Of a DNA stretch of 64,000 nucleotides, positions 1-64,000 are shown one piece after another. A program made the position numbers and the translations under genes. The stretch is from Thermanaerothrix daxensis (lineage in GTDB: Bacteria; Chloroflexota; Anaerolineae; Anaerolineales; Anaerolineaceae). The notes below the pieces were generated by a model. That model did no database searches. It was not told the DNA's origin and saw only the letters and a list, made by a program, of their open reading frames with translations. Each line of letters opens with the position of its first letter. Position 1 is the stretch's first letter. The stretch spans positions 558,001-622,000 of the forward strand of contig NZ_LGKO01000002.1 of the NCBI RefSeq assembly GCF_001306145.1. The letters are read 5' to 3'.

Positions 1-2
1 AG

Positions 3-809
3 GCTTTACGTCGGGGATTACGAGAGTGGTTGGCTCAAGATGACCTGGAAGAGACCCTCCGTGCCCAGGGGCAGTATTTGTTAAGTCTGTTAGAGGGGCT
101 GTGGGTGACTGAGAAAGGGGATGAAAAGGCTGCACTATCTGAACGCCTGATGCAATGGGTCAATTGGTTCGGGCGCTCCCTGGAAAGGGCCCTGAGCCTG
201 TTAAATCGGCACGCTCCTCAGGAGGAGTTGGATTCAGCCTTGGAGACCAGTTTGGTGGGTTGGTTGTGGCGATTTCAACGGGCGGCTGGGGAGCACATGC
301 CGGCTGAACTGCGCGACGTAATAAACCGGCTTATGACCCAGATCCGATATGAGCACATGCTTAGTGGACCTTCTCCAGAAGGAGCAGGATGGGGGGAATG
401 GTTATCCTTTTCGTTCCCGGTCACCTTTGCGTCGGGGGAAGGTGGGCAGCCTGAATGGCAGATGGCTCACTTGCGGGTAGCCACGCGTCATACTTCACAG
501 GAGCGGCGGGTGGACCCCGCCTATACTCGTCTGGTGCTGGATGTTGTTTTGACGCCAGGTTACATAGTTCGAGTGGATGTTTCGATTGTACGACAGGTGG
601 TAGGAACGCGCGTTGAGGTTTCTACACCAGATCTGGCTCGGGCGGCTGAGACCGAGTTACCGGGCTTGCGCAGGCAACTGGAAGCGTTGGGCTATGTCCT
701 GCAACGGGCGGAGGTGCGTGTCATCCCCCCGGCTAATTCGGAGGCGCAGGAGCGTTCAATGGTGGCCTGGCACCTGAAAACCGAGGTACCGTTTAACGTG
801 GAGGTGTAG
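3..809 (+). CDS. FliK-like flagellar hook-length control protein, C-terminal part (5' end outside window)
   Basis: The reading frame is open to the left edge, so only the last 268 or so residues are present; the TTG at 30 is unlikely to be the true start. The last 110 residues follow the Flg_hook pattern: a strand segment with LVLDVVLTPGYIVRVDVS, then an LRRQLEALGY helix. FliK-family proteins measure hook length and switch export specificity through FlhB. The next gene is a free FlhB C-terminal domain, the same pairing as ylqG-ylqH in Bacillus, which supports the call. The rest is poorly conserved, so identity rests on this domain and context. Confidence 0.6.
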   Translation, partial: ALRRGLREWLAQDDLEETLRAQGQYLLSLLEGLWVTEKGDEKAALSERLMQWVNWFGRSLERALSLLNRHAPQEELDSALETSLVGWLWRFQRAAGEHMPAELRDVINRLMTQIRYEHMLSGPSPEGAGWGEWLSFSFPVTFASGEGGQPEWQMAHLRVATRHTSQERRVDPAYTRLVLDVVLTPGYIVRVDVSIVRQVVGTRVEVSTPDLARAAETELPGLRRQLEALGYVLQRAEVRVIPPANSEAQERSMVAWHLKTEVPFNVEV

Positions 810-813
810 AGCG

Positions 814-1140
814 ATGACGCCCTATCGTATTTGGGCAGCAGAGAGGGAGCGGGGAAGAACAGAACGACCCGTAGCAGCGGCGCTGGGATATGACCCGGAG
901 CAGGATGTTGCTCCGCGGGTGCTGGCAATTGGAGAGGGCAAGGTGGCAGAACAAATTCTTGCCCTGGCGCAAGAGTACGAAATTCCAGTGGTGGAAGACA
1001 AAGCCTTGGCAGCGGCTCTAGCCACTTTGGATATTGGAGCCATGATCCCAGTTGAGCTCTACGCCGTGGTGGCAGAGATACTGGTTTACGTATATCGTCT
1101 GCGGGGGCATCTGCCTGAGGCGCTCAAATCACGGGATTAG
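814..1140 (+). CDS. FlhB C-terminal-domain homologue (FlhX/YlqH family)
   Basis: This 108-residue soluble protein matches the cytoplasmic C-terminal domain of FlhB: VAAALGYDPEQDVAPRVLA, then the DKALAAALATLDIGAMIP helix and ELYAVVAEILVYVYRL. The full FlhB encoded at 11171-12241 ends in very similar residues. It lacks the membrane part and starts just after where the NPTH autocleavage site would be, so it resembles the post-cleavage fragment. In other bacteria such proteins can substitute for that fragment in export switching. A GGAGGTG ribosome site precedes the ATG, 4 bases after the fliK-like stop. It converges on csrA. Confidence 0.85.
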   Translation: MTPYRIWAAERERGRTERPVAAALGYDPEQDVAPRVLAIGEGKVAEQILALAQEYEIPVVEDKALAAALATLDIGAMIPVELYAVVAEILVYVYRLRGHLPEALKSRD

Positions 1141-1149
1141 CGTTCATCT

Positions 1150-1188
1150 GGCAGAGGTCGGTTAGCCAAATGATCTCAGACCTCTGCC
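1150..1188. terminator. Hairpin between convergent flhX-like and csrA genes
   Basis: A perfect 10-bp inverted repeat (GGCAGAGGTC and its complement) with a 19-base loop lies between the two convergent stop codons and includes the csrA stop. There is no T-run on either side, so it may terminate weakly or act as a bidirectional RNA-stabilising hairpin. Confidence 0.5.
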
Positions 1189-1478
1189 TCGGATGAAGTA
1201 GAGTGGGAAGATGGAGCAGATTTTTCCTCGGGTACATCCAGCTCCATGATCAATCGTCGCAAGGCTTCGATCGTCTCTGGGGAAGGGGATTTGCTTAGTT
1301 CGCTGGCCAGTTGCTCTTGCTCACGTATGGCATCCTGTAGTTCCTTACGCAAGATGGGCACTTCGCGGGGTGCCTCAATCCCCAGTTTGACTTTATCTCC
1401 CTCAATGCTCAAAATGGTGATCACAATGTTTTCTGCGATCACCACACTTTCGTCAACTTTACGGGTCAAAACAAGCAT
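1176..1478 (-). CDS. csrA: Carbon storage regulator CsrA with long C-terminal tail
   Basis: CsrA is a dimeric RNA-binding protein that blocks translation of target mRNAs, flagellin being a classic target in flagellar operons. The first 55 residues are typical: MLVLTRKVDES, then a VVIAENIVITIL strand, KVKLGIEAP and the REVPILRKEL binding segment. The protein is 100 residues rather than the usual 60-75; the additional C-terminal tail is acidic and Ser-rich. The start at 1478 is chosen because MLVLTRK is the family N-terminus and GAGAG lies upstream. It is the last gene of the flagellar run, 28 bases after flgL. Confidence 0.95.
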   Translation of the reverse strand: MLVLTRKVDESVVIAENIVITILSIEGDKVKLGIEAPREVPILRKELQDAIREQEQLASELSKSPSPETIEALRRLIMELDVPEEKSAPSSHSTSSEAEV

Positions 1479-1506
1479 TGGTTCTCTCAGAAGATAAGAA
1501 ATCGAC

Positions 1507-2391
1507 TCAGCGCAACAAGTCAAACAGGCTTGTCACCGAGATGGCACGTCGGGTTACCTCCAGGGTGGCCTGGTAGGTAGCTTCCTGATTGCGCAACAAA
1601 CTGATTGCTTCTGCTATATTAGCATCTTCTTTTTGAGAAAGCAATGCTTTAAGTTCGTTCTGGGCCCGGGTTAAAAAATTCATTTGTGCTCGTACCTCAC
1701 GTTGCCGTGCACCATTAACCGAACGGGCCGTTTTGATGTTGTCGAGTTGGGTTGAAAGGTTACCGATAGCATTCGTCAGTCGAATTCGATCAAAGGGCTC
1801 ACTCTGCAAGGCATTCCTGAGTTCAATCAGGGCTTCCATAAACGGTTTCAAAGCCCCCCCATCAATGTTCAGGGTCAGACTGGTATCGGGTGAAGTTTTG
1901 ACCTGGATTTTCTCCTCATCTCCATTGTAGACGATCGTATTGGCATCCACCAGAATGAAGGGCCGCGTAAGGATGCGATGGCCGCTGAACAGGTAGTTAT
2001 CTTTGTGGCTGGAGTTGCCCAGATCCACTGCCTCCTGTATCAAGGCATTGACTTCATCTGCGAAAGTGCGGCGCTCTTGATCCCCTTGGGTGTCTGAAAT
2101 GCCATTGTACCCCAGAGTAAGGGCTCGACTACCTAATGAAATCAATTGGGAGAGAGCCAACTCATTTGCGGAAAGCCAATCATCTGCCGCCTGAGTGATT
2201 TCCAGGTAGGTTTGGGTCATGCTTGTTTGAGAGCGGAGCAACATGGATTGCGTGGCTGCACTGGGATTGTCTGAAACAACCTGATATTGCTTACCAGAAG
2301 CGATTTGGGTTTGAAGGTCCGCCATTCGTTCGCGGTTGGCGTTTAGATGACGGATAGCATTTTGGGTCATCATCTGATTGGTAATGCGCAT
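1507..2391 (-). CDS. flgL: Flagellar hook-filament junction protein FlgL
   Basis: FlgL (HAP3) joins the hook-associated FlgK to the flagellin filament and is exported. The 294-residue protein has the flagellin-like N-terminal helices (MRITNQMM, then RERMADLQTQIASGKQ and the SDNPSAA motif) and a C-terminal helix pair (ANIAEAISLLRNQEATYQATLEVTRRA). Length is normal. It follows flgK by 18 bases in the group led by flgM. The likely partner flagellin gene is not in this window. Confidence 0.95.
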   Translation of the reverse strand: MRITNQMMTQNAIRHLNANRERMADLQTQIASGKQYQVVSDNPSAATQSMLLRSQTSMTQTYLEITQAADDWLSANELALSQLISLGSRALTLGYNGISDTQGDQERRTFADEVNALIQEAVDLGNSSHKDNYLFSGHRILTRPFILVDANTIVYNGDEEKIQVKTSPDTSLTLNIDGGALKPFMEALIELRNALQSEPFDRIRLTNAIGNLSTQLDNIKTARSVNGARQREVRAQMNFLTRAQNELKALLSQKEDANIAEAISLLRNQEATYQATLEVTRRAISVTSLFDLLR

Positions 2392-2409
2392 TGAGGTATT
2401 CCCTCCTCA

Positions 2410-3798
2410 TTAACGACCCGCATAACCCAGGCCGTTGATAATTCGGTCTAGCATTTCATCTGCCACGTTCATCAGCCGGGCTGCAGCCTGAAAGGCGCGC
2501 TGAAAGCGCACCAGATTGGCTGCTTCTTCGTCCAAAGAAACCCCTGAGACGGATTCGCGCTGAGTGTTCAGGGATTCGGCAACGGTAGCGTAATCTTTAG
2601 CACGTGTCTGAGCCGTTTGGATAGAGAGCCCCAAACTGGCAACTTGGGCGGTGTAGAACTGACCATAAGTGGCACTTCCATTGCTCATGCGCATAGCCGA
2701 GTAACCTGCCGCAATCTGCAGGGCGGCGGTATTATCACCGGGGGCGTCAGGCCGACCGGCAACGCCCAGGAACGCCGGATCGGTGATAGTGGGGTTAAGG
2801 GCAATGGTGTGTGCATCTTGCCCAACAAACAGAGGACGCCCAGTCTGACTGTCTAACCCGTAAGCATGGGTGTGAATGGCATTGACAAAATTGATGATGT
2901 CGCTTGCAAGGGTGTTCAATCCGTCAATAAGTGTCTGTATATCCCCATCCCGTACTGAAAGAATGCCTTGAATCTCACCATCTGCGGCGTTGTAGGGTTG
3001 GCCGTCTTCCCAGATAGGGGTTTTAGTACTTGGGTCTAATGTCAGACGGTAGGAGGTGGGCCCAAAGACCAACACATGCCCGCCCACCGAAACAGTCACT
3101 TCGCCGTTCTCTCGGCGGTAGGAAATTGCACCACTGAGTTCGGCCAGCCGGTCTAGAATGCGGTCGCGCTCATCCAGGAGATCGTTGGGCTGGTCGCCTA
3201 CTGAGTAAATACGGGTTATCTCCTGGTTCAATTTTGCAATACGCGAGGCCAGGGCGTTAATTTCATCGACTTTTTGTTGGAGCGCAGTTTCTTGGTCGGC
3301 GCGCACGGTTTCCAAGCGATTAATACGGCGATTGAAAGCCTCGGCCAGGTTGCGCGTACGTTCAAGCAAGTCGGCACGCAGAGCCATATTCGTAGGATCA
3401 CTGCTGAGCAGAAGCCATCCGTTCCAGAAGGCATCCAGTCGGTTCAAAAGACTGTTATCTGAGGTTTCTCCGAGGGCGATTTCGACCTGTTTCAGAAGGT
3501 CGCTCCGAGTCTCCCAGGTTTTGGCGCGCGCAATTTCGTTGCGATAGCGTTTATCGAAAAAATCCAGGCTATAGCGGCGAATCATTTCCACTTGTACGCC
3601 GCTTCCTACCTGACCGCTTCCTCCACCAAACTTGAAGAGGTTAGGGCTGGTGGGAGTGGCAGCGCTGAGTACGGCCTCTTGTCGGCGGTAACCGGGCGTG
3701 TTTGCGTTGGCCACGTTGTGTTCAATGACTTCAATCGCCCGTTGATGACTTAGCAAGGCGCTCAGTGCAATGCTCAGATTTGAAAACAACGTGGACAT
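2410..3798 (-). CDS. flgK: Flagellar hook-associated protein FlgK
   Basis: FlgK (HAP1) sits between hook and filament. The 462-residue protein has the rod/hook-type N-terminal signature (AIEVIEHNVANANTPGYRRQE at about residues 21-41) and the FlgK-specific C-terminal region (VSLDEEAANLVRFQRAFQAAARLMNVADEML). The middle contains the coiled FlgK helical segment with DLLDERDRILDRLAEL. Length is near the short end of the family. It lies 9 bases downstream of flgN, its export chaperone. Confidence 0.96.
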   Translation of the reverse strand: MSTLFSNLSIALSALLSHQRAIEVIEHNVANANTPGYRRQEAVLSAATPTSPNLFKFGGGSGQVGSGVQVEMIRRYSLDFFDKRYRNEIARAKTWETRSDLLKQVEIALGETSDNSLLNRLDAFWNGWLLLSSDPTNMALRADLLERTRNLAEAFNRRINRLETVRADQETALQQKVDEINALASRIAKLNQEITRIYSVGDQPNDLLDERDRILDRLAELSGAISYRRENGEVTVSVGGHVLVFGPTSYRLTLDPSTKTPIWEDGQPYNAADGEIQGILSVRDGDIQTLIDGLNTLASDIINFVNAIHTHAYGLDSQTGRPLFVGQDAHTIALNPTITDPAFLGVAGRPDAPGDNTAALQIAAGYSAMRMSNGSATYGQFYTAQVASLGLSIQTAQTRAKDYATVAESLNTQRESVSGVSLDEEAANLVRFQRAFQAAARLMNVADEMLDRIINGLGYAGR

Positions 3799-3807
3799 AC
3801 AGCACCT

Positions 3808-4329
3808 CTAAACGGCTCTCTCAACGTCGCCTTTCAAAGGCTCAGAAGCAGCCCGCTGACCCGTTGGGGAATACCCCTCGGGTTGGGTGTAAAGACTGAG
3901 GACGAATTCTTGGGTGGCGTTCACCCATTCGATTGCATTAGTGATCAGCAAAGCATTATGCTCGTTGGTTTGACGCACCTGAGTCGCAAGGGAGAGAATT
4001 CCCTCACTCAGGCGCTGAAGTCGTTCGGCACGGGGTGAGGGGACATGAGGGAGTATTTGATGCAAAGAGGGTGCGTCACCAATCCCCGTCTGGAGGTACT
4101 GGCTCAAACGTTCGGTGTGCATGCGGCGCTGATCCTCGAGCAGGACAATCTGATCGAGCAGGGCTTCTTTGCGTTCAACCAGCGGCATTAGAAGCACAGC
4201 GTCGTTGCGGTAAAGCGCATCTCGTTCGGCTTGGGTCAGGCCAAGCAATTCCTGGAGCAGGTTAAACTGACGTACCATAACTTGTTCGAGGGTCTCAAGT
4301 GCGGCTTGAAATTGAGGGTTGGTGTCCAT
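3808..4329 (-). CDS. flgN: FlgN family flagellar export chaperone
   Basis: FlgN is a small cytoplasmic helical chaperone that escorts FlgK and FlgL to the export gate. The 173-residue product is almost entirely predicted helix, with the family pattern LEQVMVRQFNLLQELLGLTQAERDALYRNDAVLLMPLVERKEALLDQI and later NALLITNAIEWV. Its position between flgM and flgK is the standard one and strengthens a call that sequence alone would leave moderate. Confidence 0.85.
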   Translation of the reverse strand: MDTNPQFQAALETLEQVMVRQFNLLQELLGLTQAERDALYRNDAVLLMPLVERKEALLDQIVLLEDQRRMHTERLSQYLQTGIGDAPSLHQILPHVPSPRAERLQRLSEGILSLATQVRQTNEHNALLITNAIEWVNATQEFVLSLYTQPEGYSPTGQRAASEPLKGDVERAV

Positions 4330-4364
4330 GGCTCACTCGCGGCATCAGGAAGGAAGTATGGAGG

Positions 4365-4655
4365 TTACTTGAGGCGTTTCAACAATTGATTGGCCAGGGC
4401 TTCGAGAGGGATTTTATAGGTGCCATCCTCGATTTGCTGACGCAGTTGCTCAATGCGTTCATTGCGAACCGCTGGTGCCTCGTTTAAGGCATTGCGCGCT
4501 TTCGCCAGCATGCGCGCCTGTTCTGAGAGCTCTGCACGGTCTCTAGTTGTGGATGGGGGGGTAGCTTCGTTCGAATGTGCGGTATGACCTGCAGCGGAGG
4601 TGTTTTGTGCCCTTGAGGATGCCAGCGAGTGGATGGAATTGTTTTCGATCTTCAT
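4365..4655 (-). CDS. flgM: Anti-sigma-28 factor FlgM
   Basis: FlgM binds FliA (sigma-28) and holds late flagellar genes off until the hook is complete and FlgM is exported. The 96-residue protein has a disordered Ser/Thr-rich N-terminal half and the C-terminal sigma-binding helices: DRAELSEQARMLAKARNAL, then RNERIEQLRQQIEDGTYKI with a final LANQLLKRL. An AGGAGTAGG site precedes the ATG. It is the first gene after the sigma-28 promoter at 4701-4727, giving the usual feedback loop in which FliA drives its own inhibitor. Confidence 0.93.
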   Translation of the reverse strand: MKIENNSIHSLASSRAQNTSAAGHTAHSNEATPPSTTRDRAELSEQARMLAKARNALNEAPAVRNERIEQLRQQIEDGTYKIPLEALANQLLKRLK

Positions 4656-4700
4656 GCGCCTACTCCTTAATTTGCTCGAGATGCTCTGACCTTACCTTTA

Positions 4701-4727
4701 GTATCGGTCGGGTGGAGCAAAACTTTA
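4701..4727 (-). promoter_or_regulatory. Sigma-28 (FliA) promoter for flgM-flgN-flgK-flgL-csrA
   Basis: Read on the minus strand, this is TAAAGTTT, an 11-base spacer, then ACCGATAC. The known FliA consensus is TAAAGTTT-N11-GCCGATAA, so the -35 and spacer are exact and the -10 differs at two positions. It sits about 45 bases upstream of the flgM ATG. The first TAA of the -35 is also the stop codon of flgG. Confidence 0.9.
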
Positions 4728-5462
4728 GGCCTTGCGCAGGTGAATTGCCTGACTGATCATTTGATCGGTTTGCTGGAAGGCGCGTACCGACATTTGGAAG
4801 TTGCGTTGCAGGGAGATGAGGTGTGCCATTTCTTCAGCCAGGTTGACGTTAGATTGTTCTAGGGCCCGGGACACAATTTGCCCAAAACGTGCATTCCCTG
4901 CCGTGCCGTTCTGGGCCGGCCCAGAAGTGGGTGTTTCCAGCCACACGTTGCTGCCGAATTCCTGCAGGGCACTCGGGTTGATAAACCGGCTCAGTCCAAT
5001 TCGACCGGCCACATTCCAGGCTTGACCCTGTTGAATGCGCACGGTGCCGTCACGGTCAATCTCGATGGCGGTGGCGTCAGTGGGGATTTGCCCTTCCCAG
5101 ATGAGAGGGTAACCGGCTGCTGTGACCAAACGTCCTTGAGCATCCAGGCTAAACTGTCCATCACGGGTGTAGCCGGTTCGTCCATCCGGTAAACGTACGG
5201 CGAAAAAGCCCTCGCCTTGAATGGCCAGATCGAGCACGCGCCCGGTTTGTTTGAGGGCTCCTTGGGCGTTTAGAATCTGGGTTGCGGCGATCCAGGCACC
5301 GCTCTTGGTAGCGTTCTCCAGCAATTCCTGGAAGTTGGTACGTGAGCGCTTAAACCCGATGGTATTAATATTGGCCAGATTGTGGCTGGTGAGATCCAAA
5401 TCGTCCAGGCGTGCCATCATGTCCTGACGAGAGATGTGGAGCACGTGATAGAGAGAGGCCAT
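4725..5462 (-). CDS. flgG: Flagellar distal rod protein FlgG
   Basis: FlgG polymerises into the distal rod of the basal body. The 245-residue protein has the rod signature DLDLTSHNLANINTIGFKRS (about residues 22-41), the central FlgG/F block LDLAIQGEGFFAVRLPDGRTGYTRDGQFSLDAQGRLV, and the C-terminal rod motif EQSNVNLAEEMAHLISLQRNFQMSVRAFQQTDQM. The N-terminal motif is closer to FlgG than to FlgF, hence the symbol. It follows the FlgF-type paralogue by 19 bases. Its stop codon is part of the sigma-28 promoter. Confidence 0.9.
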   Translation of the reverse strand: MASLYHVLHISRQDMMARLDDLDLTSHNLANINTIGFKRSRTNFQELLENATKSGAWIAATQILNAQGALKQTGRVLDLAIQGEGFFAVRLPDGRTGYTRDGQFSLDAQGRLVTAAGYPLIWEGQIPTDATAIEIDRDGTVRIQQGQAWNVAGRIGLSRFINPSALQEFGSNVWLETPTSGPAQNGTAGNARFGQIVSRALEQSNVNLAEEMAHLISLQRNFQMSVRAFQQTDQMISQAIHLRKA

Positions 5463-5481
5463 GGTTTTGTCCTCCGGTAAA

Positions 5482-6252
5482 TTAGATACGTCCCAAGGTG
5501 CGGATTACCTGGCCCAGCAGTTCATCTTGCAGTTGGGCCATTTGCTGGGCTGCCTCGTAAGAGCGTGCAATCATGACCATTTGGGCCATAAGTTGCGAGG
5601 GATTGACATTCGACATTTCCAGGGCGCCTTGATGGATAAGCCCACGCGAGGCCTGGGGATTATTCGAAGGGGGGACCAGCGCCCGGAAAGTGTTGTATGA
5701 ATCGCGTTCAAGCTGGTTTTGGGGATCATCGAAGAGGGCTAGGCCAATCTGGGCGATTACCTGCCCATTCGCGCGTAGGGTTCCGTCGGTACTAACCTCA
5801 GGAGTGACGTCTTCGGGCAGAACGATTGGCTGACCGTTCTGATCCAGCACCTTAAAGCCATTTACATTGACTAAGTTGCCTTGCGCGTCGAGCAAGAAGC
5901 GTCCATCACGGGTGTAGCGTTCGCCCTCAGGGGTCTGAAGGCGAAAGAATCCCTCACCCTGAATGGCGAAATCGAGTTTGTTTCCGGTGGTTTTGAGTGC
6001 CCCTGCTGCGAAATTGGTCACCTCAGGATTGAGTTCGACACCTAAGCCCAAATTGCCCACAGCACGGAGGGTGGATGACCGGGTGATGTTGCCAGGCGAG
6101 AAAACCACCGGGGTGTGGGTGAATTCATCCAGCGAATTCAGGATCTGCTTAAAGCCCGGGGTATCCAGATTAGCGAGGTTGTGGGCCAGGGTTTCCTGCC
6201 GGGCAGCACCCGCCACCATGGCCGAGATAGCAGCATAAAATCCTTTGATCAT
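5482..6252 (-). CDS. flgF: Flagellar proximal rod protein, FlgF type
   Basis: This 256-residue rod protein is a paralogue of the FlgG encoded immediately downstream. It has the N-terminal rod motif with NLANLDTPGFKQ, the block LDFAIQGEGFFRLQTPEGERYTRDGRFLLDAQGNLV, and the C-terminal LEMSNVNPSQLMAQMVMIARSYEAAQQM. The N-terminus (AAISAMVAGAARQETLAHNLAN) fits FlgF/FlhO better than FlgG. The start overlaps the end of the preceding small gene by 4 bases, indicating coupled translation. FlgF versus FlgG naming in two-gene systems is by resemblance only. Confidence 0.85.
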   Translation of the reverse strand: MIKGFYAAISAMVAGAARQETLAHNLANLDTPGFKQILNSLDEFTHTPVVFSPGNITRSSTLRAVGNLGLGVELNPEVTNFAAGALKTTGNKLDFAIQGEGFFRLQTPEGERYTRDGRFLLDAQGNLVNVNGFKVLDQNGQPIVLPEDVTPEVSTDGTLRANGQVIAQIGLALFDDPQNQLERDSYNTFRALVPPSNNPQASRGLIHQGALEMSNVNPSQLMAQMVMIARSYEAAQQMAQLQDELLGQVIRTLGRI

Positions 6253-6656
6253 TGGGCTCCCTCCGCAGGATAAGATGGGCGGCGCTGTGCAATTTGGATC
6301 AGGGTGCGCACTTCCTCAAGGGTCATCCCCAGGTGTCGGGCGATCTCAGTTTCGCTTGTGTTGGCTGCTGCCATGGCTAGTACCATCTGATATCGTTCCT
6401 GAGGGCCTCCTCCGGCATTTAGAGCAGGAGCGGTGCGCGTGGCAACAGACAAAAGTGTTTGAAAATCCTGCCCAGCCAGGGCTCCGGTGGGTTGGGCAGA
6501 GCCGGGTTCACGGCTCTGGATGACCAGATTGCGCAGCTCGTTGACCACCGGAGAGAGACGTTCGGCCCGCTCTGCATGCCCTTGAGCCAGTGCAGTTTCT
6601 CGCGCCAGTTGAAGCAGGTGGTAGGTATCCAGAAGGAGGTTTTCGCTGATTTTCAT
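6249..6656 (-). CDS. Small flagellar-operon protein with C-terminal HTH-like segment
   Basis: I do not recognise a named family with certainty. The 135-residue product is helical, with a Gly/Ala/Pro-rich middle. A C-terminal segment (NTSETEIARHLGMTLEEVRTLIQIAQR) looks like a helix-turn-helix of the kind found at the end of SwrB/YlxL-type flagellar proteins. No signal peptide or membrane segment is visible. It sits between fliA and flgF and overlaps flgF by 4 bases, so a role in regulating or assisting flagellar assembly is likely but not shown. Confidence 0.7.
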   Translation of the reverse strand: MKISENLLLDTYHLLQLARETALAQGHAERAERLSPVVNELRNLVIQSREPGSAQPTGALAGQDFQTLLSVATRTAPALNAGGGPQERYQMVLAMAAANTSETEIARHLGMTLEEVRTLIQIAQRRPSYPAEGAQ

Positions 6657-6669
6657 ACCTTCTCCTCCT

Positions 6670-7500
6670 TTAGATCTGAAGAGTTCTGTTGGCTAGGGTC
6701 TGGGTGGAATCGAGTCCCTGTGCGGTTATTGGGGAGACCAGATGCCCAGCCGCTGAAAGCGCAGCACGCAGGCTAAATATCGCTCTGGCGTGAATTTGGC
6801 ATACTCGTGACTCTGAAATGCCAAGTACAGCCCCAATCTCTTTGAGCGTCAGACCCTCGTAATAATACAGAGCCAGAATTTGCTGTTCCCGAGGTGGGAG
6901 ATGCTGCAATGCTTCAATCAAGCAGGCGTGCAGTTCCTCTTCATCCACCTTTTCAGTGGGTGAGAGCTGATTCTCATCGCTCAGAATCTCATGGAGCGAT
7001 TGCACCTCACTTTCGCTTTCGTTTTCGAGGGGGCTATCTAGGGAAAGGATCAGGCGGCTCGAGTCCACCAGTGCTTGCTGAACCTGAGACACACTCAAGT
7101 TGAGGTAGTCAGCCAGTTCCTCCTCGCTGGGCATGCGCTGGAGTTTGCCCCACAGGTCGGAGATGGCTTTTTGAACCAATCGTGCACGTTGCCGCCCTAC
7201 CCGGCTCAGCCAATCCTGGCTGCGCAGGTAGTCCAAAATCTTGCCCCGAATGCGCAGCACAGCGTAAGTGCTGAACTGCGCTCCGTGTTGTGGAGAATAA
7301 CGATCTATTGCATCAATTAACCCCAACAGTCCCTGGCTAACAAGGTCCTCGTAATCGGCGCCGATATCGGCAAATATCCCCATGCGTCCCAGGGTGTAAT
7401 GTACCAGCGAAACATGGCGCAAAATCAACGTCTCACGCAGGGCCGGATCGCGAGTCCTCAAATATTCTTCCAAGAGATGCCGATTCTCTGAAGCATCCAT
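6670..7500 (-). CDS. fliA: RNA polymerase sigma-28 factor FliA
   Basis: FliA directs transcription of late flagellar genes. The 276-residue protein has sigma region 2 (DYEDLVSQGLLGLIDAIDRYSPQHGAQFSTYAVLRIRGKILDYLRSQDW), region 3 (LQRMPSEEELADYLNLSVSQVQQAL) and region 4 (LPPREQQILALYYYEGLTLKEIGAVLGISESRVCQIHARA). This layout is the FliA/WhiG group. A few dozen C-terminal residues extend beyond region 4. A matching promoter at 4701-4727 and the presence of flgM make the regulatory circuit complete within this window. Confidence 0.95.
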   Translation of the reverse strand: MDASENRHLLEEYLRTRDPALRETLILRHVSLVHYTLGRMGIFADIGADYEDLVSQGLLGLIDAIDRYSPQHGAQFSTYAVLRIRGKILDYLRSQDWLSRVGRQRARLVQKAISDLWGKLQRMPSEEELADYLNLSVSQVQQALVDSSRLILSLDSPLENESESEVQSLHEILSDENQLSPTEKVDEEELHACLIEALQHLPPREQQILALYYYEGLTLKEIGAVLGISESRVCQIHARAIFSLRAALSAAGHLVSPITAQGLDSTQTLANRTLQI

Positions 7501-7510
7501 AACTTATAAC

Positions 7511-7864
7511 TCAGGCGTTGATCTCTCGAGTGCTCTGGGGTGGTTCAGACGGAGTGACCTGGCACTTCTGGAGGGCAATCTGGGCTTCCAGCAGTGCACG
7601 AACAAGATTATCAGAAAGGTACCATACCAGGAAGCCCAGAATTAACATGACCCCAGCAGTGCGAGCAAGGGCAAGTAACCAGGGCGCGTGATTAAGCAGA
7701 GAGACGACCAAGACAAGAACCCCGCTCAGACTAATCCACAGCCATCCAAGGCTTAATGTCAGTTCCACCAGAGGCGGTGTGGCCGTGAGGCGAGGTGGTT
7801 GGGCAGTTGTTGTAGAGGGGGGTCGAGGGGTTGATGGTTCGGTTGGGGTTTTCTTGGGGCTCAT
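7511..7864 (-). CDS. Small membrane protein of the flagellar operon, unknown function
   Basis: This 117-residue protein starts with a Pro/Thr-rich segment of about 30 residues, followed by two membrane-spanning helices (about residues 34-57 and 66-82) and a short charged tail. I do not recognise the family. It lies between flhF and fliA and overlaps flhF by 4 bases, where other bacteria often carry flhG; no ParA-type FlhG motifs are present. Most likely an accessory inner-membrane component. Confidence 0.65.
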   Translation of the reverse strand: MSPKKTPTEPSTPRPPSTTTAQPPRLTATPPLVELTLSLGWLWISLSGVLVLVVSLLNHAPWLLALARTAGVMLILGFLVWYLSDNLVRALLEAQIALQKCQVTPSEPPQSTREINA

Positions 7865-9069
7865 AAGCGTACCTCCCCAATCAGGGATTTGACCAGGCGG
7901 CTGGCAATTGCAGGATGCAGATCATCAAGCACGCGCCGCCCCTGCATGAAAAAGGCAATTGGAATCTGGGTCTTCCAGGCAAGGTTGTAGAGATTTCCGA
8001 GGGTGAGCGTTTCATCTAATTTCGTGAAAACCAGGCCCTGCACGCGAAACGGGGTAAGAACATTAATCAGATGATGCAGGTCGCTTTCCTTAGCCGTGGC
8101 TGGCAAGGTCAGATACAGCTTGCGTCTGGGAGCCTCACTTAGGAAAGATGCCAGCCAGAGCAACCCTTCCTCGCTTTGGGGATTGAGCGCGGGGGTATCT
8201 ACCAGGAGCAGGTCATAATTGCCTGTATCGCCTTGAAGGTGCTGGCGAAACTCCTCTGGGGTATACGCAATTTGCAGGGGAACGCCCAGCAACTCGGCAA
8301 AGGTGCGGGCTTCGTTCAGCGCGGCGGTGCGTACGGTATCAAGGGTGACCCAGGCAACCCGGCGCTGAAGCACCCGCATGGCGTAGGCAGCCAGACGTGC
8401 GCACAGGCTGGTTTTTCCGCTACCACTGAGTCCGCTGATAAAAATGAGCCCTTGTAATTGCTCAAGGGGCGGAGGAGCCACCCGGATGCCTCCTTCTAAA
8501 TGGCGCAAAATGAAAAAACGCACTTTGGCTTCATCTTCCAAAGCCTCTGGTGGCAGGCCGAGACGTGCTGCATTTAGAGACCACTGGATGATGGCTTCGT
8601 CTATCCCCTGATCCTCCAAGTGCTGGCGGATTTTGGAGAGGGCAGTGGGCAGGGTTTCGGTCTGGGTAAGGGGTTTTGTGTGAGTTTGTGAAGAAGGTGG
8701 AGGGGCTTCACGGCTGATTTGAAGAAGGATATCGAGCGGGCTTGCCCCGGGTGCTTTCTGGGGAACGTGGGATGGTGGGAAGTCATTCCCTTCTGCCGCG
8801 GTGGAGCTTTCTGCTCTTTCGACCACTTGCCTTTCGCGCTGGGGTGGGGCCGCTTGATTGGGAATTGCATCATTGAGGGAGGTGGCAGATGGGTTCTTCA
8901 TAGCCACCACCTCAAAGATGGGTTTACGCCAGATTTGCCAGGGGGCACCTCCCGGAACTTCGCGCATGGAAACCACAATGGCATCTGCCCCAAATTCCCG
9001 TTGAACCTGTTGCAGGGCGCTCAGCATGTCGTGTCCGCGGAATGTCTTGGTGATCGGAGGGTTTCTCAT
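7861..9069 (-). CDS. flhF: Flagellar biosynthesis GTPase FlhF
   Basis: FlhF is an SRP-family GTPase that places or starts flagellar assembly. The 402-residue protein begins with the FlhF basic segment (KTFRGHDMLSALQQVQREFGADAIVVSMREV), followed by a low-complexity linker, the N-domain helices and the G-domain: P-loop GLSGSGKT near residue 217, a LLVDTPALNP switch and TKLDE specificity motif. DTPA replaces the usual DTAG in G3, a mild departure. It lies 3 bases from flhA. No flhG is seen in the window. Confidence 0.92.
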   Translation of the reverse strand: MRNPPITKTFRGHDMLSALQQVQREFGADAIVVSMREVPGGAPWQIWRKPIFEVVAMKNPSATSLNDAIPNQAAPPQRERQVVERAESSTAAEGNDFPPSHVPQKAPGASPLDILLQISREAPPPSSQTHTKPLTQTETLPTALSKIRQHLEDQGIDEAIIQWSLNAARLGLPPEALEDEAKVRFFILRHLEGGIRVAPPPLEQLQGLIFISGLSGSGKTSLCARLAAYAMRVLQRRVAWVTLDTVRTAALNEARTFAELLGVPLQIAYTPEEFRQHLQGDTGNYDLLLVDTPALNPQSEEGLLWLASFLSEAPRRKLYLTLPATAKESDLHHLINVLTPFRVQGLVFTKLDETLTLGNLYNLAWKTQIPIAFFMQGRRVLDDLHPAIASRLVKSLIGEVRL

Positions 9070-9072
9070 GGG

Positions 9073-11145
9073 TTACTCCACCATGCCGTGGGACTGCACG
9101 CGCGTACCTGGGCTAACCTCAGAAAACGCCAGGACGATCAGGTTGGGCAACACTGGATGGACCAAACGGCGAAAAGCCAGACGCAACTCGCGGGGACAGA
9201 GCAGGATGGGGTAGTGTCCGGCCTGCGCCAGTTTTTCCATTTGCTCTGCAGTGCCTTTGAGGATGCGCTGGGCCAGAGCGGCATCAATCTGAAAGTTGAG
9301 GCCATTGGTTGAATTATTCAATGCCTCGCGAAGTGTTGTTTCTAACTGCGGGGAAAGGGTAAAAACATGTAAGCAGTTGTTCTCATCCCGATAAGGGCTG
9401 GAGATAGCACCAGCCATTGCCTGGCGGATTGCTTCGGCCAGGATGTCTGGATCTCGGGTGGTGTTGATGTGGGTGGTGATCACTTCTAGAATACCGGCTA
9501 GGTTGCGGATGGGAACGCGCTCGCTGAGCAGGTTGCGGAGCACGGCCTGTAACTCGCCCAGGCTAATGAGATCCGGCACAACCCCTTCCACGGCGGCTGG
9601 TGAGCGGGCTTTGAGATGGTTGATCATCTCCTGCACCATTTGGCGATCCAGTAATTCGGGAGCGTGTTGTCGGAAGAGTTCGGCTAAATGGGTGCTCAAT
9701 ACGGAGAGCGGTGTGACGACGGTGTAACCAAGCAGTTCGGCGCGTCCGCTCTCTGCCTCGCTGATCCAGACAGCCGGCAACCCAAACGCGGGTTCGGTGG
9801 TAGGAATGCCCTTGAGGGTTTCGGTGCTGGTGGAGGTGGGGATGGCTAACATGTGATCCAACAACAGTTCACCTCGTGCAACCTCCTGCCCGCGAATTTT
9901 GACCCGGTAGGCCTGTGGCGGAAGGCGCAGATTATCCCGAATGCGCACAATTGGGAGAATAAGTCCGAGTTCTGTGGCCAGTTGACGACGCAAGGTGGTA
10001 ATACGTCTAAGCAAGTTATCTGGGGCGGCCTCATCAATCAAGGGGATCAAGCCGTAGCCAATCTCCAGTTCCACCGGATCTACCACCACAACTTCCAGCA
10101 TGTCGGAGGGGCTTTCGGCTTCAGGTTTGGGAGCAGTGGCTTCCTCAATGACGGTCGTGGCGGCTTTCTGCTGAGCCTGATGGACCCAGTAGGCGGCTCC
10201 TCCCAATGAACCTGCCAGCAAGAGGAAAGGTAGTTTAGGAAAACCAGGAATGAGGGCAATTAGCCCCATTATGGCAGCACCAGCCACAAGGGCATTGAAA
10301 TTGGAAAATTGACCCAAGATCTCATGGCCCAAGGAGCGCTCAGAAGCATTGCGCGTGACAACCAGGCCCGAGGCGGAAGAAATGAGCAGAGCGGGTACCT
10401 GGATGGCAAGGCCGGCCCCGATGGTGAGTAGTGTGTAAGATTGGAGGGCGTCCATGAGGGATAAGCCGCGCTGAAGCACCCCAATGGCAAAACCGCCCAG
10501 GATGTTAACCACCATGATGATCAGCGCGGCTATCGAGTCGCCTTTGACAAACTTACTGGCACCGTCCATCGAACCGTAGAAGTCGGCTTCCAATTCGATC
10601 AGACGACGGCGTCGGCGGGCCTCTTCTTCATCAATCAGTCCTGCGTTAAGGTCGGCATCAATGGCCAGTTGTTTACCGGGCATGGCGTCAAGGGTAAACC
10701 GGGCGGCTACCTCTGCCACGCGTCCAGCACCGTTGTTGATAACCACAAACTGGATGATCATCAGCATCAGGAAGATCACCACGCCGACCACATAGTTGTT
10801 GCCCAGGATGAGATTGCCGAAAGTTTCCACCATTTTCCCGGCGTGACCCTGAACCAGAATAAGCCGGCTAATGGCAATGTTGATACCCAAACGGAAGAGA
10901 GTGACCAATAAGAGCAGCGTTGGAAATACTGAGAAGTCCATTGGCTGGCCAATGTAAAGGGTGAGGAGCAAAATGCCGATGGAGAGAGCCAGGTTCGCTG
11001 CTAACAAGACATCCACAACGACCGGGGGCAGTGGTAGAAGTAACAGTAAGACGATGACCACGACCCCCACAGCCAGTGCATAATCGCTGGAGCCCAGAAG
11101 GTGTGAGATTTTGAGGGTTGGGAAGGGACGCGTCTCTGTGGTCAT
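9073..11145 (-). CDS. flhA: Flagellar type III export protein FlhA
   Basis: FlhA forms the nonameric export gate and chaperone dock. About eight membrane helices occupy the first 330 residues, with the FHIPEP signature RVAEVAARFTLDAMPGKQLAIDADLNAGLID in the cytoplasmic loop and a soluble C-terminal domain (EIGYGLIPLIDEA onwards). From the ATG at 11145 the protein is 690 residues, the usual size; an in-frame upstream start at 11202 would overlap flhB by 32 bases and add 19 atypical residues. An AGGA lies 9 bases upstream of the chosen ATG. Confidence 0.95.
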   Translation of the reverse strand: MTTETRPFPTLKISHLLGSSDYALAVGVVVIVLLLLLPLPPVVVDVLLAANLALSIGILLLTLYIGQPMDFSVFPTLLLLVTLFRLGINIAISRLILVQGHAGKMVETFGNLILGNNYVVGVVIFLMLMIIQFVVINNGAGRVAEVAARFTLDAMPGKQLAIDADLNAGLIDEEEARRRRRLIELEADFYGSMDGASKFVKGDSIAALIIMVVNILGGFAIGVLQRGLSLMDALQSYTLLTIGAGLAIQVPALLISSASGLVVTRNASERSLGHEILGQFSNFNALVAGAAIMGLIALIPGFPKLPFLLLAGSLGGAAYWVHQAQQKAATTVIEEATAPKPEAESPSDMLEVVVVDPVELEIGYGLIPLIDEAAPDNLLRRITTLRRQLATELGLILPIVRIRDNLRLPPQAYRVKIRGQEVARGELLLDHMLAIPTSTSTETLKGIPTTEPAFGLPAVWISEAESGRAELLGYTVVTPLSVLSTHLAELFRQHAPELLDRQMVQEMINHLKARSPAAVEGVVPDLISLGELQAVLRNLLSERVPIRNLAGILEVITTHINTTRDPDILAEAIRQAMAGAISSPYRDENNCLHVFTLSPQLETTLREALNNSTNGLNFQIDAALAQRILKGTAEQMEKLAQAGHYPILLCPRELRLAFRRLVHPVLPNLIVLAFSEVSPGTRVQSHGMVE

Positions 11146-11170
11146 ACGTTCAAATCCTGGAAGTAAAATC

Positions 11171-12241
11171 TCATGTTGCCACGGGCTGGGAAAGACTTCC
11201 ATTCAAGCGGTAAACGTAAGCTAGTACTTCGGCAACGGCGGTGTAAAGCTCGGGGGGGATCTCCTGATCCAGGTCTACCGTCTGGTAGAGGACACGTGCT
11301 AATGGTGGATTTTCAACAATTGTGATACGGTTGGCACGGGCGATCTCCTTAATGCGCTGGGCCAGCAGATTGGTGCCTTTGGCGATTACCTTGGGAGCCC
11401 GCATGGTGGCCGGTTGGTATTCGAGGGCCACTGCTACGTGAGTCGGGTTGGTAATCACGACAGTGGCCTTAGGGACATTTGCCATCATGCGGGTACGGGC
11501 AAGGCGTTGCTGGTAGGAGCGGATGCGACTGCGCAGGAGAGGATCTCCTTCGGTCTGTTTCAGTTCCTCTTTTACTTCTTCGCGCGTCATGCGCAGTGAG
11601 CGCATATAATTCCAACGCTGATAGCCATAATCAAGGATCGCCAGGATCAGATAGAGAATGGCAATCTGGAAAGCCAGACCCAGCGCCAAATCGAACCACA
11701 GGGTAATACCGCTGACAAAGTCGTTCTGATTCAACCCCAGGAGAATGGGTAGGCGAGGTCGTAGATAGGCATAGCCTACTCCCCCGATTAACCCCAGTTT
11801 GAGTAGGGCTTTACCCAGTTCAATCAGACCGTGCAGGGAAAATAGGCGTTTTAATCCTTTGAGTGGATTCAGTCGATCCAGGTGAAAACCCAGACGCTTG
11901 GTAGACCACAGAAAGCCGGTCTGGGCCAGATTAGCGGCGATGGCAGTGAGCAGCAACCCACCGAGGTTTACTCCCAGCCATGGCATCCATAAACTTGCAT
12001 GGATGGTAAGGTTACTGGGAAGGTGGCCTGGGGTGGCCGGAAAGTTTTCGGGTAACGCGATGATCAGGGCTTTGATCCATTCTCCCATGCCATTGACCAG
12101 CTGGCGTCCCACCGTCCGCACGAGCAAAAGCCCCACTAGCAGGATAGCGGCGGCGCTCAGTTCGTGGCTGCGCGCCACATTGCCTTCCAGGCGGGCTTCA
12201 CGGATGCGTTTGGGTGTGGGTTGCTCAGTACGCTCGCTCAT
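11171..12241 (-). CDS. flhB: Flagellar type III export switch protein FlhB
   Basis: FlhB controls the export switch from rod/hook to filament substrates. The 356-residue protein has the conserved N-terminus (SERTEQPTPKRIREAR), four membrane helices, and a cytoplasmic domain with the autocleavage motif NPTH inside VVITNPTHVAVALEY near residue 265, followed by APKVIAKGTNLLAQRIKEIA. A second, free-standing copy of the post-cleavage domain is encoded at 814-1140. It follows fliR by 5 bases. Confidence 0.96.
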   Translation of the reverse strand: MSERTEQPTPKRIREARLEGNVARSHELSAAAILLVGLLLVRTVGRQLVNGMGEWIKALIIALPENFPATPGHLPSNLTIHASLWMPWLGVNLGGLLLTAIAANLAQTGFLWSTKRLGFHLDRLNPLKGLKRLFSLHGLIELGKALLKLGLIGGVGYAYLRPRLPILLGLNQNDFVSGITLWFDLALGLAFQIAILYLILAILDYGYQRWNYMRSLRMTREEVKEELKQTEGDPLLRSRIRSYQQRLARTRMMANVPKATVVITNPTHVAVALEYQPATMRAPKVIAKGTNLLAQRIKEIARANRITIVENPPLARVLYQTVDLDQEIPPELYTAVAEVLAYVYRLNGSLSQPVAT

Positions 12242-12246
12242 TGGGG

Positions 12247-13011
12247 TTATCCTCCAAGTAGACGAAGCATACGGGGCCCCGCCTGTTCCAGAAGGGAGAT
12301 CAGACCAGGTAAGGTGTAAGCGAGGCTCATTCCCAACACCAAAAGCCCGGCGCCGATTTTGAGGGGCAGACCCAGGAAGAAGACCTGAATCTGGGGCGCT
12401 GTGCGAGCCAATAACCCCAGTCCAAGATCAGCAAGCAGGAGAGCGCCGTAGACGGGCAAAGCAATCTGAATGCCGTTGAGGATGAGGATGGCGCTCGTGT
12501 GAAGAATCTCTTCCAGAGACAGACTGCTCAAACTGGTGTTGAGGGGGAGCACTTCAAAGGTCTGAGCGAGAGCAGCAATCACCTTAAGATGCCCGTTGAT
12601 GATCAGGAAGATCAGCATAGCCAGCATGACGAAGAACTGATCCAGCACGGATCCGGAATCCCCCATTAGTGGGTTTAGATAGCGTCCGGCAGCAAACCCA
12701 CTACCCAGGCCGATCAATTCCCCGGCGGCTTGTAGTGCCCCAAAGGTGAGATCCAGGGCTAAACCAGCAGTTAGACCAATAATGAGTTCGCGTAAGATGG
12801 CAACGGTAAAAGGAAACAGCGAAAGTGCCGGGGCATCTTTGGCAATGGACTGCCAGGGGAAAATCAGGGTGGTGAGGAGAATGCCTAGGCCGATGCGCAC
12901 CGAGGTGGGGATGGTTTGCCCCCCCAGTACCGGAAGGCGGGCGAGCAGAGCCAGGACCCGCGTGAGGGCCAGAAAGAAAAATTGGGCCTGGGCAACCGAA
13001 ACCATAATCAT
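12247..13011 (-). CDS. fliR: Flagellar type III export protein FliR
   Basis: FliR is an integral component of the export gate. From the ATG at 13011 it has 254 residues with about six hydrophobic helices and the typical N-terminus SVAQAQFFFLALTRVLALLARLPVLG. A longer open frame to 13188 would add about 59 poorly hydrophobic, atypical residues; the shorter start has GGAGG upstream and gives the family length. The conserved LIGLGSGFAAGRYLNPLMG motif is present. A 169-base gap without a recognisable gene separates it from the preceding cheY-like gene. Confidence 0.93.
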   Translation of the reverse strand: MIMVSVAQAQFFFLALTRVLALLARLPVLGGQTIPTSVRIGLGILLTTLIFPWQSIAKDAPALSLFPFTVAILRELIIGLTAGLALDLTFGALQAAGELIGLGSGFAAGRYLNPLMGDSGSVLDQFFVMLAMLIFLIINGHLKVIAALAQTFEVLPLNTSLSSLSLEEILHTSAILILNGIQIALPVYGALLLADLGLGLLARTAPQIQVFFLGLPLKIGAGLLVLGMSLAYTLPGLISLLEQAGPRMLRLLGG

Positions 13012-13180
13012 AGTGAGGATTACCTCCGCTTCTGAGCATACCTCAAGCCCATGAAGGCTGCAGTAAAGCCAGGATGAAGCAGGGATAAAGTTTGCGTAAA
13101 TTCCTGGGTGGGGCCTAAATATGGGGTATAACCGGGCGTTAATGAAAGTTTTGCAGGCGATGAATTTTTGCCCTTCGTTT

Positions 13181-13579
13181 CTACCCAAGCCGACGTTGCA
13201 CGCGTGCCAGCAATTCCTCGGTATCCACAGGCTTGATCAGGAAGTCTTGTACTCCCAATGCCGCTGCTTCAGCCACGACTTCAGGAAAGCCTAGCGAGGT
13301 AATGATAATCACCTGCGTGTGTATCAGCCGATCTTCTTGCTTCAACCGTCGAATCAAGTCCAATCCATTGAGATGGGGCAGCCATATATCGGTGATCAAG
13401 AGATCGGGAGGTTGCTGATAGCACAGAGTGAGGGCTTCATCCCCTTCGGCAGCGGTTACAACCTTCAGGTTTAGTCGTTTCAGGGCAGTTGCCAGCAGGT
13501 CGCGCACCAAAGCATCCCGTTCAGCCAGGATAACCACGGGACGACGAGAAGCAGATGAAAATTCGGCGGTTTCGTTCAT
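13181..13579 (-). CDS. CheY-like single-domain response regulator
   Basis: The 132-residue protein is one receiver domain: phosphorylatable Asp in LLITDIWLP, the Thr/Ser switch in VIIITSLG and the invariant Lys in DFLIKPVD. The acidic pocket near the N-terminus reads AERD rather than the usual VDDD, which still supplies acidic residues. It overlaps the HDOD gene by 4 bases, and both lie between fliQ and fliR, so signalling to or from the export/motor operon is likely. There is no output domain. Confidence 0.88.
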   Translation of the reverse strand: MNETAEFSSASRRPVVILAERDALVRDLLATALKRLNLKVVTAAEGDEALTLCYQQPPDLLITDIWLPHLNGLDLIRRLKQEDRLIHTQVIIITSLGFPEVVAEAAALGVQDFLIKPVDTEELLARVQRRLG

Positions 13580-14415
13580 GGCGAGGACTGGTTGACCAGA
13601 TAACGATAGGCTTGCTCGCGGAGGCGCTCAAATCCCTCTGCGGTCAAATGCAGGGTTGCCAGGGCTTCGGGGTGAGGGACGTCCCCATAGGGGTCGGTAA
13701 CTCCGATTGCGTCGCGGGTGGCAATAGCACTGGCCAGGTTGACAATGGAAGCTAGGCGAGGATGCTCAAACGAAAGTGAGGGGGCATGGTGATAACGAAT
13801 GGCTTCCACCAGTACCGGGGGGAACGACCACTTCTCTGCCATGAGACCTCCCACTTGGGCATGATTTAGGCCGATTAATGCCTCTTCGGCTTGCCAGAGC
13901 AGGCTCTTTTTGTTTTGTATCATTTCAAGGAAGGTCTGATAATCCAGAAGCAGATACTGGTCCAGGAGTAACTTTCCTATGTCATGCAGCAATCCCCCAA
14001 TGTAAGCCTCTTCAGGATTGGGGTAGCCAAAGTGGTGAGCCAGCCACTGAGCGACGGTTGCCGAGGCAACGGCGTGGTTCCAGAGTTGACCCGGCCCGAG
14101 GCGGTAGCCTGGTAGTCCTCGGCTTAGTTGGTTGGAAACCGCCGCTCCCATGATTAGGGTCTTGATACGTTTGAAACCCAGGCGCATAATAGCGGTGCTG
14201 AGGGTTGTGCACTCGGGTCCATATCCGAGGGAGGCTGCATTGGCCATGTGGAGGATTTGTGAGGCCAGCGCTTGGTCTAACCCGATCAGTTCTGCCAGTA
14301 ATGCAGCCGTGGTGTCCGGCTCATCCAGGGCGCGTAGTATACGAGTCACATTCCCCGGCAGTGGGTGAAGCCGATCAATGGCTTGAAGCAGTTGGGTGAG
14401 TCGCGCTGAGCGCAT
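13576..14415 (-). CDS. HDOD domain signalling protein
   Basis: The HDOD fold is related to HD phosphohydrolases but often non-catalytic, and is found in chemotaxis and c-di-GMP signalling proteins. From the ATG at 14415 the protein is 279 residues; a longer frame would run into fliQ. Recognisable parts are LHPLPGNVTRILRALDEPDTTAALLAELI, then ANAASLGYG, AIMRLGFKRIKTL and an HD-like YIGGLLHDIGKLLL followed by LNHAQVGGLMAEKW and IRYHH. It is paired with the adjacent cheY-like gene. Confidence 0.88.
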   Translation of the reverse strand: MRSARLTQLLQAIDRLHPLPGNVTRILRALDEPDTTAALLAELIGLDQALASQILHMANAASLGYGPECTTLSTAIMRLGFKRIKTLIMGAAVSNQLSRGLPGYRLGPGQLWNHAVASATVAQWLAHHFGYPNPEEAYIGGLLHDIGKLLLDQYLLLDYQTFLEMIQNKKSLLWQAEEALIGLNHAQVGGLMAEKWSFPPVLVEAIRYHHAPSLSFEHPRLASIVNLASAIATRDAIGVTDPYGDVPHPEALATLHLTAEGFERLREQAYRYLVNQSSP

Positions 14416-14431
14416 AGGTGGCCTTGGGGTC

Positions 14432-14701
14432 TTAGTGGATAAGATTGGGGAGACCTTGGAAGAGATTAACCGTAAACTGGACCAGTTGTTGTAACATCCA
14501 CGCACCAAGGAGGAGAAAGACCAGGGCAATGCCAATGATTTTGGGAATGAATGTCAGGGTGACCTCGTTGATTTGTGTGGCAGCCTGAATCAGACTAACC
14601 AGGCTCCCGATGATCAGGCTGATGATGAGCACGGGACCGGCCAATATTAGAGCAATCATCAGAGCGTTTTGGGCCAGAGATAGCACAAAAGTTTCGCTCA
14701 T
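14432..14701 (-). CDS. fliQ: Flagellar type III export protein FliQ
   Basis: FliQ is a two-helix membrane component of the export gate. The 89-residue protein has the usual size and signature: two hydrophobic helices with GSLVSLIQAATQINEVTLTFIPKIIGI between them. It is 13 bases downstream of fliP in the conserved fliO-fliP-fliQ order; fliR, normally next, is displaced by two signalling genes. Confidence 0.95.
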   Translation of the reverse strand: MSETFVLSLAQNALMIALILAGPVLIISLIIGSLVSLIQAATQINEVTLTFIPKIIGIALVFLLLGAWMLQQLVQFTVNLFQGLPNLIH

Positions 14702-14714
14702 AAGGACTCCTCGC

Positions 14715-15482
14715 TTACTGAATGAAACTCAGGGTCAGGGAACGAGTGATGAGATACCAGCCGTCTACCATGACAAAAAGCAGCAACTTAAACGGTAGGG
14801 AAACTAGTGAGGGTGGCAGCATCATCATTCCCATTGAGAGCAAAATACTGGAAACAACCATGTCAATCACCAGGAAGGGAATATACAGTACAAATCCCAT
14901 GGTGAAGGCGGTCCGCAATTCACTGATCACGAATGCGGGTAGGAGCACAGCAGTGGGAATGTCATCCAGCGAGTTGGGCTGAGGACTGCCGTTAATTTCG
15001 AGAAATAATTGGAGGTCTTTCTCGCGCGTCTGTTTGAACATGAACTGGCGTAGTGGTTCAACGCCACGCTGGAAAGCCGTTTTCTGATCAATCTCCTGCT
15101 TCAGGTAGGGCTGAATGGCTTGTTGGTCAATCTGAGCGTAGACCGGTGTCATGATAAAGAAAGTAAGCACCAGTGACAACCCAATGATGACCTGGTTAGG
15201 GGGAATGGTAGGAGTGCCGATGGCATTGCGCAACATAGAGAGAACGATGACAATGCGCGTGAAGGAAGTGGCCAGGACTAGGATTGAGGGTGCCAGGCTC
15301 AGCACGGTTAGGAGCACAAGCAGTTGTACTCCTGCACTCATTTGCTGGGGGGAGGTAGCAGGCTCCACGCTCAGGGTCACACCCGGGGCATTGATTTCCG
15401 AACCGCTCATACACCCACTGAGAAGGAGAGTGGTTCCCAGTGCAATCAACCCCAAAAGCAGAAAACGTCGTGTTCTGATCAT
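14715..15482 (-). CDS. fliP: Flagellar type III export protein FliP with lipoprotein-like signal
   Basis: FliP forms the core of the export gate with FliQ and FliR. The 255-residue protein contains family blocks LATSFTRIVIVLSMLRNAIGTPTIPPNQVIIGL, then PLRQFMFKQTREKDL and AFMIGF-like TAFTMGFVLYIPFLVIDMVVSSILLSMGMMMLPP. The N-terminus carries a cleavable signal peptide ending LLLSGC, a lipobox-type site at about residues 20-23, which is unusual for FliP. It overlaps fliO by 4 bases. Confidence 0.95.
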   Translation of the reverse strand: MIRTRRFLLLGLIALGTTLLLSGCMSGSEINAPGVTLSVEPATSPQQMSAGVQLLVLLTVLSLAPSILVLATSFTRIVIVLSMLRNAIGTPTIPPNQVIIGLSLVLTFFIMTPVYAQIDQQAIQPYLKQEIDQKTAFQRGVEPLRQFMFKQTREKDLQLFLEINGSPQPNSLDDIPTAVLLPAFVISELRTAFTMGFVLYIPFLVIDMVVSSILLSMGMMMLPPSLVSLPFKLLLFVMVDGWYLITRSLTLSFIQ

Positions 15483-16009
15483 CGCCCGACCTCACCAAAT
15501 CGAGATCTTGAAAAGGGGGCAGGTGAGTCGAAAGAGCCATTGAGGTGCTCGGCCAGAAGGTTAGTGAAGGAGGGAGGGACTGCTTTGTCCGTATCGGCGG
15601 GTTGTTGGGAGGAGAGTATTGTGTCGGGGGGTAAGACACTGATCAGGGTGATCTGGTGCTCGGTAGCCCCAATGAGATACTGTTGCTCGCCAATGCGTAT
15701 CAGGTGCAGAGCGCGGCGCGGCCCAAGTGAGAGGGTTTCTTGAATAGTCATCTGGTGGGTAGAAGCCCGGGAGAAAATCCCTTTCCAGCGTTTCAACCCC
15801 TGCACGCTCAAATAGAGTACTCCCAGGATGACAGTTAGAGCAAGCAGGGTGCGCCCGAGCAGGTAGGCGGTGCTATCCCGAGAAGCAGCGGATTCACTGC
15901 CCAGGGCAGTGCCAATCAGAAAAAGCAATCCTGCTCCCAGCCAAGGCCAGGTGGACCGCTTTTGTAGAAGGGCTGACAAGCGGCTCAAGATTTGCTGCGG
16001 TTTGAGCAT
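15479..16009 (-). CDS. fliO: FliO/FliZ family flagellar biosynthesis protein
   Basis: FliO helps assemble the FliP ring. The 176-residue product has two hydrophobic N-terminal segments (about residues 23-38 and 50-68), then a basic stretch and the characteristic soluble FliO core IQETLSLGPRRALHLIRIGEQQYLIGATEHQITLISVL. The poorly conserved C-terminal tail is Pro/Ser-rich. Position between fliN and fliP agrees with the conserved order. Confidence 0.88.
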   Translation of the reverse strand: MLKPQQILSRLSALLQKRSTWPWLGAGLLFLIGTALGSESAASRDSTAYLLGRTLLALTVILGVLYLSVQGLKRWKGIFSRASTHQMTIQETLSLGPRRALHLIRIGEQQYLIGATEHQITLISVLPPDTILSSQQPADTDKAVPPSFTNLLAEHLNGSFDSPAPFSRSRFGEVGR

Positions 16010-16011
16010 GG

Positions 16012-16392
16012 CTAGCCCTCTTTATCCCGTTTCTGTGAGATCAACTCACTAATTCGCACGCCGAATTTATCATCCACAACGACTACCTCGCCCCGTGCGA
16101 ACAGGCGGTCATTAACGTAAATGTCCACCAAGTCGCCAGCCAGGCGATCCAGTTCGACAACCGAACCGTTTTGCAAGTCCAACACCTGTCGTAGAGACAT
16201 CTGCGTGCGCCCCAGTTCCACCGTGACCCGGAGCAAGATATCATACAGCATGTCCAGGTTGGCTTTGCCATCTGTTGCCCCGACGCTTTTGGGGGGGACG
16301 GAGGATGGCACACGCTCAATGGGTGGAGTGACCTCGGATGGGCGTTCTTCGGGCTTCCGTTCGGGGATGGCGTTAGAGATATTTTCTTCCAT
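16012..16392 (-). CDS. fliN: Flagellar motor switch protein FliN
   Basis: FliN makes up the lower part of the C-ring and binds CheY-P and the export ATPase complex. The 126-residue protein has a Pro-rich N-terminal third and a C-terminal SpoA domain: VTVELGRTQMSLRQVLDLQNGSVVELDRLAGDLVDIYVNDRLFARGEVVVVDDKFGVRI. This is a standard FliN rather than a FliY, since there is no CheC-like domain fused to it. It follows fliM by 33 bases. Confidence 0.95.
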   Translation of the reverse strand: MEENISNAIPERKPEERPSEVTPPIERVPSSVPPKSVGATDGKANLDMLYDILLRVTVELGRTQMSLRQVLDLQNGSVVELDRLAGDLVDIYVNDRLFARGEVVVVDDKFGVRISELISQKRDKEG

Positions 16393-16425
16393 GACTCGGG
16401 TTCCTCTGGCTCTAAATAGTATGGG

Positions 16426-17454
16426 TCAGGCAGGCTCATTGATCTTTCCAGTGATTTGAACGGCCAAGTGTTTACCTACTTTGCCGATGCGGGCATAGAA
16501 CTTATCTTTATGGGCTACTTGGACGGTCAGATCTTGTTGAATGTTGGTATCCAGGACAATCACGTCCCCCACTTGTAGGTTGAGTACTTCACGTAAGCGC
16601 ATTTGACAACTTCCCAGCCACACGTTGACCGGCAGGTAGACCTTATGCAGGTTCTCCAGAGCGATTTGTCGTGCAATCGGGTCAATTTGCTTTTCCTTGC
16701 GTCCTGAAATCCAAACGTGGGGATTGAGATCGTTGGCAATGGGTTTGAGGGTGCTAAATGGGATGTAAATGCTCATGGTGCCGGTGGTGTTCTGGATTGT
16801 CATTTCAAATGTGAGGCACATTACCCGCTCATTGCCCATGAACATTTGCACCCAGTGCTGATTAATCGTGCTGTCTTCCAGGGTAGGTTCGATTGAGACC
16901 ACTTTGCTCCAAGCGGCTTTGATGTCGTTGAGCATGTTTTCTACCAGGTCGCGAAGGAGCGATTGGTCAATATCGGTGAGGGGGCGGTCTTTGCGATTCA
17001 AGTTGGAAAGTTTTCCGCCCAACAACTGTTCTAGCATGATTCGATCAATGTTCGGGCTGAAGGTCAGGACGATGCGTCCGGGCAGAGGCGCCAGGATAAT
17101 CATGTGATACAGACTGTTGGGGGGCATGTCCTTAAGAAAATCATGGAAGCGCCCCTGCTCGGTGTGGACCATGCGGGGTTTCAGGTTGGTGCGCAGGATG
17201 GTAGGCAGAGAGGTCGCCAGGCGTTCGGCTAAGTCCTCGTGCACCAGTTCCACCGCTCGCATTTGCTCTTTCGAGAAGCGGTCCGGTGACCAGAAGTTGT
17301 AGGTGCTGATATTGCGCCCTTTCTCAGTTTTCTCGCGCGGCGCTGCAGGAGTCTGGCCCATTAACTCGGCGAGGTTGATGCTTCCCCCGTCCCCGGACTT
17401 TTCCAGTTCGATGGCACCGCTTAGCAAGGCGTCAATCTCAGCCTGCGTGAGCAT
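16426..17454 (-). CDS. fliM: Flagellar motor switch protein FliM
   Basis: FliM links CheY-P binding to rotor switching. The 342-residue protein starts with the CheY-binding peptide (MLTQAEIDALLSG), followed by the CheC-like middle domain (with ERLATSLPTILRTNLKP and DRIMLEQLLGGKL) and a C-terminal SpoA domain (VNVWLGSCQMRLREVLNLQVGDVIVLD). Length is typical. It lies between fliL and fliN. Confidence 0.97.
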   Translation of the reverse strand: MLTQAEIDALLSGAIELEKSGDGGSINLAELMGQTPAAPREKTEKGRNISTYNFWSPDRFSKEQMRAVELVHEDLAERLATSLPTILRTNLKPRMVHTEQGRFHDFLKDMPPNSLYHMIILAPLPGRIVLTFSPNIDRIMLEQLLGGKLSNLNRKDRPLTDIDQSLLRDLVENMLNDIKAAWSKVVSIEPTLEDSTINQHWVQMFMGNERVMCLTFEMTIQNTTGTMSIYIPFSTLKPIANDLNPHVWISGRKEKQIDPIARQIALENLHKVYLPVNVWLGSCQMRLREVLNLQVGDVIVLDTNIQQDLTVQVAHKDKFYARIGKVGKHLAVQITGKINEPA

Positions 17455-17464
17455 GGCTCAATCC

Positions 17465-18070
17465 TCACTCAACAACGAATTCTGAAAAATAAACGGCAAT
17501 GACCTGATGTTCGGGAATGCGGGTGTTGATGCCGTTCATGATGTCCTGGCGCAGTTGTTCTTTGCCCTCGGCGGTATAAAGCATGTCAAAAGTCTTCGTA
17601 GAGATGAGAGTGATGATAACATCGTTGATCAGGGGCAGTTTCTGATTAATGTCGTCTTTAAGGCTCTGATTGGGGTCGGTTGGTTGGGATTCACCTTTGG
17701 CCTTGGTGCTTTGGGTCTCGGGTAAAGCCTCTGGGCGGAATTCCAACACCACGTTAATGCGGATATAGCGCCTTCCGGTGGGGTCTGCCAGATTGATGAT
17801 CTTGGCACCTGTATCTATCATGACCCCTTGCCCTGGCAGGATGTGGGGGGTGGGGGTGGGTAGAGCAAGGGTGGGGGCTTCGCTGGCGATGGGAGCACCA
17901 TCGTTGCGCGCCTGACCAGGGTAGGAGTAGCTGAGGTAAAAGGGCTTAGGAAGATCGTCTGGAGCAAAGACGATGTAAGCGACTGCCAGGCTCAACAAAT
18001 TACCAGTCAGGAGGGTCAACACAACAGCGACTTTCAAAACAATACTCAGAATGTTTGTGACCTTGGCCAT
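17465..18070 (-). CDS. fliL: Flagellar basal body-associated protein FliL
   Basis: FliL is a single-pass membrane protein that rings the stator and stabilises it. The 201-residue product has one N-terminal transmembrane helix (about residues 10-33) and a periplasmic domain ending in the FliL pattern: RRYIRINVVLEFRP, then LPLINDVIITLISTKTFDMLYTAEGKEQLRQDIMNGINTRI and VIAVYFSEFVVE. A Pro/Thr-rich linker follows the membrane helix. It sits 9 bases downstream of motB. Confidence 0.93.
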   Translation of the reverse strand: MAKVTNILSIVLKVAVVLTLLTGNLLSLAVAYIVFAPDDLPKPFYLSYSYPGQARNDGAPIASEAPTLALPTPTPHILPGQGVMIDTGAKIINLADPTGRRYIRINVVLEFRPEALPETQSTKAKGESQPTDPNQSLKDDINQKLPLINDVIITLISTKTFDMLYTAEGKEQLRQDIMNGINTRIPEHQVIAVYFSEFVVE

Positions 18071-18079
18071 AGGCGCTCC

Positions 18080-18868
18080 TCAATTGCCAGAAGATGAACT
18101 TAACCCCGTTTCAGAGCCTAAGAGCGGCGTGATGATGTTGGATTCAACACGGTAAATAATGATGATATCGGCGCGGCTGTTAAGGGCACGGTGTTCAGGG
18201 GTGTCATTGGGAAAGATGGGTTGGAACTCACCACGCCCAGCAACGGTGATGCGTTTAGGATCTATCCCGGCATTTAAGAGGTAATTTGCGATGACCATGG
18301 CTCGCGCGATCGAAAGCTCCCAATTGTTGGTATAGCGGGGATCCAGTGGCGGGCTATTATCGGTATGCCCGACAATGCGGATGTTATTGTCAATGGGTTT
18401 AAGCATTTGGGCAATTACGTCCAGTACTGGATAGGCAGTGGGTTGCAGTTCGGCGGTACCTGGGGTGAACAGCAGTTGCTGGCTAAGTGAGATCAGGACT
18501 CCTTCAATGTTATTCTGGACGCTTACTTCGCGTCCCATGTTGTATTGAGATAATAACTGAGTCAGTTGTCCTGCAACTTCCTGTGACTCAGGAGGTTTGC
18601 GAGGAATACCGGGGATGATGATGGGATTGGGGGAACCATCTGGGTTTTTGCCCCCACCCTGATTGATGGTAGGGTCAACAATGCGTACCGCCCCACCCAA
18701 GGAAAAGGCTGCTCGCAGGCTCTCGGCCAGTTGCTTGTATTTCTCAACATCAATCTGGCCCATGGAGTAGAGCACTACGAAAAGCACCATGAGCAGGGTG
18801 ATGAAATCGGCGTAACTAACCAACCAGCGCTCGCTGCCGCCATCACCCTCGCCGCCACCGTGACTCAT
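18080..18868 (-). CDS. motB: Flagellar stator protein MotB
   Basis: MotB anchors the stator to peptidoglycan and provides the ion-binding Asp. The 262-residue protein has the single helix RWLVSYADFITLLMVLFVVLYSMG with the essential Asp at about residue 21, a plug/linker region, and an OmpA-like peptidoglycan-binding domain (IRIVGHTDNSPP, then NWELSIARAMVIANYLLNAGIDPKRITVAGRGEFQPI). Its start overlaps the motA end by 4 bases. Whether H+ or Na+ is used cannot be read from this. Confidence 0.96.
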   Translation of the reverse strand: MSHGGGEGDGGSERWLVSYADFITLLMVLFVVLYSMGQIDVEKYKQLAESLRAAFSLGGAVRIVDPTINQGGGKNPDGSPNPIIIPGIPRKPPESQEVAGQLTQLLSQYNMGREVSVQNNIEGVLISLSQQLLFTPGTAELQPTAYPVLDVIAQMLKPIDNNIRIVGHTDNSPPLDPRYTNNWELSIARAMVIANYLLNAGIDPKRITVAGRGEFQPIFPNDTPEHRALNSRADIIIIYRVESNIITPLLGSETGLSSSSGN

Positions 18869-19689
18869 GCTTCTGCCCTCGCTTTCTTGGATTCTGCTGG
18901 CGCATTAGCGCCCTGAGGCTGTTTTTCAGCACTTGCCGCGTATTTAGGGGGTAAGAAAGCCATCAGTTTCTCACGCACAATCCGCGGGTTTTCCCCCGCT
19001 TGAATGGCTAAAATCCCTTCCATGATCATGTAACGGTATTGCACCTCTTCCTCGCTGCGCGATTTTAGTTTCGCGGCAATTGGGAGGTAGATAAGGTTCG
19101 CCATCAGCAATCCCCAGAGGGTGGCCAGGAAGGCCGAGGCGATGGAACGTGCCAATTGGTTGGGGTCATCCAGTTGTTTGAGCACGCTGATCAACCCCAT
19201 GACGGTACCGATAATACCGAATGTGGGCGAGAAGCCACCTGCCGCGGCGAACAGTCCGGCTCCTCGGCGGTGACGGTTCTCCATGTGGTGGATACTGCTT
19301 TCTAGAATCTCACGCACCTGATGGGGGTCAACGCCATCAACGACCATCATGATCCCTTTTTGTAAAAAGGGTTCTTTTATCTTCTTGGCTTCATCCTCCA
19401 GGGCTAGCAGTCCTTCACGGCGGGCTTTGTCAGCCATGCGGGTGATTAGTTCGATGATTTCAAGTGGCTCGAAGTGGTTCTGGGTGATGGCCAAGATGAT
19501 GAGTTTGGGCAGTTTGAGCACTTCTCTAAGCGGTGAAGAGATTGTGGTTGCTGCTAATGACCCTCCGACGATGAGCAGAATAGGAGCGGGGTGAGCAATA
19601 AGTTCAACCGGTGAACCCCCGTCCAGGATCAAGACGGTAATCAAAATCACCACACCTGCAATAAAACCAACGATTGTGGCCAGATCCAT
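18865..19689 (-). CDS. motA: Flagellar stator protein MotA
   Basis: MotA forms the pentameric stator ring around MotB. From the ATG at 19689 it is 274 residues; a longer frame to 19764 would overlap flbD and add atypical residues. Four membrane helices are evident, with the cytoplasmic loop charges (RREGLLALEDEAKK and REILESSIHHMENRHRRGAGLF) and the conserved GGFSPTFGIIGTVMGLISVL and ATLWGLLMANLIYLPIA segments. The C-terminal tail is Ala/Glu/Lys-rich. Confidence 0.95.
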   Translation of the reverse strand: MDLATIVGFIAGVVILITVLILDGGSPVELIAHPAPILLIVGGSLAATTISSPLREVLKLPKLIILAITQNHFEPLEIIELITRMADKARREGLLALEDEAKKIKEPFLQKGIMMVVDGVDPHQVREILESSIHHMENRHRRGAGLFAAAGGFSPTFGIIGTVMGLISVLKQLDDPNQLARSIASAFLATLWGLLMANLIYLPIAAKLKSRSEEEVQYRYMIMEGILAIQAGENPRIVREKLMAFLPPKYAASAEKQPQGANAPAESKKARAEA

Positions 19690-19690
19690 A

Positions 19691-19945
19691 CTATGCTCCT
19701 GCGGAGTGAGGTTCGTAACGCCCTGCCAGCAAGGCGCGGCGATATTCAATAACCCGGCGGGCAACTTCCTGGGGTGTTTCTTGCACCATGACCTTGGACT
19801 CGTCTACCAGGGTAATAACGGTATCGGGCGTGGCCTCTACGCTTTTGATTAATTCAGCGTTGAGGTAAAAGGGGGTGCCTTTGAAATGGGTCAAACAGAT
19901 CACTGCAAACCTCATTCGGTCTCGGGTAAACGCTTGGTAAGCCAT
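19691..19945 (-). CDS. flbD: FlbD family flagellar protein
   Basis: FlbD (not the Caulobacter regulator of the same name) is a small protein always found beside motA/motB in many phyla. The 84-residue frame has the family pattern: VICLTHFKGTPFYLNAELIKSVEATPDTVITLVDESKVMVQETPQEVARRVIEYRR. The family usually starts a few residues before the first strand, so an internal ATG at 19915 is a possible start. It is the first gene of the long leftward run. Confidence 0.88.
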   Translation of the reverse strand: MAYQAFTRDRMRFAVICLTHFKGTPFYLNAELIKSVEATPDTVITLVDESKVMVQETPQEVARRVIEYRRALLAGRYEPHSAGA

Positions 19946-20156
19946 ATGTCGCGCGCTTTCTTTTTAGCACACCTGGGGGTGAAGAGCCGTAAATTGGCCG
20001 TGAAGGTGAAGTTAACCTTCCCTAAAAAATGGCTAAATCTATAAATTGAGATTTTTGTAAGGATAGTGTTAATTCCATGAGGCCTCACGCGGCTTATAAT
20101 CTGCTACAGACCTGTGCAATTTGTGCGTGAATATCCGGATGAATGGAGGCAAGTTG
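19946..20156. promoter_or_regulatory. Divergent intergenic region between flbD and a sensor gene
   Basis: This AT-rich spacer must hold the promoter of the leftward flagellar operon and of the rightward sensor operon. On the plus strand a perfect TATAAT lies at 20095-20100 with only a weak -35 upstream. A short GCCGTAAATT motif at 19986 recurs in similar form at 31276. On the minus strand I see no convincing sigma-70, sigma-28 or sigma-54 site for flbD. Confidence 0.5.
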
Positions 20157-22964
20157 GTGCAAACCTATCGGTTGATCGTGCTGGATGACGATCTTGCCCA
20201 GGGGGAAATGATCAAGGCCTATCTTGAACTCGTCAGCCAATATCAGGTGGATATCACCACCCACACGGAGGCTTTCTGGGAGCAGATCAACCGAACGCCC
20301 TACGATCTGGTCTTGCTGGATTACAAGTTGGAAGAAACCAATGGCCTGGAAGTATTGTCTCAAATGAAACAACGCGGGGTGCGCCTCCCGGTTATCATGA
20401 TCACCGGTGAGGGAGATGAGCGCGTTGCTGTGCGGGCTATCCAGGAGGGCGCCAGCGATTACTTGGTTAAAGGCAGTGATTACCTCCCCTCTCTTCCCGG
20501 CCTGATTCAGCGAGCGGTACGTATGTTTGAGTTACAGACACTGGCAGAGCGCTCCATGGAGGAGGCGCGCTACCAGGCGCTGATGCTTGACAACATACGT
20601 GATGCCGTAGTGGTTTGGGACCTGGAAGGGAAAATCACCTATTGGAATTTTGCGGCTGAGAAGTTGTTTGGTTGGAAGGCCGTTGAGCGGTTAGGGGAAT
20701 CGGCAGAAGAATGCTATTTCAATTTATTTGATCCCCCCATCCGTATGCCTGGCCCTGAGGATACAGCGGGGTTGGAGGTCGAGCGCGCCTGTGTTAACCG
20801 TCATGGTCGGCATTTGTGGATCAGTTCGCGGGTTATGCCGCTAAGGCAGTATTCACCTGAGGCTCGTTTGCTGGGCTTTATGGATGTTTCGCGTGACGTG
20901 ACGCGGCGTCGCCAGGAACGTGAGATGTTGCGCCAGAGCCAGCATTTCATTACGCGCATCTTGGAGACCTCGCCGAGTATGTTATATCTTTATGACCTGA
21001 GCGAGGATCGGCTTGTTTATGTCAATCATCGCATTAAGGATGTGCTTGGAGTGCCCGCGGGTTCCTGGCTGGGTAAAGAGGGGGATCTCCTTTTCAGAAC
21101 TATTCACCCGGAGGATGCCCCGCTGCTACAACAATTCCGTCAGACGCTCAAGCAGGCACGCGATGGCGAAGTGTTGGAAGCCGAGTTTCGGATTCGCGAC
21201 GGGGGTGGGGGGTGGCGCTGGGTTTACACCCGGGAGACAATTTTTCAGCGAAGCGCGGAGGGCGAACCGGTACAGATTCTGGGTGCCGCGCAAGATATCT
21301 CAGCACGACGGCGAATCGAGGAAGACTTAAAGCGACGCATTAAGAATGAGCGGTTGTTGGCTGAGATTTCCTCTCGTTTTATCCATCTTGACCAAATCCA
21401 TTTAGAAAGTGAGATCAGCGCAAGCCTGCGTCTCCTGGGTGATACAATCGGTGCTAGCCGCGTATATCTCTATCTATTGCCCCCTGGTGAGGAAGCCCTC
21501 CACTTGTATGTGTTCTGGGAAAGCGCGGAGGTCTTTCGTCGTTTTTCTCACGGATTAAACAAACAGGTGGTTCTAGAGGATATTCCGGAGCTGTGGGGGA
21601 TGCTTCAAAGTGGACGCAGTGTGCGCTGGATTGAGCAAGATGAACAGGGTGCTGTGGCTCTGTGGCAAGAATATCAATCCTTACAGCCCGAGAGGGTGGG
21701 GGCATTCTTGCTGCTCCCATTACTCCATAATCAGCGTATTTACGGGGTGCTGGGGTGTGAGAGTCTTTCGGATAGGCTATCAGGCCACGAAGGTGATTTA
21801 TCGCTCGTTCAAGAGGTTGGACGTATCCTGACCAATGTCATAGTGCAGGCGGATTTCAATCGAGCCCTGCGGGAGAGTGAAGCACGCTACCGCGCCATTG
21901 TAGAGGACCATCAGACCGAACTCATTTGTCGTTTCGACCCCCATGGAAACCTGACATTCGTCAATGAAACTTTCTGTCGTTATTTTGGACGTGAGCGGGA
22001 GGCCCTTTTGGGGGTTTCTATTCTGGAACTGGTGCATTCCTCTGACCGGATGGATGTGGAGGAGGGCATTGCCAAACTTACTCCCTCTGCCCCGGTCAGT
22101 ACTTATGAAGCCCGCCTTTTTGGTGGGGACGAACAAGAGATATGGATTGAGTGGACCAGCCGTGCGATTTTTGAGCAAGGGGGAGATTGCCTTATTGAAG
22201 TTCAATCCATTGGTCGTGATATTACCGAACGGAAGCGTCTTGAAGCCCAGGTAGAAGCCACCCGCGTACAATTGGCTGAGGCCAACCGTCTGGCCTCAAT
22301 TGGGTTGCTGGCTGCCAGCGTGGCTCATCTCATCAACAACCCGTTGACTGCTATTATTGCAGAGGCTCAATTGCTGCTGCATCAGTCCGGTCATCAGGCG
22401 CGCATCCGCGAATCGGCAGAGGCCATTGAAAAAGCCGGCTGGCGGGCGCAGCAGGTGGTACAAAAATTGCTCGGTTTCTCCAGCCGTGCTTCCGAGCCCC
22501 ATACGCTGGTGGACGTCAATCAGACAGTGCGCCAGGCATTGGAACTGTTGAGTGACCCTCTGAACGAGGCTTCATTGCATCTGGAGTTATCTCTTCAGGA
22601 ACCCTTACCTGGGGTGTGGGGAAATGCTGGTCAACTGGTTGATCTGTGGTTAAATCTGCTTTGGTTGGCTCTGGATGGAATTGCTTTAACTAGACCCGCA
22701 CATCCTCGTATAGTCCTCAGGACCCGCAGTCTGGGTGGGCAAGTGATGGTTGAGATTATGGATAATGGCAAAGTTATTCCACCCGAGGCGATGAGAGTCA
22801 TATTTGAGCCACAGGTGGTTTCGCCAAGTGAGGGGCGAGGGACGGGAATTGAGTTTACCCTGTGCCGTGAACTGGCACGCCAGAATCAGGGCGTGATCGA
22901 GGTGGAGAGTCAACCTGATCAAACGTGTTTTCGAGTCTTATTTCCTGGAATCAATCATAATTAG
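20157..22964 (+). CDS. Receiver-PAS-PAS-GAF-PAS hybrid sensor with degenerate histidine kinase core
   Basis: A soluble 935-residue signalling protein. Order: receiver domain (Asp in LVLLDYKLEE), a PAS with NIRDAVVVWDLEGKITYWNFAAEKLFGW, a second PAS (PSMLYLYDLSEDRLVYVNHRIKDVLG), a GAF domain, a third PAS (DLICRFD-like ELICRFDPHGNLTFVNETFCRYF), then a HisKA/HATPase pair. The kinase core is altered: the H-box reads VAHLINNPL (Leu for the usual Glu after His) and the N-box reads NLLWLALDGI without the second Asn. GTG at 20157 is chosen because GGAGG lies 7 bases upstream. It precedes an OmpR-type regulator and an intact kinase. Confidence 0.88.
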   Translation: MQTYRLIVLDDDLAQGEMIKAYLELVSQYQVDITTHTEAFWEQINRTPYDLVLLDYKLEETNGLEVLSQMKQRGVRLPVIMITGEGDERVAVRAIQEGASDYLVKGSDYLPSLPGLIQRAVRMFELQTLAERSMEEARYQALMLDNIRDAVVVWDLEGKITYWNFAAEKLFGWKAVERLGESAEECYFNLFDPPIRMPGPEDTAGLEVERACVNRHGRHLWISSRVMPLRQYSPEARLLGFMDVSRDVTRRRQEREMLRQSQHFITRILETSPSMLYLYDLSEDRLVYVNHRIKDVLGVPAGSWLGKEGDLLFRTIHPEDAPLLQQFRQTLKQARDGEVLEAEFRIRDGGGGWRWVYTRETIFQRSAEGEPVQILGAAQDISARRRIEEDLKRRIKNERLLAEISSRFIHLDQIHLESEISASLRLLGDTIGASRVYLYLLPPGEEALHLYVFWESAEVFRRFSHGLNKQVVLEDIPELWGMLQSGRSVRWIEQDEQGAVALWQEYQSLQPERVGAFLLLPLLHNQRIYGVLGCESLSDRLSGHEGDLSLVQEVGRILTNVIVQADFNRALRESEARYRAIVEDHQTELICRFDPHGNLTFVNETFCRYFGREREALLGVSILELVHSSDRMDVEEGIAKLTPSAPVSTYEARLFGGDEQEIWIEWTSRAIFEQGGDCLIEVQSIGRDITERKRLEAQVEATRVQLAEANRLASIGLLAASVAHLINNPLTAIIAEAQLLLHQSGHQARIRESAEAIEKAGWRAQQVVQKLLGFSSRASEPHTLVDVNQTVRQALELLSDPLNEASLHLELSLQEPLPGVWGNAGQLVDLWLNLLWLALDGIALTRPAHPRIVLRTRSLGGQVMVEIMDNGKVIPPEAMRVIFEPQVVSPSEGRGTGIEFTLCRELARQNQGVIEVESQPDQTCFRVLFPGINHN

Positions 22965-22981
22965 AAAGAGGTAAGAGGGGT

Positions 22982-23791
22982 ATGGAACCGGCTAACATTT
23001 TAGTTATTGAAGACGATACCATCGTAGCGCGCACTATTGAACGTTGTTTGCGGGGTGAAGAATTTCGTGTGACGGTTGCCAATAGCGGCATTGAGGGCTT
23101 AAAAGCGGCCCGTCGGCATGTCCCAGATCTGGTGATTCTGGACGTCATTATGCCAGGAATGGATGGGTATACTGTCTGCAAGGAAATGCGTAATGATCCT
23201 CTCTTGGCGGATGTCCCCATTCTTTTTCTTACCGCCAAGGTAAAGGATGAGGATCGGATTGCGGGTTTTCGTGCCGGAGCAGATGACTATCTAGGTAAGC
23301 CGTTCAATTTGGATGAGTTGATTTTGCGAGTACGCGCTATTCTTAAGCGTACACGATATCGTACAAAAAGCGGCAGCGAGGAAGAAACTTCTGGGCGGGC
23401 TTCTCCATTAGGACAGTTGATTCCAGGGATTTTTCAGAGCAAACGAAGCACGGAAAAGACACCCGAGTCAACGCGTCTTATCTCGTTACGGGGGTACACT
23501 CTGGATACGCAGACCTTTGAGGTCATTACGCCTCACGCAGGACGCATTCGTCTTACCCCGGTGCAATATGATCTCTTATATCATCTGATGACCCATCCGG
23601 GAGAAATCTTTTCCCCTCAGCGCCTGCTGGATGAGGTTTGGGACTATCCCTCAGATGCCGGAAGTCCGGATTTGGTCCGGGTGCATATTAAAAACTTGCG
23701 AGAACGCATCGAGCGTGACCCCAAAGCGCCAAGTTTCATTGAAACTGTGCCAGGCTATGGCTATACCATCCGCAAAGAAGAGACTGCCTGA
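22982..23791 (+). CDS. OmpR/PhoB-type response regulator
   Basis: The 269-residue protein has an N-terminal receiver (VIEDDTIV acidic pocket, Asp in LVILDVIMPGMDG, Lys in DYLGKPFN), a linker of about 45 residues that is longer than usual, and a C-terminal winged-helix DNA-binding domain (LTPVQYDLLYHLMTHPGEIFSPQRLLDEVWDYP, then VRVHIKNLRERIERDPKAPSFIETVPGYGYTI). An AAGAGGTAAGAGGGG site precedes the ATG. It lies 17 bases after the sensor and 2 bases before the next kinase, so the three form one operon. Confidence 0.93.
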   Translation: MEPANILVIEDDTIVARTIERCLRGEEFRVTVANSGIEGLKAARRHVPDLVILDVIMPGMDGYTVCKEMRNDPLLADVPILFLTAKVKDEDRIAGFRAGADDYLGKPFNLDELILRVRAILKRTRYRTKSGSEEETSGRASPLGQLIPGIFQSKRSTEKTPESTRLISLRGYTLDTQTFEVITPHAGRIRLTPVQYDLLYHLMTHPGEIFSPQRLLDEVWDYPSDAGSPDLVRVHIKNLRERIERDPKAPSFIETVPGYGYTIRKEETA

Positions 23792-23793
23792 GC

Positions 23794-25890
23794 ATGGATG
23801 CCCGTTCGTTGTTGCCCCTTTCTCCTTCACTCCCTCTTGGGCTTGAGGTGGTTGAACGCCTCAATGATCTGCTTTGGATGCATGCCAATCTGGCTGAAGC
23901 ACTGAGGGGGGCGCTGGAATTCATTTGTTCGGCTCTGAAATTCAAGGGGGGCGAGATCTTTGTGCAAAACCGACAGGAGGAGCAACCCTACCTTCACCTG
24001 AACCTGCGCGGTCCTGAGGCGTGGGCTCAGCCAAAGGGGCGTGAGCACTTGAACGCACTGGTAAGGCAAATTATTCTGGAAGAGCGGATGCTCCATGGCC
24101 AGCCTGATCTGGAGGTGGGGGTTGCCCTGCCGCTGGTCTCGCCCCAGGGTGTGCAGGGAGCATTGGTGCTGGCCGGAGAGCCTTTGAGTAACACCGATGC
24201 AGAAGCAATCACTTGGTTAGGCCGAAGCATAGGACGACGGATCGCGGTTGAGCGCACCTGGACCGGTTTGGCAGGGGGACGGCGGGGCTTACAGAAGGCC
24301 TTGACGGCTATCAACGCGGCTCACTCGGCGTTTCATGACCTGGAAACCGTTGAAACCCTGCTGGCCCAGGCAGTGAGTGAATTGCTGGGGGCTCAGCAAG
24401 TGGTCCTTTATCTTTTAGAGGATACGGGAAGTAACCTGGCCATTCGCAAGACCATGGGGCGTTTGGGGGAGTGGCGCTCTATCACTTCCTTGCGTTTAGA
24501 GCGTGGTTTAGTGGCCGAGAGTGCACGCCTGAAAATTCCCGTTATGATTTCCTGTGTTTCCGAGGACGCGCGTTTTGACCCGCAATACGACGGTGCACCC
24601 GGAGGGACGGATGCTGCCATGGTTGTTTTCCCCGCCATTGCCGATCAGCGTGTGCAGGGAATTATCGTGGTATATCACCCGGTAGGGCGCATGGTATCGG
24701 ATGAAGAAAAGCGTTGGTTAAGCGTGCTGGGCGGGGCGTGGGCCTATGCCATTCACAACACCCGCTTGATCAACTCTTTGCGAGTCCTCAATGCCAATCT
24801 AGAAGTAAGCCGTTGGCAGTTGATTAATTCACGGAATACGTTACGTGCCCTTTTTGATAGCCTACCAAACAGCATTTACATTGTGGATCGCCAATACACT
24901 CTGATGGCGGTGAATAAGAGTCGTGTCTCGCGTTTGGGTCTGCACCCCAGTCAGGTAGTGGGAAAGGCATGTTTTGCTGCGCTTTACGGATACACCCAAC
25001 CATGCGCTGGCTGTAAAGTCATGGAAACCTTTATGAGTGCTCAGGTCCTGGTCCGTTCCCTGAGCGAGCAGGCTGAAGATGGCTCACTTCGAGAGTGGGA
25101 GATCACCACTTATCCTATTCAAGGGGAAGAGGGGGCGACTTTGCAGGTGATTGTCATCGAGAATGATGTCACCGAGCGTCGGCGCATGGAGGCGCGGGTC
25201 ATCCAATCCGAAAAACTGGCTGCAGTGGGGCAGCTGGCAGCCGGCGTTGCCCATGAGATCAACAATCCACTATCGGCCATTCTGGCGAATGCGCAGTTGC
25301 TGCGGCGGGATTTACGTAGCGAAGATGAAGAGGTCGAAGAGTCTCTACGATTGATCGAGATTGCTTCAACTCGCGCTGTGCGAGTGGTGCAGAATCTGCT
25401 CTCATTTGCCCGAAAGGATAATGGTGAACTGGCCTGGGTCTCCCTGAACCAAATTTTGGAAAAAGCCCTGGCTCTGCTCAATCACGAGATTGTGGCCCGA
25501 GGTGTACGTATTGAGACGCACCTGGCCGAGGATTTACCAGAAATCTTTGGTAGTCCTGAAAACCTGGAAAGTGTGTGGATCAACCTGATCTTGAACGCGA
25601 TGGATGCCATGCCCCCTGGGGAAGGATATTTGATTATCCGCTCCTGGAAGGAGAATGATGAGACGCTTTGTGTGAGCATACGCGATAACGGACATGGGAT
25701 TAGCCCGGAGCACCTCCCCCATATTTTTGAGCCATTCTTTACTACAAAGGGGCCCGGAAAGGGCACAGGGTTAGGGTTGTCCCTGTGTTACCAGATTGTG
25801 CGTCAGCACGGGGGTGACATTCAGGTCAGTAGCCAACCGGGTGATGGTACCGAGTTTATAATCAGGTTGCCCCTAAAATTGGCGCGCTGA
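23794..25890 (+). CDS. GAF-GAF-PAS sensor histidine kinase
   Basis: A 698-residue soluble kinase. Two GAF-type domains occupy about residues 25-150 and 170-325, followed by a PAS domain ([30 protein letters not shown]) with a Cys cluster ([19 protein letters not shown]) like that of metal- or redox-associated PAS domains. The kinase core is intact: H-box [14 protein letters not shown]-box [17 protein letters not shown]1 RDNGHGI and G2 [10 protein letters not shown]. It is likely the true kinase of this operon. Its stop is 2 bases from the stop of the convergent FGE-fold gene, with no terminator between. Confidence 0.93.
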
Positions 25891-25892
25891 GC

Positions 25893-26711
25893 TCAGGGAG
25901 AAAGGGCCAGTCGAAAGCCCAGAGCCGGGGACGTGTAGGTAGCGATGACGCCTTCGCGCACCGTACAACGCGCCAGTTTACGGCTGTAATACCACGAACC
26001 GCCCCGAACCACGTACTTCTCGTTGTCGTTAGGAACTTCTCGTCCATCTATAGCCGAGTACGGATAGGGGCGGAAGAGGCTGCTGGTCCACTCCCATACA
26101 TTTCCAACCATATCGGCAACACCGTAAGGGCTGTCTCCTGAGGGTGAGTAACTCCCCACCGGGGTGGTGGAAAACTTGCCTCCCTCTTTGGTGTTGCACC
26201 GCCAGAGCCCAAACTCATCTCCCCATGGGTAAATTCGGGCGTCCATGTCCCCGCGGGCTGCCTTTTCCCATTCGGCTTCTGTGGGGAGGCGGTACTTTAG
26301 TCCAGTCTGTTGGTTTAACCACTCAATGTAAGCCAGCACATCATGACGTGAGACCCCTGTCACGGGATGATCATCGGTGCCGTCGGGGTAATAAAATCCA
26401 TTCCAGGTGCGTGGCATACGATAGCCAGTTTGCCAGACGAAGGCAAAATAATCGGCGTTGGTCACGGGGTATTGGGCAATATAGAATTCTGGCACATATA
26501 CAATGTGTTGGGGTTGTTCAACCATGAAGAGGTCGTTGTCGTACCATTCCTGCCATTCCTCGGCCCAATCCTCACTGCGCAACAAGAATAGCACCTGCTC
26601 GTCGCTCAGACCCATGGTGAAAGGCCCCTCCGGAATACGAATCATCCGGAAGGAGCGAACCTGATAACTTTTACTGCGCGTTAGAAAGGAGGTGTGACCT
26701 TTTTTAGGCAT
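25893..26711 (-). CDS. Formylglycine-generating-enzyme/sulfatase-modifying family protein
   Basis: This 272-residue protein has the FGE-sulfatase (SUMF1) fold: IRIPEGPFTMGLSDEQV, EFYIAQYPVTNADYFAFVW, HPVTGVSRHDVLAYIEWLNQQTGLKYRLPTEAEWEKAARG, YPWGDEFG, NVWEWTSS and the closing VVRGGSWYYSRKLARCTVREG, GFRLALS. The two catalytic Cys of true FGE enzymes are not obvious, so it may be a non-catalytic member. The ATG at 26711 is preferred to a TTG at 26717 that overlaps the previous gene. It ends a glycosyltransferase cluster. Confidence 0.88.
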   Translation of the reverse strand: MPKKGHTSFLTRSKSYQVRSFRMIRIPEGPFTMGLSDEQVLFLLRSEDWAEEWQEWYDNDLFMVEQPQHIVYVPEFYIAQYPVTNADYFAFVWQTGYRMPRTWNGFYYPDGTDDHPVTGVSRHDVLAYIEWLNQQTGLKYRLPTEAEWEKAARGDMDARIYPWGDEFGLWRCNTKEGGKFSTTPVGSYSPSGDSPYGVADMVGNVWEWTSSLFRPYPYSAIDGREVPNDNEKYVVRGGSWYYSRKLARCTVREGVIATYTSPALGFRLALSP

Positions 26712-26713
26712 AA

Positions 26714-27805
26714 TCAACCCTGTAGGAAATGAGTGCTCCGAATGTGAGCATAGGTATTCAAAATGGTGTTCACATTTTCTTGAATTCCCTGGCTCAGAGC
26801 GAACAGGTAAGGCTCCCGTTCTGCGTGTTCTTTATAATCCCCAAGGTGGTCAATCAATTCCAACAAAGCGTTTTCCCATGCATAGGGATCATTGCGAACC
26901 AGCGTTCCGAAATCCTTGAGGTCTTCGTAAGGAGCACCCTGGCTGGCAACCCAAGGTACTTTCATAATCATATATTCGAGTACCTTAATCCAGGAACGAC
27001 GCTGGTCATAGGCTCCCTGCAAGGGGGCGATGCCGATATCGAACATGCTCAGGTATTGAGGCCACTTGTCCGGATCTGTCCAGGGAAGGAAAAATTTTTG
27101 CGATTGAGAGACATTGAGGGCTTGAAAAATGCGTTCGTCGCCGCAGATCAAAATGCGTACTTGAGGGCGGCGAAGGCAGACGCGCCGTAAGGCCTTGAGA
27201 ACCCCGCTTTCGGTAAACGAGTGGAGGTGCGAGAGGCTGCCACCCCACCCGATGACAATTCCCTCATGGGGGGTGGGGCGCAGGTTCAAATAGCGGGGCA
27301 GGTCGAGGTAGTTGGGGACATAGTGGATGGGGGTGTGAGTTTGCCAATCCGATGCCAACAAACGGGAAGGGACGGTGGCGGCATGGGCCAGTTGGAGCCC
27401 CCATTGGAATTGGGTCAGTGGCGGTGGCTGGATGGTGGTGTGGAAAGGCTTACCATTAGGATCGGTCTGGGTGAGGCGTCCTTCCGCCCAGAAGGTGTAG
27501 TTTTTGGCCTGTGGTGGAATTAAGTGATAGGCATCATCAAAATCGAGGATGATGGTCTTATCGCGGGCTTTCCAGTATTGCATTGCCTGCAGAACTGGCC
27601 CGAAAGCATTGCGTTGCACCACAATCACCTCGGCTTCTTCGCAGGCGGATTGCACTTCAGGTGTATGATAGGCAAAGTGGTCAATGCGTATCAAGGTAGC
27701 ACTATGGCGCCCAGTGGCTTGAATGGCACGGGCTGGGATGACACACCGCCATTCGGCGGAGTTCCATTCTTCGGTAGAATCAGCCACTACATACACGATC
27801 TTCAT
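26714..27805 (-). CDS. Glycosyltransferase-like protein
   Basis: The 363-residue protein begins MKIVYVVADSTEEWNSAEWR and has a two-lobe GT-B layout with a linker: AEVIVVQRNAFGPVLQAMQYWKARDKTIILDFDDAY in the N-lobe, and GIVIGWGGSLSHLHSF, RRPQVRILICGDE, SMFDIGIAPLQG and KVLEYMIMKVPWVASQGAPYEDL in the C-lobe. It resembles the C-terminal halves of the two TPR-containing neighbours. The ATG at 27805 overlaps the preceding stop by 4 bases; a longer frame exists but is atypical. Donor and acceptor are unknown; flagellin is a plausible acceptor from context. Confidence 0.85.
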   Translation of the reverse strand: MKIVYVVADSTEEWNSAEWRCVIPARAIQATGRHSATLIRIDHFAYHTPEVQSACEEAEVIVVQRNAFGPVLQAMQYWKARDKTIILDFDDAYHLIPPQAKNYTFWAEGRLTQTDPNGKPFHTTIQPPPLTQFQWGLQLAHAATVPSRLLASDWQTHTPIHYVPNYLDLPRYLNLRPTPHEGIVIGWGGSLSHLHSFTESGVLKALRRVCLRRPQVRILICGDERIFQALNVSQSQKFFLPWTDPDKWPQYLSMFDIGIAPLQGAYDQRRSWIKVLEYMIMKVPWVASQGAPYEDLKDFGTLVRNDPYAWENALLELIDHLGDYKEHAEREPYLFALSQGIQENVNTILNTYAHIRSTHFLQG

Positions 27806-29478
27806 GTTAATCCCAATGCAACCGGATTGGGTGTAGCGGGCAAGGAGGTTTTTGTGCGATTTGGGGCCAGAAGTAGATTTCCGATCAGGGCTTTCCATAA
27901 AACAGCAAGGTGCCGACTCTCACGCAGGGCGGCCTGAGCCGCGCCAGCGCGTCCCAACTGGCGTCGTACTTCGGCTTCGACAATGAGTTGACGGAGATAA
28001 GTATGCCATTCCTCCGCGGTTGAAGCGATAAACCCACCTGCACCCCACTCCAGGTAAGCGGGGAGGGGAGAAGCGACCCATGGGATGCCTCTAACCCCGG
28101 CGTGAATCAACAGGCGCTCTGAGAGGGATTGGTTGAAGGGAATATTTCGATGCGGAAGGAGCAGGATATCTACCAACCCCAATTGATACGGTAGATCTTC
28201 TACAGAAGTAGCGGGTAGATACAGGCAGCGTTCAGGCGGTAACCCACTGAAAAGGGTGTAGGCTTCGGGGTTATCAATCAAGACCAGGCGCGTCTGAGGG
28301 AATTCGCGCAAAACTCTGAGGACAATGCGACGGATGGTGGCTAGATCTTCCACATCCGAACAACTGCCCACCCATCCCAAATGAATGGTAGGGCGTGGAA
28401 GGGGCTTTTTCTTCCACATCGGATTTTGATCGGACCAGCCTTCCGGCATCACTTCGATGCGCCGCCCCGTTCCCTCCAGGGCCATGGCATGCGCCTCAGA
28501 TGTTACAGTAATGACATCGGCCAGCCACAGACTGGCGTTATACGCGCGCGCCGCTTCCAACGTACCTAATCCCAGAGTTGTGTAGTATGGATGTTTTAAG
28601 GGGATCTGCTCTACGTTGCAGGTCAGGTCGAGTACCACCGGACGCCGGGCACCTGCGCAAAGGGCGAGGTTGACCATGGCGGATGTAGAAGTGTAGGGGT
28701 TTATGGCGATCACGGCATCAATGCTCTCAAGGTTGGCTGCAGAGATCTCACCATTGACCTGGATCTGGAATCCTCCGGCTTCCAGAGCGCTCCGAATTAC
28801 CTGGGCACGCTCCTGGGTCGGTGGGTTTGCAGAGGCCAGCAGCAGAATGCGCACTTGCGAAGAGAATGGGGGATCGGCCTCGGCTCCGGTTGGGGCAATG
28901 AGCGAAGTCACGTTCTGGCGCAAACCTTCAAGCGCATTCGCCAGTTCGATTTTCCCTTCCTGGCGCGCTTGCTGCAGATTCAACTCAATCAGTGCTGGAA
29001 GTAATTGCTCGATTTCATCTAAATGCTCGGCAACGGTTTTGGCCGGTTGCTCGCTTTGCAGCACCGCACGGAGCAGGCCTGCAGCCTTCTGAGCAGTGGG
29101 TTCGTCCACGGGGTGAGGTTTGCCGGTAAGGCGGTTAAGCAGCCGGCGCAATGTGGCCGGATGGGTGGGGGGATCAGCGGGAAAATTTGGGGCAGAGTCT
29201 GGTTCGTTCTGCACCAACTGAAGGCGACGAAGAATCTCAGGATGATCTGGTTGTACTTTTTCAGCTCGTTGATAGAGATGGTAAGCGACATTCACCTCTT
29301 CAGCGGCCAGGTACAAATCGCCCAGAATGAGCAGCGATTCCCAATCCTCGGGATGGTTTTGCACGATTTCGGCCAGCAGGCTCACACCTTCCTCAAGACG
29401 GTTAGCGCTGAGGTAGGCGCGAGCCATGCTCTTTTGGATATTTAGCGGGCTGGGGAAGCGATTGGAAACCGTGTCCAT
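27802..29478 (-). CDS. TPR domain glycosyltransferase-like protein
   Basis: The 558-residue protein starts with TPR-like helices (ARAYLSANRLEEGVSLLAEIVQNHPEDWESLLILGDLYLAAEEVNVAYHLYQRAEKVQPDHPEILRRL), a helical middle, and a GT-B-like C-terminal region with LGWVGSCSDVEDLATIRRIVLRVL, LVDILLLPHRNIPFNQSLSERLLIHAGVRGIPWVASPLPAYLEWGAGGFIA. TPR plus glycosyltransferase is the architecture of protein O-glycosyltransferases and related enzymes. It starts the small cluster with the next two genes and is a paralogue of the gene at 29594-31192. Confidence 0.85.
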   Translation of the reverse strand: MDTVSNRFPSPLNIQKSMARAYLSANRLEEGVSLLAEIVQNHPEDWESLLILGDLYLAAEEVNVAYHLYQRAEKVQPDHPEILRRLQLVQNEPDSAPNFPADPPTHPATLRRLLNRLTGKPHPVDEPTAQKAAGLLRAVLQSEQPAKTVAEHLDEIEQLLPALIELNLQQARQEGKIELANALEGLRQNVTSLIAPTGAEADPPFSSQVRILLLASANPPTQERAQVIRSALEAGGFQIQVNGEISAANLESIDAVIAINPYTSTSAMVNLALCAGARRPVVLDLTCNVEQIPLKHPYYTTLGLGTLEAARAYNASLWLADVITVTSEAHAMALEGTGRRIEVMPEGWSDQNPMWKKKPLPRPTIHLGWVGSCSDVEDLATIRRIVLRVLREFPQTRLVLIDNPEAYTLFSGLPPERCLYLPATSVEDLPYQLGLVDILLLPHRNIPFNQSLSERLLIHAGVRGIPWVASPLPAYLEWGAGGFIASTAEEWHTYLRQLIVEAEVRRQLGRAGAAQAALRESRHLAVLWKALIGNLLLAPNRTKTSLPATPNPVALGLT

Positions 29479-29542
29479 CCGTAGACGTCCGACTTCGTGC
29501 GGGTTTTGTATTAAGCATAAAAAGAAAGTTTGTTAGTACGCG

Positions 29543-29568
29543 TAAAAGGGCAATGAAAGCCCCGTAAA
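29543..29568 (+). promoter_or_regulatory. TAAA-N14-CCCGTAAA motif of unknown role
   Basis: The 115-base gap between the two TPR-glycosyltransferase genes holds TAAAAGGG, 10 bases, CCCGTAAA. The same spacing and -10-like part appear upstream of the M23 gene at 31258. It resembles a sigma-28 promoter one base short in the spacer, but on this strand no forward gene follows. On the minus strand the same bases give two direct CCTTTTACG repeats 26 bases apart, upstream of the gene at 29478, so it may be an operator instead. Confidence 0.35.
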
Positions 29569-29593
29569 AGGCGGCTTAATGTGAGCAGCGAAT

Positions 29594-31192
29594 TTAGAGT
29601 GTTTCCAGCAGCGTTTTCCAGAGTCCGATCACCTCCCGATTGCGTTCTTCACTCTTCTTGTGACCGACGGTTCCCAGTTGCTGACGTAAGGCGGGATCCT
29701 GAATCAGGGTGCTAATTGCATCGGCCCAGGATGAGGGTGTTTCAGCGAAGATCCCGCCACTTTCCCAGGCGCAATAAGCAGGTAAAGGAGAGGCCACCCA
29801 CGGCAAACGACGGGCTCCGGCCTCTACCAATTTGATATCAGACTTGGCCTGGTTAAAGCGCGTATTGGCAAGCGGGGCAAGCAAGATGTCAAATTGAGCC
29901 AGGAGAAGCGGATATTCCGCATGGGCACAGAATGGTAGAAACCATCTTTGTCGTTCGGGTAGCGATCTAAACATCTCGAGGATCTGCGGGTCACCCCCGA
30001 TGACCAAAGTAACCTCTGGGTGGTGACGAAGAAAATAGAGCAGTTCGTTTCGAATAAAGTGAAGATCTTCCCAGTGAGTGCTTGTTCCTGCCCACCCCAG
30101 GTGGATGCCGGTGTGGGGGGGAGCGGGCTTTTCCCAGTTGGGGTTTTCATCGTCCCAGCCGTTGGGTATGACTTGTACCCGGCGTGCAAGAGGAGCGTAA
30201 CGCTCACCCAGGATGGGCGTTGATACCACCAGCACTGAGGCGGCACCAATTGCCAGTTCAAGTGCCCGCAGGATGTTAGGATTCCCAGGCCCGCAGAGGT
30301 AATAGCCGGGATGATGGACCGGGAGGTTATGAAAGTCATCATCAATGTCTACAATGATTGTTTTTCCCTGGCGCACACATTCAGCCAGGGCTTGCATGTT
30401 CTCACGGCGAATGTGAGGGCGAAGAAAGATCACGATGTCGGCGCCGGATAGATCATGCGGGCTCGGATTAAGAACGTAAGTGGTGTTCGCTCCGGCTTTT
30501 CTTAACCAGCGCGCGGGCAGGTACATACGGAAATCGGAGACCTCGCCACTTCCACAGAAGAGAATTTGTTTTGGGATAGGTGGCAATGATTGGGGCTTTT
30601 GGGGGGCGGGGGGCGAGGATGTTGGCATTTTGTCCAGTGAGCGCAAGGCATCTCTGGTCTGAGGGTGATCGGGGTAGTTGCGAAGGATCTCGGTGTATAA
30701 GCGCCTTGCAGCCTGCGGGTTGCCAAGTTTCGTGTAGCATTGTCCCAACCAGAGGCGTAGTTCGACCTCGTCTGGAAGTTCAAGGAGCAATGCATCCAGT
30801 ATCTGGGCGGCATGGGTATAGTCCCCGGTTTGCAAAAAGATTAGCGCCAGGTGCTTTCGTGCCAGGAGGTTTTCATGATCAAGTGCAATGGCCTGCTCAA
30901 AAGCAGCTTGCGCTTCCTCGAGGGCGCCATCCATGAGCAAGGCTACTCCCAGGTTGTTGTAAGCCTCAGCGGAGGCGGGTTGAGATTTCACCAGCGTCTC
31001 CAGGGTTTCGCGGGCTTCTTTTGCCATCCCCAGTTGTAGAAAACACACGCCCAATATGGAGAGTATGGCGGGGTGATCGGGTTGAACTTGCTGCGCCTGT
31101 TGTAGCGCCTCCAGCGCTTCGGCCCAGTTTTGGGCCTGGAGGGCTTCCTCGGCCTGGTGCAACCAGGCATCCACTAGAATTACCTCACCCAT
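29594..31192 (-). CDS. TPR domain glycosyltransferase-like protein
   Basis: From the ATG at 31192 (AAGGGG site 6 bases upstream) the protein is 532 residues. It has about five TPR units (for example VQPDHPAILSILGVCFLQLGMAKEARETLETLVKSQPASAEAYNNLGVALLMDGALEEAQAAFEQAIALDH) followed by a GT-B-like region: KTIIVDIDDDFHNL, RVQVIPNGWDDENPNWEKP, HLGWAGTSTHWEDL and LAQFDILLAPLANTRFNQAKSDIKLVEAGARRLPWVASPLPAY. A longer frame to 31291 adds atypical residues. Paralogous to its neighbour at 27802-29478; probably modifies a surface protein or glycan. Confidence 0.87.
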   Translation of the reverse strand: MGEVILVDAWLHQAEEALQAQNWAEALEALQQAQQVQPDHPAILSILGVCFLQLGMAKEARETLETLVKSQPASAEAYNNLGVALLMDGALEEAQAAFEQAIALDHENLLARKHLALIFLQTGDYTHAAQILDALLLELPDEVELRLWLGQCYTKLGNPQAARRLYTEILRNYPDHPQTRDALRSLDKMPTSSPPAPQKPQSLPPIPKQILFCGSGEVSDFRMYLPARWLRKAGANTTYVLNPSPHDLSGADIVIFLRPHIRRENMQALAECVRQGKTIIVDIDDDFHNLPVHHPGYYLCGPGNPNILRALELAIGAASVLVVSTPILGERYAPLARRVQVIPNGWDDENPNWEKPAPPHTGIHLGWAGTSTHWEDLHFIRNELLYFLRHHPEVTLVIGGDPQILEMFRSLPERQRWFLPFCAHAEYPLLLAQFDILLAPLANTRFNQAKSDIKLVEAGARRLPWVASPLPAYCAWESGGIFAETPSSWADAISTLIQDPALRQQLGTVGHKKSEERNREVIGLWKTLLETL

Positions 31193-31229
31193 AGAAAACC
31201 CCTTGAGCAGAATAGAGCCACCGAATTGG

Positions 31230-31235
31230 ATTATA
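31230..31235 (-). promoter_or_regulatory. Candidate -10 box for the TPR-glycosyltransferase gene
   Basis: On the minus strand a perfect TATAAT lies 38 bases upstream of the ATG at 31192. No good -35 is present at 16-18 bases, so strength is uncertain. Confidence 0.4.
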
Positions 31236-31257
31236 GGGAAAGGATGGTAAATTCCCA

Positions 31258-31283
31258 TAAAGGGAGGTTGAAAAGGCCGTAAA
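31258..31283 (+). promoter_or_regulatory. Sigma-28-like promoter upstream of M23 peptidase and chemotaxis genes
   Basis: TAAAGGGA, 10 bases, GCCGTAAA. The TAAA and CCG elements match the FliA consensus, but the spacer is one base shorter than in the flgM promoter at 4701. It lies about 75 bases upstream of the first gene of the rightward chemotaxis run, where FliA control is common in other bacteria. Confidence 0.5.
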
Positions 31284-31356
31284 TTCTGCATGAAGGGTTT
31301 TCTGACCCAATAGAATGCTCACGCTCTCCTTACCTATAAGGGAGTGAAAGATTTTT

Positions 31357-32091
31357 ATGCCGCTTATATCCCGGTCAGGCCTAAGATTTATAAAGGATTT
31401 ATGGCAGGTTGGTGATCCCCTCACTAAAATGGGGATGCCTATGATTATCAACGATTTCTTCCCATTGCTGATTCAGCGCCTGTTCCAATCCGCGGGGGCC
31501 GTATCTGCTCTTTCCTCACGGGAGGAGGGCAACGAATTTGCCCAGGTGCTGCAGGGCTGGTTAGCCTCTTCCCTTTTAACCCTCCCATCAGTCTCCGGGC
31601 AGAGTGTTGGCTTTCGGTCGCTGGTGTCGTGGAGCACATTGTTAGAAATGGTGATTCGCCAGAACATGAATCGCGGGGTGGAAGAGGAAGCCCCGGCCTT
31701 TACTGCTTTTACTGATGGGGGGGTGCCATGGTCCACTGCCCGGCCAGTGCAGGGCCGCCTGACCCAGGACTTTCACCCAGGGCACCGCGGGATAGATATT
31801 GGGGTGCCAGTAGGAACGCCGGTCAGGACAACGCTGAGCGGGCAGGTGGTCTATGCGGGTTGGAATACACAGGGGTATGGCAATCTGGTGATTGTGGAAA
31901 ACGGTCGCTGGCGCACCTACTATGCTCACCTTTCGGAGATCCCGGTTCAGGTAGGGCAGTGGGTGCAGGCCGGTGACATTATCGGCCTTTCCGGTAATAC
32001 AGGTAATTCTACAGGCCCTCACTTGCATTATGAGGTGCGGCGCAATGGTGTACCCGTCCATCCAGACGAACTGCACGTTCTTCAATCATAG
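31357..32091 (+). CDS. M23 family peptidoglycan endopeptidase
   Basis: The C-terminal 125 residues are an M23 (LytM/lysostaphin-type) zinc peptidase: HPGHRGIDIGVPVGTPV with the first His-x3-Asp pair, then VEN, TYYAHLSEI and GPHLHYEVRRNG with the HLH metal/catalytic motif. The N-terminal 110 residues are helical with no clear signal peptide, so secretion could be by the flagellar export system. It opens the chemotaxis run, with cheA 30 bases on, and may hydrolyse peptidoglycan for flagellar passage. Start choice among ATGs at 31357, 31429 and nearby is uncertain. Confidence 0.85.
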   Translation: MPLISRSGLRFIKDLWQVGDPLTKMGMPMIINDFFPLLIQRLFQSAGAVSALSSREEGNEFAQVLQGWLASSLLTLPSVSGQSVGFRSLVSWSTLLEMVIRQNMNRGVEEEAPAFTAFTDGGVPWSTARPVQGRLTQDFHPGHRGIDIGVPVGTPVRTTLSGQVVYAGWNTQGYGNLVIVENGRWRTYYAHLSEIPVQVGQWVQAGDIIGLSGNTGNSTGPHLHYEVRRNGVPVHPDELHVLQS

Positions 32092-32121
32092 GTCCACGCA
32101 GTGCGAGGCGGTTGATCCTCT

Positions 32122-34362
32122 ATGAGCCTTCAATTTGATCTGAGCCCCGATGAATTGCCGATTTTTCTTGCCGAGACGGATGAGCACCTTCAAGTTTTAG
32201 ATGAGGGTTTGGTGCGCCTTGAGCGAAACGATTATGATGAAGGCTTAATCCAGGCGCTCTTTCGGGCCGCCCACACCCTTAAGGGATCGGCAGGCCTGAT
32301 CGGACATCGCCGTTTGGTGGATTTAACTCATGCCCTGGAGACGGTGTTTGATGCATTGCGAAAACACACCCTTCAGGTGACCCCTGGGCTCATTGATTTG
32401 TGCTTGCAAGGGGTGGATGCATTGCGCTGGCTACGGGATGAAGTGGTGTCACTGCAACCCAGTCCAGTTGATGTTGTCCCTTTAGTTCAGCAGTTTCTGG
32501 CCCAGATTTCATCTTCGCCCGGGGGCGTTGTCTCTCCGGTTGTTTCTTCGCAGGTGGAGCCTGCACCGGTTCGTCCCGAAGAGCCCGTCTCAGGGCAAGG
32601 TGAGTTGCAGGTGTGGGTGCAAATCTCATCTGAGAGCGTGGCTTCTGCGGCGCGAGCGTTACAAGTACTGCTGGTACTGCAAGAATTGGGTGAGTTGCTC
32701 GAGTCCCGCCCCACCCAGGCTGAGATTGAAACTGCAGCCCCAGTCCATCAACTAACGGTGAGGGTGCGCACTACACAACCAGTTTCGGAGGTGAGGCGTC
32801 GCCTGGAGCAAATCAGCGAATTGGAGCGGGTAGAAGTCCAAGCACCTTCAGCGGAAATCTCCCCGTCTACTTCTGCTTTTTCCCAGGCGGAAACACCAGA
32901 AACTGAGGGAGAGGAGCCGGAGCGGCTGGGGGATTATCTGATTCGTAAAGGATGGATCACGGCGACCCAGTTGAAGCTGGCGCTGGAGGAGCAAAAACGT
33001 CGTCCGCGTGGGACTTTATTGGGCAGCGTGCTGGTTCAAATGGGGTTCATCTCGCAAGCCACATTGGATCGGGCACTGGCAGATTTACTACAGGAGCATC
33101 GCCGAGCGCTGGCAGCCATGCAGGCTACAATGGCGGAGCAGCGGGCGCGTGAGACGGGGGTAGATAAAACCGTACGCACCAGTGTCGAACGTCTAGATGC
33201 GCTCATGAATTTGATCGGGGAATTGATTACCGATCGAAATCGGCTTTACCAGATCCGCAATCAGTTTCAGTCCACCTTTCAGGGGCATGAACATGTGATG
33301 GCCCTGGCCGATACGATTATGCACCTGAGCCGTATCACGGATCAATTGCAAGAAGAGGTGATGCGGATTCGCATGGTGCCGATTTCGAGCGTGTTTAGCA
33401 AGTTTCCACGCATGATGCGTGATTTAGCGCGTAAAGCCAACAAGGAGGTTGATCTGATCATTCATGGCGAGGATACCGAACTTGACCGCTCGGTGATTGA
33501 CGAGATCCACGATCCGCTCATTCATTTGGTGCGCAATGCGATTGATCACGGCATTGAGCCGCCAGCAGAGCGGATGAGAGTTGGAAAACCTTCACGTGGA
33601 CAGGTGGTTTTGACCGCACGCCACGAGCAAGGACGGATTGTCCTGACCGTAGAGGACGATGGGCGGGGAATTGATGTTGAGCGATTGAAAGCAGCTGCGG
33701 TCCAGAAAGGGCTGCTCCGCGAAAGCGAGGCGGCGACCTTGCCGCGCGAAAAAGCCATTGAGTTGATCTTCGCTTCCGGCCTCTCAACGGCCAAGCAGGT
33801 AACCGAGATCTCTGGCCGGGGGGTGGGAATGGATATTGTTCGCAATAACATTGAGCGCATTAACGGTTCTATTCTGGTTGAAACCACCCCGGGGCAAGGG
33901 ACGCGCTTTCAGATCATTTTACCGTTGACACTGGCGATTGTGCCGACCTTGCTGGTACGTGTAGAGGACACCGTGTTTGCCCTTCCTCTCACCGCTGTGA
34001 CGGAGGTTTTGAGGATCACTCCGCAGGAAATTCGCTCGGTAGGCCAGCGCCCGGTTTTTGTTTTACGCGATCAGGTACTCCCTTTGCTGCGCCTTCGCCA
34101 TGTCTTTGATTTTGCGCCTGCGCCGGCCACTAATGGTTATGAACATGTGGTCGTTGTGCGGGCTAATCAAAGAAGTGCAGGGCTCATTATTGACGAATTA
34201 ATCGGGGAGGAGGAGGTTGTTGTCAAGTCACTGGGTGGGCTGATCGGAGAAGTACCAGGTATTGCCAGTGCCGCAATTCTGGGTGATGGACGGGTCAGTC
34301 TTATTGTGGATGTGGCCGGCTTGCTCGGCTTGGTAGAGGCGGAGATGGCAATTTCAGGGTAA
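32122..34362 (+). CDS. cheA: Chemotaxis histidine kinase CheA with inserted MshEN-like domain
   Basis: CheA phosphorylates CheY and CheB in response to receptor arrays. The 746-residue protein has the Hpt domain (His51 in RAAHTLKGSAGLIGH), a ferredoxin-like middle region at about 155-245, and then a segment at about 270-335 (RLGDYLIRKGWITATQLKLALEEQKRR, LLGSVLVQMGFISQATLDRALADLL) that looks like an MshEN/GspE-N repeat and is not part of standard CheA. The dimerisation, kinase (HLVRNAIDHGIE, VEDDGRGID, GRGVGMDIV) and C-terminal CheW-like domains follow. All catalytic motifs appear intact. Confidence 0.96.
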   Translation: MSLQFDLSPDELPIFLAETDEHLQVLDEGLVRLERNDYDEGLIQALFRAAHTLKGSAGLIGHRRLVDLTHALETVFDALRKHTLQVTPGLIDLCLQGVDALRWLRDEVVSLQPSPVDVVPLVQQFLAQISSSPGGVVSPVVSSQVEPAPVRPEEPVSGQGELQVWVQISSESVASAARALQVLLVLQELGELLESRPTQAEIETAAPVHQLTVRVRTTQPVSEVRRRLEQISELERVEVQAPSAEISPSTSAFSQAETPETEGEEPERLGDYLIRKGWITATQLKLALEEQKRRPRGTLLGSVLVQMGFISQATLDRALADLLQEHRRALAAMQATMAEQRARETGVDKTVRTSVERLDALMNLIGELITDRNRLYQIRNQFQSTFQGHEHVMALADTIMHLSRITDQLQEEVMRIRMVPISSVFSKFPRMMRDLARKANKEVDLIIHGEDTELDRSVIDEIHDPLIHLVRNAIDHGIEPPAERMRVGKPSRGQVVLTARHEQGRIVLTVEDDGRGIDVERLKAAAVQKGLLRESEAATLPREKAIELIFASGLSTAKQVTEISGRGVGMDIVRNNIERINGSILVETTPGQGTRFQIILPLTLAIVPTLLVRVEDTVFALPLTAVTEVLRITPQEIRSVGQRPVFVLRDQVLPLLRLRHVFDFAPAPATNGYEHVVVVRANQRSAGLIIDELIGEEEVVVKSLGGLIGEVPGIASAAILGDGRVSLIVDVAGLLGLVEAEMAISG

Positions 34363-34374
34363 GGGAGTAAAGCG

Positions 34375-35004
34375 ATGAGCAAATTCCAACCAGACGCGCA
34401 TTTTGATGAACAGTTGTTAAAAGCGATGCGTCGAATCGCGGATGAGGGCGTGGCGCATGCCGCCCGTGGTTTTTCGGATATGGTGGGGGAAACGCTAAGC
34501 ATGATCCGCCCTCATGCGCTGCTCGTACCGGTTTCGCAACTTCCTCATATCTTTGGTTCTCCCGAGGATGAGGCGGTTGGAATTTACTTGCGCACTGAAG
34601 GCACCCTGGCTTGCCAGATTATGTTAGTTGTCCCGCTCAACAAAGCGCTGGAATTAGTGGATATGGTCATGGGGTTGCCTGCTGGGACAACTCGGGTTTT
34701 GGACCGATTGGAGCGCTCGGCGCTGGCCGAGGTCGGTAACTTGACGGCTTCTTTCTTCATTAATCGGGTGGCTGAACTAACTGGACACGAGGCGCGTCCC
34801 ACCCCACCTGCGGTGATTGTGGATATGTTAGGAGCGATTGTGGATATTGTGGTGGCAACCACAGGTGGTTTTGGTGAACATTTGTTATTGATCCGAGCGG
34901 GTTTCACATGTGGTCAGCGAACGGTGAACGCCGATTTCTGGGTGGTTCCAGACCCGGCAACCCTGAATATATTCCATTGGAATGAATCCTCGTTGCCGTT
35001 ATGA
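34375..35004 (+). CDS. cheC: CheC family CheY-P phosphatase
   Basis: CheC dephosphorylates CheY-P and is stimulated by CheD. The 209-residue protein has the CXC signature S-x3-E-x2-N followed by a Pro (RSALAEVGNLTASFFINRVAELTGHEARPTPP, about residues 120-150). An equivalent first site near the N-terminus is weak, so this may have one active site. It overlaps cheD by 4 bases, the classic cheC-cheD pairing. The N-terminal 20 residues extend beyond the fold. Confidence 0.87.
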   Translation: MSKFQPDAHFDEQLLKAMRRIADEGVAHAARGFSDMVGETLSMIRPHALLVPVSQLPHIFGSPEDEAVGIYLRTEGTLACQIMLVVPLNKALELVDMVMGLPAGTTRVLDRLERSALAEVGNLTASFFINRVAELTGHEARPTPPAVIVDMLGAIVDIVVATTGGFGEHLLLIRAGFTCGQRTVNADFWVVPDPATLNIFHWNESSLPL

Positions 35005-35486
35005 GCCAGATACTGAGCGTTGGATTGGGTGAGGCGGTTGTGTGCAAAGACCCTCGAGCGGTCCTGGTGGCTTATGGTCTGGGCTCATGTTTGGGAGTCG
35101 CCATGTACGATCCGGTGAATCGTCTGGCGGGTTTATTGCACGCCGTCTTACCAACCAGCGGAAACGGCTACCAGGATAATCCTTACAAATATGTGGATAG
35201 TGGAATTCAAGCCTTGGTGCAAGCCATGGAAGCGGCCGGTGCACAGCGTCGCTATTTGATTGTGAAATTGGTGGGCGGAGCAAATATGCTTTTGAGTTCG
35301 GCGCTCTCGCATACATTTGAGATTGGAACGCGCAATGTTCAAGCAGCCTATTCTATCTTGGAGGCCATGGGTTTGAAGGTTGCAGGTGTTGAGGTAGGAG
35401 GTAACGTCGGTCGAACGGTTAAGTTGTTTGTCGAATCGGGAAAACTGGTTGTACGTCGCATTGGAGGCGTGGAACAGACGCTTTGA
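35001..35486 (+). CDS. cheD: Chemoreceptor glutamine deamidase CheD
   Basis: CheD deamidates receptor glutamines and partners CheC. The 161-residue protein shows the catalytic Cys in YGLGSCLGVAMYD, the His in AGLLHAVLP and the conserved KYVDSGIQALVQAMEAAGA and KLVGGANML segments, with GGNVGRTV near the end. Size is normal. Its ATG overlaps the cheC stop. Confidence 0.95.
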   Translation: MSQILSVGLGEAVVCKDPRAVLVAYGLGSCLGVAMYDPVNRLAGLLHAVLPTSGNGYQDNPYKYVDSGIQALVQAMEAAGAQRRYLIVKLVGGANMLLSSALSHTFEIGTRNVQAAYSILEAMGLKVAGVEVGGNVGRTVKLFVESGKLVVRRIGGVEQTL

Positions 35487-35520
35487 CAGCAAATCACTTT
35501 CTGATCAAAGAGGAGTGGCT

Positions 35521-35877
35521 ATGGCAACTGTGCTTGTGGTGGATGATGCTGAATTTCTCAGGGTACGCATCTCAAAGATGCTGGTGGCCGAAGGCTATCA
35601 GGTCATCGAAGCCGAGAATGGGGCGGCAGCCGTTGAGAAATACAAGGCGGAACGGCCAGATGTGGTGTTAATGGATATCACCATGCCAGAGATGGATGGC
35701 CTCACCGCGCTCAAAAACATTCGGGCTTTTGATCCGCAGGCGAAAGTGGTGATGCTAACTGCCCTGGGGCAAGAGTCGGTGGTGTTGGAGGCCGTGAAAT
35801 CGGGAGCACGTGATTTTGTTGTTAAACCCTTTAACCAGGAACGGGTGCTAAGTGCATTGCAAAAACTCCTAGGGTGA
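35521..35877 (+). CDS. cheY: Chemotaxis response regulator CheY
   Basis: The 118-residue single receiver has VVDDAEFLR, Asp in DVVLMDITMPEMDG, Thr in VVMLTALGQ and Lys in DFVVKPFN. CheY-P binds FliM to change rotor behaviour. The ATG at 35521 is preceded by GAGGAG at good spacing; an in-frame upstream start inside cheD would add 31 atypical residues. It sits between cheD and cheB. Confidence 0.95.
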   Translation: MATVLVVDDAEFLRVRISKMLVAEGYQVIEAENGAAAVEKYKAERPDVVLMDITMPEMDGLTALKNIRAFDPQAKVVMLTALGQESVVLEAVKSGARDFVVKPFNQERVLSALQKLLG

Positions 35878-35890
35878 TCTCGAGGGGTCT

Positions 35891-36997
35891 ATGGCATCTG
35901 GGGCGGAAGCAAATAGCCCAATTCGGGTTCTGGTGGTGGATGATTCGGCCTATATGCGCTTCACCATCACCCGCTATCTGAGTGAAGTGCCAGATATTCA
36001 GGTGGTGGGGGTGGCGCGAGACGGTGAAGAGGCGCTGGAGATGATTCCCCGCTTGAACCCGCAGGTGGTCACCCTGGATGTCGAGATGCCGCGCATGGAC
36101 GGTCTGAGCACTTTGCAGGAGATCATGCGCACTCAACCTCGACCGGTAATCATGCTGAGCAGTTTGACAAAGGAGGGGGCGCAGGAAACGGTACGGGCTT
36201 TGACGTTGGGGGCTGTGGATTTTGTTGCTAAACCGGAGAGCAAAGCCAATATCCAGACAGTACTGGATGAGGTGGTGCAAAAAATTCGACGCGCGGCCCA
36301 GGTGCAAGTGCGTGCCCTCCCGTGGGCTACTCGGCAGGAGGTCACCGCAAGTGGGCATAGCGCCGTTGTTAAAGAAACGCGCCCCTGGCGAGATGAGGAT
36401 GTTCTTGTTGTTATTGGGGCCTCAACGGGCGGCCCGCGGGCACTCAACGAGCTGGTGCCAGCCCTGCCTGCAGATATGCGTGCGGCGCTTCTGATCGTGC
36501 AGCACATGCCTGCGGGATTCACACGCTCGCTGGCACAACGTCTGGATGCCCTCTCCAATTTCAAGATCAAAGAAGCGGCCCCGGGTGATCGCCTGGAGGT
36601 GGGGTTAGGACTGGTAGCACCAGGTGGCTTTCACCTCACTCTGGATGCAAACGGGGTCGTTAATTTGAACCAGAATCCGCCAGTCCACGGGGTACGGCCG
36701 GCCGTGGATGTCACTCTGCTCTCGGTAGCGCAGAATTTTGCTTCTCGGACGTTGGGGGTGATTCTGACCGGGATGGGCAATGACGGCGCAAACGGTGCTG
36801 CTTTAATCCATGCTTCGGGTGGATATGTGATCGCTGAGGACGAATCCACAGCAGTGGTATGGGGGATGCCGCGCAGTGTCATCGAGGCACGGGCAGCAGA
36901 TGCGGTATTACCTCTGCATGCCATCCCTGCTGCAATCGAACAGCTGGTTCGCCAGCGCAGGAATGGGTGGAGAGGGGGGATCCATGGAACGGCTTGA
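35891..36997 (+). CDS. cheB: Chemotaxis protein-glutamate methylesterase CheB
   Basis: CheB removes methyl groups from chemoreceptors. The 368-residue protein has an N-terminal receiver (VVDDSAYMR, Asp in VVTLDVEMPRMDG, Lys in DFVAKPES) and a C-terminal methylesterase with the Ser-His-Asp triad in IGASTGGPRAL, IVQHMPAGFT and LTGMGNDGANG. It overlaps cheR by 14 bases. Confidence 0.97.
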   Translation: MASGAEANSPIRVLVVDDSAYMRFTITRYLSEVPDIQVVGVARDGEEALEMIPRLNPQVVTLDVEMPRMDGLSTLQEIMRTQPRPVIMLSSLTKEGAQETVRALTLGAVDFVAKPESKANIQTVLDEVVQKIRRAAQVQVRALPWATRQEVTASGHSAVVKETRPWRDEDVLVVIGASTGGPRALNELVPALPADMRAALLIVQHMPAGFTRSLAQRLDALSNFKIKEAAPGDRLEVGLGLVAPGGFHLTLDANGVVNLNQNPPVHGVRPAVDVTLLSVAQNFASRTLGVILTGMGNDGANGAALIHASGGYVIAEDESTAVVWGMPRSVIEARAADAVLPLHAIPAAIEQLVRQRRNGWRGGIHGTA

Positions 36998-37784
36998 GTA
37001 CGAACGGGTTAAAGTCTCAATCAAGACCCTGCTGGGGATTGACCTCTCGTACTACAAGGACGAGCAGATGCGTCGCCGTCTGGATTCGTGGCTGGCGCGT
37101 TCTAATAAGGCATCCTGGGATGAGTATTTTGCCTGGATAAGACGAGATGAGCAGGAACGGCAGCGGTTGCGTGATTACCTTACGATCAATGTAAGCGAAT
37201 TTTTCCGTGATCCCGAACGCTGGCAACTCCTGCGCACAAACATTATGCCGCGTTTGCTTCAGGAACAACGTCAGGCCCGACGCCCTCGCCTGCGTATCTG
37301 GAGTGCGGGTTGCTCTACGGGTCAGGAAGCCTACTCGCTGGCAATGTTGTGTGATGAGATGGGAATACGTCCGACGCCTTACATACTGGCTACTGATCTG
37401 GATCGGGGAGCTCTAAAGAAGGCCGTTGCGCGTGGCCCTTACATCGCGGAGGAAGTTCGGCACGTTTCTCCTCCTTTACTGCAACGCTACTTTGAGCCTG
37501 GCGGTCCTCCCTATTTTGTGCGTGAAGGCCTGGCGCAGAAGGTGCTCTTTCATGAGCAAAATTTGTTGGCAGATCCATTTGAGGAGGATTTCGATCTAAT
37601 CATCTGCCGCAACGTGGTTATTTATTTCACCAATGAAGCCAAGGAGACTCTCTATAAGAAATTCAATCAAGCGTTGCGTCCGGGAGGATTTTTGTTCCTG
37701 GGCGGAACGGAAATCATTTCTCATCCTCAGGCCTATGGATTCACCAGTTTTCAGATCTCTTTTTACATGAAGAAGGTGGTATGA
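36984..37784 (+). CDS. cheR: Chemotaxis protein methyltransferase CheR
   Basis: CheR methylates receptor glutamates with S-adenosylmethionine. From the ATG at 36984 (GGGGGGA upstream) it is 266 residues: N-terminal helical domain, then TINVSEFFRDPERW, the SAM-binding WSAGCSTGQEAYSLAMLCDE, DLDRGALKKAVARGPY and DLIICRNVVIYF. A longer frame to 36876 lies inside cheB and is atypical. It overlaps the next gene by 4 bases. Confidence 0.96.
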   Translation: MERLEYERVKVSIKTLLGIDLSYYKDEQMRRRLDSWLARSNKASWDEYFAWIRRDEQERQRLRDYLTINVSEFFRDPERWQLLRTNIMPRLLQEQRQARRPRLRIWSAGCSTGQEAYSLAMLCDEMGIRPTPYILATDLDRGALKKAVARGPYIAEEVRHVSPPLLQRYFEPGGPPYFVREGLAQKVLFHEQNLLADPFEEDFDLIICRNVVIYFTNEAKETLYKKFNQALRPGGFLFLGGTEIISHPQAYGFTSFQISFYMKKVV

Positions 37785-38641
37785 CCTCACCCCGATTCAA
37801 TCTCGAGGTTCTTTTACGACGCATTGGCGACCTGCCTCCTCTTTCGCAGGCGGTCAATAAGGCTCTGGAATTAATCCGCAATCCCAAGTCCAATCTGGCC
37901 GAGGTCGCGAATGTGTTAGCACTGGATCAATCTATGGCCAGTTTGATCTTGCGCTGGGCGAATTCGGCTTATTACAGCCCTCTCCAGCCCATTAAGACGG
38001 TGCATCAGGCGGTGGCCTACCTGGGGCAAAATGCAGTGCAAAGCCTGATTCTTACTGCCTCAGTCGCTGCATTGATGGACCGCCCGGTACCGGGATATCG
38101 TCTGGATCGCGGGGAGTTGTGGAAACACGCTGTGGGTGTGGCCGGAGGGGCGCGTCTGGCAGTGCAGCATTTGGGTCCTCGGGTTGCTGAGGAAGCTTAT
38201 CACGCTGGCTTGCTGTGTGATATTGGGAAACTAGCCTTTGAGGTGCTATTGCGGACGTTAGATCCTTTTGAGGGCACTTGGGAGCAGATGCCGTTTGACT
38301 ACTTGGAGCGTCATTACTTTGGTGTTGATCATGCAACCTTAGGCGGCGAACTGGCACGGCGCTGGAATTTGCCCTCCCCATTGCCAGAGGCAATTGCGTT
38401 TCACCATCGGCCCAGCCTGGCCGGAGATGGGGTTGTCCTGGCGGCCGCGGTGCATGTTGCGGATGCCGCCATGATGATGTTTGGGATTGGCCTAGGATGT
38501 GATGGTTTGCAATATCAGTTGGATTTGCGTGCGTTCCAGATTTTAGGTTTGGATGAGGGGTTCTTTGAATATATGCTCCCGCGTGTAAGTGCTTTGATCG
38601 AAGAGGCGGAGCATTATATCGGTTTAATGCGGCGGGGCTAA
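37781..38641 (+). CDS. HDOD domain signalling protein of the chemotaxis operon
   Basis: A 286-residue HDOD protein: LPPLSQAVNKALELIRNPKSNLAEVANVLALDQSMASLILRWANSAYYS, then AVAYLGQNAVQSLILTASVAALM, AYHAGLLCDIGKLAFEVL (HD-like metal motif changed to CDIGK), and GVDHATLGGELARRWNLP, IAFHHRP. The loss of the HD His suggests it is a sensor or scaffold, not a phosphodiesterase. It resembles the HDOD protein at 13576-14415 in the flagellar operon. Confidence 0.9.
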   Translation: MTSPRFNLEVLLRRIGDLPPLSQAVNKALELIRNPKSNLAEVANVLALDQSMASLILRWANSAYYSPLQPIKTVHQAVAYLGQNAVQSLILTASVAALMDRPVPGYRLDRGELWKHAVGVAGGARLAVQHLGPRVAEEAYHAGLLCDIGKLAFEVLLRTLDPFEGTWEQMPFDYLERHYFGVDHATLGGELARRWNLPSPLPEAIAFHHRPSLAGDGVVLAAAVHVADAAMMMFGIGLGCDGLQYQLDLRAFQILGLDEGFFEYMLPRVSALIEEAEHYIGLMRRG

Positions 38642-38668
38642 GTTTCATCTTCAGAAAGGAATCTGGTT

Positions 38669-39187
38669 ATGAATGTTAACTTCCTAAATCCTTTCGTAGA
38701 AGCCGCAAACGAGGTGTTAATGGCAGAGATGAACGTGAGCACCTCGCGAGGGCCGCTTTCTTTGCACAAATCTGCTTTGACCACCGATGATGTGACGGTA
38801 CTCATCAGTCTGGTAGATCAACTGCAAGGGGTGGTTCTCTACGGCCTTTCGTATGATACGGCGCTCAAATTCGTTTCGCTCATGATGGGGCAGGAGTTTC
38901 GGGAATTTGACAATCTTGCCCAAAGCGGTATTGCGGAATTGGGCAATGTGATTACGGGTCGGGCTACGATCAAACTGGCTGAGGCGGGGTATCGGACGAA
39001 CATTTCACCGCCTACCCTGGTCTCTGGGCGAGGGGTTCAAATCTCCACACTGGACTTTCCACGTTTGGTTGTTCCCTTACAAACAAGCCTGGGCGATTTA
39101 ACCGTGCATCTGGCGGTGCGTGAAGCCTCGCCGGATACGCGAGGGGGAAACTTTATTCCTCTGGCTGTCAACGGCGCTGGCCAGTGA
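38669..39187 (+). CDS. cheX: CheX-type phosphatase, first tandem copy
   Basis: The 172-residue protein begins MNVNFLNPFVEAANEVLMAEMNV and has the CheX pattern: TVLISLVDQLQGVVLYGLSYDTALKFVSLMMG, then GIAELGNVITGRATIKLAEAG with the catalytic E-x2-N. CheX dephosphorylates CheY-P. It is followed after 15 bases by a related copy, so two CheX proteins plus one CheC serve one operon. Confidence 0.9.
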   Translation: MNVNFLNPFVEAANEVLMAEMNVSTSRGPLSLHKSALTTDDVTVLISLVDQLQGVVLYGLSYDTALKFVSLMMGQEFREFDNLAQSGIAELGNVITGRATIKLAEAGYRTNISPPTLVSGRGVQISTLDFPRLVVPLQTSLGDLTVHLAVREASPDTRGGNFIPLAVNGAGQ

Positions 39188-39202
39188 TTAGCGAAAGGAA
39201 GG

Positions 39203-39724
39203 ATGATGATGAATGTTAAATTTCTCAATCCATTCGTTGAGGCTGCCTTTGAAGTGTTGAAGGCGGAGACCGGCTTTAGCCTGAGGCGGGGGGATTTAGG
39301 GCTGGAAAAGGGCGTTTATGTTACCGAGGATTTGACGGTCATCCTCTCCCTGGTGGGCCAGGTGGAGGGGACTGTGTTTTATTCCATGGGGATGCCGACA
39401 GCATTGGCTTTGGTCTCACAAATGATGGCTTCTGAAGTCGCATCCCTGGATCCTTTGGCCCAAAGTGCGGTGGCAGAACTGGGAAATGTCATCACCGGAC
39501 GAGCCAGCGTGAAACTCTCCCACGCAGGGTATGAGTCGGTGATTTCGCCGCCGACCTTGCTTCTGGGGGCCGGTGCGCGTATCTCGACCCTGGACTTTCC
39601 GCGTCTAATCGTGCCGCTAGAGTTTGGGGGCGGGCAGGTGACGATTCATCTTGCTTTACGCGAGGGGAGGGGCAATGTTGTGCGAAGCGGGCAATTGCCT
39701 ACTCCACCACGCCCAGAAGTTTGA
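39203..39724 (+). CDS. cheX: CheX-type phosphatase, second tandem copy
   Basis: The 173-residue paralogue of the preceding gene keeps NVKFLNPFVEAAFEVLKAETG, TVILSLVGQVEGTVFYSM and AVAELGNVITGRASVKLSHAG with the E-x2-N catalytic pair. The two differ most at their C-termini. Three overlapping ATG codons begin it (39203, 39206, 39212 region); GAAAGGAAGG precedes. The duplication looks old since many positions differ. Confidence 0.9.
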   Translation: MMMNVKFLNPFVEAAFEVLKAETGFSLRRGDLGLEKGVYVTEDLTVILSLVGQVEGTVFYSMGMPTALALVSQMMASEVASLDPLAQSAVAELGNVITGRASVKLSHAGYESVISPPTLLLGAGARISTLDFPRLIVPLEFGGGQVTIHLALREGRGNVVRSGQLPTPPRPEV

Positions 39725-39744
39725 AATTGGGGAGAGCCGAATCA

Positions 39745-40530
39745 ATGGGCCGCACTATAGCGATTGTCAACCAAAAAGGTGGCGTTGCAAAAACAACCAC
39801 ATGTCTTTCGCTTGGCGCGTGTCTGGCAGAACAAGGACACCGGGTATTGCTGATAGACTTAGACCCACAAATGAACTTGAGCGTTTGCGCGGGTGTACGG
39901 GATCCTTTGGAAGATGGGAGCGTCGTGGATTGGCTGGCACATGGGCTGGATCCTCATGATGATAATTCCCGTTTCACCGTGATTGCTTTGCCGCCGGATG
40001 GGTTGACCTTACTTCCTGGCGATCCTGGTTTGGTAAGCCTTGAGCGACGGCTTGTTGAAGTGCCCGGTTATGAATTTGGATTGCGGAATGCAATAAATTC
40101 GGTTGCCAGTGATTATGAGTACATCCTAATTGACTGTTCACCTTCTCTGGGACCGCTGACACTAATGGCGCTAACGGCAGCCCAGCATGTTGTTGTCCCT
40201 GTGCCTGCGGATTACCTGGCGGCTTGGGGGCTCATGCAACTCATTACTACCATTGAAGCGGTCAAAGAGCGCACAAACCCTGTTTTGGATTACTCCTTGT
40301 TGTGCGTGATGTTTGACCGTCGAAATAGTATTAGCCATTCGATGCTGGAGCGTCTGCGGGCCTCCTTCGCGGACCGACTGTGGCAGACAGTGATCGGGTT
40401 AGATACTCGCCTGCGTGAGGCAGCCGCAGCGGGGGAGCCCATCCTGCGCTATGCGCCTAAATCGCGAGCGGCTCAGCACTACCGACAATGGGCACGAGAA
40501 ATATTGGCGTTCTTTGAGGAACTGAAATAG
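39745..40530 (+). CDS. ParA/MinD-type ATPase of the chemotaxis operon (ParC-like)
   Basis: The 261-residue ATPase has the deviant Walker A motif NQKGGVAKTTT, switch I-like DLDPQMNLS, Walker B YILIDCSPSLG and the PVPADYLAAWGLMQL region. Members found in chemotaxis operons position receptor arrays, as ParC does in Vibrio. ATG at 39745 is preferred to a TTG at 39721 that overlaps cheX. It sits 11 bases before a CheW with a long N-terminal extension. Confidence 0.9.
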   Translation: MGRTIAIVNQKGGVAKTTTCLSLGACLAEQGHRVLLIDLDPQMNLSVCAGVRDPLEDGSVVDWLAHGLDPHDDNSRFTVIALPPDGLTLLPGDPGLVSLERRLVEVPGYEFGLRNAINSVASDYEYILIDCSPSLGPLTLMALTAAQHVVVPVPADYLAAWGLMQLITTIEAVKERTNPVLDYSLLCVMFDRRNSISHSMLERLRASFADRLWQTVIGLDTRLREAAAAGEPILRYAPKSRAAQHYRQWAREILAFFEELK

Positions 40531-40541
40531 GAGGACCGATT

Positions 40542-41378
40542 ATGGGACGACGGGATAAACTCAGCCAGGCTCTGGATCAGCTTTTCTCCGCTGGGTTAAA
40601 GAAAGTCCCCAAGGTAGACACTGGAGACGTTGTTCTATTCCCAGATGTTGCCCAATCAGATAGCCTGAAAGGAAATGATAGGGGTGATGGGGACCTGCCA
40701 GGATTGGAGCAAAAGGTCACGGAGGTTTCTGAGGTATCTTGCTCTGAACCCCCTTTGCCTTCTCAAGATAGAGGTGCTGTTGAAACTGGTCCTGCTGGGG
40801 CGGGTATGCTTGAAGTGCAGGTGAAACCCGCGGTGGGCGAGCAAGCGCATGCCTCTCAGGTTGAATCTGCTCCTCAGGCAGATGAGCAAATGGTGATTTT
40901 TGCTCTTGGCGAAGTGGCTTATGGGTTGCGGGTGGAGGCGGTGGAGGCCATTATTAAGATGCAGCCAATTACCCGAGTGCCCAAGACCCCTGCATATATT
41001 CGGGGGGTTACCAATCTGCGTGGGGCTGTTTTGCCGGTTGTTGATCTGAACCGACGGCTGGGGCGATCTCAGGCCCCGGAAAATTCAGAGACACGGATCA
41101 TTGTGGTGCGTAGCCCGATTGGGTTGGCTGGGCTGGTGGTAGATCGCGTAGATTCGGTACGCCAGGTACCTGCCAGCCTGATTGAGCCACCCCCACCAAT
41201 AGCGCGAACCGATAATACGGCTTACTTAAGAGGCGTGGCACGGCTTGAGGAGGGGCTGGTGCTTTTGCTGGATTTAGAACGCCTGCTGCAAAATCTAGGA
41301 GCGCGGGCCCAGGGGAAGTCGTTTTACGGCACAATACCCGCACAGGCTACCTTATCGGCCGGGAACTCTGCGCGCTGA
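40542..41378 (+). CDS. cheW: CheW-domain protein with long N-terminal extension
   Basis: CheW couples receptors to CheA. The 278-residue product has a 120-residue acidic, low-complexity N-terminal part and a C-terminal CheW domain (VIFALGEVAYGLRVEAVEAIIKMQPITRVPKTPAYIRGVTNLRGAVLPVVDLNRRLG, then TRIIVVRSPIGLAGLVVDRVDSVRQVP and LRGVARLEEGLVLLLDLERLL). The extension and the adjacent ParA gene recall the ParC-ParP pair, in which ParP carries a CheW-like part. Its 3' end overlaps the convergent gene by 55 bases. Confidence 0.93.
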   Translation: MGRRDKLSQALDQLFSAGLKKVPKVDTGDVVLFPDVAQSDSLKGNDRGDGDLPGLEQKVTEVSEVSCSEPPLPSQDRGAVETGPAGAGMLEVQVKPAVGEQAHASQVESAPQADEQMVIFALGEVAYGLRVEAVEAIIKMQPITRVPKTPAYIRGVTNLRGAVLPVVDLNRRLGRSQAPENSETRIIVVRSPIGLAGLVVDRVDSVRQVPASLIEPPPPIARTDNTAYLRGVARLEEGLVLLLDLERLLQNLGARAQGKSFYGTIPAQATLSAGNSAR

Positions 41379-41716
41379 GATTTCCACACCCGCCCATTGA
41401 GGACGATCTGGCATTCCAAATCTCCGTAGCCGGAGGGGTTAGCGGCGGTCAGGAATACCTCGTCCCCTTGGGAGAAGGTAGTTTCTAGTTTCCAGGGGGT
41501 TGCCACAGAGTGCTGTTTGTAAATCATTTTGTCCCCAATGCGATAGTCAATCTGAGCGAAGCCCCCTGAGGCCCTGATAAGCAACGTAGCTCGTCGTTCG
41601 GTTTGAGGGGGGGTGAAGACCCCTAATGAATAGAGCAACCAGAAAGTTCCAAGGCATAGACTCAACACGATTAAGACTTCGAGAATCATGCGGAGGCGTC
41701 GTGTGCGTTTTTCCAC
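41324..41716 (-). CDS. MmpS-like single-pass membrane protein
   Basis: From the GTG at 41716 the protein is 130 residues: basic N-terminus, one membrane helix (about residues 10-32), then a small beta-rich domain (ATLLIRASGGFAQIDYRIGDKMIYKQHSVATPWKLETTFSQGDEVFLTAANPSGYGDLECQIVLNGRVWKS) of the kind seen in mycobacterial MmpS proteins. The TTG at 41749 would lie on the predicted transcription start, so the later start is preferred. It converges with and overlaps cheW by 55 bases. Function in this organism is unknown. Confidence 0.7.
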   Translation of the reverse strand: MEKRTRRLRMILEVLIVLSLCLGTFWLLYSLGVFTPPQTERRATLLIRASGGFAQIDYRIGDKMIYKQHSVATPWKLETTFSQGDEVFLTAANPSGYGDLECQIVLNGRVWKSQRAEFPADKVACAGIVP

Positions 41717-41750
41717 AATCCCATCTCTGGCATGAAGAAGGTTTATCAAA

Positions 41751-41778
41751 AGTTTAGCATACTCGGGCGAGAATTCAA
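41751..41778 (-). promoter_or_regulatory. Sigma-70 promoter of the MmpS-like gene
   Basis: Minus strand: TTGAAT, 16-base spacer, TAAACT. The predicted transcription start falls near 41744, leaving about 28 bases of leader to the GTG at 41716. Confidence 0.55.
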
Positions 41779-41854
41779 AGTCGGGGAGATTTTGAGTTCA
41801 GGGCAACACTTGATAAACTATACAGAGATGCAATCTATTGGGAGGTAAAAACGG

Positions 41855-42982
41855 GTGAAAAAACCGACCTTTGGATTACCGCGCATGTATGCCGAGCGGG
41901 GGGAGGTACGTGCTTTTCTACCCGAACTGGTCGCTCACATTGAACGCTGGGGTGGTGAGGTGGTGTTAGAGCACGGGTATGGCTCGGGCATGGGCTTAAG
42001 CGAATCTGATTATCTTCGGGCAGCACCGGGGATTCGCTTTGCGGATTTGCGAACCGTATATGCTCAGGATTATGTGCTGGTGTTGCGTTATCCACAAGAG
42101 GAGTTTCTGCAATGGATGCGTCGGGGAGCATGTCTGATCTCGATGATCCATTATCCGACCCGACCGGCGCGGGTGCAATTCTTACGCAATCTGGGGCTTG
42201 AGGCCATTTCTTTAGACTCACTCAAAGACGATACTGGGCGACGCCTGGTTGAAAATCTGCGCATGGTGGCATGGAACGGAGTGCGAACGGCGTTTGAGGT
42301 CTTGCGGCGCATTTATCCAGACCCGCCCGGTTTTGAACATCCGCGTCGTCCCCCTATTTATGTCAGCGTGTTAGGGGCAGGAATGGTGGGAATGCATGTG
42401 CTGCCGGCGGCCGTTCGCTATGGGGATGAAACTTACTGGCGGCGGTTGGCATCTGCGGGTGTGCTGGGTGTTCAGGCAACGGTGTTGGATTATGATCTCA
42501 CGTCCCATCAGGCGGTGATGATCGAACTATTACGGCGCACGGATATTCTGGTGGATGCTACTCAGCGATCTGATCCTTCTAAGCCGGTGGTCCCGAATGA
42601 GTGGCTGGCCTTCCTACCGCTCCATGCTGTGGTTCTGGATCTTTCAGTTGACCCCTATGAACGTGAGGGGCAGAACATCAGTGTTAAGGCGATTGAGGGG
42701 ATTCCTCATGGTAATTTGGATCAGTATGTGTTTGCTCCCGATGATCCGGCATTTGAGCGATTGCCTGAGTGGGTCAATACGAAGAACCGACGCCACGTGG
42801 TCTCGTGCTATTCGTGGCCGGGGCTGACGCCGGTTGAGTGTATGGACGTTTATGGTAAACAATTAGCACCTATTTTACGGACTTTGATACAGGCTGGGAG
42901 CGTACACCAAATTGATCCCAAAGGGACATTCTTTGAACGGGCCATTTCCAGAGCCATGCTCTCTCGCTGGCAATCACACTGA
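41855..42982 (+). CDS. Alanine dehydrogenase/transhydrogenase-like oxidoreductase, first copy
   Basis: The 375-residue protein has the AlaDH/PNT N-terminal layout (GLPRMYAERGEVRAFLPELVAHIERWGGEVVLEHGYGSGMGLSESDY) and a central NAD(P)-binding Rossmann motif VSVLGAGMVGMHVLPAA. Substrate residues cannot be assigned; alanine, saccharopine-type or another amino-acid dehydrogenase are all possible. GTG start with GGGAGG upstream. A closely related gene follows after 21 bases, implying a heteromer or divergent duplicates. Confidence 0.8.
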   Translation: MKKPTFGLPRMYAERGEVRAFLPELVAHIERWGGEVVLEHGYGSGMGLSESDYLRAAPGIRFADLRTVYAQDYVLVLRYPQEEFLQWMRRGACLISMIHYPTRPARVQFLRNLGLEAISLDSLKDDTGRRLVENLRMVAWNGVRTAFEVLRRIYPDPPGFEHPRRPPIYVSVLGAGMVGMHVLPAAVRYGDETYWRRLASAGVLGVQATVLDYDLTSHQAVMIELLRRTDILVDATQRSDPSKPVVPNEWLAFLPLHAVVLDLSVDPYEREGQNISVKAIEGIPHGNLDQYVFAPDDPAFERLPEWVNTKNRRHVVSCYSWPGLTPVECMDVYGKQLAPILRTLIQAGSVHQIDPKGTFFERAISRAMLSRWQSH

Positions 42983-43003
42983 AAGAAAGGAGAGGTTTTT
43001 AAG

Positions 43004-44134
43004 ATGAAGATCCACAGTGTTGGGTTTCCCCGAATGCGAAAGGAAGCCGGTGAGCGACGAGTCTTTCTACCTGAATTTATCCAATTTCTGGCTGATATGG
43101 GGTTGAAGATAGTGCTTGAGGATGGATATGGCTCACGTTCGGGTTTCACTTTCGATGATTATCAACAAGGGCATATCAATGTGACGCGGGGGAGCCGGGA
43201 AGAAGCATTTCAGCAGGATTTGGTAATTGTATTGCGTTCTCCTAAAGAGGAAGAATTCCCTCTTATCCGGCGAGGAGCGATTTTACTCTCAATGCTTCAT
43301 TACCCCACCCGCCCCAATCGGGTAAAAATCTTGCATGAACTGGGGATACGAGCCATCTCGATGGATGGCATTGTAGATGATAACAATGAGCGTTTGGTCG
43401 AGAATATGCGTGCAGTGGCCTGGAATGGTCTGGAAGTAGCGTTTGATGTTCTTGAAAAGCGTTGGCCCGGCTTGCAAAAACCCGATGGGGTCCCTATTCG
43501 GGTGCTCATTTTAGGTGCGGGAGCCGTGGGAAAGCATGCTGTCGAAGCAGCCACCAAACTTGGGAATATCGAACGCAACGAGGAACATATCCAAGCCGGG
43601 GGGCCGGGTGCAGTGGCCTGGGTGGTGGGGCGGAACGTAACCCGTCAGCCCGGGCAGATGCAGCAATTGATGCAAGAAGCGGACATGTTGGTGGATGCCA
43701 CCCAACGACGTGATACCAGCCGTCCGGTAGTTCCCAATGCGTGGATCGGGTGGTTGCCTGAACACGCTGTGGTAGTGGATTTGGCGGTAGATCCTTATTT
43801 GCCAAATGCGGTTCCCCCGGTTGTGCGGGGAATTGAAGGGATTCCGCAGGGGAATCTGGATAAATATGTGTTTTATCCTGAAGACCCTGACTGGACATTA
43901 ACCATCCCAGAGGGTATCCCTACCCAACAGCGACGGGTGACCGTGACCTGCTATTCATGGCCAGGGATCCATCCTGAGGCCTGTATGCGGCATTATGCCA
44001 AGCAATTGCAACCGCTGCTTGAGGTTCTGGTTGAGAAGGGATATGAAGGGCTTTCGCCCCATGGGGGGTACTTTGAGCGCGCACTATATCGAGCGACACT
44101 GGATGGCTGGCTTCAGGCGACGGGCAGTGTTTAA
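43004..44134 (+). CDS. Alanine dehydrogenase/transhydrogenase-like oxidoreductase, second copy
   Basis: The 376-residue paralogue of the previous gene keeps KIHSVGFPRMRKEAGERRVFLPEFIQFLADMGLKIVLEDGYGSRSGFTFDDY and Rossmann motif VLILGAGAVGKHAVEAATKLG. Both copies share HYPTRP, AWNG, DATQR and CYSWPGxxPEAC-like blocks, which mark a distinct subfamily of the alanine dehydrogenase group. An AAAGGAGAGG site precedes the ATG. The substrate is unknown. Confidence 0.82.
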   Translation: MKIHSVGFPRMRKEAGERRVFLPEFIQFLADMGLKIVLEDGYGSRSGFTFDDYQQGHINVTRGSREEAFQQDLVIVLRSPKEEEFPLIRRGAILLSMLHYPTRPNRVKILHELGIRAISMDGIVDDNNERLVENMRAVAWNGLEVAFDVLEKRWPGLQKPDGVPIRVLILGAGAVGKHAVEAATKLGNIERNEEHIQAGGPGAVAWVVGRNVTRQPGQMQQLMQEADMLVDATQRRDTSRPVVPNAWIGWLPEHAVVVDLAVDPYLPNAVPPVVRGIEGIPQGNLDKYVFYPEDPDWTLTIPEGIPTQQRRVTVTCYSWPGIHPEACMRHYAKQLQPLLEVLVEKGYEGLSPHGGYFERALYRATLDGWLQATGSV

Positions 44135-44152
44135 AGGTGCGAACGCGGAGCG

Positions 44153-44181
44153 TTGACGCATCCGCTCTGCCGTGATAGAAT
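44153..44181 (+). promoter_or_regulatory. Sigma-70 promoter of tRNA-Lys
   Basis: TTGACG, 17-base spacer, TAGAAT, with the tRNA starting 15 bases after the -10. Strong and well spaced. Confidence 0.85.
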
Positions 44182-44195
44182 TTGAAGTGCAGAAA

Positions 44196-44268
44196 GGGCG
44201 TGTAGCTCAACAGGCAGAGCAGTGGCCTTTTAAGCCATTGGTTCAGGGTTCGAATCCCTGCACGCTCA
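44196..44268 (+). tRNA. tRNA-Lys (anticodon UUU)
   Basis: Complete cloverleaf: 7-bp acceptor stem (GGGCGTG with CACGCTC), D arm GCTC-loop-GAGC, anticodon arm GTGGC-CTTTTAA-GCCAT with anticodon TTT, and T arm CAGGG-TTCGAAT-CCCTG. CCA is not encoded. It marks the change from chromosomal motility genes to plasmid-like genes and is a likely integration site, although the second junction is not in the window. Confidence 0.97.
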
Positions 44269-44283
44269 CTCCCGCAGGGATTC
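44252..44283. repeat. 10-bp inverted repeat across the tRNA-Lys 3' end
   Basis: GAATCCCTGC in the T arm is repeated in inverted form as GCAGGGATTC 12 bases later. The dyad could compete with the T arm in the precursor, or be part of a recombinase core site. Confidence 0.6.
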
Positions 44284-44296
44284 CATCCCTGTCCCC

Positions 44297-44332
44297 CGCA
44301 AAGCGCCTGATGGATCCCCTGGGCGCTTTGCG
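44297..44332 (+). terminator. Strong hairpin downstream of tRNA-Lys
   Basis: A perfect 11-bp stem (CGCAAAGCGCC with GGCGCTTTGCG) and 14-base loop. No T-run follows, so it may end transcription only partly or protect the transcript end. Confidence 0.5.
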
Positions 44333-44349
44333 TGTATCTGGATTAAAGA

Positions 44350-44378
44350 TTCAGTCCCGGGCGGTTACCGGGACTGAA
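44350..44378 (+). promoter_or_regulatory. Hairpin in the leader of a small membrane-protein gene
   Basis: A perfect 11-bp stem (TTCAGTCCCGG with CCGGGACTGAA) and 7-base loop ends just before the AAGGAAATT ribosome site of the next gene. It could modulate translation or mRNA stability. Confidence 0.5.
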
Positions 44379-44389
44379 GAAAGGAAATT

Positions 44390-44569
44390 ATGAAAATCGA
44401 AAATCTTGCAACGGTTGCAATTGTAATAGCAGGTGCAGTAATTGGTCAAGCTTTTTTGGATCGTTTTCCGGTTCTTTCCCAGTCGCCGTTGATTGCTTTG
44501 GCGATTGGGATTGGAGTTTCAGCCGTTTTAGGCGTTGTCCTGTCTTTTTTGCTGAAAAGCAAATCGTAG
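44390..44569 (+). CDS. 59-residue membrane protein, unknown function
   Basis: ATG with AAGGAAA upstream, ending in TAG. The product is almost entirely two hydrophobic helices: LATVAIVIAGAVIGQAFL and PLIALAIGIGVSAVLGVVLSFLL, joined by DRFPVLSQS, with a short basic tail KSKS. Codons are AT-richer than those of the element genes further right. I do not recognise a family. It is the first gene after tRNA-Lys and follows two strong hairpins. Confidence 0.7.
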   Translation: MKIENLATVAIVIAGAVIGQAFLDRFPVLSQSPLIALAIGIGVSAVLGVVLSFLLKSKS

Positions 44570-44574
44570 CACAT

Positions 44575-44845
44575 TAAAAAGCAACCCGGAGACCCACCCG
44601 GTCTCCGGTTGCCAAAGCCTGATCGTGCAGACTACCCGTCTGCCGTCCGTGTCCTCCCTCAGCCTACCCCGGCTGATGCTGCTTGGGGACGTCAGGCCCG
44701 CGCGGCAGATTGTTTTGAGGCAACCCGGGACCGGGGGATGACCTGTCGAGGATCCGCCCCGACTACCCGTTGGGGCTGCGCGCCGACCGGTGATCCTCGC
44801 CCGCGGAGAGGGTCGTTGTTCCCCGGCTCCGGGATACCTCGCATG
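44575..44845 (-). ncRNA. Candidate structured RNA ending in a Rho-independent terminator
   Basis: No convincing gene lies here, but the segment is full of paired stems. On the minus strand a long irregular hairpin (44717-44840) has an outer stem of about 17 pairs, a central asymmetric bubble, a perfect 8-bp stem (CGAGGATC at 44747-44754 with 44792-44799) and a GC apical hairpin. Three small hairpins follow, and last a bulged 13-bp stem (44581-44612) followed by six T, a typical terminator. The layout recalls 6S RNA, but I cannot match conserved bases, so the family is open. Confidence 0.55.
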
Positions 44846-44859
44846 AGAAGGTGCATATC

Positions 44860-44907
44860 ATGATTGCTCTTTCCACATTTTTACCACTATCCGAAGCCGC
44901 CCGCAAG
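44860..44907 (+). pseudogene. Truncated copy of an HTH-gene N-terminus
   Basis: The bases encode IALSTFLPLSEAARKS, closely like VTLPVFIPLSEAARKY at the start of the HTH gene at 45924. Eighteen bases (CCGAAGCCGCCCGCAAGT) are identical in the two places. After this point the similarity stops abruptly, within the end of the convergent gene at 44908. It looks like the remnant of a duplicated or disrupted gene. Confidence 0.6.
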
Positions 44908-45432
44908 TCATTTTTGGCTGCTTTCGGTGAAGTCCCGGCGGTAGCGCTGATAGATGTCAAGAACGTCATCGGGTATGGCGGGCCAAAAAAGAAAGAGGGC
45001 GCGGTCTATGTCGTCGGGAATGGGAGCGATGATTTCAGAGAGCTGCTGCCGAAACGGATCGGTATCCTTGCTTTGCCACCAGAACCACAGGACGAAGCCA
45101 ACCCCGTAATCGCGTCCGTATTTCCAGCGGGGGTCGTCTGGCGGAAAGGGGAGGTGGTTGAAGAAGAAATCCCGATTCAGCAACAAATTGCGAACGGAAG
45201 AAAAGGTGAGCGGAAGGCCGAGCTGTGCGGCGGCACAGTAGGCAAAAGAGAGCAAATCTCTGGGATTGACGCTGCCGCGATCGGAGGTATCGAAGTAGCG
45301 GGCACGCCAAAACCAGTCCCTGATGGAAGGGAAGTTCGCCAAAGTCAAATCAAGCCACAAATGTCCAATCATGTAAAGGTAGTGGACCATCTTGAGACGG
45401 TCAAGTGATTCTTCAGAAGATTCAGGTGTCAT
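44908..45432 (-). CDS. Hypothetical protein rich in aromatic residues
   Basis: From the ATG at 45432 (GGAG 7 bases upstream) the protein is 174 residues. It is unusually rich in Trp, Phe and Tyr (HYLYMIGHLWLDLTLANFP, SIRDWFWRARYFDTSDRGS, FVLWFWWQSKDTDPF, ALFLFWPAIPDDVLDIYQRY). No signal peptide and no family I recognise. The aromatic, non-repetitive composition favours this strand over the overlapping plus-strand frame. A longer frame to 45639 is possible but less typical. Confidence 0.6.
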   Translation of the reverse strand: MTPESSEESLDRLKMVHYLYMIGHLWLDLTLANFPSIRDWFWRARYFDTSDRGSVNPRDLLSFAYCAAAQLGLPLTFSSVRNLLLNRDFFFNHLPFPPDDPRWKYGRDYGVGFVLWFWWQSKDTDPFRQQLSEIIAPIPDDIDRALFLFWPAIPDDVLDIYQRYRRDFTESSQK

Positions 45433-45583
45433 GACAAATCTCCAACGAGGATGGAATTGGGTTTCGGTAGATTGGTTGTATCGCTGGATGATCAGGACGC
45501 ACCCGATCAACAATCGCTGTGTGCGATTGAATGGCAACGACGGAAACTGTCTGAACTGCCCGGCGGCATATCGGCGAGGGGAC
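45433..45583. promoter_or_regulatory. Divergent spacer between two element genes
   Basis: About 150 bases that must hold the promoters of the flanking divergent genes. A short dyad, CAATCG-7 bases-CGATTG at 45510-45528, is a possible operator. No clear -35/-10 pair was recognised. Confidence 0.35.
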
Positions 45584-45922
45584 ATGATCATCTGGCTGGT
45601 GGATGGCCTGAAACGGGCGCTGGTATCGGAGGAGAACACCTTTCGAGTGGAGCTGACGAAATTCGAGAAACAAGCGGGCTTTGAGCGCTTGCGAGATTAT
45701 GTGATACGTTATCCTGCGGAGCAGGTGACCACACTCTTGGACGGAACGAAAGTGGACGAAAAAGATGTTGCTTGCTTGCAGCCAATTGACGTGCTGATGA
45801 GAATGGAACCGATCAAGGTTGTGGTAGAAGATGGGCGACCGTACATCACCGATGGCCGTCACAGGGTATGTGCGGCCTATCAGTTTGGTGTTGCTGATTT
45901 GCCGGTGTGGGTTGAGGTGTAG
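45584..45922 (+). CDS. Small ParB/sulfiredoxin-like domain protein
   Basis: From the ATG at 45584 (GAGGGG upstream) the protein is 112 residues. The C-terminal half has the ParB N-terminal-like pattern: LQPIDVLMRMEPIKVVVEDGRPYITDGRHRVCAAYQFGVADLPVWVEV, with the DGRHR motif of ParB/Srx-type NTPase or nuclease folds. No HTH domain follows, so it is not a complete ParB. It is one base from the HTH gene downstream. Confidence 0.7.
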   Translation: MIIWLVDGLKRALVSEENTFRVELTKFEKQAGFERLRDYVIRYPAEQVTTLLDGTKVDEKDVACLQPIDVLMRMEPIKVVVEDGRPYITDGRHRVCAAYQFGVADLPVWVEV

Positions 45923-45923
45923 C

Positions 45924-46397
45924 ATGGTCACTCTACCTGTTTTTATACCTCTTTCCGAAGCCGCCCGCAAGTACGGGCTGGATGAAGCCCGCTTGCGTGA
46001 CCTGGTTGAGAAGGGTAAAATCAGGGCAGGTGTACTCCCCGGTTCGGATGAGGTGCTCGTGAGCGAGGATGAGGTACAAAAACGGGCTGAGAAGGAACAG
46101 GACTCTGGCGTGCGCAAAGAGGATTTGCCGGAGTATCAGAAGCATGCACATTTGAAGGGGATAGGTATTGGAATAGCCGAAGCATCTAGAAAGTATAAAA
46201 TCCCTTTTTCCACTGTCCACCGATGGGTAAAGTTGGGTTATGTAAAGCAAATTGGAGTTAATGGTCAAAAGTCTCTTATTGATGAAGCGGACATCGCATA
46301 TTGCAACGAGGTTTATAAAAAGCGCAAGGGATCAAGGGGAAAATGGTTATTCAAAAGGGATGGAACGCCATATAATCCAAAAAAGCTTGTCGCATAA
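45924..46397 (+). CDS. Double helix-turn-helix DNA-binding protein
   Basis: The 157-residue protein has two MerR/excisionase-like HTH units: PLSEAARKYGLDEARLRDLVEKGKIRAG and GIAEASRKYKIPFSTVHRWVKLGYVKQIG, the second followed by a basic C-terminus (KKRKGSRGKWLFKRDG). GAGGTG precedes the ATG. A partial second copy of its N-terminus is at 44860. It probably regulates the element, possibly at the dyad at 46453-46493. Confidence 0.8.
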   Translation: MVTLPVFIPLSEAARKYGLDEARLRDLVEKGKIRAGVLPGSDEVLVSEDEVQKRAEKEQDSGVRKEDLPEYQKHAHLKGIGIGIAEASRKYKIPFSTVHRWVKLGYVKQIGVNGQKSLIDEADIAYCNEVYKKRKGSRGKWLFKRDGTPYNPKKLVA

Positions 46398-46424
46398 TCT
46401 GGCAAAACTCTCAAGAGTATAAAG

Positions 46425-46444
46425 CGGCCAAAAAGGCCGTTTTT
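46425..46444 (+). terminator. Rho-independent terminator after the HTH gene
   Basis: CGGCC, AAAAA loop, GGCCG, then five T. Placed 28 bases after the stop codon. Confidence 0.8.
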
Positions 46445-46452
46445 CGTTTCGA

Positions 46453-46500
46453 CAACATATCAAAGTTTATATTGACAAAACTTTGATATGTTGCTAAAAT
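46453..46500 (+). promoter_or_regulatory. Strong promoter inside a 16-bp perfect inverted repeat
   Basis: Arms of 16 bases (46453-46468 and 46478-46493; CAACATATCAAAGTTT and its complement) flank 9 bases. TTGACA at 46472-46477 and TAAAAT at 46495-46500 are 17 bases apart, so a repressor on the dyad would cover the -35. It drives rightwards into the long structured non-coding stretch that follows. Confidence 0.85.
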
Positions 46501-46506
46501 GTGATC

Positions 46507-47445
46507 AAGCACCTTTCCAAGCCGCCTGCTAACTGCCCCGACAAAACAACGCCCCGCCGGGCGTTGTGCGCCCGACAGGGCGCTCCGTGAGCCGTGTGGT
46601 CAGCACGCTCACGGTCGAGGCAAGCAGTGTGCGCTGCTCACCTCATCTGCGATTGTAGCATGAGATGACCGCCCTCTGCAAGCCTCACAACGATAGGTAG
46701 ATGCGCAGAGGGCTTTGTGTTTCCAAGCGGCGCATGACGCACCTCCGTTCAGGCGGCAGGCGCTTTTGGCGGGTTCGAGTCCCGCCCGCCTGAATTCCGG
46801 AATTGCCGCGCTAACGTCGGCCGAGTAGGGAGGTGGGTGCGGGGCTGAGTCATCAGCACCTGGCGGGGTAGGGGGAGAGGCCCCTGCCTGACGGGCGGAC
46901 GGCGCGACCACAGGAAGCCGTCCGGGGGACGTGACAGCCGGGAGAGACCGGCGCGCTCAGCACCTTACCAGGTGATTAGCGGTAGTTCGATCCGGTCGCA
47001 CAGGGGCGGAAGGGCTGTGCCACTTCCGCGGTGGGTGCAAGTCCCACCCGGCCGGACCGGGGCGCAGGCGCTGCGGTTGCCGATACGCCGCCCGCGGGCA
47101 GGCCACCCGCATGGTGATGGCGGGGTCTCGCCGTGGCGAGATCGCAAGACCGGCAGGCCAGGGAAATGCCGAGAGGGCAACAGTGGCGGTCAGAGCGGGA
47201 CGGCGGCCCTGCGCCCACCATGAGCAGGTGGATTGGGATGAACTACCCGGCGAAGGCGAGGCAGACCCTCATCTCGCTGAGGTGAAAGATGAGAGATACC
47301 TTCTTCAGTCTCAAAGAAAAGACGTTTCAAATCAAACTCGGTCGTTTTCTTCTTGTTGTCTGGAAGACCAATTCCCGCTGGCGCTTTGCGTTCTACATCG
47401 GCCACCGCCGATGGGCTAACTAATCCTCATTTTCTCCCAAGGAGT
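46507..47445 (+). ncRNA. Candidate large structured non-coding RNA upstream of ssb
   Basis: About 940 bases without a credible gene follow a strong promoter. Stems seen directly: CAACGCCC hairpin at 46547, GCGCCC at 46568, an 8-bp CCGTGAGC stem at 46585-46614 with an inner helix, AGCAG/CTGCT at 46623, 9-bp GCCCTCTGC stem at 46671-46713, a tRNA-like fold at 46748-46794, a second acceptor/T-arm-like fold with a possible pseudoknot at 46991-47056, a 9-bp long-range helix 47060-47068/47208-47216, and CTCATCT/AGATGAG near 47268. Large ornate RNAs such as GOLLD or ROOL, or a group II intron remnant, are the nearest ideas. Only structure is seen; the class is inferred. Confidence 0.5.
46748..46794 (+). 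other. tRNA-like acceptor plus T-arm fold without anticodon arm
   Basis: A 9-bp stem (TTCAGGCGG with CCGCCTGAA) encloses a T-arm: GGCGGG-TTCGAGT-CCCGCC, a 6-bp stem with a canonical 7-base T-loop. Only 11 bases link the 5' acceptor strand to the T-arm, so there are no D or anticodon arms. It may be a tRNA remnant or a tRNA-mimic domain. Confidence 0.6.
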
Positions 47446-47450
47446 GAAGC

Positions 47451-47834
47451 ATGCTCGAAGTGCAACTGATCGGGAATTTAGGGCAAGACCCTGAAGCGCG
47501 CTACACGGCAGAGGGGACGTTGGTGGTGTCGTTCCCGGTGGCGGCGACACGGCGCTGGACGGATCGGGACGGGCAGAAGCACGAAGAGACGACCTGGGTG
47601 GACGTGACGACCTGGGGCGGGCTGGCGGAAGTGTGCCACCAGCACCTCACGAAGGGGCGGCAGGTGTTCGTGCGCGGGCGTCCCGACGTGCGTGCGTTCA
47701 CGCGCAAGAACGGCGAGGTGGGCGCGGCGCTGCGGGTGACGGCGGAGGAGGTGATCTTCCTGGGCGGCAAGCCCGGGGAGAAGGCGGCGCAGGTAGAAGC
47801 CGCCGGTGGGAGCGAGGACGATATTCCCTTCTAG
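47451..47834 (+). CDS. ssb: Single-stranded DNA-binding protein
   Basis: SSB protects single-stranded DNA during replication and transfer. The 127-residue protein has an OB-fold: VQLIGNLGQDPEARYTAEGTLVVSFPVAATRRW, then ETTWVDVTTWGGLAEVCHQHLTKGRQVFVRGRPDVRAF and ALRVTAEEVIFLG, and the acidic tip DDIPF needed for partner binding. The tail is short. AAGGAG precedes the ATG. This gene starts the GC-rich portion of the element. Confidence 0.95.
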   Translation: MLEVQLIGNLGQDPEARYTAEGTLVVSFPVAATRRWTDRDGQKHEETTWVDVTTWGGLAEVCHQHLTKGRQVFVRGRPDVRAFTRKNGEVGAALRVTAEEVIFLGGKPGEKAAQVEAAGGSEDDIPF

Positions 47835-47844
47835 GGCTTTCATC

Positions 47845-47878
47845 CGGGCAGGCCGATCCGCTTGCGGCCTGCCCGTTT
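47845..47878 (+). terminator. Hairpin terminator after ssb
   Basis: Perfect 11-bp stem CGGGCAGGCCG/CGGCCTGCCCG with a 9-base loop followed by TTT, beginning 10 bases after the ssb stop. Confidence 0.75.
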
Positions 47879-47935
47879 CACATTCGGCTACTATGACGGA
47901 CTCTGACGTGATGTCGGAAGGGCGGAGCGTGGGCG

Positions 47936-48097
47936 ATGGACGAATTGACGCCTGAGGAACTGGATGCCTTGATCGTGTTTGAGGCGGAGAAGCGCGAGCA
48001 GGAAGAGCGCAAGTGGGAAATTCTCTACCGGCTGGAAGGGCTGCCGGCCGATGATCCGCTGTGGGTGGAACTGGCGGAGCGGTTGGGGGTGAGGTGA
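47936..48097 (+). CDS. 53-residue acidic helical protein, unknown function
   Basis: ATG with GGAG upstream and stop at 48095-48097. The product, beginning MDELTPEELDALIVFEAEKR and ending PLWVELAERLGVR, is highly charged and predicted helical. Three bases separate it from the next gene. The codon pattern is GC-rich like its neighbours, which supports it as a real gene. No family recognised. Confidence 0.65.
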   Translation: MDELTPEELDALIVFEAEKREQEERKWEILYRLEGLPADDPLWVELAERLGVR

Positions 48098-48100
48098 GGC

Positions 48101-48373
48101 ATGGCCGTGCGCCAATGGCAGCCGCCGCCGGGATATTACTGGAAGGTAGTGGTGGATCCGACCCGCACAGGGGAAGAGCCGGGCATGTTCTACGGGGGGC
48201 ACTTTCGCTGGAGCGACATTGTGCTGCCGAGCGGGTGTCATCGGGAGGCGCGGCGGATTCCTTGTCCCTGGCCGCATGGGACGGTGTTCGAGAACGTCAA
48301 GACGGGTGAGCGGGTGGTGATCAAGCGTGGGAAGGTGGTGAGGGAGAAACGCCATGGACAGCGTGCGTCATGA
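48101..48373 (+). CDS. Hypothetical protein, 90 residues
   Basis: The product has Trp and Pro-rich start (RQWQPPPGYYWKVVVDPTRTGEEPGMFYGGHFRWSDIVLPSGCHREARRIPCPWPHGTVFENVKTGERVVIKRGKVV), suggesting a small beta-rich fold. It overlaps the next gene by 20 bases. No family recognised; tight spacing with its neighbours implies one operon. Confidence 0.6.
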   Translation: MAVRQWQPPPGYYWKVVVDPTRTGEEPGMFYGGHFRWSDIVLPSGCHREARRIPCPWPHGTVFENVKTGERVVIKRGKVVREKRHGQRAS

Positions 48374-49034
48374 GACTGCCGTCCGGGTGCCGCGTCTAAA
48401 AGAGGTCATCGGGGCCTTGCCGGTGCTGACCCATGAGACCGCGGTGCTGGGGCTAGATGAGGACGGCGTGCCTGTGTTGTGGAATCTGCAAGACCCGGCG
48501 GTTGGTGCGCTGCTGGTGGTCGGCGAGACATTGGGTCAGGCGCAACAGCCGCTTTGGGTGATGCGGGAGTCGCTTTTGGCGGGGAACACACCGGCGACCG
48601 TGCGCATGCTCTGGGTGGGCGAGGGGCAGGGCGATGCCCTGACCGAGGTGATCTCACCCTACACGCGGGCGCTGGAAGAGACGATCAAGCGTCTGGGTGA
48701 TCTGGTGGAGAGTCGGGCGCACGGCAGACTGCGGGGTGAGTCGGTGGTGCTGTATCTGAGCGACCTGGTGCAGGCGCTTCAGGTGGATTGGGACGCCTAC
48801 TACCTGTTGGAGTATCTGGTGCAGCGGGGTGCAGGGCAGAAGGTGTGGGTCGTGGCGGCGCTGGAGGCCGGGCGCGCCGATGAGCGGGTGTGGCGCTGGG
48901 TGGGGCGGTTTCGCACGCACCTGGTGGGGCCGCTGAGAGACACGGCCGTGCGCCGGCGTTTGGGTGTTCCCGAAAGCGAATTCTGGCAGGTGAGGACAAA
49001 GGGACGATGGGTCTCGCTCGTGTTGCCGCGGTGA
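48354..49034 (+). CDS. Degenerate FtsK/HerA-like ATPase-fold protein
   Basis: The 226-residue protein reads like the core of an FtsK-type translocase: VLGLDEDGVPVLWNLQDPAVGALLVVGETLGQAQQPLWVMRESLLAG, a beta strand VVLYLSDL where Walker B would be, then KVWVVAALEAG and a C-terminal LGVPESEFWQV. The Walker A position reads GETLGQAQQ, lacking the Gly-Lys-Ser/Thr needed for ATP. It may be a non-catalytic partner of a conjugation motor. This assignment is from pattern resemblance only. Confidence 0.5.
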   Translation: MDSVRHETAVRVPRLKEVIGALPVLTHETAVLGLDEDGVPVLWNLQDPAVGALLVVGETLGQAQQPLWVMRESLLAGNTPATVRMLWVGEGQGDALTEVISPYTRALEETIKRLGDLVESRAHGRLRGESVVLYLSDLVQALQVDWDAYYLLEYLVQRGAGQKVWVVAALEAGRADERVWRWVGRFRTHLVGPLRDTAVRRRLGVPESEFWQVRTKGRWVSLVLPR

Positions 49035-49990
49035 TGATGCTGGGACTGGTGCCGGTGGCCTGTGCGCCGTCGGGCTACTACGCGCCGGCGGATCCGGCGG
49101 CCTTGCGCTTGACCGCCCAAGCAGCCGAAGCGCTGGCCGGGCGGGTGGAAGAGAGCCTGGCGTCCACCCGCGCGGCGCAGGAAGAGCTCTTGCGGCAGAC
49201 GGCAGAGGCGGTGGCGCTCCAGGCCACCCAGCGCTACGAAGCCGAACAGCAGTTCTTCTCGACCGCCACGGCCAAGGCGGTGCAGGAGTCCATGCGCCTG
49301 ACCGAGATGGCGCGGAGCGCACAGGCGTTTCAGGGCACGGCGACCGCACAGGCGGTCATCCAGGAGCAGGAGCGGAGCGAGCGGCAGAAGCGTCTGGATG
49401 AAATCACGGCGATTGTGGTGCGGATACTGGGGGTGCTGGCGCTGATGAGCATGCTGGGAGTGTTGATCGGGCTGATGTGGCAGGCGGGTAAAGAGTGGGT
49501 CCGCTGGCAGAGTCAGCGCTGGCGTCTGGTGGAGAGCCGGGCGGGGACGCTGGTGATCCTGCCCGAGGGAGCGCCGCGGGTGCAGGTAGCGGTGGTGCGG
49601 GCAGATATGCTGCCGCCGCAAGGGGATGAAGATGAATTCGGCACGGAGTTGGCGGAGATCCCGTATTCGGTGAACGGTGAGGTGGTGGGCGCAATCCGCG
49701 CCGACTGGCGGGAAGAGCCACAGCGGCGGCTGGTCTTGCGGCTGCTGCGGGAAGCGATGCGGGTAGCCGGGCCGGGGAGCACACGGCTACCGGGCTGGCG
49801 GGAACTGGGCTGGAGCGCAGAGATGTGGAGTCGGGCCGTGGAGACGATCCGACCCTACGTGGAGACCAGCAGCGGGCGCTATGGGGGCACGTATCTGGTG
49901 GGGGGCTACACCTTGCATCGTCTGTATCAGGATGTTGGAGCGCGTAAGATTGCCCTCACCCCCTCCCCTGCCCCGAATGAGGAGGCGTAA
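49007..49990 (+). CDS. Membrane-anchored coiled-coil protein
   Basis: From the ATG at 49007 the protein is 327 residues. A signal-like N-terminus (ARVAAVMMLGLVPVACAPSG, with a Cys in a weak lipobox) is followed by a long Ala/Glu/Gln-rich helix (about residues 30-130), one membrane helix (VVRILGVLALMSMLGVLIGLMW) and a soluble C-terminal domain. Such architecture suits a structural part of a transfer or envelope apparatus. It overlaps the preceding gene by 28 bases. No family recognised. Confidence 0.65.
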   Translation: MGLARVAAVMMLGLVPVACAPSGYYAPADPAALRLTAQAAEALAGRVEESLASTRAAQEELLRQTAEAVALQATQRYEAEQQFFSTATAKAVQESMRLTEMARSAQAFQGTATAQAVIQEQERSERQKRLDEITAIVVRILGVLALMSMLGVLIGLMWQAGKEWVRWQSQRWRLVESRAGTLVILPEGAPRVQVAVVRADMLPPQGDEDEFGTELAEIPYSVNGEVVGAIRADWREEPQRRLVLRLLREAMRVAGPGSTRLPGWRELGWSAEMWSRAVETIRPYVETSSGRYGGTYLVGGYTLHRLYQDVGARKIALTPSPAPNEEA

Positions 49991-49992
49991 AT

Positions 49993-50050
49993 GTTCTGTC
50001 GAACGAACGAAGAACGAACCGGAACAAAGCAGAACGTTGGCGAACGAAAG
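49993..50050. repeat. Cluster of GAACGA-type repeats
   Basis: GAAC(G/C) occurs at least six times (50001, 50005, 50012, 50016, 50032, 50042) plus an inverted GTTC at 49994, in the leader of the next gene. A possible operator or protein-binding array for the winged-helix protein it precedes. Confidence 0.45.
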
Positions 50051-50062
50051 GAAAGCGGTGGC

Positions 50063-50344
50063 ATGAACGAAAACAACTTGACCCAAGACATTCGCTTCAA
50101 CCCGTATCGGGTGCGGCGGTTTGGGCTGTCGAGCACACAGGAAGCCAAGGCACTGTTGTATTTGGAACGCCATGGCGACACACCGCGGAAGGCTCTGTCG
50201 CGGGTATTCGACCTGCGCCTGGTGGAACGCCTGGCGGCGCTGGGACTGGTGGCTCAACGCGGCGATACCTACTGCCTTACCGAGAGTGGGAAAGCCGTGC
50301 TCCAAGGCTGCCTGGGAGAGGAACATGGGCGGGGTGTGGCGTAG
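50063..50344 (+). CDS. Small winged-helix-like protein
   Basis: From the ATG at 50063 the protein is 93 residues. It has the compact winged-helix pattern STQEAKALLYLERHGDTPRKALSRVFDLRLVERLAALGLVAQRGDTYCLTESGKAVLQGCLG, typical of small phage or plasmid regulators. An in-frame ATG at 49991 lies before the repeats and is less likely. Overlaps the next gene by 20 bases. Confidence 0.65.
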   Translation: MNENNLTQDIRFNPYRVRRFGLSSTQEAKALLYLERHGDTPRKALSRVFDLRLVERLAALGLVAQRGDTYCLTESGKAVLQGCLGEEHGRGVA

Positions 50345-50621
50345 GCGGATGCGGTTGTTTTTGCTCATCCGAAACGAAGACGTGTCGGGCGTCTCGGGTA
50401 CCGGGATTGTGGCCGAGGGGGTGGAGTTTTCGGATGGGACGGTGGCGATGCGCTGGCTGCGGCGTCCGTTCAGCGTGGCGTTTTACGGGTCAATCCGCGA
50501 TGTTGTCGCGGTGCACGGACATGGCGGGCGGACGCAGGTGAAGTGGTTGGGTGAAAATCATCACGAGCGAGGCGCGTGCTATGGACAGGAAGAAGCTCAC
50601 ATGGCGCGTCTATCGGATTGA
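50325..50621 (+). CDS. Small conserved phage/plasmid-type protein
   Basis: The 98-residue product begins MGGVWRRRMRLFLLIRNEDVSGVSGTGIVAEGVEFSDGTVAMRWLRRPFSVAFYGSIRDVVAVHGHGGRTQVKWL. The block from RNEDVSGVSGTG to HGHGG resembles a small protein family I have seen in phages and actinobacterial elements, of unknown function. GGGAGAGGA precedes the ATG. The C-terminal 25 residues overlap the next gene in another frame. Confidence 0.65.
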   Translation: MGGVWRRRMRLFLLIRNEDVSGVSGTGIVAEGVEFSDGTVAMRWLRRPFSVAFYGSIRDVVAVHGHGGRTQVKWLGENHHERGACYGQEEAHMARLSD

Positions 50622-50847
50622 GAGTGAGGAGGATCTCAAGCGGGCTCTGGCACAATACCACACGGTTACCGGGACGAACCCCGTGCGAGTGCGGATAAGT
50701 GAGCGGGTGTCGGGTGACCTGTTGAAGTGGGTAGAGCGGTTGGGGATTGAGGTCGTCAGAGCGAAGGATGTCCTACCGTGGGACGTATGGCTGACGGACG
50801 GGGCGGTGGTGACGGAGCAGTTGGCGTTGTTTGGAGGGATGCGATGA
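50581..50847 (+). CDS. Hypothetical protein, 88 residues
   Basis: Starts MDRKKLTWRVYRIESEEDLKRALAQYHTVTGTNPVRVRISERVSG and ends QLALFGGMR. A small alpha/beta protein of no family I recognise. GCGAGG lies upstream of the ATG at 50581; a GTG at 50551 is an alternative. Its stop overlaps the parA start (ATGA), so the two are translationally coupled. Confidence 0.55.
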   Translation: MDRKKLTWRVYRIESEEDLKRALAQYHTVTGTNPVRVRISERVSGDLLKWVERLGIEVVRAKDVLPWDVWLTDGAVVTEQLALFGGMR

Positions 50848-51620
50848 CGAAAGTGATCACGATAGCCAACCAGAAAGGCGGTGCGGGCAAGACAACCACC
50901 GTGCTCAACCTGGCGCATGGATTGGCGTTGAAGGGCAAGGAAGTGCTGATCCTCGATTTTGACCCGCAGGGTCAGAGTGCGAGTTACCTGGGACTGAAGC
51001 AGGAACCCGGGATTTTCTTTCTGCTGATGTCCTCGATCAAGCCGCTGGAAAAGAACGAGTTGATCCTGCTGCGCCAGCAAGTGCGTAGCACGGGCCGCCC
51101 ACGCTTGTGGATCATCCCGGGCAGTCAAGAAACAGCAGTGGCACAGAATTCCCTGGCAGCGCTAGACAAGCCGGTTTCATACATTCGGGACGCGATCCAG
51201 ATTTTTATGCGCAACGGGTTGGACTACATCGTGATGGATACCAGTCCCTCGCTGGGTGGACTGCAAGAGCGGGCAATCTGGGCAGCCGATTTTGTCATTG
51301 TGCCGGTTGCAATGGAATTCGGCTCACTGGAAGGACTAGACAAGACCTTAGGCATTATGAGGAATTTGAAAGAGAACAAGGGCTGGCGTGGGTCGCTGGC
51401 GGGGGTGTTGCCTACGTTCTATGATGACGTAACACGCGAAACGAAGAAGATCGAAGAAGATCTCAAGGCCGGGTTTGGTGATTTGGTGCTTTCACCGATT
51501 CATCGTGCCACGCTGTTTCGAGAGTGTATTGCAGAAGGACAAACGATATTTGAGAAAGCACCTGGAAGTCGCGCGGCTCAGGAATATGCGCGGCTAGTGG
51601 ATCAAGTCTTGAAATGGTAG
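50844..51620 (+). CDS. parA: ParA partition ATPase
   Basis: The 258-residue ATPase has the deviant Walker A NQKGGAGKTTT, Walker A' DFDPQGQSASYLG, Walker B YIVMDTSPSLGG and the C-terminal GSRAAQEYARLVDQVL segment. It is a small ParA without an N-terminal HTH, as in type Ib systems that pair with ribbon-helix-helix centromere binders. The next gene encodes such a protein. It differs clearly from the chemotaxis ParA at 39745. Confidence 0.93.
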   Translation: MTKVITIANQKGGAGKTTTVLNLAHGLALKGKEVLILDFDPQGQSASYLGLKQEPGIFFLLMSSIKPLEKNELILLRQQVRSTGRPRLWIIPGSQETAVAQNSLAALDKPVSYIRDAIQIFMRNGLDYIVMDTSPSLGGLQERAIWAADFVIVPVAMEFGSLEGLDKTLGIMRNLKENKGWRGSLAGVLPTFYDDVTRETKKIEEDLKAGFGDLVLSPIHRATLFRECIAEGQTIFEKAPGSRAAQEYARLVDQVLKW

Positions 51621-51631
51621 GGAGAACACCC

Positions 51632-52291
51632 ATGGCAGAGCGGAGAACGTTCTGGGCTGGAAAAGAGAGTGCACATCCCGAAACGAGTGACCAGGCTGCG
51701 CTTGAAGTGTCCATACCGCGGATCAACATGGTTGATCTGATGAGGGGGCCGAAAAAACGGCGCAATCGCACCTGGGAAAAGGCACATCGAGCCAAGACCT
51801 TTCGCAGTGTGCCCGAGGAGGTGAGCGTCAAGGTAGTGGCGATTGCCGACCAATTGGGTGTGACGGCGGATGAGGTTGCGCGGGCGTTTCTGGAATACGG
51901 GCTCTACTGCATGGAGCGGGAGACCTTGACGTTGCAGCCCAAGATCAAAGGGACGCGCATGACGCTTTACCCGCTGGACAGCGGGTGGACGAAGCAGCAT
52001 GGTTGGTTAGAAGAAGGATGGAACCCAGTCCCGAAGGTAGTGTCGAGCGAGAAACGCAAGCGCAAGCAGAAGGGGGAAGAGCCGCGGTTGTGGGATTCTC
52101 GGGTAGCCTATCGGTTGCCCGATGAGTTAGTCAAGCGGCTGAAAGAGAAAGCCGACAGGCACAATGTTCCTGTTGGGGAACTGGTTGGATTGCTGCTCAA
52201 ACACAGCGCAAACCGCTACGAACAGGGTATTCTACGGTTGATTCCCTATCCCAAGCAGGATGCACAGGCAAGGTGGGAGGAGAGGCAGTAA
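51632..52291 (+). CDS. Tandem ribbon-helix-helix protein, likely ParB-type centromere binder
   Basis: From the ATG at 51632 the protein is 219 residues. Two similar RHH-like units are visible: RAKTFRSVPEEVSVKVVAIADQLGVTADEVARAFLEYGLYCMERETLTLQP at about 53-105 and DSRVAYRLPDELVKRLKEKADRHNVPVGELVGLLLKHSANRYEQGILRLIPYP at about 155-210, joined by a basic linker. Its position after parA and before a phased repeat array at 52337-52417 fits a centromere-binding role. It has no ParB HTH domain. Confidence 0.75.
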   Translation: MAERRTFWAGKESAHPETSDQAALEVSIPRINMVDLMRGPKKRRNRTWEKAHRAKTFRSVPEEVSVKVVAIADQLGVTADEVARAFLEYGLYCMERETLTLQPKIKGTRMTLYPLDSGWTKQHGWLEEGWNPVPKVVSSEKRKRKQKGEEPRLWDSRVAYRLPDELVKRLKEKADRHNVPVGELVGLLLKHSANRYEQGILRLIPYPKQDAQARWEERQ

Positions 52292-52336
52292 AACATGGTC
52301 GAGAAAATTGCAATGAATTTTAGAGCCTCAAAAAGC

Positions 52337-52417
52337 AACGTCAGCGGTTTTGCTGACGTTCCGCTGACTTCCCGCTTACGTTCCGCTGACGTTGACGCTG
52401 ACAATGACGCTGACGTA
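52337..52417 (+). repeat. Phased GCTGACGTT repeat array, candidate centromere
   Basis: Six direct copies of GCTGACGTT or near variants start at 52352, 52363, 52374, 52385, 52397 and 52409, that is every 11-12 bases, about one helical turn. An inverted copy lies at 52337. Such phased arrays next to a parA-RHH pair are the usual centromere for partition, though an iteron-type origin or operator role is also possible. Confidence 0.75.
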
Positions 52418-52543
52418 GGCTTGCGTAGAAGCGCTACAAGCCCTCTGTTTTGGATGGGTGGCTATGTTTATATCCCCCTGGGAAAAAGCCCGCTCAGAAT
52501 GCGTCTAGAGCGGTTGTTATAACAAGTCATGAGGAGGTGGATT

Positions 52544-53599
52544 GTGAACCCTGAAACCAACCCGCACGATGACTTTGGCCCGATCCTGGATGGGGTCAGC
52601 ATACCCGACACGATCATCCTGCCGCCGGAGGTGGTGCAGTTGCTGCCCTGGATGAGCCTGGCCGAACTGAAAGTGGTCATTGCCGCCATTGCCCGCCTGA
52701 TGCAGGTGGGAGCCGGGGAACCGATCACCCTATCGGAGTTTCAGCAGATGACCGGGCTGGATCGCAAATCCGTGCTGTCCGGCATTGAGCGGGCGATGAG
52801 GCGTGGGCTGCTCATCCGCTACGAGATCACCGGCTACCGCGGCCACATCATGCATGTTTACGAACTCAAGCCGCGGTTTATCGGTGGAAAAACTCCCGAT
52901 TTTATCGGTGGAATTTTTCCACCGATTGCGCCTATTAAAGCAAAGCAAAGCAAAGATGATGTTGTTGTTAATCTAGATTCAGAATCAACAACAAGCTTTG
53001 CTTTGCTTAACTTAAGCGCGGGCGCAAAAAATTCGCAAAAAACGCCCGAAAATGCGTCAAAAAACGGGCTTTTTTTGCGTTTGCGCAAAATCGGAATTTA
53101 CACCAAAACGGCGCAGTTTTTGTTAGAGCACTATCCCGCGGAGCGGATTGAAAAGTTTCTCGAAATCTACCCGTTGGCCGTGCGGGTAGGGCGGGCCGAC
53201 GGCGTGGGTTGGTTGGTCAAGGCAATCAGCGATCCGACCTGGGACCCGGACCTGGAGCGTGAAGACCTGGAACAGCGACAGGCACAGCGTGACGGCGATT
53301 CTGAGCAGCATGAACCTGAATTACGGGCAAACAACAAGCACCCACTGCCCAAGCGTGTGCTGGATGCCTTACGGGAGATCGGCTGGAACGGGAGCACGGC
53401 AGAGTTGGAGGGGTATTACCGCACCAACCGGCGGCAGTTCAACGCCTGGCTGGCCTGGGCGAAGCAACAGCCCCGCGAGTATGCCGCGGCGCGTTTGCTC
53501 AACGGCTTGCGCTCCGGGATGAACGCACCCAAGACGCAGGGAGATGGCGATCCACATCGCTACCTGGAGGGGCCGTATGGCGAATTCATTCAGCACTAG
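52544..53599 (+). CDS. Replication initiator-like protein with winged-helix N-terminus
   Basis: The GTG at 52544 has GGAGG 6 bases upstream, giving 351 residues. The N-terminal part (ILPPEVVQLLPWMSLAELKVVIAAIARLMQVGAGEPITLSEFQQMTGLDRKSVLSGIERAMRRGLLIRYEITGYRGHIMHVYELK) is a winged-helix domain like those of plasmid Rep and DnaD-type proteins. The middle, encoded by an AT-rich repeat-bearing segment, is low complexity; the C-terminal domain carries IEKFLEIYPLAVRVGRADGVGWLVKAI. Call rests on the domain, the parAB neighbours and the embedded repeats. Confidence 0.65.
   Translation: MNPETNPHDDFGPILDGVSIPDTIILPPEVVQLLPWMSLAELKVVIAAIARLMQVGAGEPITLSEFQQMTGLDRKSVLSGIERAMRRGLLIRYEITGYRGHIMHVYELKPRFIGGKTPDFIGGIFPPIAPIKAKQSKDDVVVNLDSESTTSFALLNLSAGAKNSQKTPENASKNGLFLRLRKIGIYTKTAQFLLEHYPAERIEKFLEIYPLAVRVGRADGVGWLVKAISDPTWDPDLEREDLEQRQAQRDGDSEQHEPELRANNKHPLPKRVLDALREIGWNGSTAELEGYYRTNRRQFNAWLAWAKQQPREYAAARLLNGLRSGMNAPKTQGDGDPHRYLEGPYGEFIQH
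52877..53010. repeat. AT-rich repeats and cruciform inside the Rep-like gene
   Basis: ATCGGTGGAA occurs at 52880 and 52904 and inverted at 52917. Then a long inverted repeat spans 52935-53010: TTAAAGCAAAGCAAAGC and its near-complement on the far side, with inner TTGTTGTT/AACAACAA arms. This is in an otherwise GC-rich gene and looks like an origin of replication placed within the Rep coding sequence, as in some RepA_N plasmids. Confidence 0.7.
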
Positions 53600-54026
53600 T
53601 CCTGACCTGACCTCTGCCGAACGCAAACTGCTGGATCGGCTGATCCTGGTGGCGCGGATCGTCCTGCGGCACTTGGGGCCGGGACATCCCGAAAGCGCCT
53701 ATCACCTGGCGCTGGTGCAAGCGCTCCAGCGGGGCAAGTTTCGCTTTCGAAGCAAACCCGAACTGCACCTGCGTTACCAAGGGCAGGTGGTGGCCACCTA
53801 CGTGCCCGACTTCATCGTGTGGCAGGGCGAGGCGGCGGTGATCGTGGAGTGCAAGGCGGCCGAGGACTTTGCCCAGGCCGACTTTGACCAGGTGCGCAAC
53901 TATCTCTCGCTCTACCACGGGCGGGCGGTGGGCTTGCTACTGGGCTTTGGCGGCAAACGCCTGGCCTTTCGGCGGGTAACAATGGCGCGTAAGCGGCAGA
54001 TGATCAAGCGTGAGGAGGTGGGATGA
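53577..54026 (+). CDS. GxxExxY family nuclease-fold protein
   Basis: From the ATG at 53577 (GGAGG 6 bases upstream) the protein is 149 residues. It has GPGHPESAYHLALVQALQRGKFRFRSKPELHLRYQGQVVATYVPDFIVWQGEAAVIVECKAAEDFAQADFDQVRNYLSLYHGRAVGLLLGFGGKRLAFRRV, the GxxExxY pattern with PD and ExK residues of the PDDEXK fold. These occur widely in mobile elements; function unknown. It overlaps the Rep-like gene by 23 bases and the next gene by 4. Confidence 0.8.
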   Translation: MANSFSTSPDLTSAERKLLDRLILVARIVLRHLGPGHPESAYHLALVQALQRGKFRFRSKPELHLRYQGQVVATYVPDFIVWQGEAAVIVECKAAEDFAQADFDQVRNYLSLYHGRAVGLLLGFGGKRLAFRRVTMARKRQMIKREEVG

Positions 54027-54451
54027 GATACGGCAATCAGGTGATCCTGGACGGGCAGGTGAGCCTGAGGCGGGTGTATGGCCTGGAAGGGGCGATAGCC
54101 CTGGAACTGACGATCACCACCGACCTGGCGGCGCTGGGGGGTGTGCACCGGGTGGTGGTGACACAGGAGCGGCTGGCGCTGGAAGCGCTGGCGTTCCTGC
54201 TGGTGGCATATGCCCACGGCGAGGGACTGCACGCCACGATCTACGGCTGGCTGTATTCGGGCGTAGATCAGGCGCACGTGGTGGCCTCGCAGATGGCGTT
54301 TCATGTGACGCCGCCGCACAGAGAGCAGGCGGTGAGCGTCCTGCGGGCGTTGGAGACGGGGTACCGGGCGCAGGGCGTGCTCCCGGCGGTGGTGGCGGTG
54401 AACGGGTACCGGGTGCGGGTGAGCGAGGTGGTGGGGGATGCGGCGGCCTAG
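54023..54451 (+). CDS. Divergent OB-fold, SSB-like protein
   Basis: The 142-residue product (VILDGQVSLRRVYGLEGAIALELTITTDLAALGGVHRVVVTQERLALEALAFLLVAYAHGEGLHATIYGWLYSGVDQAHVVASQMAFHVT) follows the SSB pattern of strands and an A-lA-x5-L-x3-G helix-strand element before a G-W-L strand, but lacks the acidic tail. The element already encodes a normal SSB at 47451. The assignment is from pattern only. Confidence 0.5.
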   Translation: MRYGNQVILDGQVSLRRVYGLEGAIALELTITTDLAALGGVHRVVVTQERLALEALAFLLVAYAHGEGLHATIYGWLYSGVDQAHVVASQMAFHVTPPHREQAVSVLRALETGYRAQGVLPAVVAVNGYRVRVSEVVGDAAA

Positions 54452-54554
54452 CGGCCTTGGGGATGGCCTAGCGGCCCGGCGCGGCGGCACAGAGCGCCTT
54501 GCGCCCCGTCACCGCTTGACGCCTAGCGGCGTCTGCGCTCTTGGCCTAGCGGCC
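54445..54554. repeat. Four GCCTAGCGGC palindromic repeats in a gene-free spacer
   Basis: Copies start at 54445, 54465, 54520 and 54543; three are GGCCTAGCGGCC and the third is CGCCTAGCGGCG, so the outer bases change together and keep pairing. They lie in the 183-base spacer before the next gene. The compensatory change argues for a dyad that is bound or folded, such as operators or a transfer or termination site. Confidence 0.6.
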
Positions 54555-54634
54555 GGCGTTCGGGGGCGCTGCGGCGCAGGGGTGCCTTGGAGCGGGCGTA
54601 GCCGCCCGCAGAAACTTGGACTGCGGAGGTGAGA

Positions 54635-55213
54635 ATGCCTGAGTGGTGGGAAGGCTTGCGGTTTGACGACCTGGAAGACGAGTTAGACCTGGTGCGGATG
54701 ACGCGGGAAGAGGTGCTGAAGCGCTACGGCGTCCTGGAAATGCACTACCGCGCCAAACTCATCCGCGAACGGGTGCTGACGCCGGAGGTGCTGAAAGACA
54801 TGATTACCCGGCTCTTGGCCATGCCTGACGGCGTAAGAGGCGGGCGGTTGGTGTGGGACAAACTGGTGGCGCTGGTGCCGTTTGAAGGGCATGGGTTTGA
54901 TCGCTTTGACGTGCAGAACGCGGCGTTGGAAAACCTGCGGGACGAGACGTGGCGGTATGAGTTTATGAGTTCGGCCTGGTGGTGGCGTCTGCGCTGTGTG
55001 CACGGGATCGAGGATCCGACGGCGTGGATCGCGGCGCAGAAAGCACGGGGCGAAAGGGGCTGGGGCAGGCGGGTGCTGACGATGGCGTTCGGCAGGACGG
55101 ATCTGCCGTTGGTGAATGCGTATCGGCTTGCGGCCAAGTGTGAGCGGGTACTGCAAGAGCGGGAGCGGCAGAAACTTGGACGAGATCGTGATACTGAACA
55201 AACCGAGGAGTGA
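54635..55213 (+). CDS. Hypothetical protein, 192 residues
   Basis: ATG with GGAGG 5 bases upstream. Sequence: MPEWWEGLRFDDLEDELDLVRMTREEVLKRYGVLEMHYRAKLIRERVLTPEVLKDMITRLLAMPDGVRGGRLVWDKLVALVPFEGHGFDRFDVQNAALENLRDETWRYEFMSSAWWWRLRCVHGIEDPTAWIAAQKARGERGWGRRVL and a basic helical end. No motif I recognise. Tail is charged. It is followed by a small membrane protein gene 4 bases on. Confidence 0.55.
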   Translation: MPEWWEGLRFDDLEDELDLVRMTREEVLKRYGVLEMHYRAKLIRERVLTPEVLKDMITRLLAMPDGVRGGRLVWDKLVALVPFEGHGFDRFDVQNAALENLRDETWRYEFMSSAWWWRLRCVHGIEDPTAWIAAQKARGERGWGRRVLTMAFGRTDLPLVNAYRLAAKCERVLQERERQKLGRDRDTEQTEE

Positions 55214-55217
55214 GATC

Positions 55218-55517
55218 ATGAGCGAAACCGGTATGACGACCACAACCAACCGCGCCGGCGTTGTGAGCCTGATCCTGGCGGCGCTGGCGGGTGCATTTGT
55301 TTGCTTGACGAGTGTTGCGATAGGCCCGGGCATGGTGCTGCTGCTTGACCTGCCCGCCCTGCTGATGAGCCTGGGAGCGGTGATCGCAGGGGTCTTGGGC
55401 TTGCGCCAACCCACACGCCGCTGGATGGCGATTGTCGGTCTGATCTTGGGCGGCCTGTTGTTCCTGGGCGCTCTGTGCACGGCAGCCGCCGTGCCGCTGG
55501 TGTTGACACAAAGTTGA
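55218..55517 (+). CDS. Small membrane protein, DUF4190-like
   Basis: From the ATG at 55218 (GAGTGAGATC upstream) the protein is 99 residues with a Thr-rich start and three hydrophobic helices (VVSLILAALAGAFVCLTSV, MVLLLDLPALLMSLGAVIAGVLGL, WMAIVGLILGGLLFLGALCTAAAVPLVL). The GxxLGxxxLxxP-type layout and small size resemble DUF4190 proteins. A longer upstream frame lies within the previous gene and is atypical. Confidence 0.6.
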   Translation: MSETGMTTTTNRAGVVSLILAALAGAFVCLTSVAIGPGMVLLLDLPALLMSLGAVIAGVLGLRQPTRRWMAIVGLILGGLLFLGALCTAAAVPLVLTQS

Positions 55518-55533
55518 CATGGGGAGGTGAAGC

Positions 55534-56406
55534 ATGTTTGACGCATTTGCGGCATGGCTACGGGAACAGGATCGCAGTGCGGTGACGATCCGCGGGTACC
55601 TGAGCGACCTGGCGCGGTTTGCGGCGTGGTTTCGGCTGACGCACGGGCAAGACCTCGCGCCGGGGGAGATCACGCCGGCGGATGTGCGGGAGTATCGGGG
55701 ATGGCTGCAGGCGGTGCAGAAGGCAAGCGCGGCCACGGTGCGGCGCCGCCTGATGGCGCTGCGCGCCTACTGCCGCTGGGCGGTGCAGGCGGGGTATCTG
55801 GCCGCCGACCCGACCGCGGCGGTCAAGGCGCCGCGGGAGACCGAACTTTCGCCGCGCTGGCTGACGAAGCAGGAGCAGTGGCGGCTGGTGCGGGAAGCCG
55901 AGCGCGGGATGAACGCGGCGGATACACCGACCCGGCGCTACCAGGCGGTGCGGGACTGGGCGCTGCTGGTTATGCTTCTGCACACGGGACTGCGGGTGAG
56001 CGAGGCGGCGGCGTTGGAGGTGGGGGACGTGCAGATGGGGGAGCGATCGGGGTGGTTGCTGGTGCGTGGGGGGAAGGGGAGCAAGAACCGCAAAGTGCCG
56101 TTGAACGCCGAGGCGCGGCAGGCGCTGACGGCCTGGCTGGGCGTGCGCGGGGAGCAGGGGGGCGCGCTGTTTGGGCTGTCGGCGCGGCGGATGCAGGGGG
56201 TGATGGCGGCGCTGGGACGGCGGGCGGGGGTGGCGGTGCACCCGCATACCCTGCGGCACACACTGGCGAAGAACCTGGTGGACGCGGGGGTGGGCTTGCA
56301 TGAGGTGGCGGCGCTGTTAGGGCACAGCAGTCTGAACACCACGCGGGTGTATGTGACGCCCGGCGAGCGGGATTTGGAGCAGGCGGTGAAGCGGTTGGAG
56401 GGGTGA
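55534..56406 (+). CDS. XerC/XerD-type tyrosine recombinase
   Basis: The 290-residue protein has an N-terminal SAM-like core-binding domain (MFDAFAAWLREQDRSAVTIRGYLSDLARFAAWFRLTHG) and a catalytic domain with all the conserved residues: Arg in HTGLRVSEAA, Lys in GGKGSKNR, His-x2-Arg in HTLRHTLAKNL, His in LLGHSS and Tyr in TTRVYVTP. It may integrate the element, resolve dimers of a replicon, or both. It is inside the element, not beside tRNA-Lys, so an integrase role at that site is unproven. Confidence 0.92.
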   Translation: MFDAFAAWLREQDRSAVTIRGYLSDLARFAAWFRLTHGQDLAPGEITPADVREYRGWLQAVQKASAATVRRRLMALRAYCRWAVQAGYLAADPTAAVKAPRETELSPRWLTKQEQWRLVREAERGMNAADTPTRRYQAVRDWALLVMLLHTGLRVSEAAALEVGDVQMGERSGWLLVRGGKGSKNRKVPLNAEARQALTAWLGVRGEQGGALFGLSARRMQGVMAALGRRAGVAVHPHTLRHTLAKNLVDAGVGLHEVAALLGHSSLNTTRVYVTPGERDLEQAVKRLEG

Positions 56407-56407
56407 G

Positions 56408-56872
56408 ATGATCATGGCGTTTCGCAAACACGACTACGATCTGGACGACTTTGAGCGGTGTGAAGAGCACGGTTGTCCGCTGGTGCAGGTGGCGGAGAAT
56501 GTCGAACCGGAGTGCCTGGTCGAATGGGTGGCCGAACGGGTGGCGGGGCGGCGGGTGGTGGACGTGGTTCCGCCGAGCACAGATCCTGCCGATTACCCGC
56601 ACCCGGCGCTGGTGCTGGAAGGGGGGATGATCTTACCGGTGGTCAAGGCGCTGGACACGGGGACGGGCAAGGCGGCGGAGATGAATTTGTCCCTCACGGG
56701 TTGGGCGGTGAACGAGGTGGCTTACGTGGTGAGCGAGGGGCCGGGCGGGCGTATGGAATACGTCACGGTGGTGATTGCAGATGGTCAGCATGCGCCGATC
56801 CTGGCCGGGCTGAACCTGGACATCCTGATCTACCTGCTGGAAGATGCGCAGTTTCGGCGCATTGAGCCGTGA
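56408..56872 (+). CDS. Hypothetical protein, 154 residues
   Basis: Acidic N-terminus (MAFRKHDYDLDDFERCEEHGCPLVQVAENVEPECLVEWVAERVAGRRVVDVVPPSTDP) and a beta-rich second half (LVLEGGMILPVVKALDTGTGKAAEMNLSLTGWAVNEVAYVVSEGPGGRMEYVTVVIADGQHAPILAGLNLDILIYLLED). Two Cys occur near the start. No family recognised. One base separates it from the recombinase stop. Confidence 0.55.
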   Translation: MIMAFRKHDYDLDDFERCEEHGCPLVQVAENVEPECLVEWVAERVAGRRVVDVVPPSTDPADYPHPALVLEGGMILPVVKALDTGTGKAAEMNLSLTGWAVNEVAYVVSEGPGGRMEYVTVVIADGQHAPILAGLNLDILIYLLEDAQFRRIEP

Positions 56873-56888
56873 GGGGTGATAGCAGGGT

Positions 56889-57113
56889 ATGCGGCTTATT
56901 CGCGTTGATCCTGCCCGAAACATCCACCGCTGGTATGTGGTGGGGGTGCAGGCGACCCTGCTGGACACGTGGGCGGTGGTGTGCGGATGGGGCAGTTTGC
57001 GCACGCGCTACGAACGCTGGCGGATCATCCCGTGCGCGGATGAACATCACGCGCGGCGGTTGGCAGAGCAGATCACGGCCCGCAAAAGGCGGCGCGGGTA
57101 CCGGGTGGGATAG
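56889..57113 (+). CDS. Small WGR-domain protein
   Basis: The 74-residue product is a WGR-like domain alone: MRLIRVDPARNIHRWYVVGVQATLLDTWAVVCGWGSLRTRYERWRIIPCADEHHARRLAEQITARKRRRGYRVG. WGR domains occur in PARP proteins and in many bacterial regulators, where the fold binds nucleic acid. Here the usual WGRIG motif reads CGWGSLRT. It is followed by a dyad at 57130-57179. Confidence 0.75.
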   Translation: MRLIRVDPARNIHRWYVVGVQATLLDTWAVVCGWGSLRTRYERWRIIPCADEHHARRLAEQITARKRRRGYRVG

Positions 57114-57129
57114 GACGAAAAAATTTATG

Positions 57130-57179
57130 CGTAATATTGTGCCTGCGGTGAATAAATAGGGTTGCACAAGAATATTACG
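57130..57179. promoter_or_regulatory. Dyad between the WGR gene and a winged-helix gene
   Basis: Arms CGTAATATT and AATATTACG are 32 bases apart, with matching GTGC/GCAC segments inside. The following AT-rich bases include a weak TTGCAC-14-TAAGAT promoter. A possible operator or hairpin. Confidence 0.45.
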
Positions 57180-57215
57180 GATAAGATTTTGTGAAATTAG
57201 CTGCATGGCGTGCTT

Positions 57216-57950
57216 ATGGAGCGGGTAAGGGCGATTCGGATCGAGTTATGGCGGCGGATGGAAACCGCCGTGCAAATTTTGGCGGAGGGGGTTTGTCTGA
57301 GAGCAGAACTGCAATACCGAATGGGAATCTACGGCGGAGCAATTCAGCGGTTGCTGGACATACTGCTCGAACAAGACCTGATCGAGCAGCGTTTTTTCGG
57401 CAGCGGTCAAACTCGCTACGCCGTCTTGCGCTTGACGGATCGCGGGATGGTGTTTGCCGCCGAGTTGGGCTGTCCCATTTGTCCGTCAGAGTGGGACATA
57501 CTTGTTCAGCGTCATAACGCCGAAGAACACCCGAAACACGCCTTTGCCATTTTGCTGTTTGCCTTTCAGGCCCGCAGACGAGGCTGGCAGGTGGAGGTGT
57601 GCCCGCAGGTGGACAATCCGCTGGTTGAGCCGGATGTCCTGGTCGAGAAGGACGGTGAGCGGATTTACGTTGAGGTGGAAACCCTGCGAAACCCCCGCAA
57701 GCGCCGGGACGGGGCCGACAACACTTGGGTGCGCAAGTGGAACAACCAGTATGCCTTTCAGCGGCAGGTGGCCGTGTGCACCTTGACGCCTAAACGGATG
57801 CAGGGCATTCTGCGCTATCTCAAAGCCTATTTCCCCGGCGTGGCCACCGAACTCACGACCCTGGCCAAGCACCCGGAAAGCGACCTGTGGCTGGAGCGCT
57901 GGACATGGCCGAATGAGATTTCAAGGCGCGGGTATGCAATGGGGTATTGA
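57216..57950 (+). CDS. Winged-helix protein with PDDEXK-nuclease-like C-terminus
   Basis: The 244-residue product begins with a wing-helix domain (RRMETAVQILAEGVCLRAELQYRMGIYGGAIQRLLDILLEQDLIEQRFFGSGQTRYAVLRLTDRGMVFAAELG) and has in its second half VEPDVLVEKDGERIYVEVETLRNPRKRR, with the D-x(n)-E-x-E pattern of PDDEXK-type nucleases, where the last residue is Glu instead of the usual Lys. It may act as a regulator or nuclease of the element. GTG at 57210 is an alternative start. No strong SD. Confidence 0.6.
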   Translation: MERVRAIRIELWRRMETAVQILAEGVCLRAELQYRMGIYGGAIQRLLDILLEQDLIEQRFFGSGQTRYAVLRLTDRGMVFAAELGCPICPSEWDILVQRHNAEEHPKHAFAILLFAFQARRRGWQVEVCPQVDNPLVEPDVLVEKDGERIYVEVETLRNPRKRRDGADNTWVRKWNNQYAFQRQVAVCTLTPKRMQGILRYLKAYFPGVATELTTLAKHPESDLWLERWTWPNEISRRGYAMGY

Positions 57951-57975
57951 CACAGTGGTGTAATTGTGTTACGCT
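57947..57975 (+). promoter_or_regulatory. Promoter and operator of the VapBC-type pair
   Basis: TTGACA, 17 bases, TACGCT. The same bases form a partial dyad (CACAG, GTGTAA, then TTAC, CTGTG), placed where RHH antitoxins usually bind their own promoter. Confidence 0.7.
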
Positions 57976-57992
57976 GTGGTTGGAGGTGAACC

Positions 57993-58277
57993 ATGAAGCG
58001 CAGTCAGGTGATTCTGGACGATGACAATGATCGGCGCTTGCGGGAATTGGCGTCACGCGAGGGTAAGAGCATCTCCGAGATCGTGCGCCAAATCCTGGAT
58101 GAATACTTTGCCGAGCGGGAACGTAAGGCACGTGAAAAAGCGCTTGAGGTGTTGCGTGCCCTGGATCAAATCCGCGAGCAGACTGCCCGCTGCGGTGTTT
58201 ACGAAGGCGATCCGGTCAACGAAGCCCGTGATGAGCGGGATGCCGAGATCGAGGACGTATGGCGGCAGTGGTCATAG
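57993..58277 (+). CDS. Ribbon-helix-helix antitoxin (VapB/CopG-like)
   Basis: The 94-residue protein has a clear RHH domain: MKRSQVILDDDNDRRLRELASREGKSISEIVRQILDEYFAERERK, and a helical toxin-binding C-terminal part. RHH antitoxins bind both the toxin and the operon promoter. GGAGGTG precedes the ATG. Overlaps the PIN toxin gene by 19 bases, typical of toxin-antitoxin pairs. Confidence 0.88.
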   Translation: MKRSQVILDDDNDRRLRELASREGKSISEIVRQILDEYFAERERKAREKALEVLRALDQIREQTARCGVYEGDPVNEARDERDAEIEDVWRQWS

Positions 58278-58693
58278 ATGCTAACCTTGCCATAGGGCTG
58301 GTGCGGCAAATGCCTTTTTCGGACGCTTTTCGCCGTCTGCTGGCACGGTGGATCGTTGACGGGGTAGAGGTTGCCGCACCGGGATTGTGGGATTACGAGG
58401 TGGCAACGGCCATGCGCAAACTTTGGCAACAGCAAGCCCTCAGTCGCGAGCAAGCCTTTGCCGGTTTGGAGCAGATCATGGCGTTGCCCATCGTGCGCTA
58501 TCCCGCGGAACGCAAGTTGCTCCTTTCTGCCCTGCGCTGGGCGGAGCGGCTGGGGCAGAGCAAGGCGTATGACGCGCAGTACGTGGCACTGGCCGAGAGT
58601 CTGAACGCCGACCTGTGGAGTGCCGATGAGCGCTTAGTCAATGCCCTCAGGGCGCAGGGAGCAACCTGGGCGCACTGGATCGGGGAGGTGTGA
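58259..58693 (+). CDS. PIN-domain toxin (VapC-like)
   Basis: VapC toxins are RNases, usually of tRNA or rRNA. The 144-residue protein has the PIN acidic residues: VVIDANLAIG (Asp), LWDYEVATAMRKL (Glu), SKAYDAQYVALAE (Asp) and ADLWSADERLVNAL (Asp). The pair would stabilise the element by post-segregational killing. Confidence 0.9.
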   Translation: MAAVVIDANLAIGLVRQMPFSDAFRRLLARWIVDGVEVAAPGLWDYEVATAMRKLWQQQALSREQAFAGLEQIMALPIVRYPAERKLLLSALRWAERLGQSKAYDAQYVALAESLNADLWSADERLVNALRAQGATWAHWIGEV

Positions 58694-58694
58694 G

Positions 58695-59279
58695 ATGTCG
58701 GTGGTGACAGCCAAAGGACTGAAAAAAGCCGCCAGCAATCTCTTCTGGCTGCCCTTTCGGGCCGCCTTGGTGTTTTTCGAGTGGCTGACCAAAATCCTGG
58801 TCGCGGCGGTGCTGGTGGGTCTGGTGGGTGTGCTGGCGCTGGGTGCGTATTTTTATTTCGTCAAATCCAACCAGCCCATGCAGATTGACCCGCGCTATGC
58901 CCGCAGTCTGCCGCCCGAAGGCTTGACCTTCCGCGAACTGTGGCAGGATCGGTTTGCGGGGTGGACGAAGTTGGAGGAGCAGAACTACCAATCGGGGAAA
59001 TGGAAACTCAGGTATGCTTGCCGACTTGGAGTGCTCTATTGGTTTGTGCCCTATCAGATTGTTGCACCGACTCTGCGTATTTACTATGCACGTTTTAGAC
59101 CAGGCACACCAATGGCGGAGATTGCTGTCCATGGTTTCAAGGGAATGATTGCCCCTGACAATCTGAACTTGATAGATGCGCTGTGGTGGCAATTCGAAAA
59201 CGAGACTTGGTATTACTGGGTTGAAGATCCGCTCTGTGATCTCCCACCGCCCAAGCGTCCGGCGCAGGCCTCACCCTGA
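58695..59279 (+). CDS. Membrane-anchored hypothetical protein, 194 residues
   Basis: From the ATG at 58695 (GAGGTGTGAG upstream) the product has an N-terminal region with one strong membrane helix (about 30-54: ILVAAVLVGLVGVLALGAYFYFV) and a Trp/Tyr-rich soluble part including GLTFRELWQDRFAGWTKLEEQNYQSGKWKLRYACRLGVLYWFVPYQIV. No family recognised. It is 1 base after the PIN gene but separated in function, possibly a surface or transfer component. Confidence 0.55.
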   Translation: MSVVTAKGLKKAASNLFWLPFRAALVFFEWLTKILVAAVLVGLVGVLALGAYFYFVKSNQPMQIDPRYARSLPPEGLTFRELWQDRFAGWTKLEEQNYQSGKWKLRYACRLGVLYWFVPYQIVAPTLRIYYARFRPGTPMAEIAVHGFKGMIAPDNLNLIDALWWQFENETWYYWVEDPLCDLPPPKRPAQASP

Positions 59280-59312
59280 CCTAACAGCGGCCTAACAATT
59301 TTGCAAGGTGGC

Positions 59313-59342
59313 TTGACAGGCGAATCGCGACTTGATTAAACT
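59313..59342 (+). promoter_or_regulatory. Sigma-70 promoter upstream of a structured leader
   Basis: TTGACA, 18-base spacer, TAAACT (or 17 bases to TTAAAC). The predicted start is about 59349. Confidence 0.75.
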
Positions 59343-59348
59343 CATACG

Positions 59349-59443
59349 CGAGCGGGGCAGGTGGCCCCCGGGCGAAAGCCCAAAGCGTGAGAGCGCTGTT
59401 GGCATTTAACCGGCTCTCCCAAGCGGGAGAGCCGATTTTGTTT
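59349..59443 (+). ncRNA. Candidate short RNA or attenuator leader
   Basis: From the promoter the transcript would fold into GGGGC/GCCCC, a GAAA-capped GGGC/GCCC hairpin, and lastly a perfect 9-bp stem GGCTCTCCC/GGGAGAGCC (59412-59433) followed by ATTTTGTTT, a good terminator. The next gene's GGAGG is only 8 bases further, so this may be an attenuator or a free small RNA. I could not match it to a known riboswitch. Confidence 0.65.
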
Positions 59444-59458
59444 AACCGGAGGTGTCGC

Positions 59459-59989
59459 GTGGAGATCAAACTCTCAACCCTGGGCAAAATCCTCGGCGTT
59501 TTGGCGGTGATCGTCCTCGTCCTCGGCGGCGGCTGGTGGGGCGTGCGCACGTTCCTGACGCTGCCCACACCCACGCCCACACCCACGCCGATCCCGGACG
59601 GACGGGAGACGGCGGTGGCCGCCCTGACCGCCTTCCTGTCCATGGACGTGAGCGAGGGACAGGACGCCTGGGTGGCGCGGCTGTGCGACCTGGCGGGCGG
59701 CGAGGACACCAACGGCTGCGCCTATGCCCACCTCATGGCCGAGGTGTATTGGCCGAACGTCCTGCGGGACAAGAAGCGCCTGGGCTATGAGGCGCAGGAA
59801 GCCGTCCTGGTGCGCGACTTCGGGGATGGGCGGCAGGTGTGGAAGGTGAGCGGGACGGCCAAAGACCTGAACACGGGCGAGACCAAACCCGGCGAGTTTC
59901 ACGTAGCCGTGGTGCGCGAGGGCGACGCCTGGCGCTTTGACCACGTGCTTCTGCCGCAGGAAGTCGAGGCGTTGGAGGCGAACCCATGA
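59459..59989 (+). CDS. Membrane-anchored protein with possible NTF2/TcpC-like domain
   Basis: GTG at 59459, with GGAGG 6 bases upstream, gives 176 residues: one membrane helix (about residues 8-31), a Thr-Pro repeat linker (TPTPTPTPIP) and a soluble domain (AALTAFLSMDVSEGQDAWVARLCDLAGGEDTNGCAYAHLMAEVYWPNVLRDKKRLGYEAQEAVLVRDFGDGRQVWKVSGTAKDLNTGETKPGEFHVAVVREGDAWRFDHVLLP). Conjugation proteins of the VirB8/TcpC type share this anchor-linker-domain layout, but sequence proof is weak. Overlaps the next gene by 4 bases. Confidence 0.6.
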   Translation: MEIKLSTLGKILGVLAVIVLVLGGGWWGVRTFLTLPTPTPTPTPIPDGRETAVAALTAFLSMDVSEGQDAWVARLCDLAGGEDTNGCAYAHLMAEVYWPNVLRDKKRLGYEAQEAVLVRDFGDGRQVWKVSGTAKDLNTGETKPGEFHVAVVREGDAWRFDHVLLPQEVEALEANP

Positions 59990-61245
59990 GAAAGGCGCTG
60001 TTTGTTTTGATCCTGATGGTTGTGCTGTGCGTTGGGCTGGTCAAGCCGGCCCAAGCCGGTTGGGGCGATTTCTTTGACGAGAACGGCAATCTAAAGCCCG
60101 GCGTGGTGGACTTGGGCGTCCAGAAGGTACCGGTGGACTGGATGCCCGATCTGCCGTTTGTGGACGGGACGGCCACGTATCACATGTATGCCCTGCCGAA
60201 CGGGGAGACCGTGCTGATGCCGAGCGCCACCACGCTGTTTTTCATGGCGGTCAATCCCTATGAGTCGGGCTTGTTGGATGCGTCCAGCCGCTTGTCGCTG
60301 ATGGAAGGCGACAAGTTAGTCGTCTTGGGCGGTATGGCGGGCGGACACATTACGCCGGCGGAGTTTATCGGCACGATTTTTCGCGGTTTGGGACTGGAGA
60401 AATACTTCACCACGGAGATCGCCGATGCCATTCTGAAGGGCGACAAAAGCGCTATCGGATCGGTGTTAGCGGGTGGCGATGCCTTTCGCATTTTCCAAAT
60501 CCTCTGGAACGCGATGAAGAACGACAAAGCGCTCTATCTGACGTTCCTGCTCTACGGCAACTGCGCCAATTCCCCGGTGGGCTGTCCGCCGGAGTTGCTG
60601 GCGCTGACGCGTCCCACGCCGCAGCCGCCGGGCAGTCCGTCCTGTGCGGCGCCCACGGTTACCCGCGGCGCGATCAGCGCCAAAGCCGCGCTGGTAGCGC
60701 CGGCCAAGGTGCTGGTGGTGGGACAAGACCCGGAGAAGCGCGGCGCGGACTTGCGCTTTGAACTGACGATTGGGCCGACCATTGTGACCTACGAGGAACT
60801 CGAACAGACGGGCACAGAGCAATACTGCGACCTCAAAGGCTACACCACCCGCAACTGCCCGAAGGGACACCTCAAAGAGCGCCCGATCTACGAGTGCGTG
60901 CAGCACACGCTCTCATACTGCGAACCGCCGACCTGGGTGATGGCGGAGGCGACCCTGCGGCAGTCCTCGCGGGACTGGATTTTGGGCGACTTGCAGTGGT
61001 ATTACCCCGGCGCCTACCTGCACAAACCCGACTGGTCATGGCGCGGCGGGAGCGGCGGGTGCGATGGCTCGAACACCTACCGCTGGACGCTGAATGTCCA
61101 GAAGGCGCAGATCGAGGATCCGGGCTGGTATGACCTGAAAGTGCGCGGGGCAACGGCGGGAACGCCGGTGACCGGCGGGCGTTCGTTTGTCGAGACCGGC
61201 GGCGCGTTCGATGCCTGGCTGATGATGACCACGGTGATCCGATGA
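59986..61245 (+). CDS. Large exported protein of unknown function
   Basis: The 419-residue protein has a signal peptide (MRKALFVLILMVVLCVGLVKPAQAG, cleaved near residue 24) and a soluble exported body with many Cys in the second half (for example YCDLKGYTTRNCPKGH and ECVQHTLSYCEPPTW), suggesting disulfides or metal sites. No family recognised. It belongs to the same cluster as the preceding membrane-anchored protein and may be part of a surface or transfer structure. Confidence 0.65.
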   Translation: MRKALFVLILMVVLCVGLVKPAQAGWGDFFDENGNLKPGVVDLGVQKVPVDWMPDLPFVDGTATYHMYALPNGETVLMPSATTLFFMAVNPYESGLLDASSRLSLMEGDKLVVLGGMAGGHITPAEFIGTIFRGLGLEKYFTTEIADAILKGDKSAIGSVLAGGDAFRIFQILWNAMKNDKALYLTFLLYGNCANSPVGCPPELLALTRPTPQPPGSPSCAAPTVTRGAISAKAALVAPAKVLVVGQDPEKRGADLRFELTIGPTIVTYEELEQTGTEQYCDLKGYTTRNCPKGHLKERPIYECVQHTLSYCEPPTWVMAEATLRQSSRDWILGDLQWYYPGAYLHKPDWSWRGGSGGCDGSNTYRWTLNVQKAQIEDPGWYDLKVRGATAGTPVTGGRSFVETGGAFDAWLMMTTVIR

Positions 61246-61454
61246 GCGAGAGCGAGAGCGAAGTCCTGCACATTCCACACGTTGGGCGCTGGCTGGCGGT
61301 ATGTCAGTCCTGCTGGGCGCTGGTACCGGTGGGCGTGATGCTCCCGGACGTCTGCCCGCAGTGCGGCGGGAGCGGTGCGCACCTCTACGTCCTGCCGGAG
61401 GGCCTGCGGGATGACCTCATGAACCGCCTGCGCGAACGGGAGGGATCGGCATGA
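61242..61454 (+). CDS. Small zinc-ribbon-like protein
   Basis: The 70-residue product contains CQSC and CPQC separated by about 16 residues (VCQSCWALVPVGVMLPDVCPQCGG), a zinc-ribbon signature. It overlaps the previous and next genes by 4 bases each, indicating coupled translation. Function unknown; may bind nucleic acid or assemble a complex. Confidence 0.7.
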   Translation: MSESESEVLHIPHVGRWLAVCQSCWALVPVGVMLPDVCPQCGGSGAHLYVLPEGLRDDLMNRLREREGSA

Positions 61455-62017
61455 ACGTCCTGGATGCGCTGCTTCTGCCGTTCGTGTGGGTGCTCAACGG
61501 GTTTTTAGCGGTGGTGTATGTGGCGGTGGAGCACCTGGCGGTGGTGGCGCTGGTGCCGCTTTTGGCGCTGCTCTACGGGCAGATGGGAGCGCTGGCGTCC
61601 GCGCAGGCGCAGCGCCTGCGGGCGGTGCTGGTGGGTGCGGGTGTGCTGGCGCTGATGGCGGCGCTTCTTGCGCCTCAGCCTGTGCCCTACCTCACGGCGG
61701 CGCTGGCCGGGGTGGGGGTGGTGGCGGTGCGCCTGGAGCGCTACCGCCCGGACGAGACGGCCTGGGAGGTGATCCAGAATCTGATCCTGTATGCGCTGGT
61801 GGGACTGGGCGCGCGGGTCTTGACCTGGGTGCTGGAACACCAGGCCGATGGGCTGTTTGCGGGCGGGGTGAACTACCTGGCGGTGCTGGTGGGGTTTGCG
61901 CTGTGGGGGATGCCGGTGGCGCAGGGAGCGCTTCTGCTCAAGAACCTGCTGGCGCATGCCCCCACGGGCGGCGATCCGCGCACGATCCTGACGCGTGCGC
62001 GGGAGCGGAGGTTGTGA
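61451..62017 (+). CDS. Multi-pass membrane protein of unknown function
   Basis: The 188-residue product is very hydrophobic with about five membrane helices, for example NVLDALLLPFVWVLNGFLAVVYVAVEHLAVVALVPLLALLY. The C-terminus (PRTILTRARERRL) is basic and cytoplasmic. It directly precedes the large S/T/G/H-rich gene, so it could be its membrane partner in a conjugation apparatus. No family recognised. Confidence 0.6.
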   Translation: MNVLDALLLPFVWVLNGFLAVVYVAVEHLAVVALVPLLALLYGQMGALASAQAQRLRAVLVGAGVLALMAALLAPQPVPYLTAALAGVGVVAVRLERYRPDETAWEVIQNLILYALVGLGARVLTWVLEHQADGLFAGGVNYLAVLVGFALWGMPVAQGALLLKNLLAHAPTGGDPRTILTRARERRL

Positions 62018-62018
62018 G

Positions 62019-64000
62019 ATGCGCATTCTGGACAACGGGCTGACCACGGTGAACGGACACTTTCACGCCGCCTGGTGCGAGGTGGAGGATCAAGGGCGGC
62101 GCTACTACCGCGCGGCGGTGCTGCGGGAGTTGGCGGTGCTGACGGATGACCCGCAGAGCCGGGTGCGGGGAAGCGAGGACGGGATTCTGGGCAAGATGTG
62201 GGGAGCGGTGAGCGGGCTGTATAACGCCGGGGTGAACCTGGTGTATGCTGCCTGCGGGATTTACCGCCCGGAACATATCGGCGTGGTGCAGTTATACGGC
62301 GCGGCGGCCACGGCGGAGACCAAGGCGCAGGCGATAGCGCGGGCGGAGCGGGACTTTGCGGCGGTGGCGGCGACCCTGGCCGGGTTTGCACAGTCGAAGC
62401 TAGAACCGCCGGCGCTGGACGTGGTGCGCTGGTATGTGGAGTTTCTCTCGGCGGCGCGCAAACCGCTGTTGCTGTTGGGTCATCCCGACCCGCGGGTGAA
62501 GCGGCGGGCGCACGGGCGGGACGGGGCGCTGCCGGAAGAGGCCGATGACCTTTCGGCGGAGCAGAACGAGATATTGTTCCGCGGTTTGGCGAAACTGCGG
62601 GAGAACTTTGTCTTCCAGGTGGTGAGCGACCACGTGCCGCGGGGGGAACTGGTGCGGTACCTGGAAGACATGGCGCGGCTGGCGAGCAATTTCGCCTCGC
62701 GCCGGCGGGGGAGCAAGAGCGTGGGCTTGTCGGTGAGTTTGCCGGTGTTCAACGCCCTGGCGCACGGGTATTCGGGCGGGGGCGGGCAGGCGGTAACGCG
62801 GGCGCACGGGACGGCGGACGGCGTAACGCAGGGCTGGGGCGAATCCGAGACGCACTCACGCGCGCATTCGGTAACGAACGGCACGTCCGTGAGCGATGGC
62901 GTAACCGAGGTGCAGAGCGCGGCGCAAACCCTGTCGCGGGCGCATACCGAGAGCGCGGCGCAGACGATCAGCTACGCGGTGAGCGACGGCACGAGCACGA
63001 CCAGGTCGAGCGGCGGGAGCACGACCGAAAGTTTCGGCCACGGCGTCAATCAATCCCTGACGCAGGGCGGATCGGCGGGGCTGGATTTCTCCGCCGGGAT
63101 CGGGATCATCAACGCCGGGGCGAAGTTCGGCGCAAACCGCGCCATGACCACGGGCGAGAGCACGAATTGGGGCGTGGCTAACACCAGCAGTTGGGGTGTC
63201 GCCAATTCCGTCAGCCACGTTGAGACCCACGGCGAGGCGACCACGCACGGCCAGGCCGACACCACCGGCGAGGCGACCACCAGCGGGACGAGCGTAGCCC
63301 ACAGCCGCGTGGTGACGAGCATGCACGCCGAGACCGAGAGCACGGGCTACGCGCGCAGTCAGTCGCAGTCCTGGGGACGCGGGCATACCGAGAGCGAGGT
63401 GCAGGGTAGCGGGCGGAGCGTGATGGGCGGCGAGACGCTGGGCGCGGGGCTGACCCTGGGGGTAGCGCCGGGGATCAGCGTCAACCGCACCTACCAGGTG
63501 GAGGACGACCTGGCGGATCGGCTGACGGAGGTGATGCGCGGATTTGAGGGCCTGCTCAACGCCGCGAGCCACGGCGGGGGCTTCATCACCAGCGCCTACC
63601 TGATCACGGAGAGCGAACCGGGCGCGCAGGCCGCGGCGGCGCTGGTGAGCGAGGCGTTCTACGGCGAAGCCACGCCGACGCCGGTGATGACGGTGGTACC
63701 AGCGGAGGACGAGCAAGAGGCGGTGATGGAGGCGGCGCGGGCGCTGGTGCCGTATGCCCAACCCGCGGGCGACCCTGCCGATCCCTTTGACGGATGGCTG
63801 TTCTGGAAGGGGGCGACTTTGCTTCCGGCCGACAAGGTGGCGGGGTATGTCGCGCCGGCGGTCATGCGCGAGGGGACGCTGAAGGTGATCGCGCCGATCC
63901 CGGAGGGGATGGGCTTCTACCCGCAGATGCCGGGCGAGGCAGTGCTGGGGCACCAATACAGCCCGGAGACGGGCGACCTGACCACGGCCCCGGTGCGGCT
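62019..64000 (+). CDS. Large Ser/Thr/Gly/His-rich protein, likely ATPase N-terminal part (3' end outside window)
   Basis: ATG at 62019, 1 base after the preceding stop, opens a frame without a stop for the remaining 1,982 bases (660 complete codons). An N-terminal soluble domain (about 1-235) is followed by a segment of roughly 250 residues rich in Ser, Thr, Gly and His with recurring TESxGxGxSxS-like units (for example TTESFGHGVNQS, ESTNWGVANTSSWGV). A final globular part (NRTYQVEDDLADRLTEVMRGFEGLLNAASHGGGFITSAYLITESE) resembles N-terminal domains of HerA/VirB4-type translocases. No Walker motif is reached. The minus-strand frame in the same place is a shadow. Confidence 0.6.
   Translation, partial: MRILDNGLTTVNGHFHAAWCEVEDQGRRYYRAAVLRELAVLTDDPQSRVRGSEDGILGKMWGAVSGLYNAGVNLVYAACGIYRPEHIGVVQLYGAAATAETKAQAIARAERDFAAVAATLAGFAQSKLEPPALDVVRWYVEFLSAARKPLLLLGHPDPRVKRRAHGRDGALPEEADDLSAEQNEILFRGLAKLRENFVFQVVSDHVPRGELVRYLEDMARLASNFASRRRGSKSVGLSVSLPVFNALAHGYSGGGGQAVTRAHGTADGVTQGWGESETHSRAHSVTNGTSVSDGVTEVQSAAQTLSRAHTESAAQTISYAVSDGTSTTRSSGGSTTESFGHGVNQSLTQGGSAGLDFSAGIGIINAGAKFGANRAMTTGESTNWGVANTSSWGVANSVSHVETHGEATTHGQADTTGEATTSGTSVAHSRVVTSMHAETESTGYARSQSQSWGRGHTESEVQGSGRSVMGGETLGAGLTLGVAPGISVNRTYQVEDDLADRLTEVMRGFEGLLNAASHGGGFITSAYLITESEPGAQAAAALVSEAFYGEATPTPVMTVVPAEDEQEAVMEAARALVPYAQPAGDPADPFDGWLFWKGATLLPADKVAGYVAPAVMREGTLKVIAPIPEGMGFYPQMPGEAVLGHQYSPETGDLTTAPVR

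Follow-up and report, generated by a model that had tools for sequence, protein, structure and literature searches.

A MshEN_N-type c-di-GMP motif module between P2 and P3 of a CheA of Thermanaerothrix daxensis, with an altered second half-site

The CheA chemotaxis kinase encoded in a window of the Thermanaerothrix daxensis genome (the whole stretch of DNA that was analysed, 64,000 nucleotides, positions 558,001 to 622,000 of contig NZ_LGKO01000002.1) contains an insert that is MshEN_N, the ligand-binding N-terminal half of MshEN. It is believed, with a probability of about 0.5, that this is the CheA of the flagellar chemotaxis system and that the module binds c-di-GMP in the wider family of such kinases, with binding weakened or absent in T. 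daxensis. The features of the gene are given below, with positions in the window.

32122 to 34362, forward strand: cheA, single open frame, 746 aa, recognized by its Pfam domains
32161 to 32427, forward strand: Hpt domain (P1), residues 14-102 (PF01627, 3.5e-17)
32608 to 32841, forward strand: P2 response-regulator-binding domain, residues 163-240 (PF07194, 7.5e-12)
32923 to 33087, forward strand: MshEN_N-type c-di-GMP motif module, residues 268-322 (NF053729, fold match 5htl)
32923 to 32994, forward strand: motif I, residues 268-291, contact residues kept, Gln291
33016 to 33087, forward strand: motif II, residues 299-322, Gly301 kept, Leu299 at position 1, Leu322 in place of Gln
33166 to 33369, forward strand: P3 dimerisation domain (H-kinase_dim), residues 349-416 (PF02895, 1.6e-15)
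33514 to 33930, forward strand: P4 kinase ATPase (HATPase_c), residues 465-603 (PF02518, 1.6e-19)
33949 to 34329, forward strand: P5 CheW-like domain, residues 610-736 (PF01584, 5.4e-27)

The Hpt, P2, dimerisation, ATPase and CheW domains follow one another in the order that defines the CheA class, and the catalytic motifs AAHTLKGSAG, HLVRNAIDHGIE, DDGRGID and GRGVGMD, which we take to be the phospho-acceptor and ATP-binding motifs of CheA, are present in the translation. On inspection, AAHTLKGSAG lies in the Hpt, where it presumably surrounds the phospho-acceptor His, and P4 has the N and G boxes.

The original prediction, made from the letters alone, placed an MshEN-like domain between the Hpt and kinase parts of this CheA. 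This is borne out by a fold match to MshE and by the NCBIfam profile NF053729 (c-di-GMP_motif, 'cyclic di-GMP-binding domain-containing protein, MshE-related'), which scores 60.8 bits (8e-17; curated cut-off 38) at residues 268-320, covering profile positions 1-51 of 53; the position can be narrowed to the P2-P3 linker. All 13 Anaerolineales inserts of alignment A1 are matched by NF053729 at 1e-5 or better. Searched against the PDB with phmmer, the T. daxensis segment finds PilF at 1.4e-16 (three GSPII domains summed) and MshE (5htl) at 1.3e-5, and a profile made from the 13 inserts gives 1.5e-29 for PilF and 2e-13 for MshE. With a profile of 26 non-Anaerolineales CheA modules, themselves picked by the Anaerolineales profile, the segment scores 51.6 bits and the best of 5000 shuffles 13.2. 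The AlphaFold2 model of the segment shows the four-helix MshEN_N bundle with a pLDDT of 82.7. By VIA-align it superimposes on MshE with c-di-GMP (5htl_A) with Z 9.9, rmsd 1.7 A and 38% identity over 60 residues, and on PilF GSPII-B (9gl5) with Z 8.9; a Z of 9.9 for a helical bundle is not decisive by itself and agrees with the sequence matches. The top Foldseek ranks are c-di-GMP complexes of MshE and PilF GSPII-B, none of them a match at E 0.001, the domain being short.

The Pfam model for MshEN, PF05157, a search with which had been proposed as a check of the prediction, has no match in this CheA or in the rest of the T. daxensis genome. Likewise, it is absent (Pfam, E 0.01) from six further insert-bearing CheAs (L124, L112, L109, L130, L105 and L067), and it matches 20 of 61 genomes of the phylum. 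Among six loci that do contain PF05157, the Pfam match takes up where the ligand motif stops, or one codon later, in four, and in the other two the motif begins 53 residues ahead of the match; these offsets were derived from locus lengths. PF05157 therefore starts past the ligand-binding half in these loci and appears to model the other MshEN subdomain, so its silence says little about the c-di-GMP motif, and it was dropped as the deciding test. The weak Pfam matches of DUF4388 and DUF2949 in the insert are under the cut-off for the T. daxensis protein and were rejected; DUF4388 weakly matches all 13 inserts and may hold a related half-motif. The module is easily overlooked, as the Pfam scans of this analysis did not reveal it. 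The silence of PF05157 is also what could be said for the rival view that a low-complexity linker resembles the motif by chance. This explanation is refuted by the curated profile scoring above its cut-off, by the far lower scores of the 5000 shuffles, by the fold match and by the recurrence of the module among named CheA loci (27 of the best 80 out of 594), and its probability is negligible.

Each MshEN half-site contacts its ligand through Arg-Leu-Gly, two Leu and one Gln (Wang et al., 2016; PMC5013675). A canonical receptor was taken to have (R/K/L)LGxx(L/V/I)(L/V/I)xxG(L/V/I)(L/V/I)xxxxLxxxLxxQ in both copies, with a 5-residue spacer and 53 residues in total. In the T. daxensis CheA, the 24-residue motifs I (RLGDYLIRKGWITATQLKLALEEQ) and II (LLGSVLVQMGFISQATLDRALADL), which are the segments quoted in the original prediction, are separated by seven residues instead of five, as in the binder PilF GSPII-C; spacers in the 40 CheA modules described below run from 1 to 17 residues. 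Every contact residue of half-site I is kept, and motif I fits the canonical pattern except at position 11, which makes no contact and is occupied by Trp both here and in the binder PilF GSPII-B. In half-site II, Leu is at position 1 and the Gly and Leu residues are in place, but Leu stands in for the terminal Gln, so the ligand residues that had been named as a check of the prediction are complete in motif I and not in motif II. With motif II incomplete, the module is therefore assigned to the family by sequence and fold, and not classed as a canonical receptor.

The consequences of such changes can be gauged from PilF. At the first motif position, Leu or Lys is compatible with binding (L196; K167L binds at 2 nM), while the change Q218E of the motif II Gln raises the KD from 6 to 460 nM; a single Gln-to-Glu change costs about 80- to 160-fold and leaves binding at 0.5-1 uM, and no binding is left when both Gln are changed (PMC11731258). 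PilF GSPII-A, without both Gln and the motif II Arg, is a non-binder (PMC12002112), and changes in this motif have cost XpsE its binding (PMC5013675). By analogy with PilF Q218E, the Leu in place of the motif II Gln is expected to lower the c-di-GMP affinity of the T. daxensis CheA below that of Gln-bearing relatives, and possibly there is no binding at all; the two outcomes, weak binding and none, are given roughly equal odds.

A c-di-GMP link had been described as not standard for CheA. This holds for the textbook CheA, but the association of MshEN with CheA and CheX was already stated by Wang et al. (2016; PMC5013675), and the module is present in the 27 named loci mentioned above. The MshEN-CheA fusion is thus known, and the T. 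daxensis copy adds another member, probably a weakened one to judge from its motifs. In the scan of named genomes, the best 80 CheA loci of 594 confirmed stretches were kept and the insert profile found the module in 27 of these 80, two others (L122 and L143) not being judgeable; the query was an alignment of insert-bearing sequences, therefore this is not an unbiased frequency. The 27 include Shewanella, Pseudomonas sp., Duganella, Sphaerotilus, Desulfovibrio, Magnetococcales, Nitrospirota, Nitrospinota and Planctomycetota, many of them metagenome bins. When seven modules from other phyla were scanned alone with NF053729, five passed (L109, L130, L105, L137 and L131) and two fell just short (L112 and L129); L124, scanned whole, scored 23.5. 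These three under the cut-off, among ten-odd modules from other phyla, count against the favoured explanation.

The contact Gln is kept in motif I of all 40 CheA modules compared (4.32 bits) and in motif II of 37 (3.82 bits), with 0.84-2.22 bits at the neighbouring motif positions 22 and 23, in a sample chosen with the profile of the inserts themselves. The set includes two modules of L137 and excludes L128 (one motif found), L039 (a copy of the window), L144 (not the CheA) and L040 (a sensor kinase). Gly3 belonged to the score by which the motifs were placed, so finding it in 40 of 40 is in part a result of the method; Gln24 took no part in placing them. This Gln is a ligand contact in the known structures and is conserved, therefore most such CheA modules are read as c-di-GMP binders. 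All three exceptions in motif II are from Anaerolineales: T. daxensis, Ornatilinea and L018.

Within the order, 32 of 201 genomes matched at 1e-40 and the insert is present in 13 of 30 loci fetched; within the family, matches at 1e-100 came from 20 of 147 genomes, and 7 of 18 new loci (L158-L175) have it. In the phylum, where 26 of 400 genomes matched at 1e-100, it is absent from the 22 new CheA loci (L041-L062, with L041 not judgeable). Among Chloroflexota, the insert is confined to Anaerolineales in this sample, which covered only the strong matches (1e-100) from an even draw. In a congener genome (88% complete), the best CheA-like match, at 2.6e-9, is a sensor kinase bearing the module. The CheA frame of genome G646 equals that of Ornatilinea apprima, a member of Anaerolineaceae, so this family is also the most likely one for the window.

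Such kinases are a second carrier. With the insert profile at E up to 0.1, the only other module found in the T. daxensis genome is N-terminal in a HisKA sensor kinase (L040; L154:6108-7220, C1:482200), some 76 kb upstream of the window. The genes for ParB and a T2SSE-type ATPase are nearby. NF053729 scores 40 bits here (cut-off 38), and the motif II Gln is replaced by Tyr. Across the family, the module is found at 1e-5 in 79 of 147 genomes, the frames being mostly some 300-500 aa long, and the 31 loci examined comprise 7 CheAs and 24 histidine kinases, the latter assigned by the H-box pattern, with Pfam confirmation for L040. The motif I Gln is present in 24 of 24 of these kinases and the motif II Gln in 18. 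As in the CheA, the module of L040 lies directly before the dimerising part of the kinase; unlike in the CheA, it is N-terminal in an ordinary HisKA kinase, and the spacer is 10-11 residues in the 24 kinases. No description of an MshEN_N sensor histidine kinase of Anaerolineaceae was found in the accessible part of the literature. Further MshEN-like matches in the family were seen in frames of about 690-760 and of 1315-1332 aa (G667, G671, G616, G681, G601, G174 and others).

In a tree of the kinase parts with 44 rows, the T. daxensis CheA belongs to a set of 15 CheAs (support 97/87), although this tree has long branches and its outgroup is not one side of a branch. Nine of the 15 have the module and six do not; one row scored as lacking it in this tree (L175) starts inside P3, where an insert is not judgeable. 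The motif II Gln is absent from all nine insert-bearing members, being replaced by Leu in five, by Phe in two identical proteins and by Thr in two near copies, and the motif I Gln is kept in all nine. Of 12 CheAs from the rest of the order, 11 keep the motif II Gln and one lacks it (Fisher p 3.4e-5 for the clade versus these 12, counting rows, not events). Since L067 is identical to L158, and L163 and L164 are near copies, the nine rows represent fewer independent cases; one early loss may explain them all. The pattern fits a history in which the second half-site was relaxed first and some members of the branch then lost the module.

That the change was a loss is what we infer, as counts of changes do not tell gain from loss. 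The 131-row FastTree of the kinase part has many open forks and omits L075, which was short. At least 13 changes on this tree are needed to account for the presence of the insert, and the starred branches force six; in 3 of the 91 rows without it (L041, L122 and L143) the frame starts too late for the linker to be judged. A module tree of 54 columns only does not separate one origin of the CheA insert from two: a grouping of the Anaerolineales CheA modules with those of the histidine kinases has a p-AU of 0.60, and all CheA modules are already on one side of a branch (95/92).

It is quite possible, although not the favoured explanation, that the T. daxensis module no longer binds c-di-GMP and serves as a structural spacer or dimer-stabilising bundle before P3, or is vanishing. 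The replacement of the motif II Gln by Leu, Phe or Thr in nine of nine insert-bearing members of the clade, the six members without any module and the Tyr at the same position in the histidine kinase of its own genus all agree with this, and degenerate, non-binding MshEN domains are known (PMC12002112, PMC5013675). However, the half-site I Gln was kept in nine of nine through the same divergence, the ligand-side Gly of motif II is also kept, and PilF with a single Gln lost still binds at about 0.5 uM (PMC11731258).

The asymmetry of this conservation, with half-site I complete and, in seven of the nine rows, a Leu or Phe where half-site II would have its Gln, could also point to another ligand: another guanine nucleotide, a protein partner, or one ligand held across the two half-sites I of a dimer. 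Since the module adjoins the dimerisation helices, its two copies would be expected near each other in the dimer, which would suit the last of these. Such a ligand is nevertheless improbable; it has no direct support, and the solved relatives that were met bind c-di-GMP within one module or bind nothing. A module that binds c-di-GMP in the wider family, with weak or no binding in T. daxensis, is preferred here.

The gene lies at the head of a chemotaxis cluster, with a flagellar cluster in the same window.

34375 to 35004, forward strand: CheC-like protein (PF04509, 8.7e-06)
35001 to 35486, forward strand: CheD (PF03975, 1.5e-28)
35509 to 35877, forward strand: CheY-like receiver (PF00072, 9.3e-33)
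35891 to 36997, forward strand: CheB (PF01339, 2e-62)
36876 to 37784, forward strand: CheR (PF01739, 1.1e-50), start uncertain, the listed frame overlapping cheB
37781 to 38641: HDOD protein in the che cluster
38669 to 39187, forward strand: CheX, first copy (PF13690, 5.4e-13)
39203 to 39724, forward strand: CheX, second copy (PF13690, 8.1e-14)
39721 to 40530: ParA-like ATPase between CheX and CheW (AAA_31, 7.1e-47)
40542 to 41378, forward strand: CheW-domain protein (PF01584, 2.4e-37)
1507 to 17454, reverse strand: flagellar gene cluster near the che cluster (flagellin, FlgK, FlgE/F/G, sigma factor, FlhA, FlhB, FliM)
13576 to 14535: HDOD protein in the flagellar cluster

The two consecutive CheX genes together with the CheC-like gene (34375-39724) provide three putative CheY phosphatases, and the ParA-like ATPase may, by an analogy that we assume, position the chemotaxis array. 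An SRP54-type GTPase adjoins FlhA and is FlhF-like by position. Between the two clusters, on the reverse strand (26714-31291), are three large frames that look by eye like TPR and/or glycosyltransferase proteins, and these possibly serve the glycosylation of flagellin or of the surface. In the genome there are nine GGDEF places, with GG[DE]EF in six of the eight loci fetched, and two PilZ places. Genes for flagella, chemotaxis and c-di-GMP signalling thus coexist in T. daxensis, and it is plausible that c-di-GMP signalling exists in the cell.

A mechanism can be proposed in which ligand binding, the effect on the kinase and the direction of this effect are all conditional. By analogy with PilF and MshE, c-di-GMP would be bound between the two 24-residue half-sites and would fix the bundle; the bound or free state would then pass through helix 4 into the dimerisation helices and the arrangement of P3 and P4, and the autophosphorylation rate of CheA would be set by the state of the ligand. 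The last helix is predicted to continue towards the dimerisation domain, therefore the state of the ligand could reach the P3/P4 arrangement; in the model of the module with P3, helix 4 runs into P3, which is only a hint at a pTM of 0.33 and a pLDDT of about 56 at the junction. In the T. daxensis lineage, half-site I is intact and half-site II lacks the Gln that holds the ribose-phosphate, on a branch where the module may be eroding and in places may have been lost.

YcgR provides a c-di-GMP link at the flagellar motor. The closest systems to the module itself are MshEN_N of MshE (V. cholerae) and GSPII-B/C of T. thermophilus PilF, which have the same two 24-residue motifs and four-helix bundle. 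Unlike these, the T. daxensis module sits in a CheA and lacks the MshEN_C subdomain, its spacer is seven residues instead of five and its motif II Gln is Leu. In the fusions of Wang et al. (2016; PMC5013675) MshEN is likewise tied to CheA, and no test on CheA was found in the accessible text of that paper. Nor was a test of binding or of kinase function for an MshEN-CheA found in the accessible parts of the literature, mostly papers available without subscription, and no MshEN-bearing CheA was found in those of PMC12943098, PMC7288161, PMC10333796, PMC10519070, PMC12564702, PMC8844925, PMC9061725, PMC8316039, PMC5544727, PMC5812497 and PMC10212136. From the parts of the sources available, a PilZ adaptor acts on the chemotaxis methyltransferase (CheR) and Cbp1, a PilZ-bearing chemoreceptor, acts at the receptor, whereas here the c-di-GMP-type sensor is within the kinase itself. 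In P. aeruginosa, CheA recruits and phosphorylates the phosphodiesterase Pch (PMC9061725); CheA itself is the partner, but the direction is reversed, from CheA to c-di-GMP. The links between c-di-GMP and chemotaxis that were met therefore act at the methyltransferase or the receptor, or run from CheA to a phosphodiesterase.

Across many bacteria, including Anaerolineales, Pseudomonadota, Thermodesulfobacteriota, Nitrospirota, Planctomycetota and others, CheA may be a direct c-di-GMP receptor, with the switch tuned down or decoupled in the T. daxensis lineage; this broader reading is put forward tentatively, at a little under even odds. If it is true, Pfam annotation misses the module, since PF05157 is without this half of the domain, and MshEN_N before the dimerisation domain would let the sessile or motile state directly tune the chemotaxis kinase. 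The Anaerolineales, with Gln-bearing, Gln-less and module-less CheAs, offer a natural comparison within one order. A c-di-GMP module in the kinase itself would join the two main motility signals at the central enzyme.
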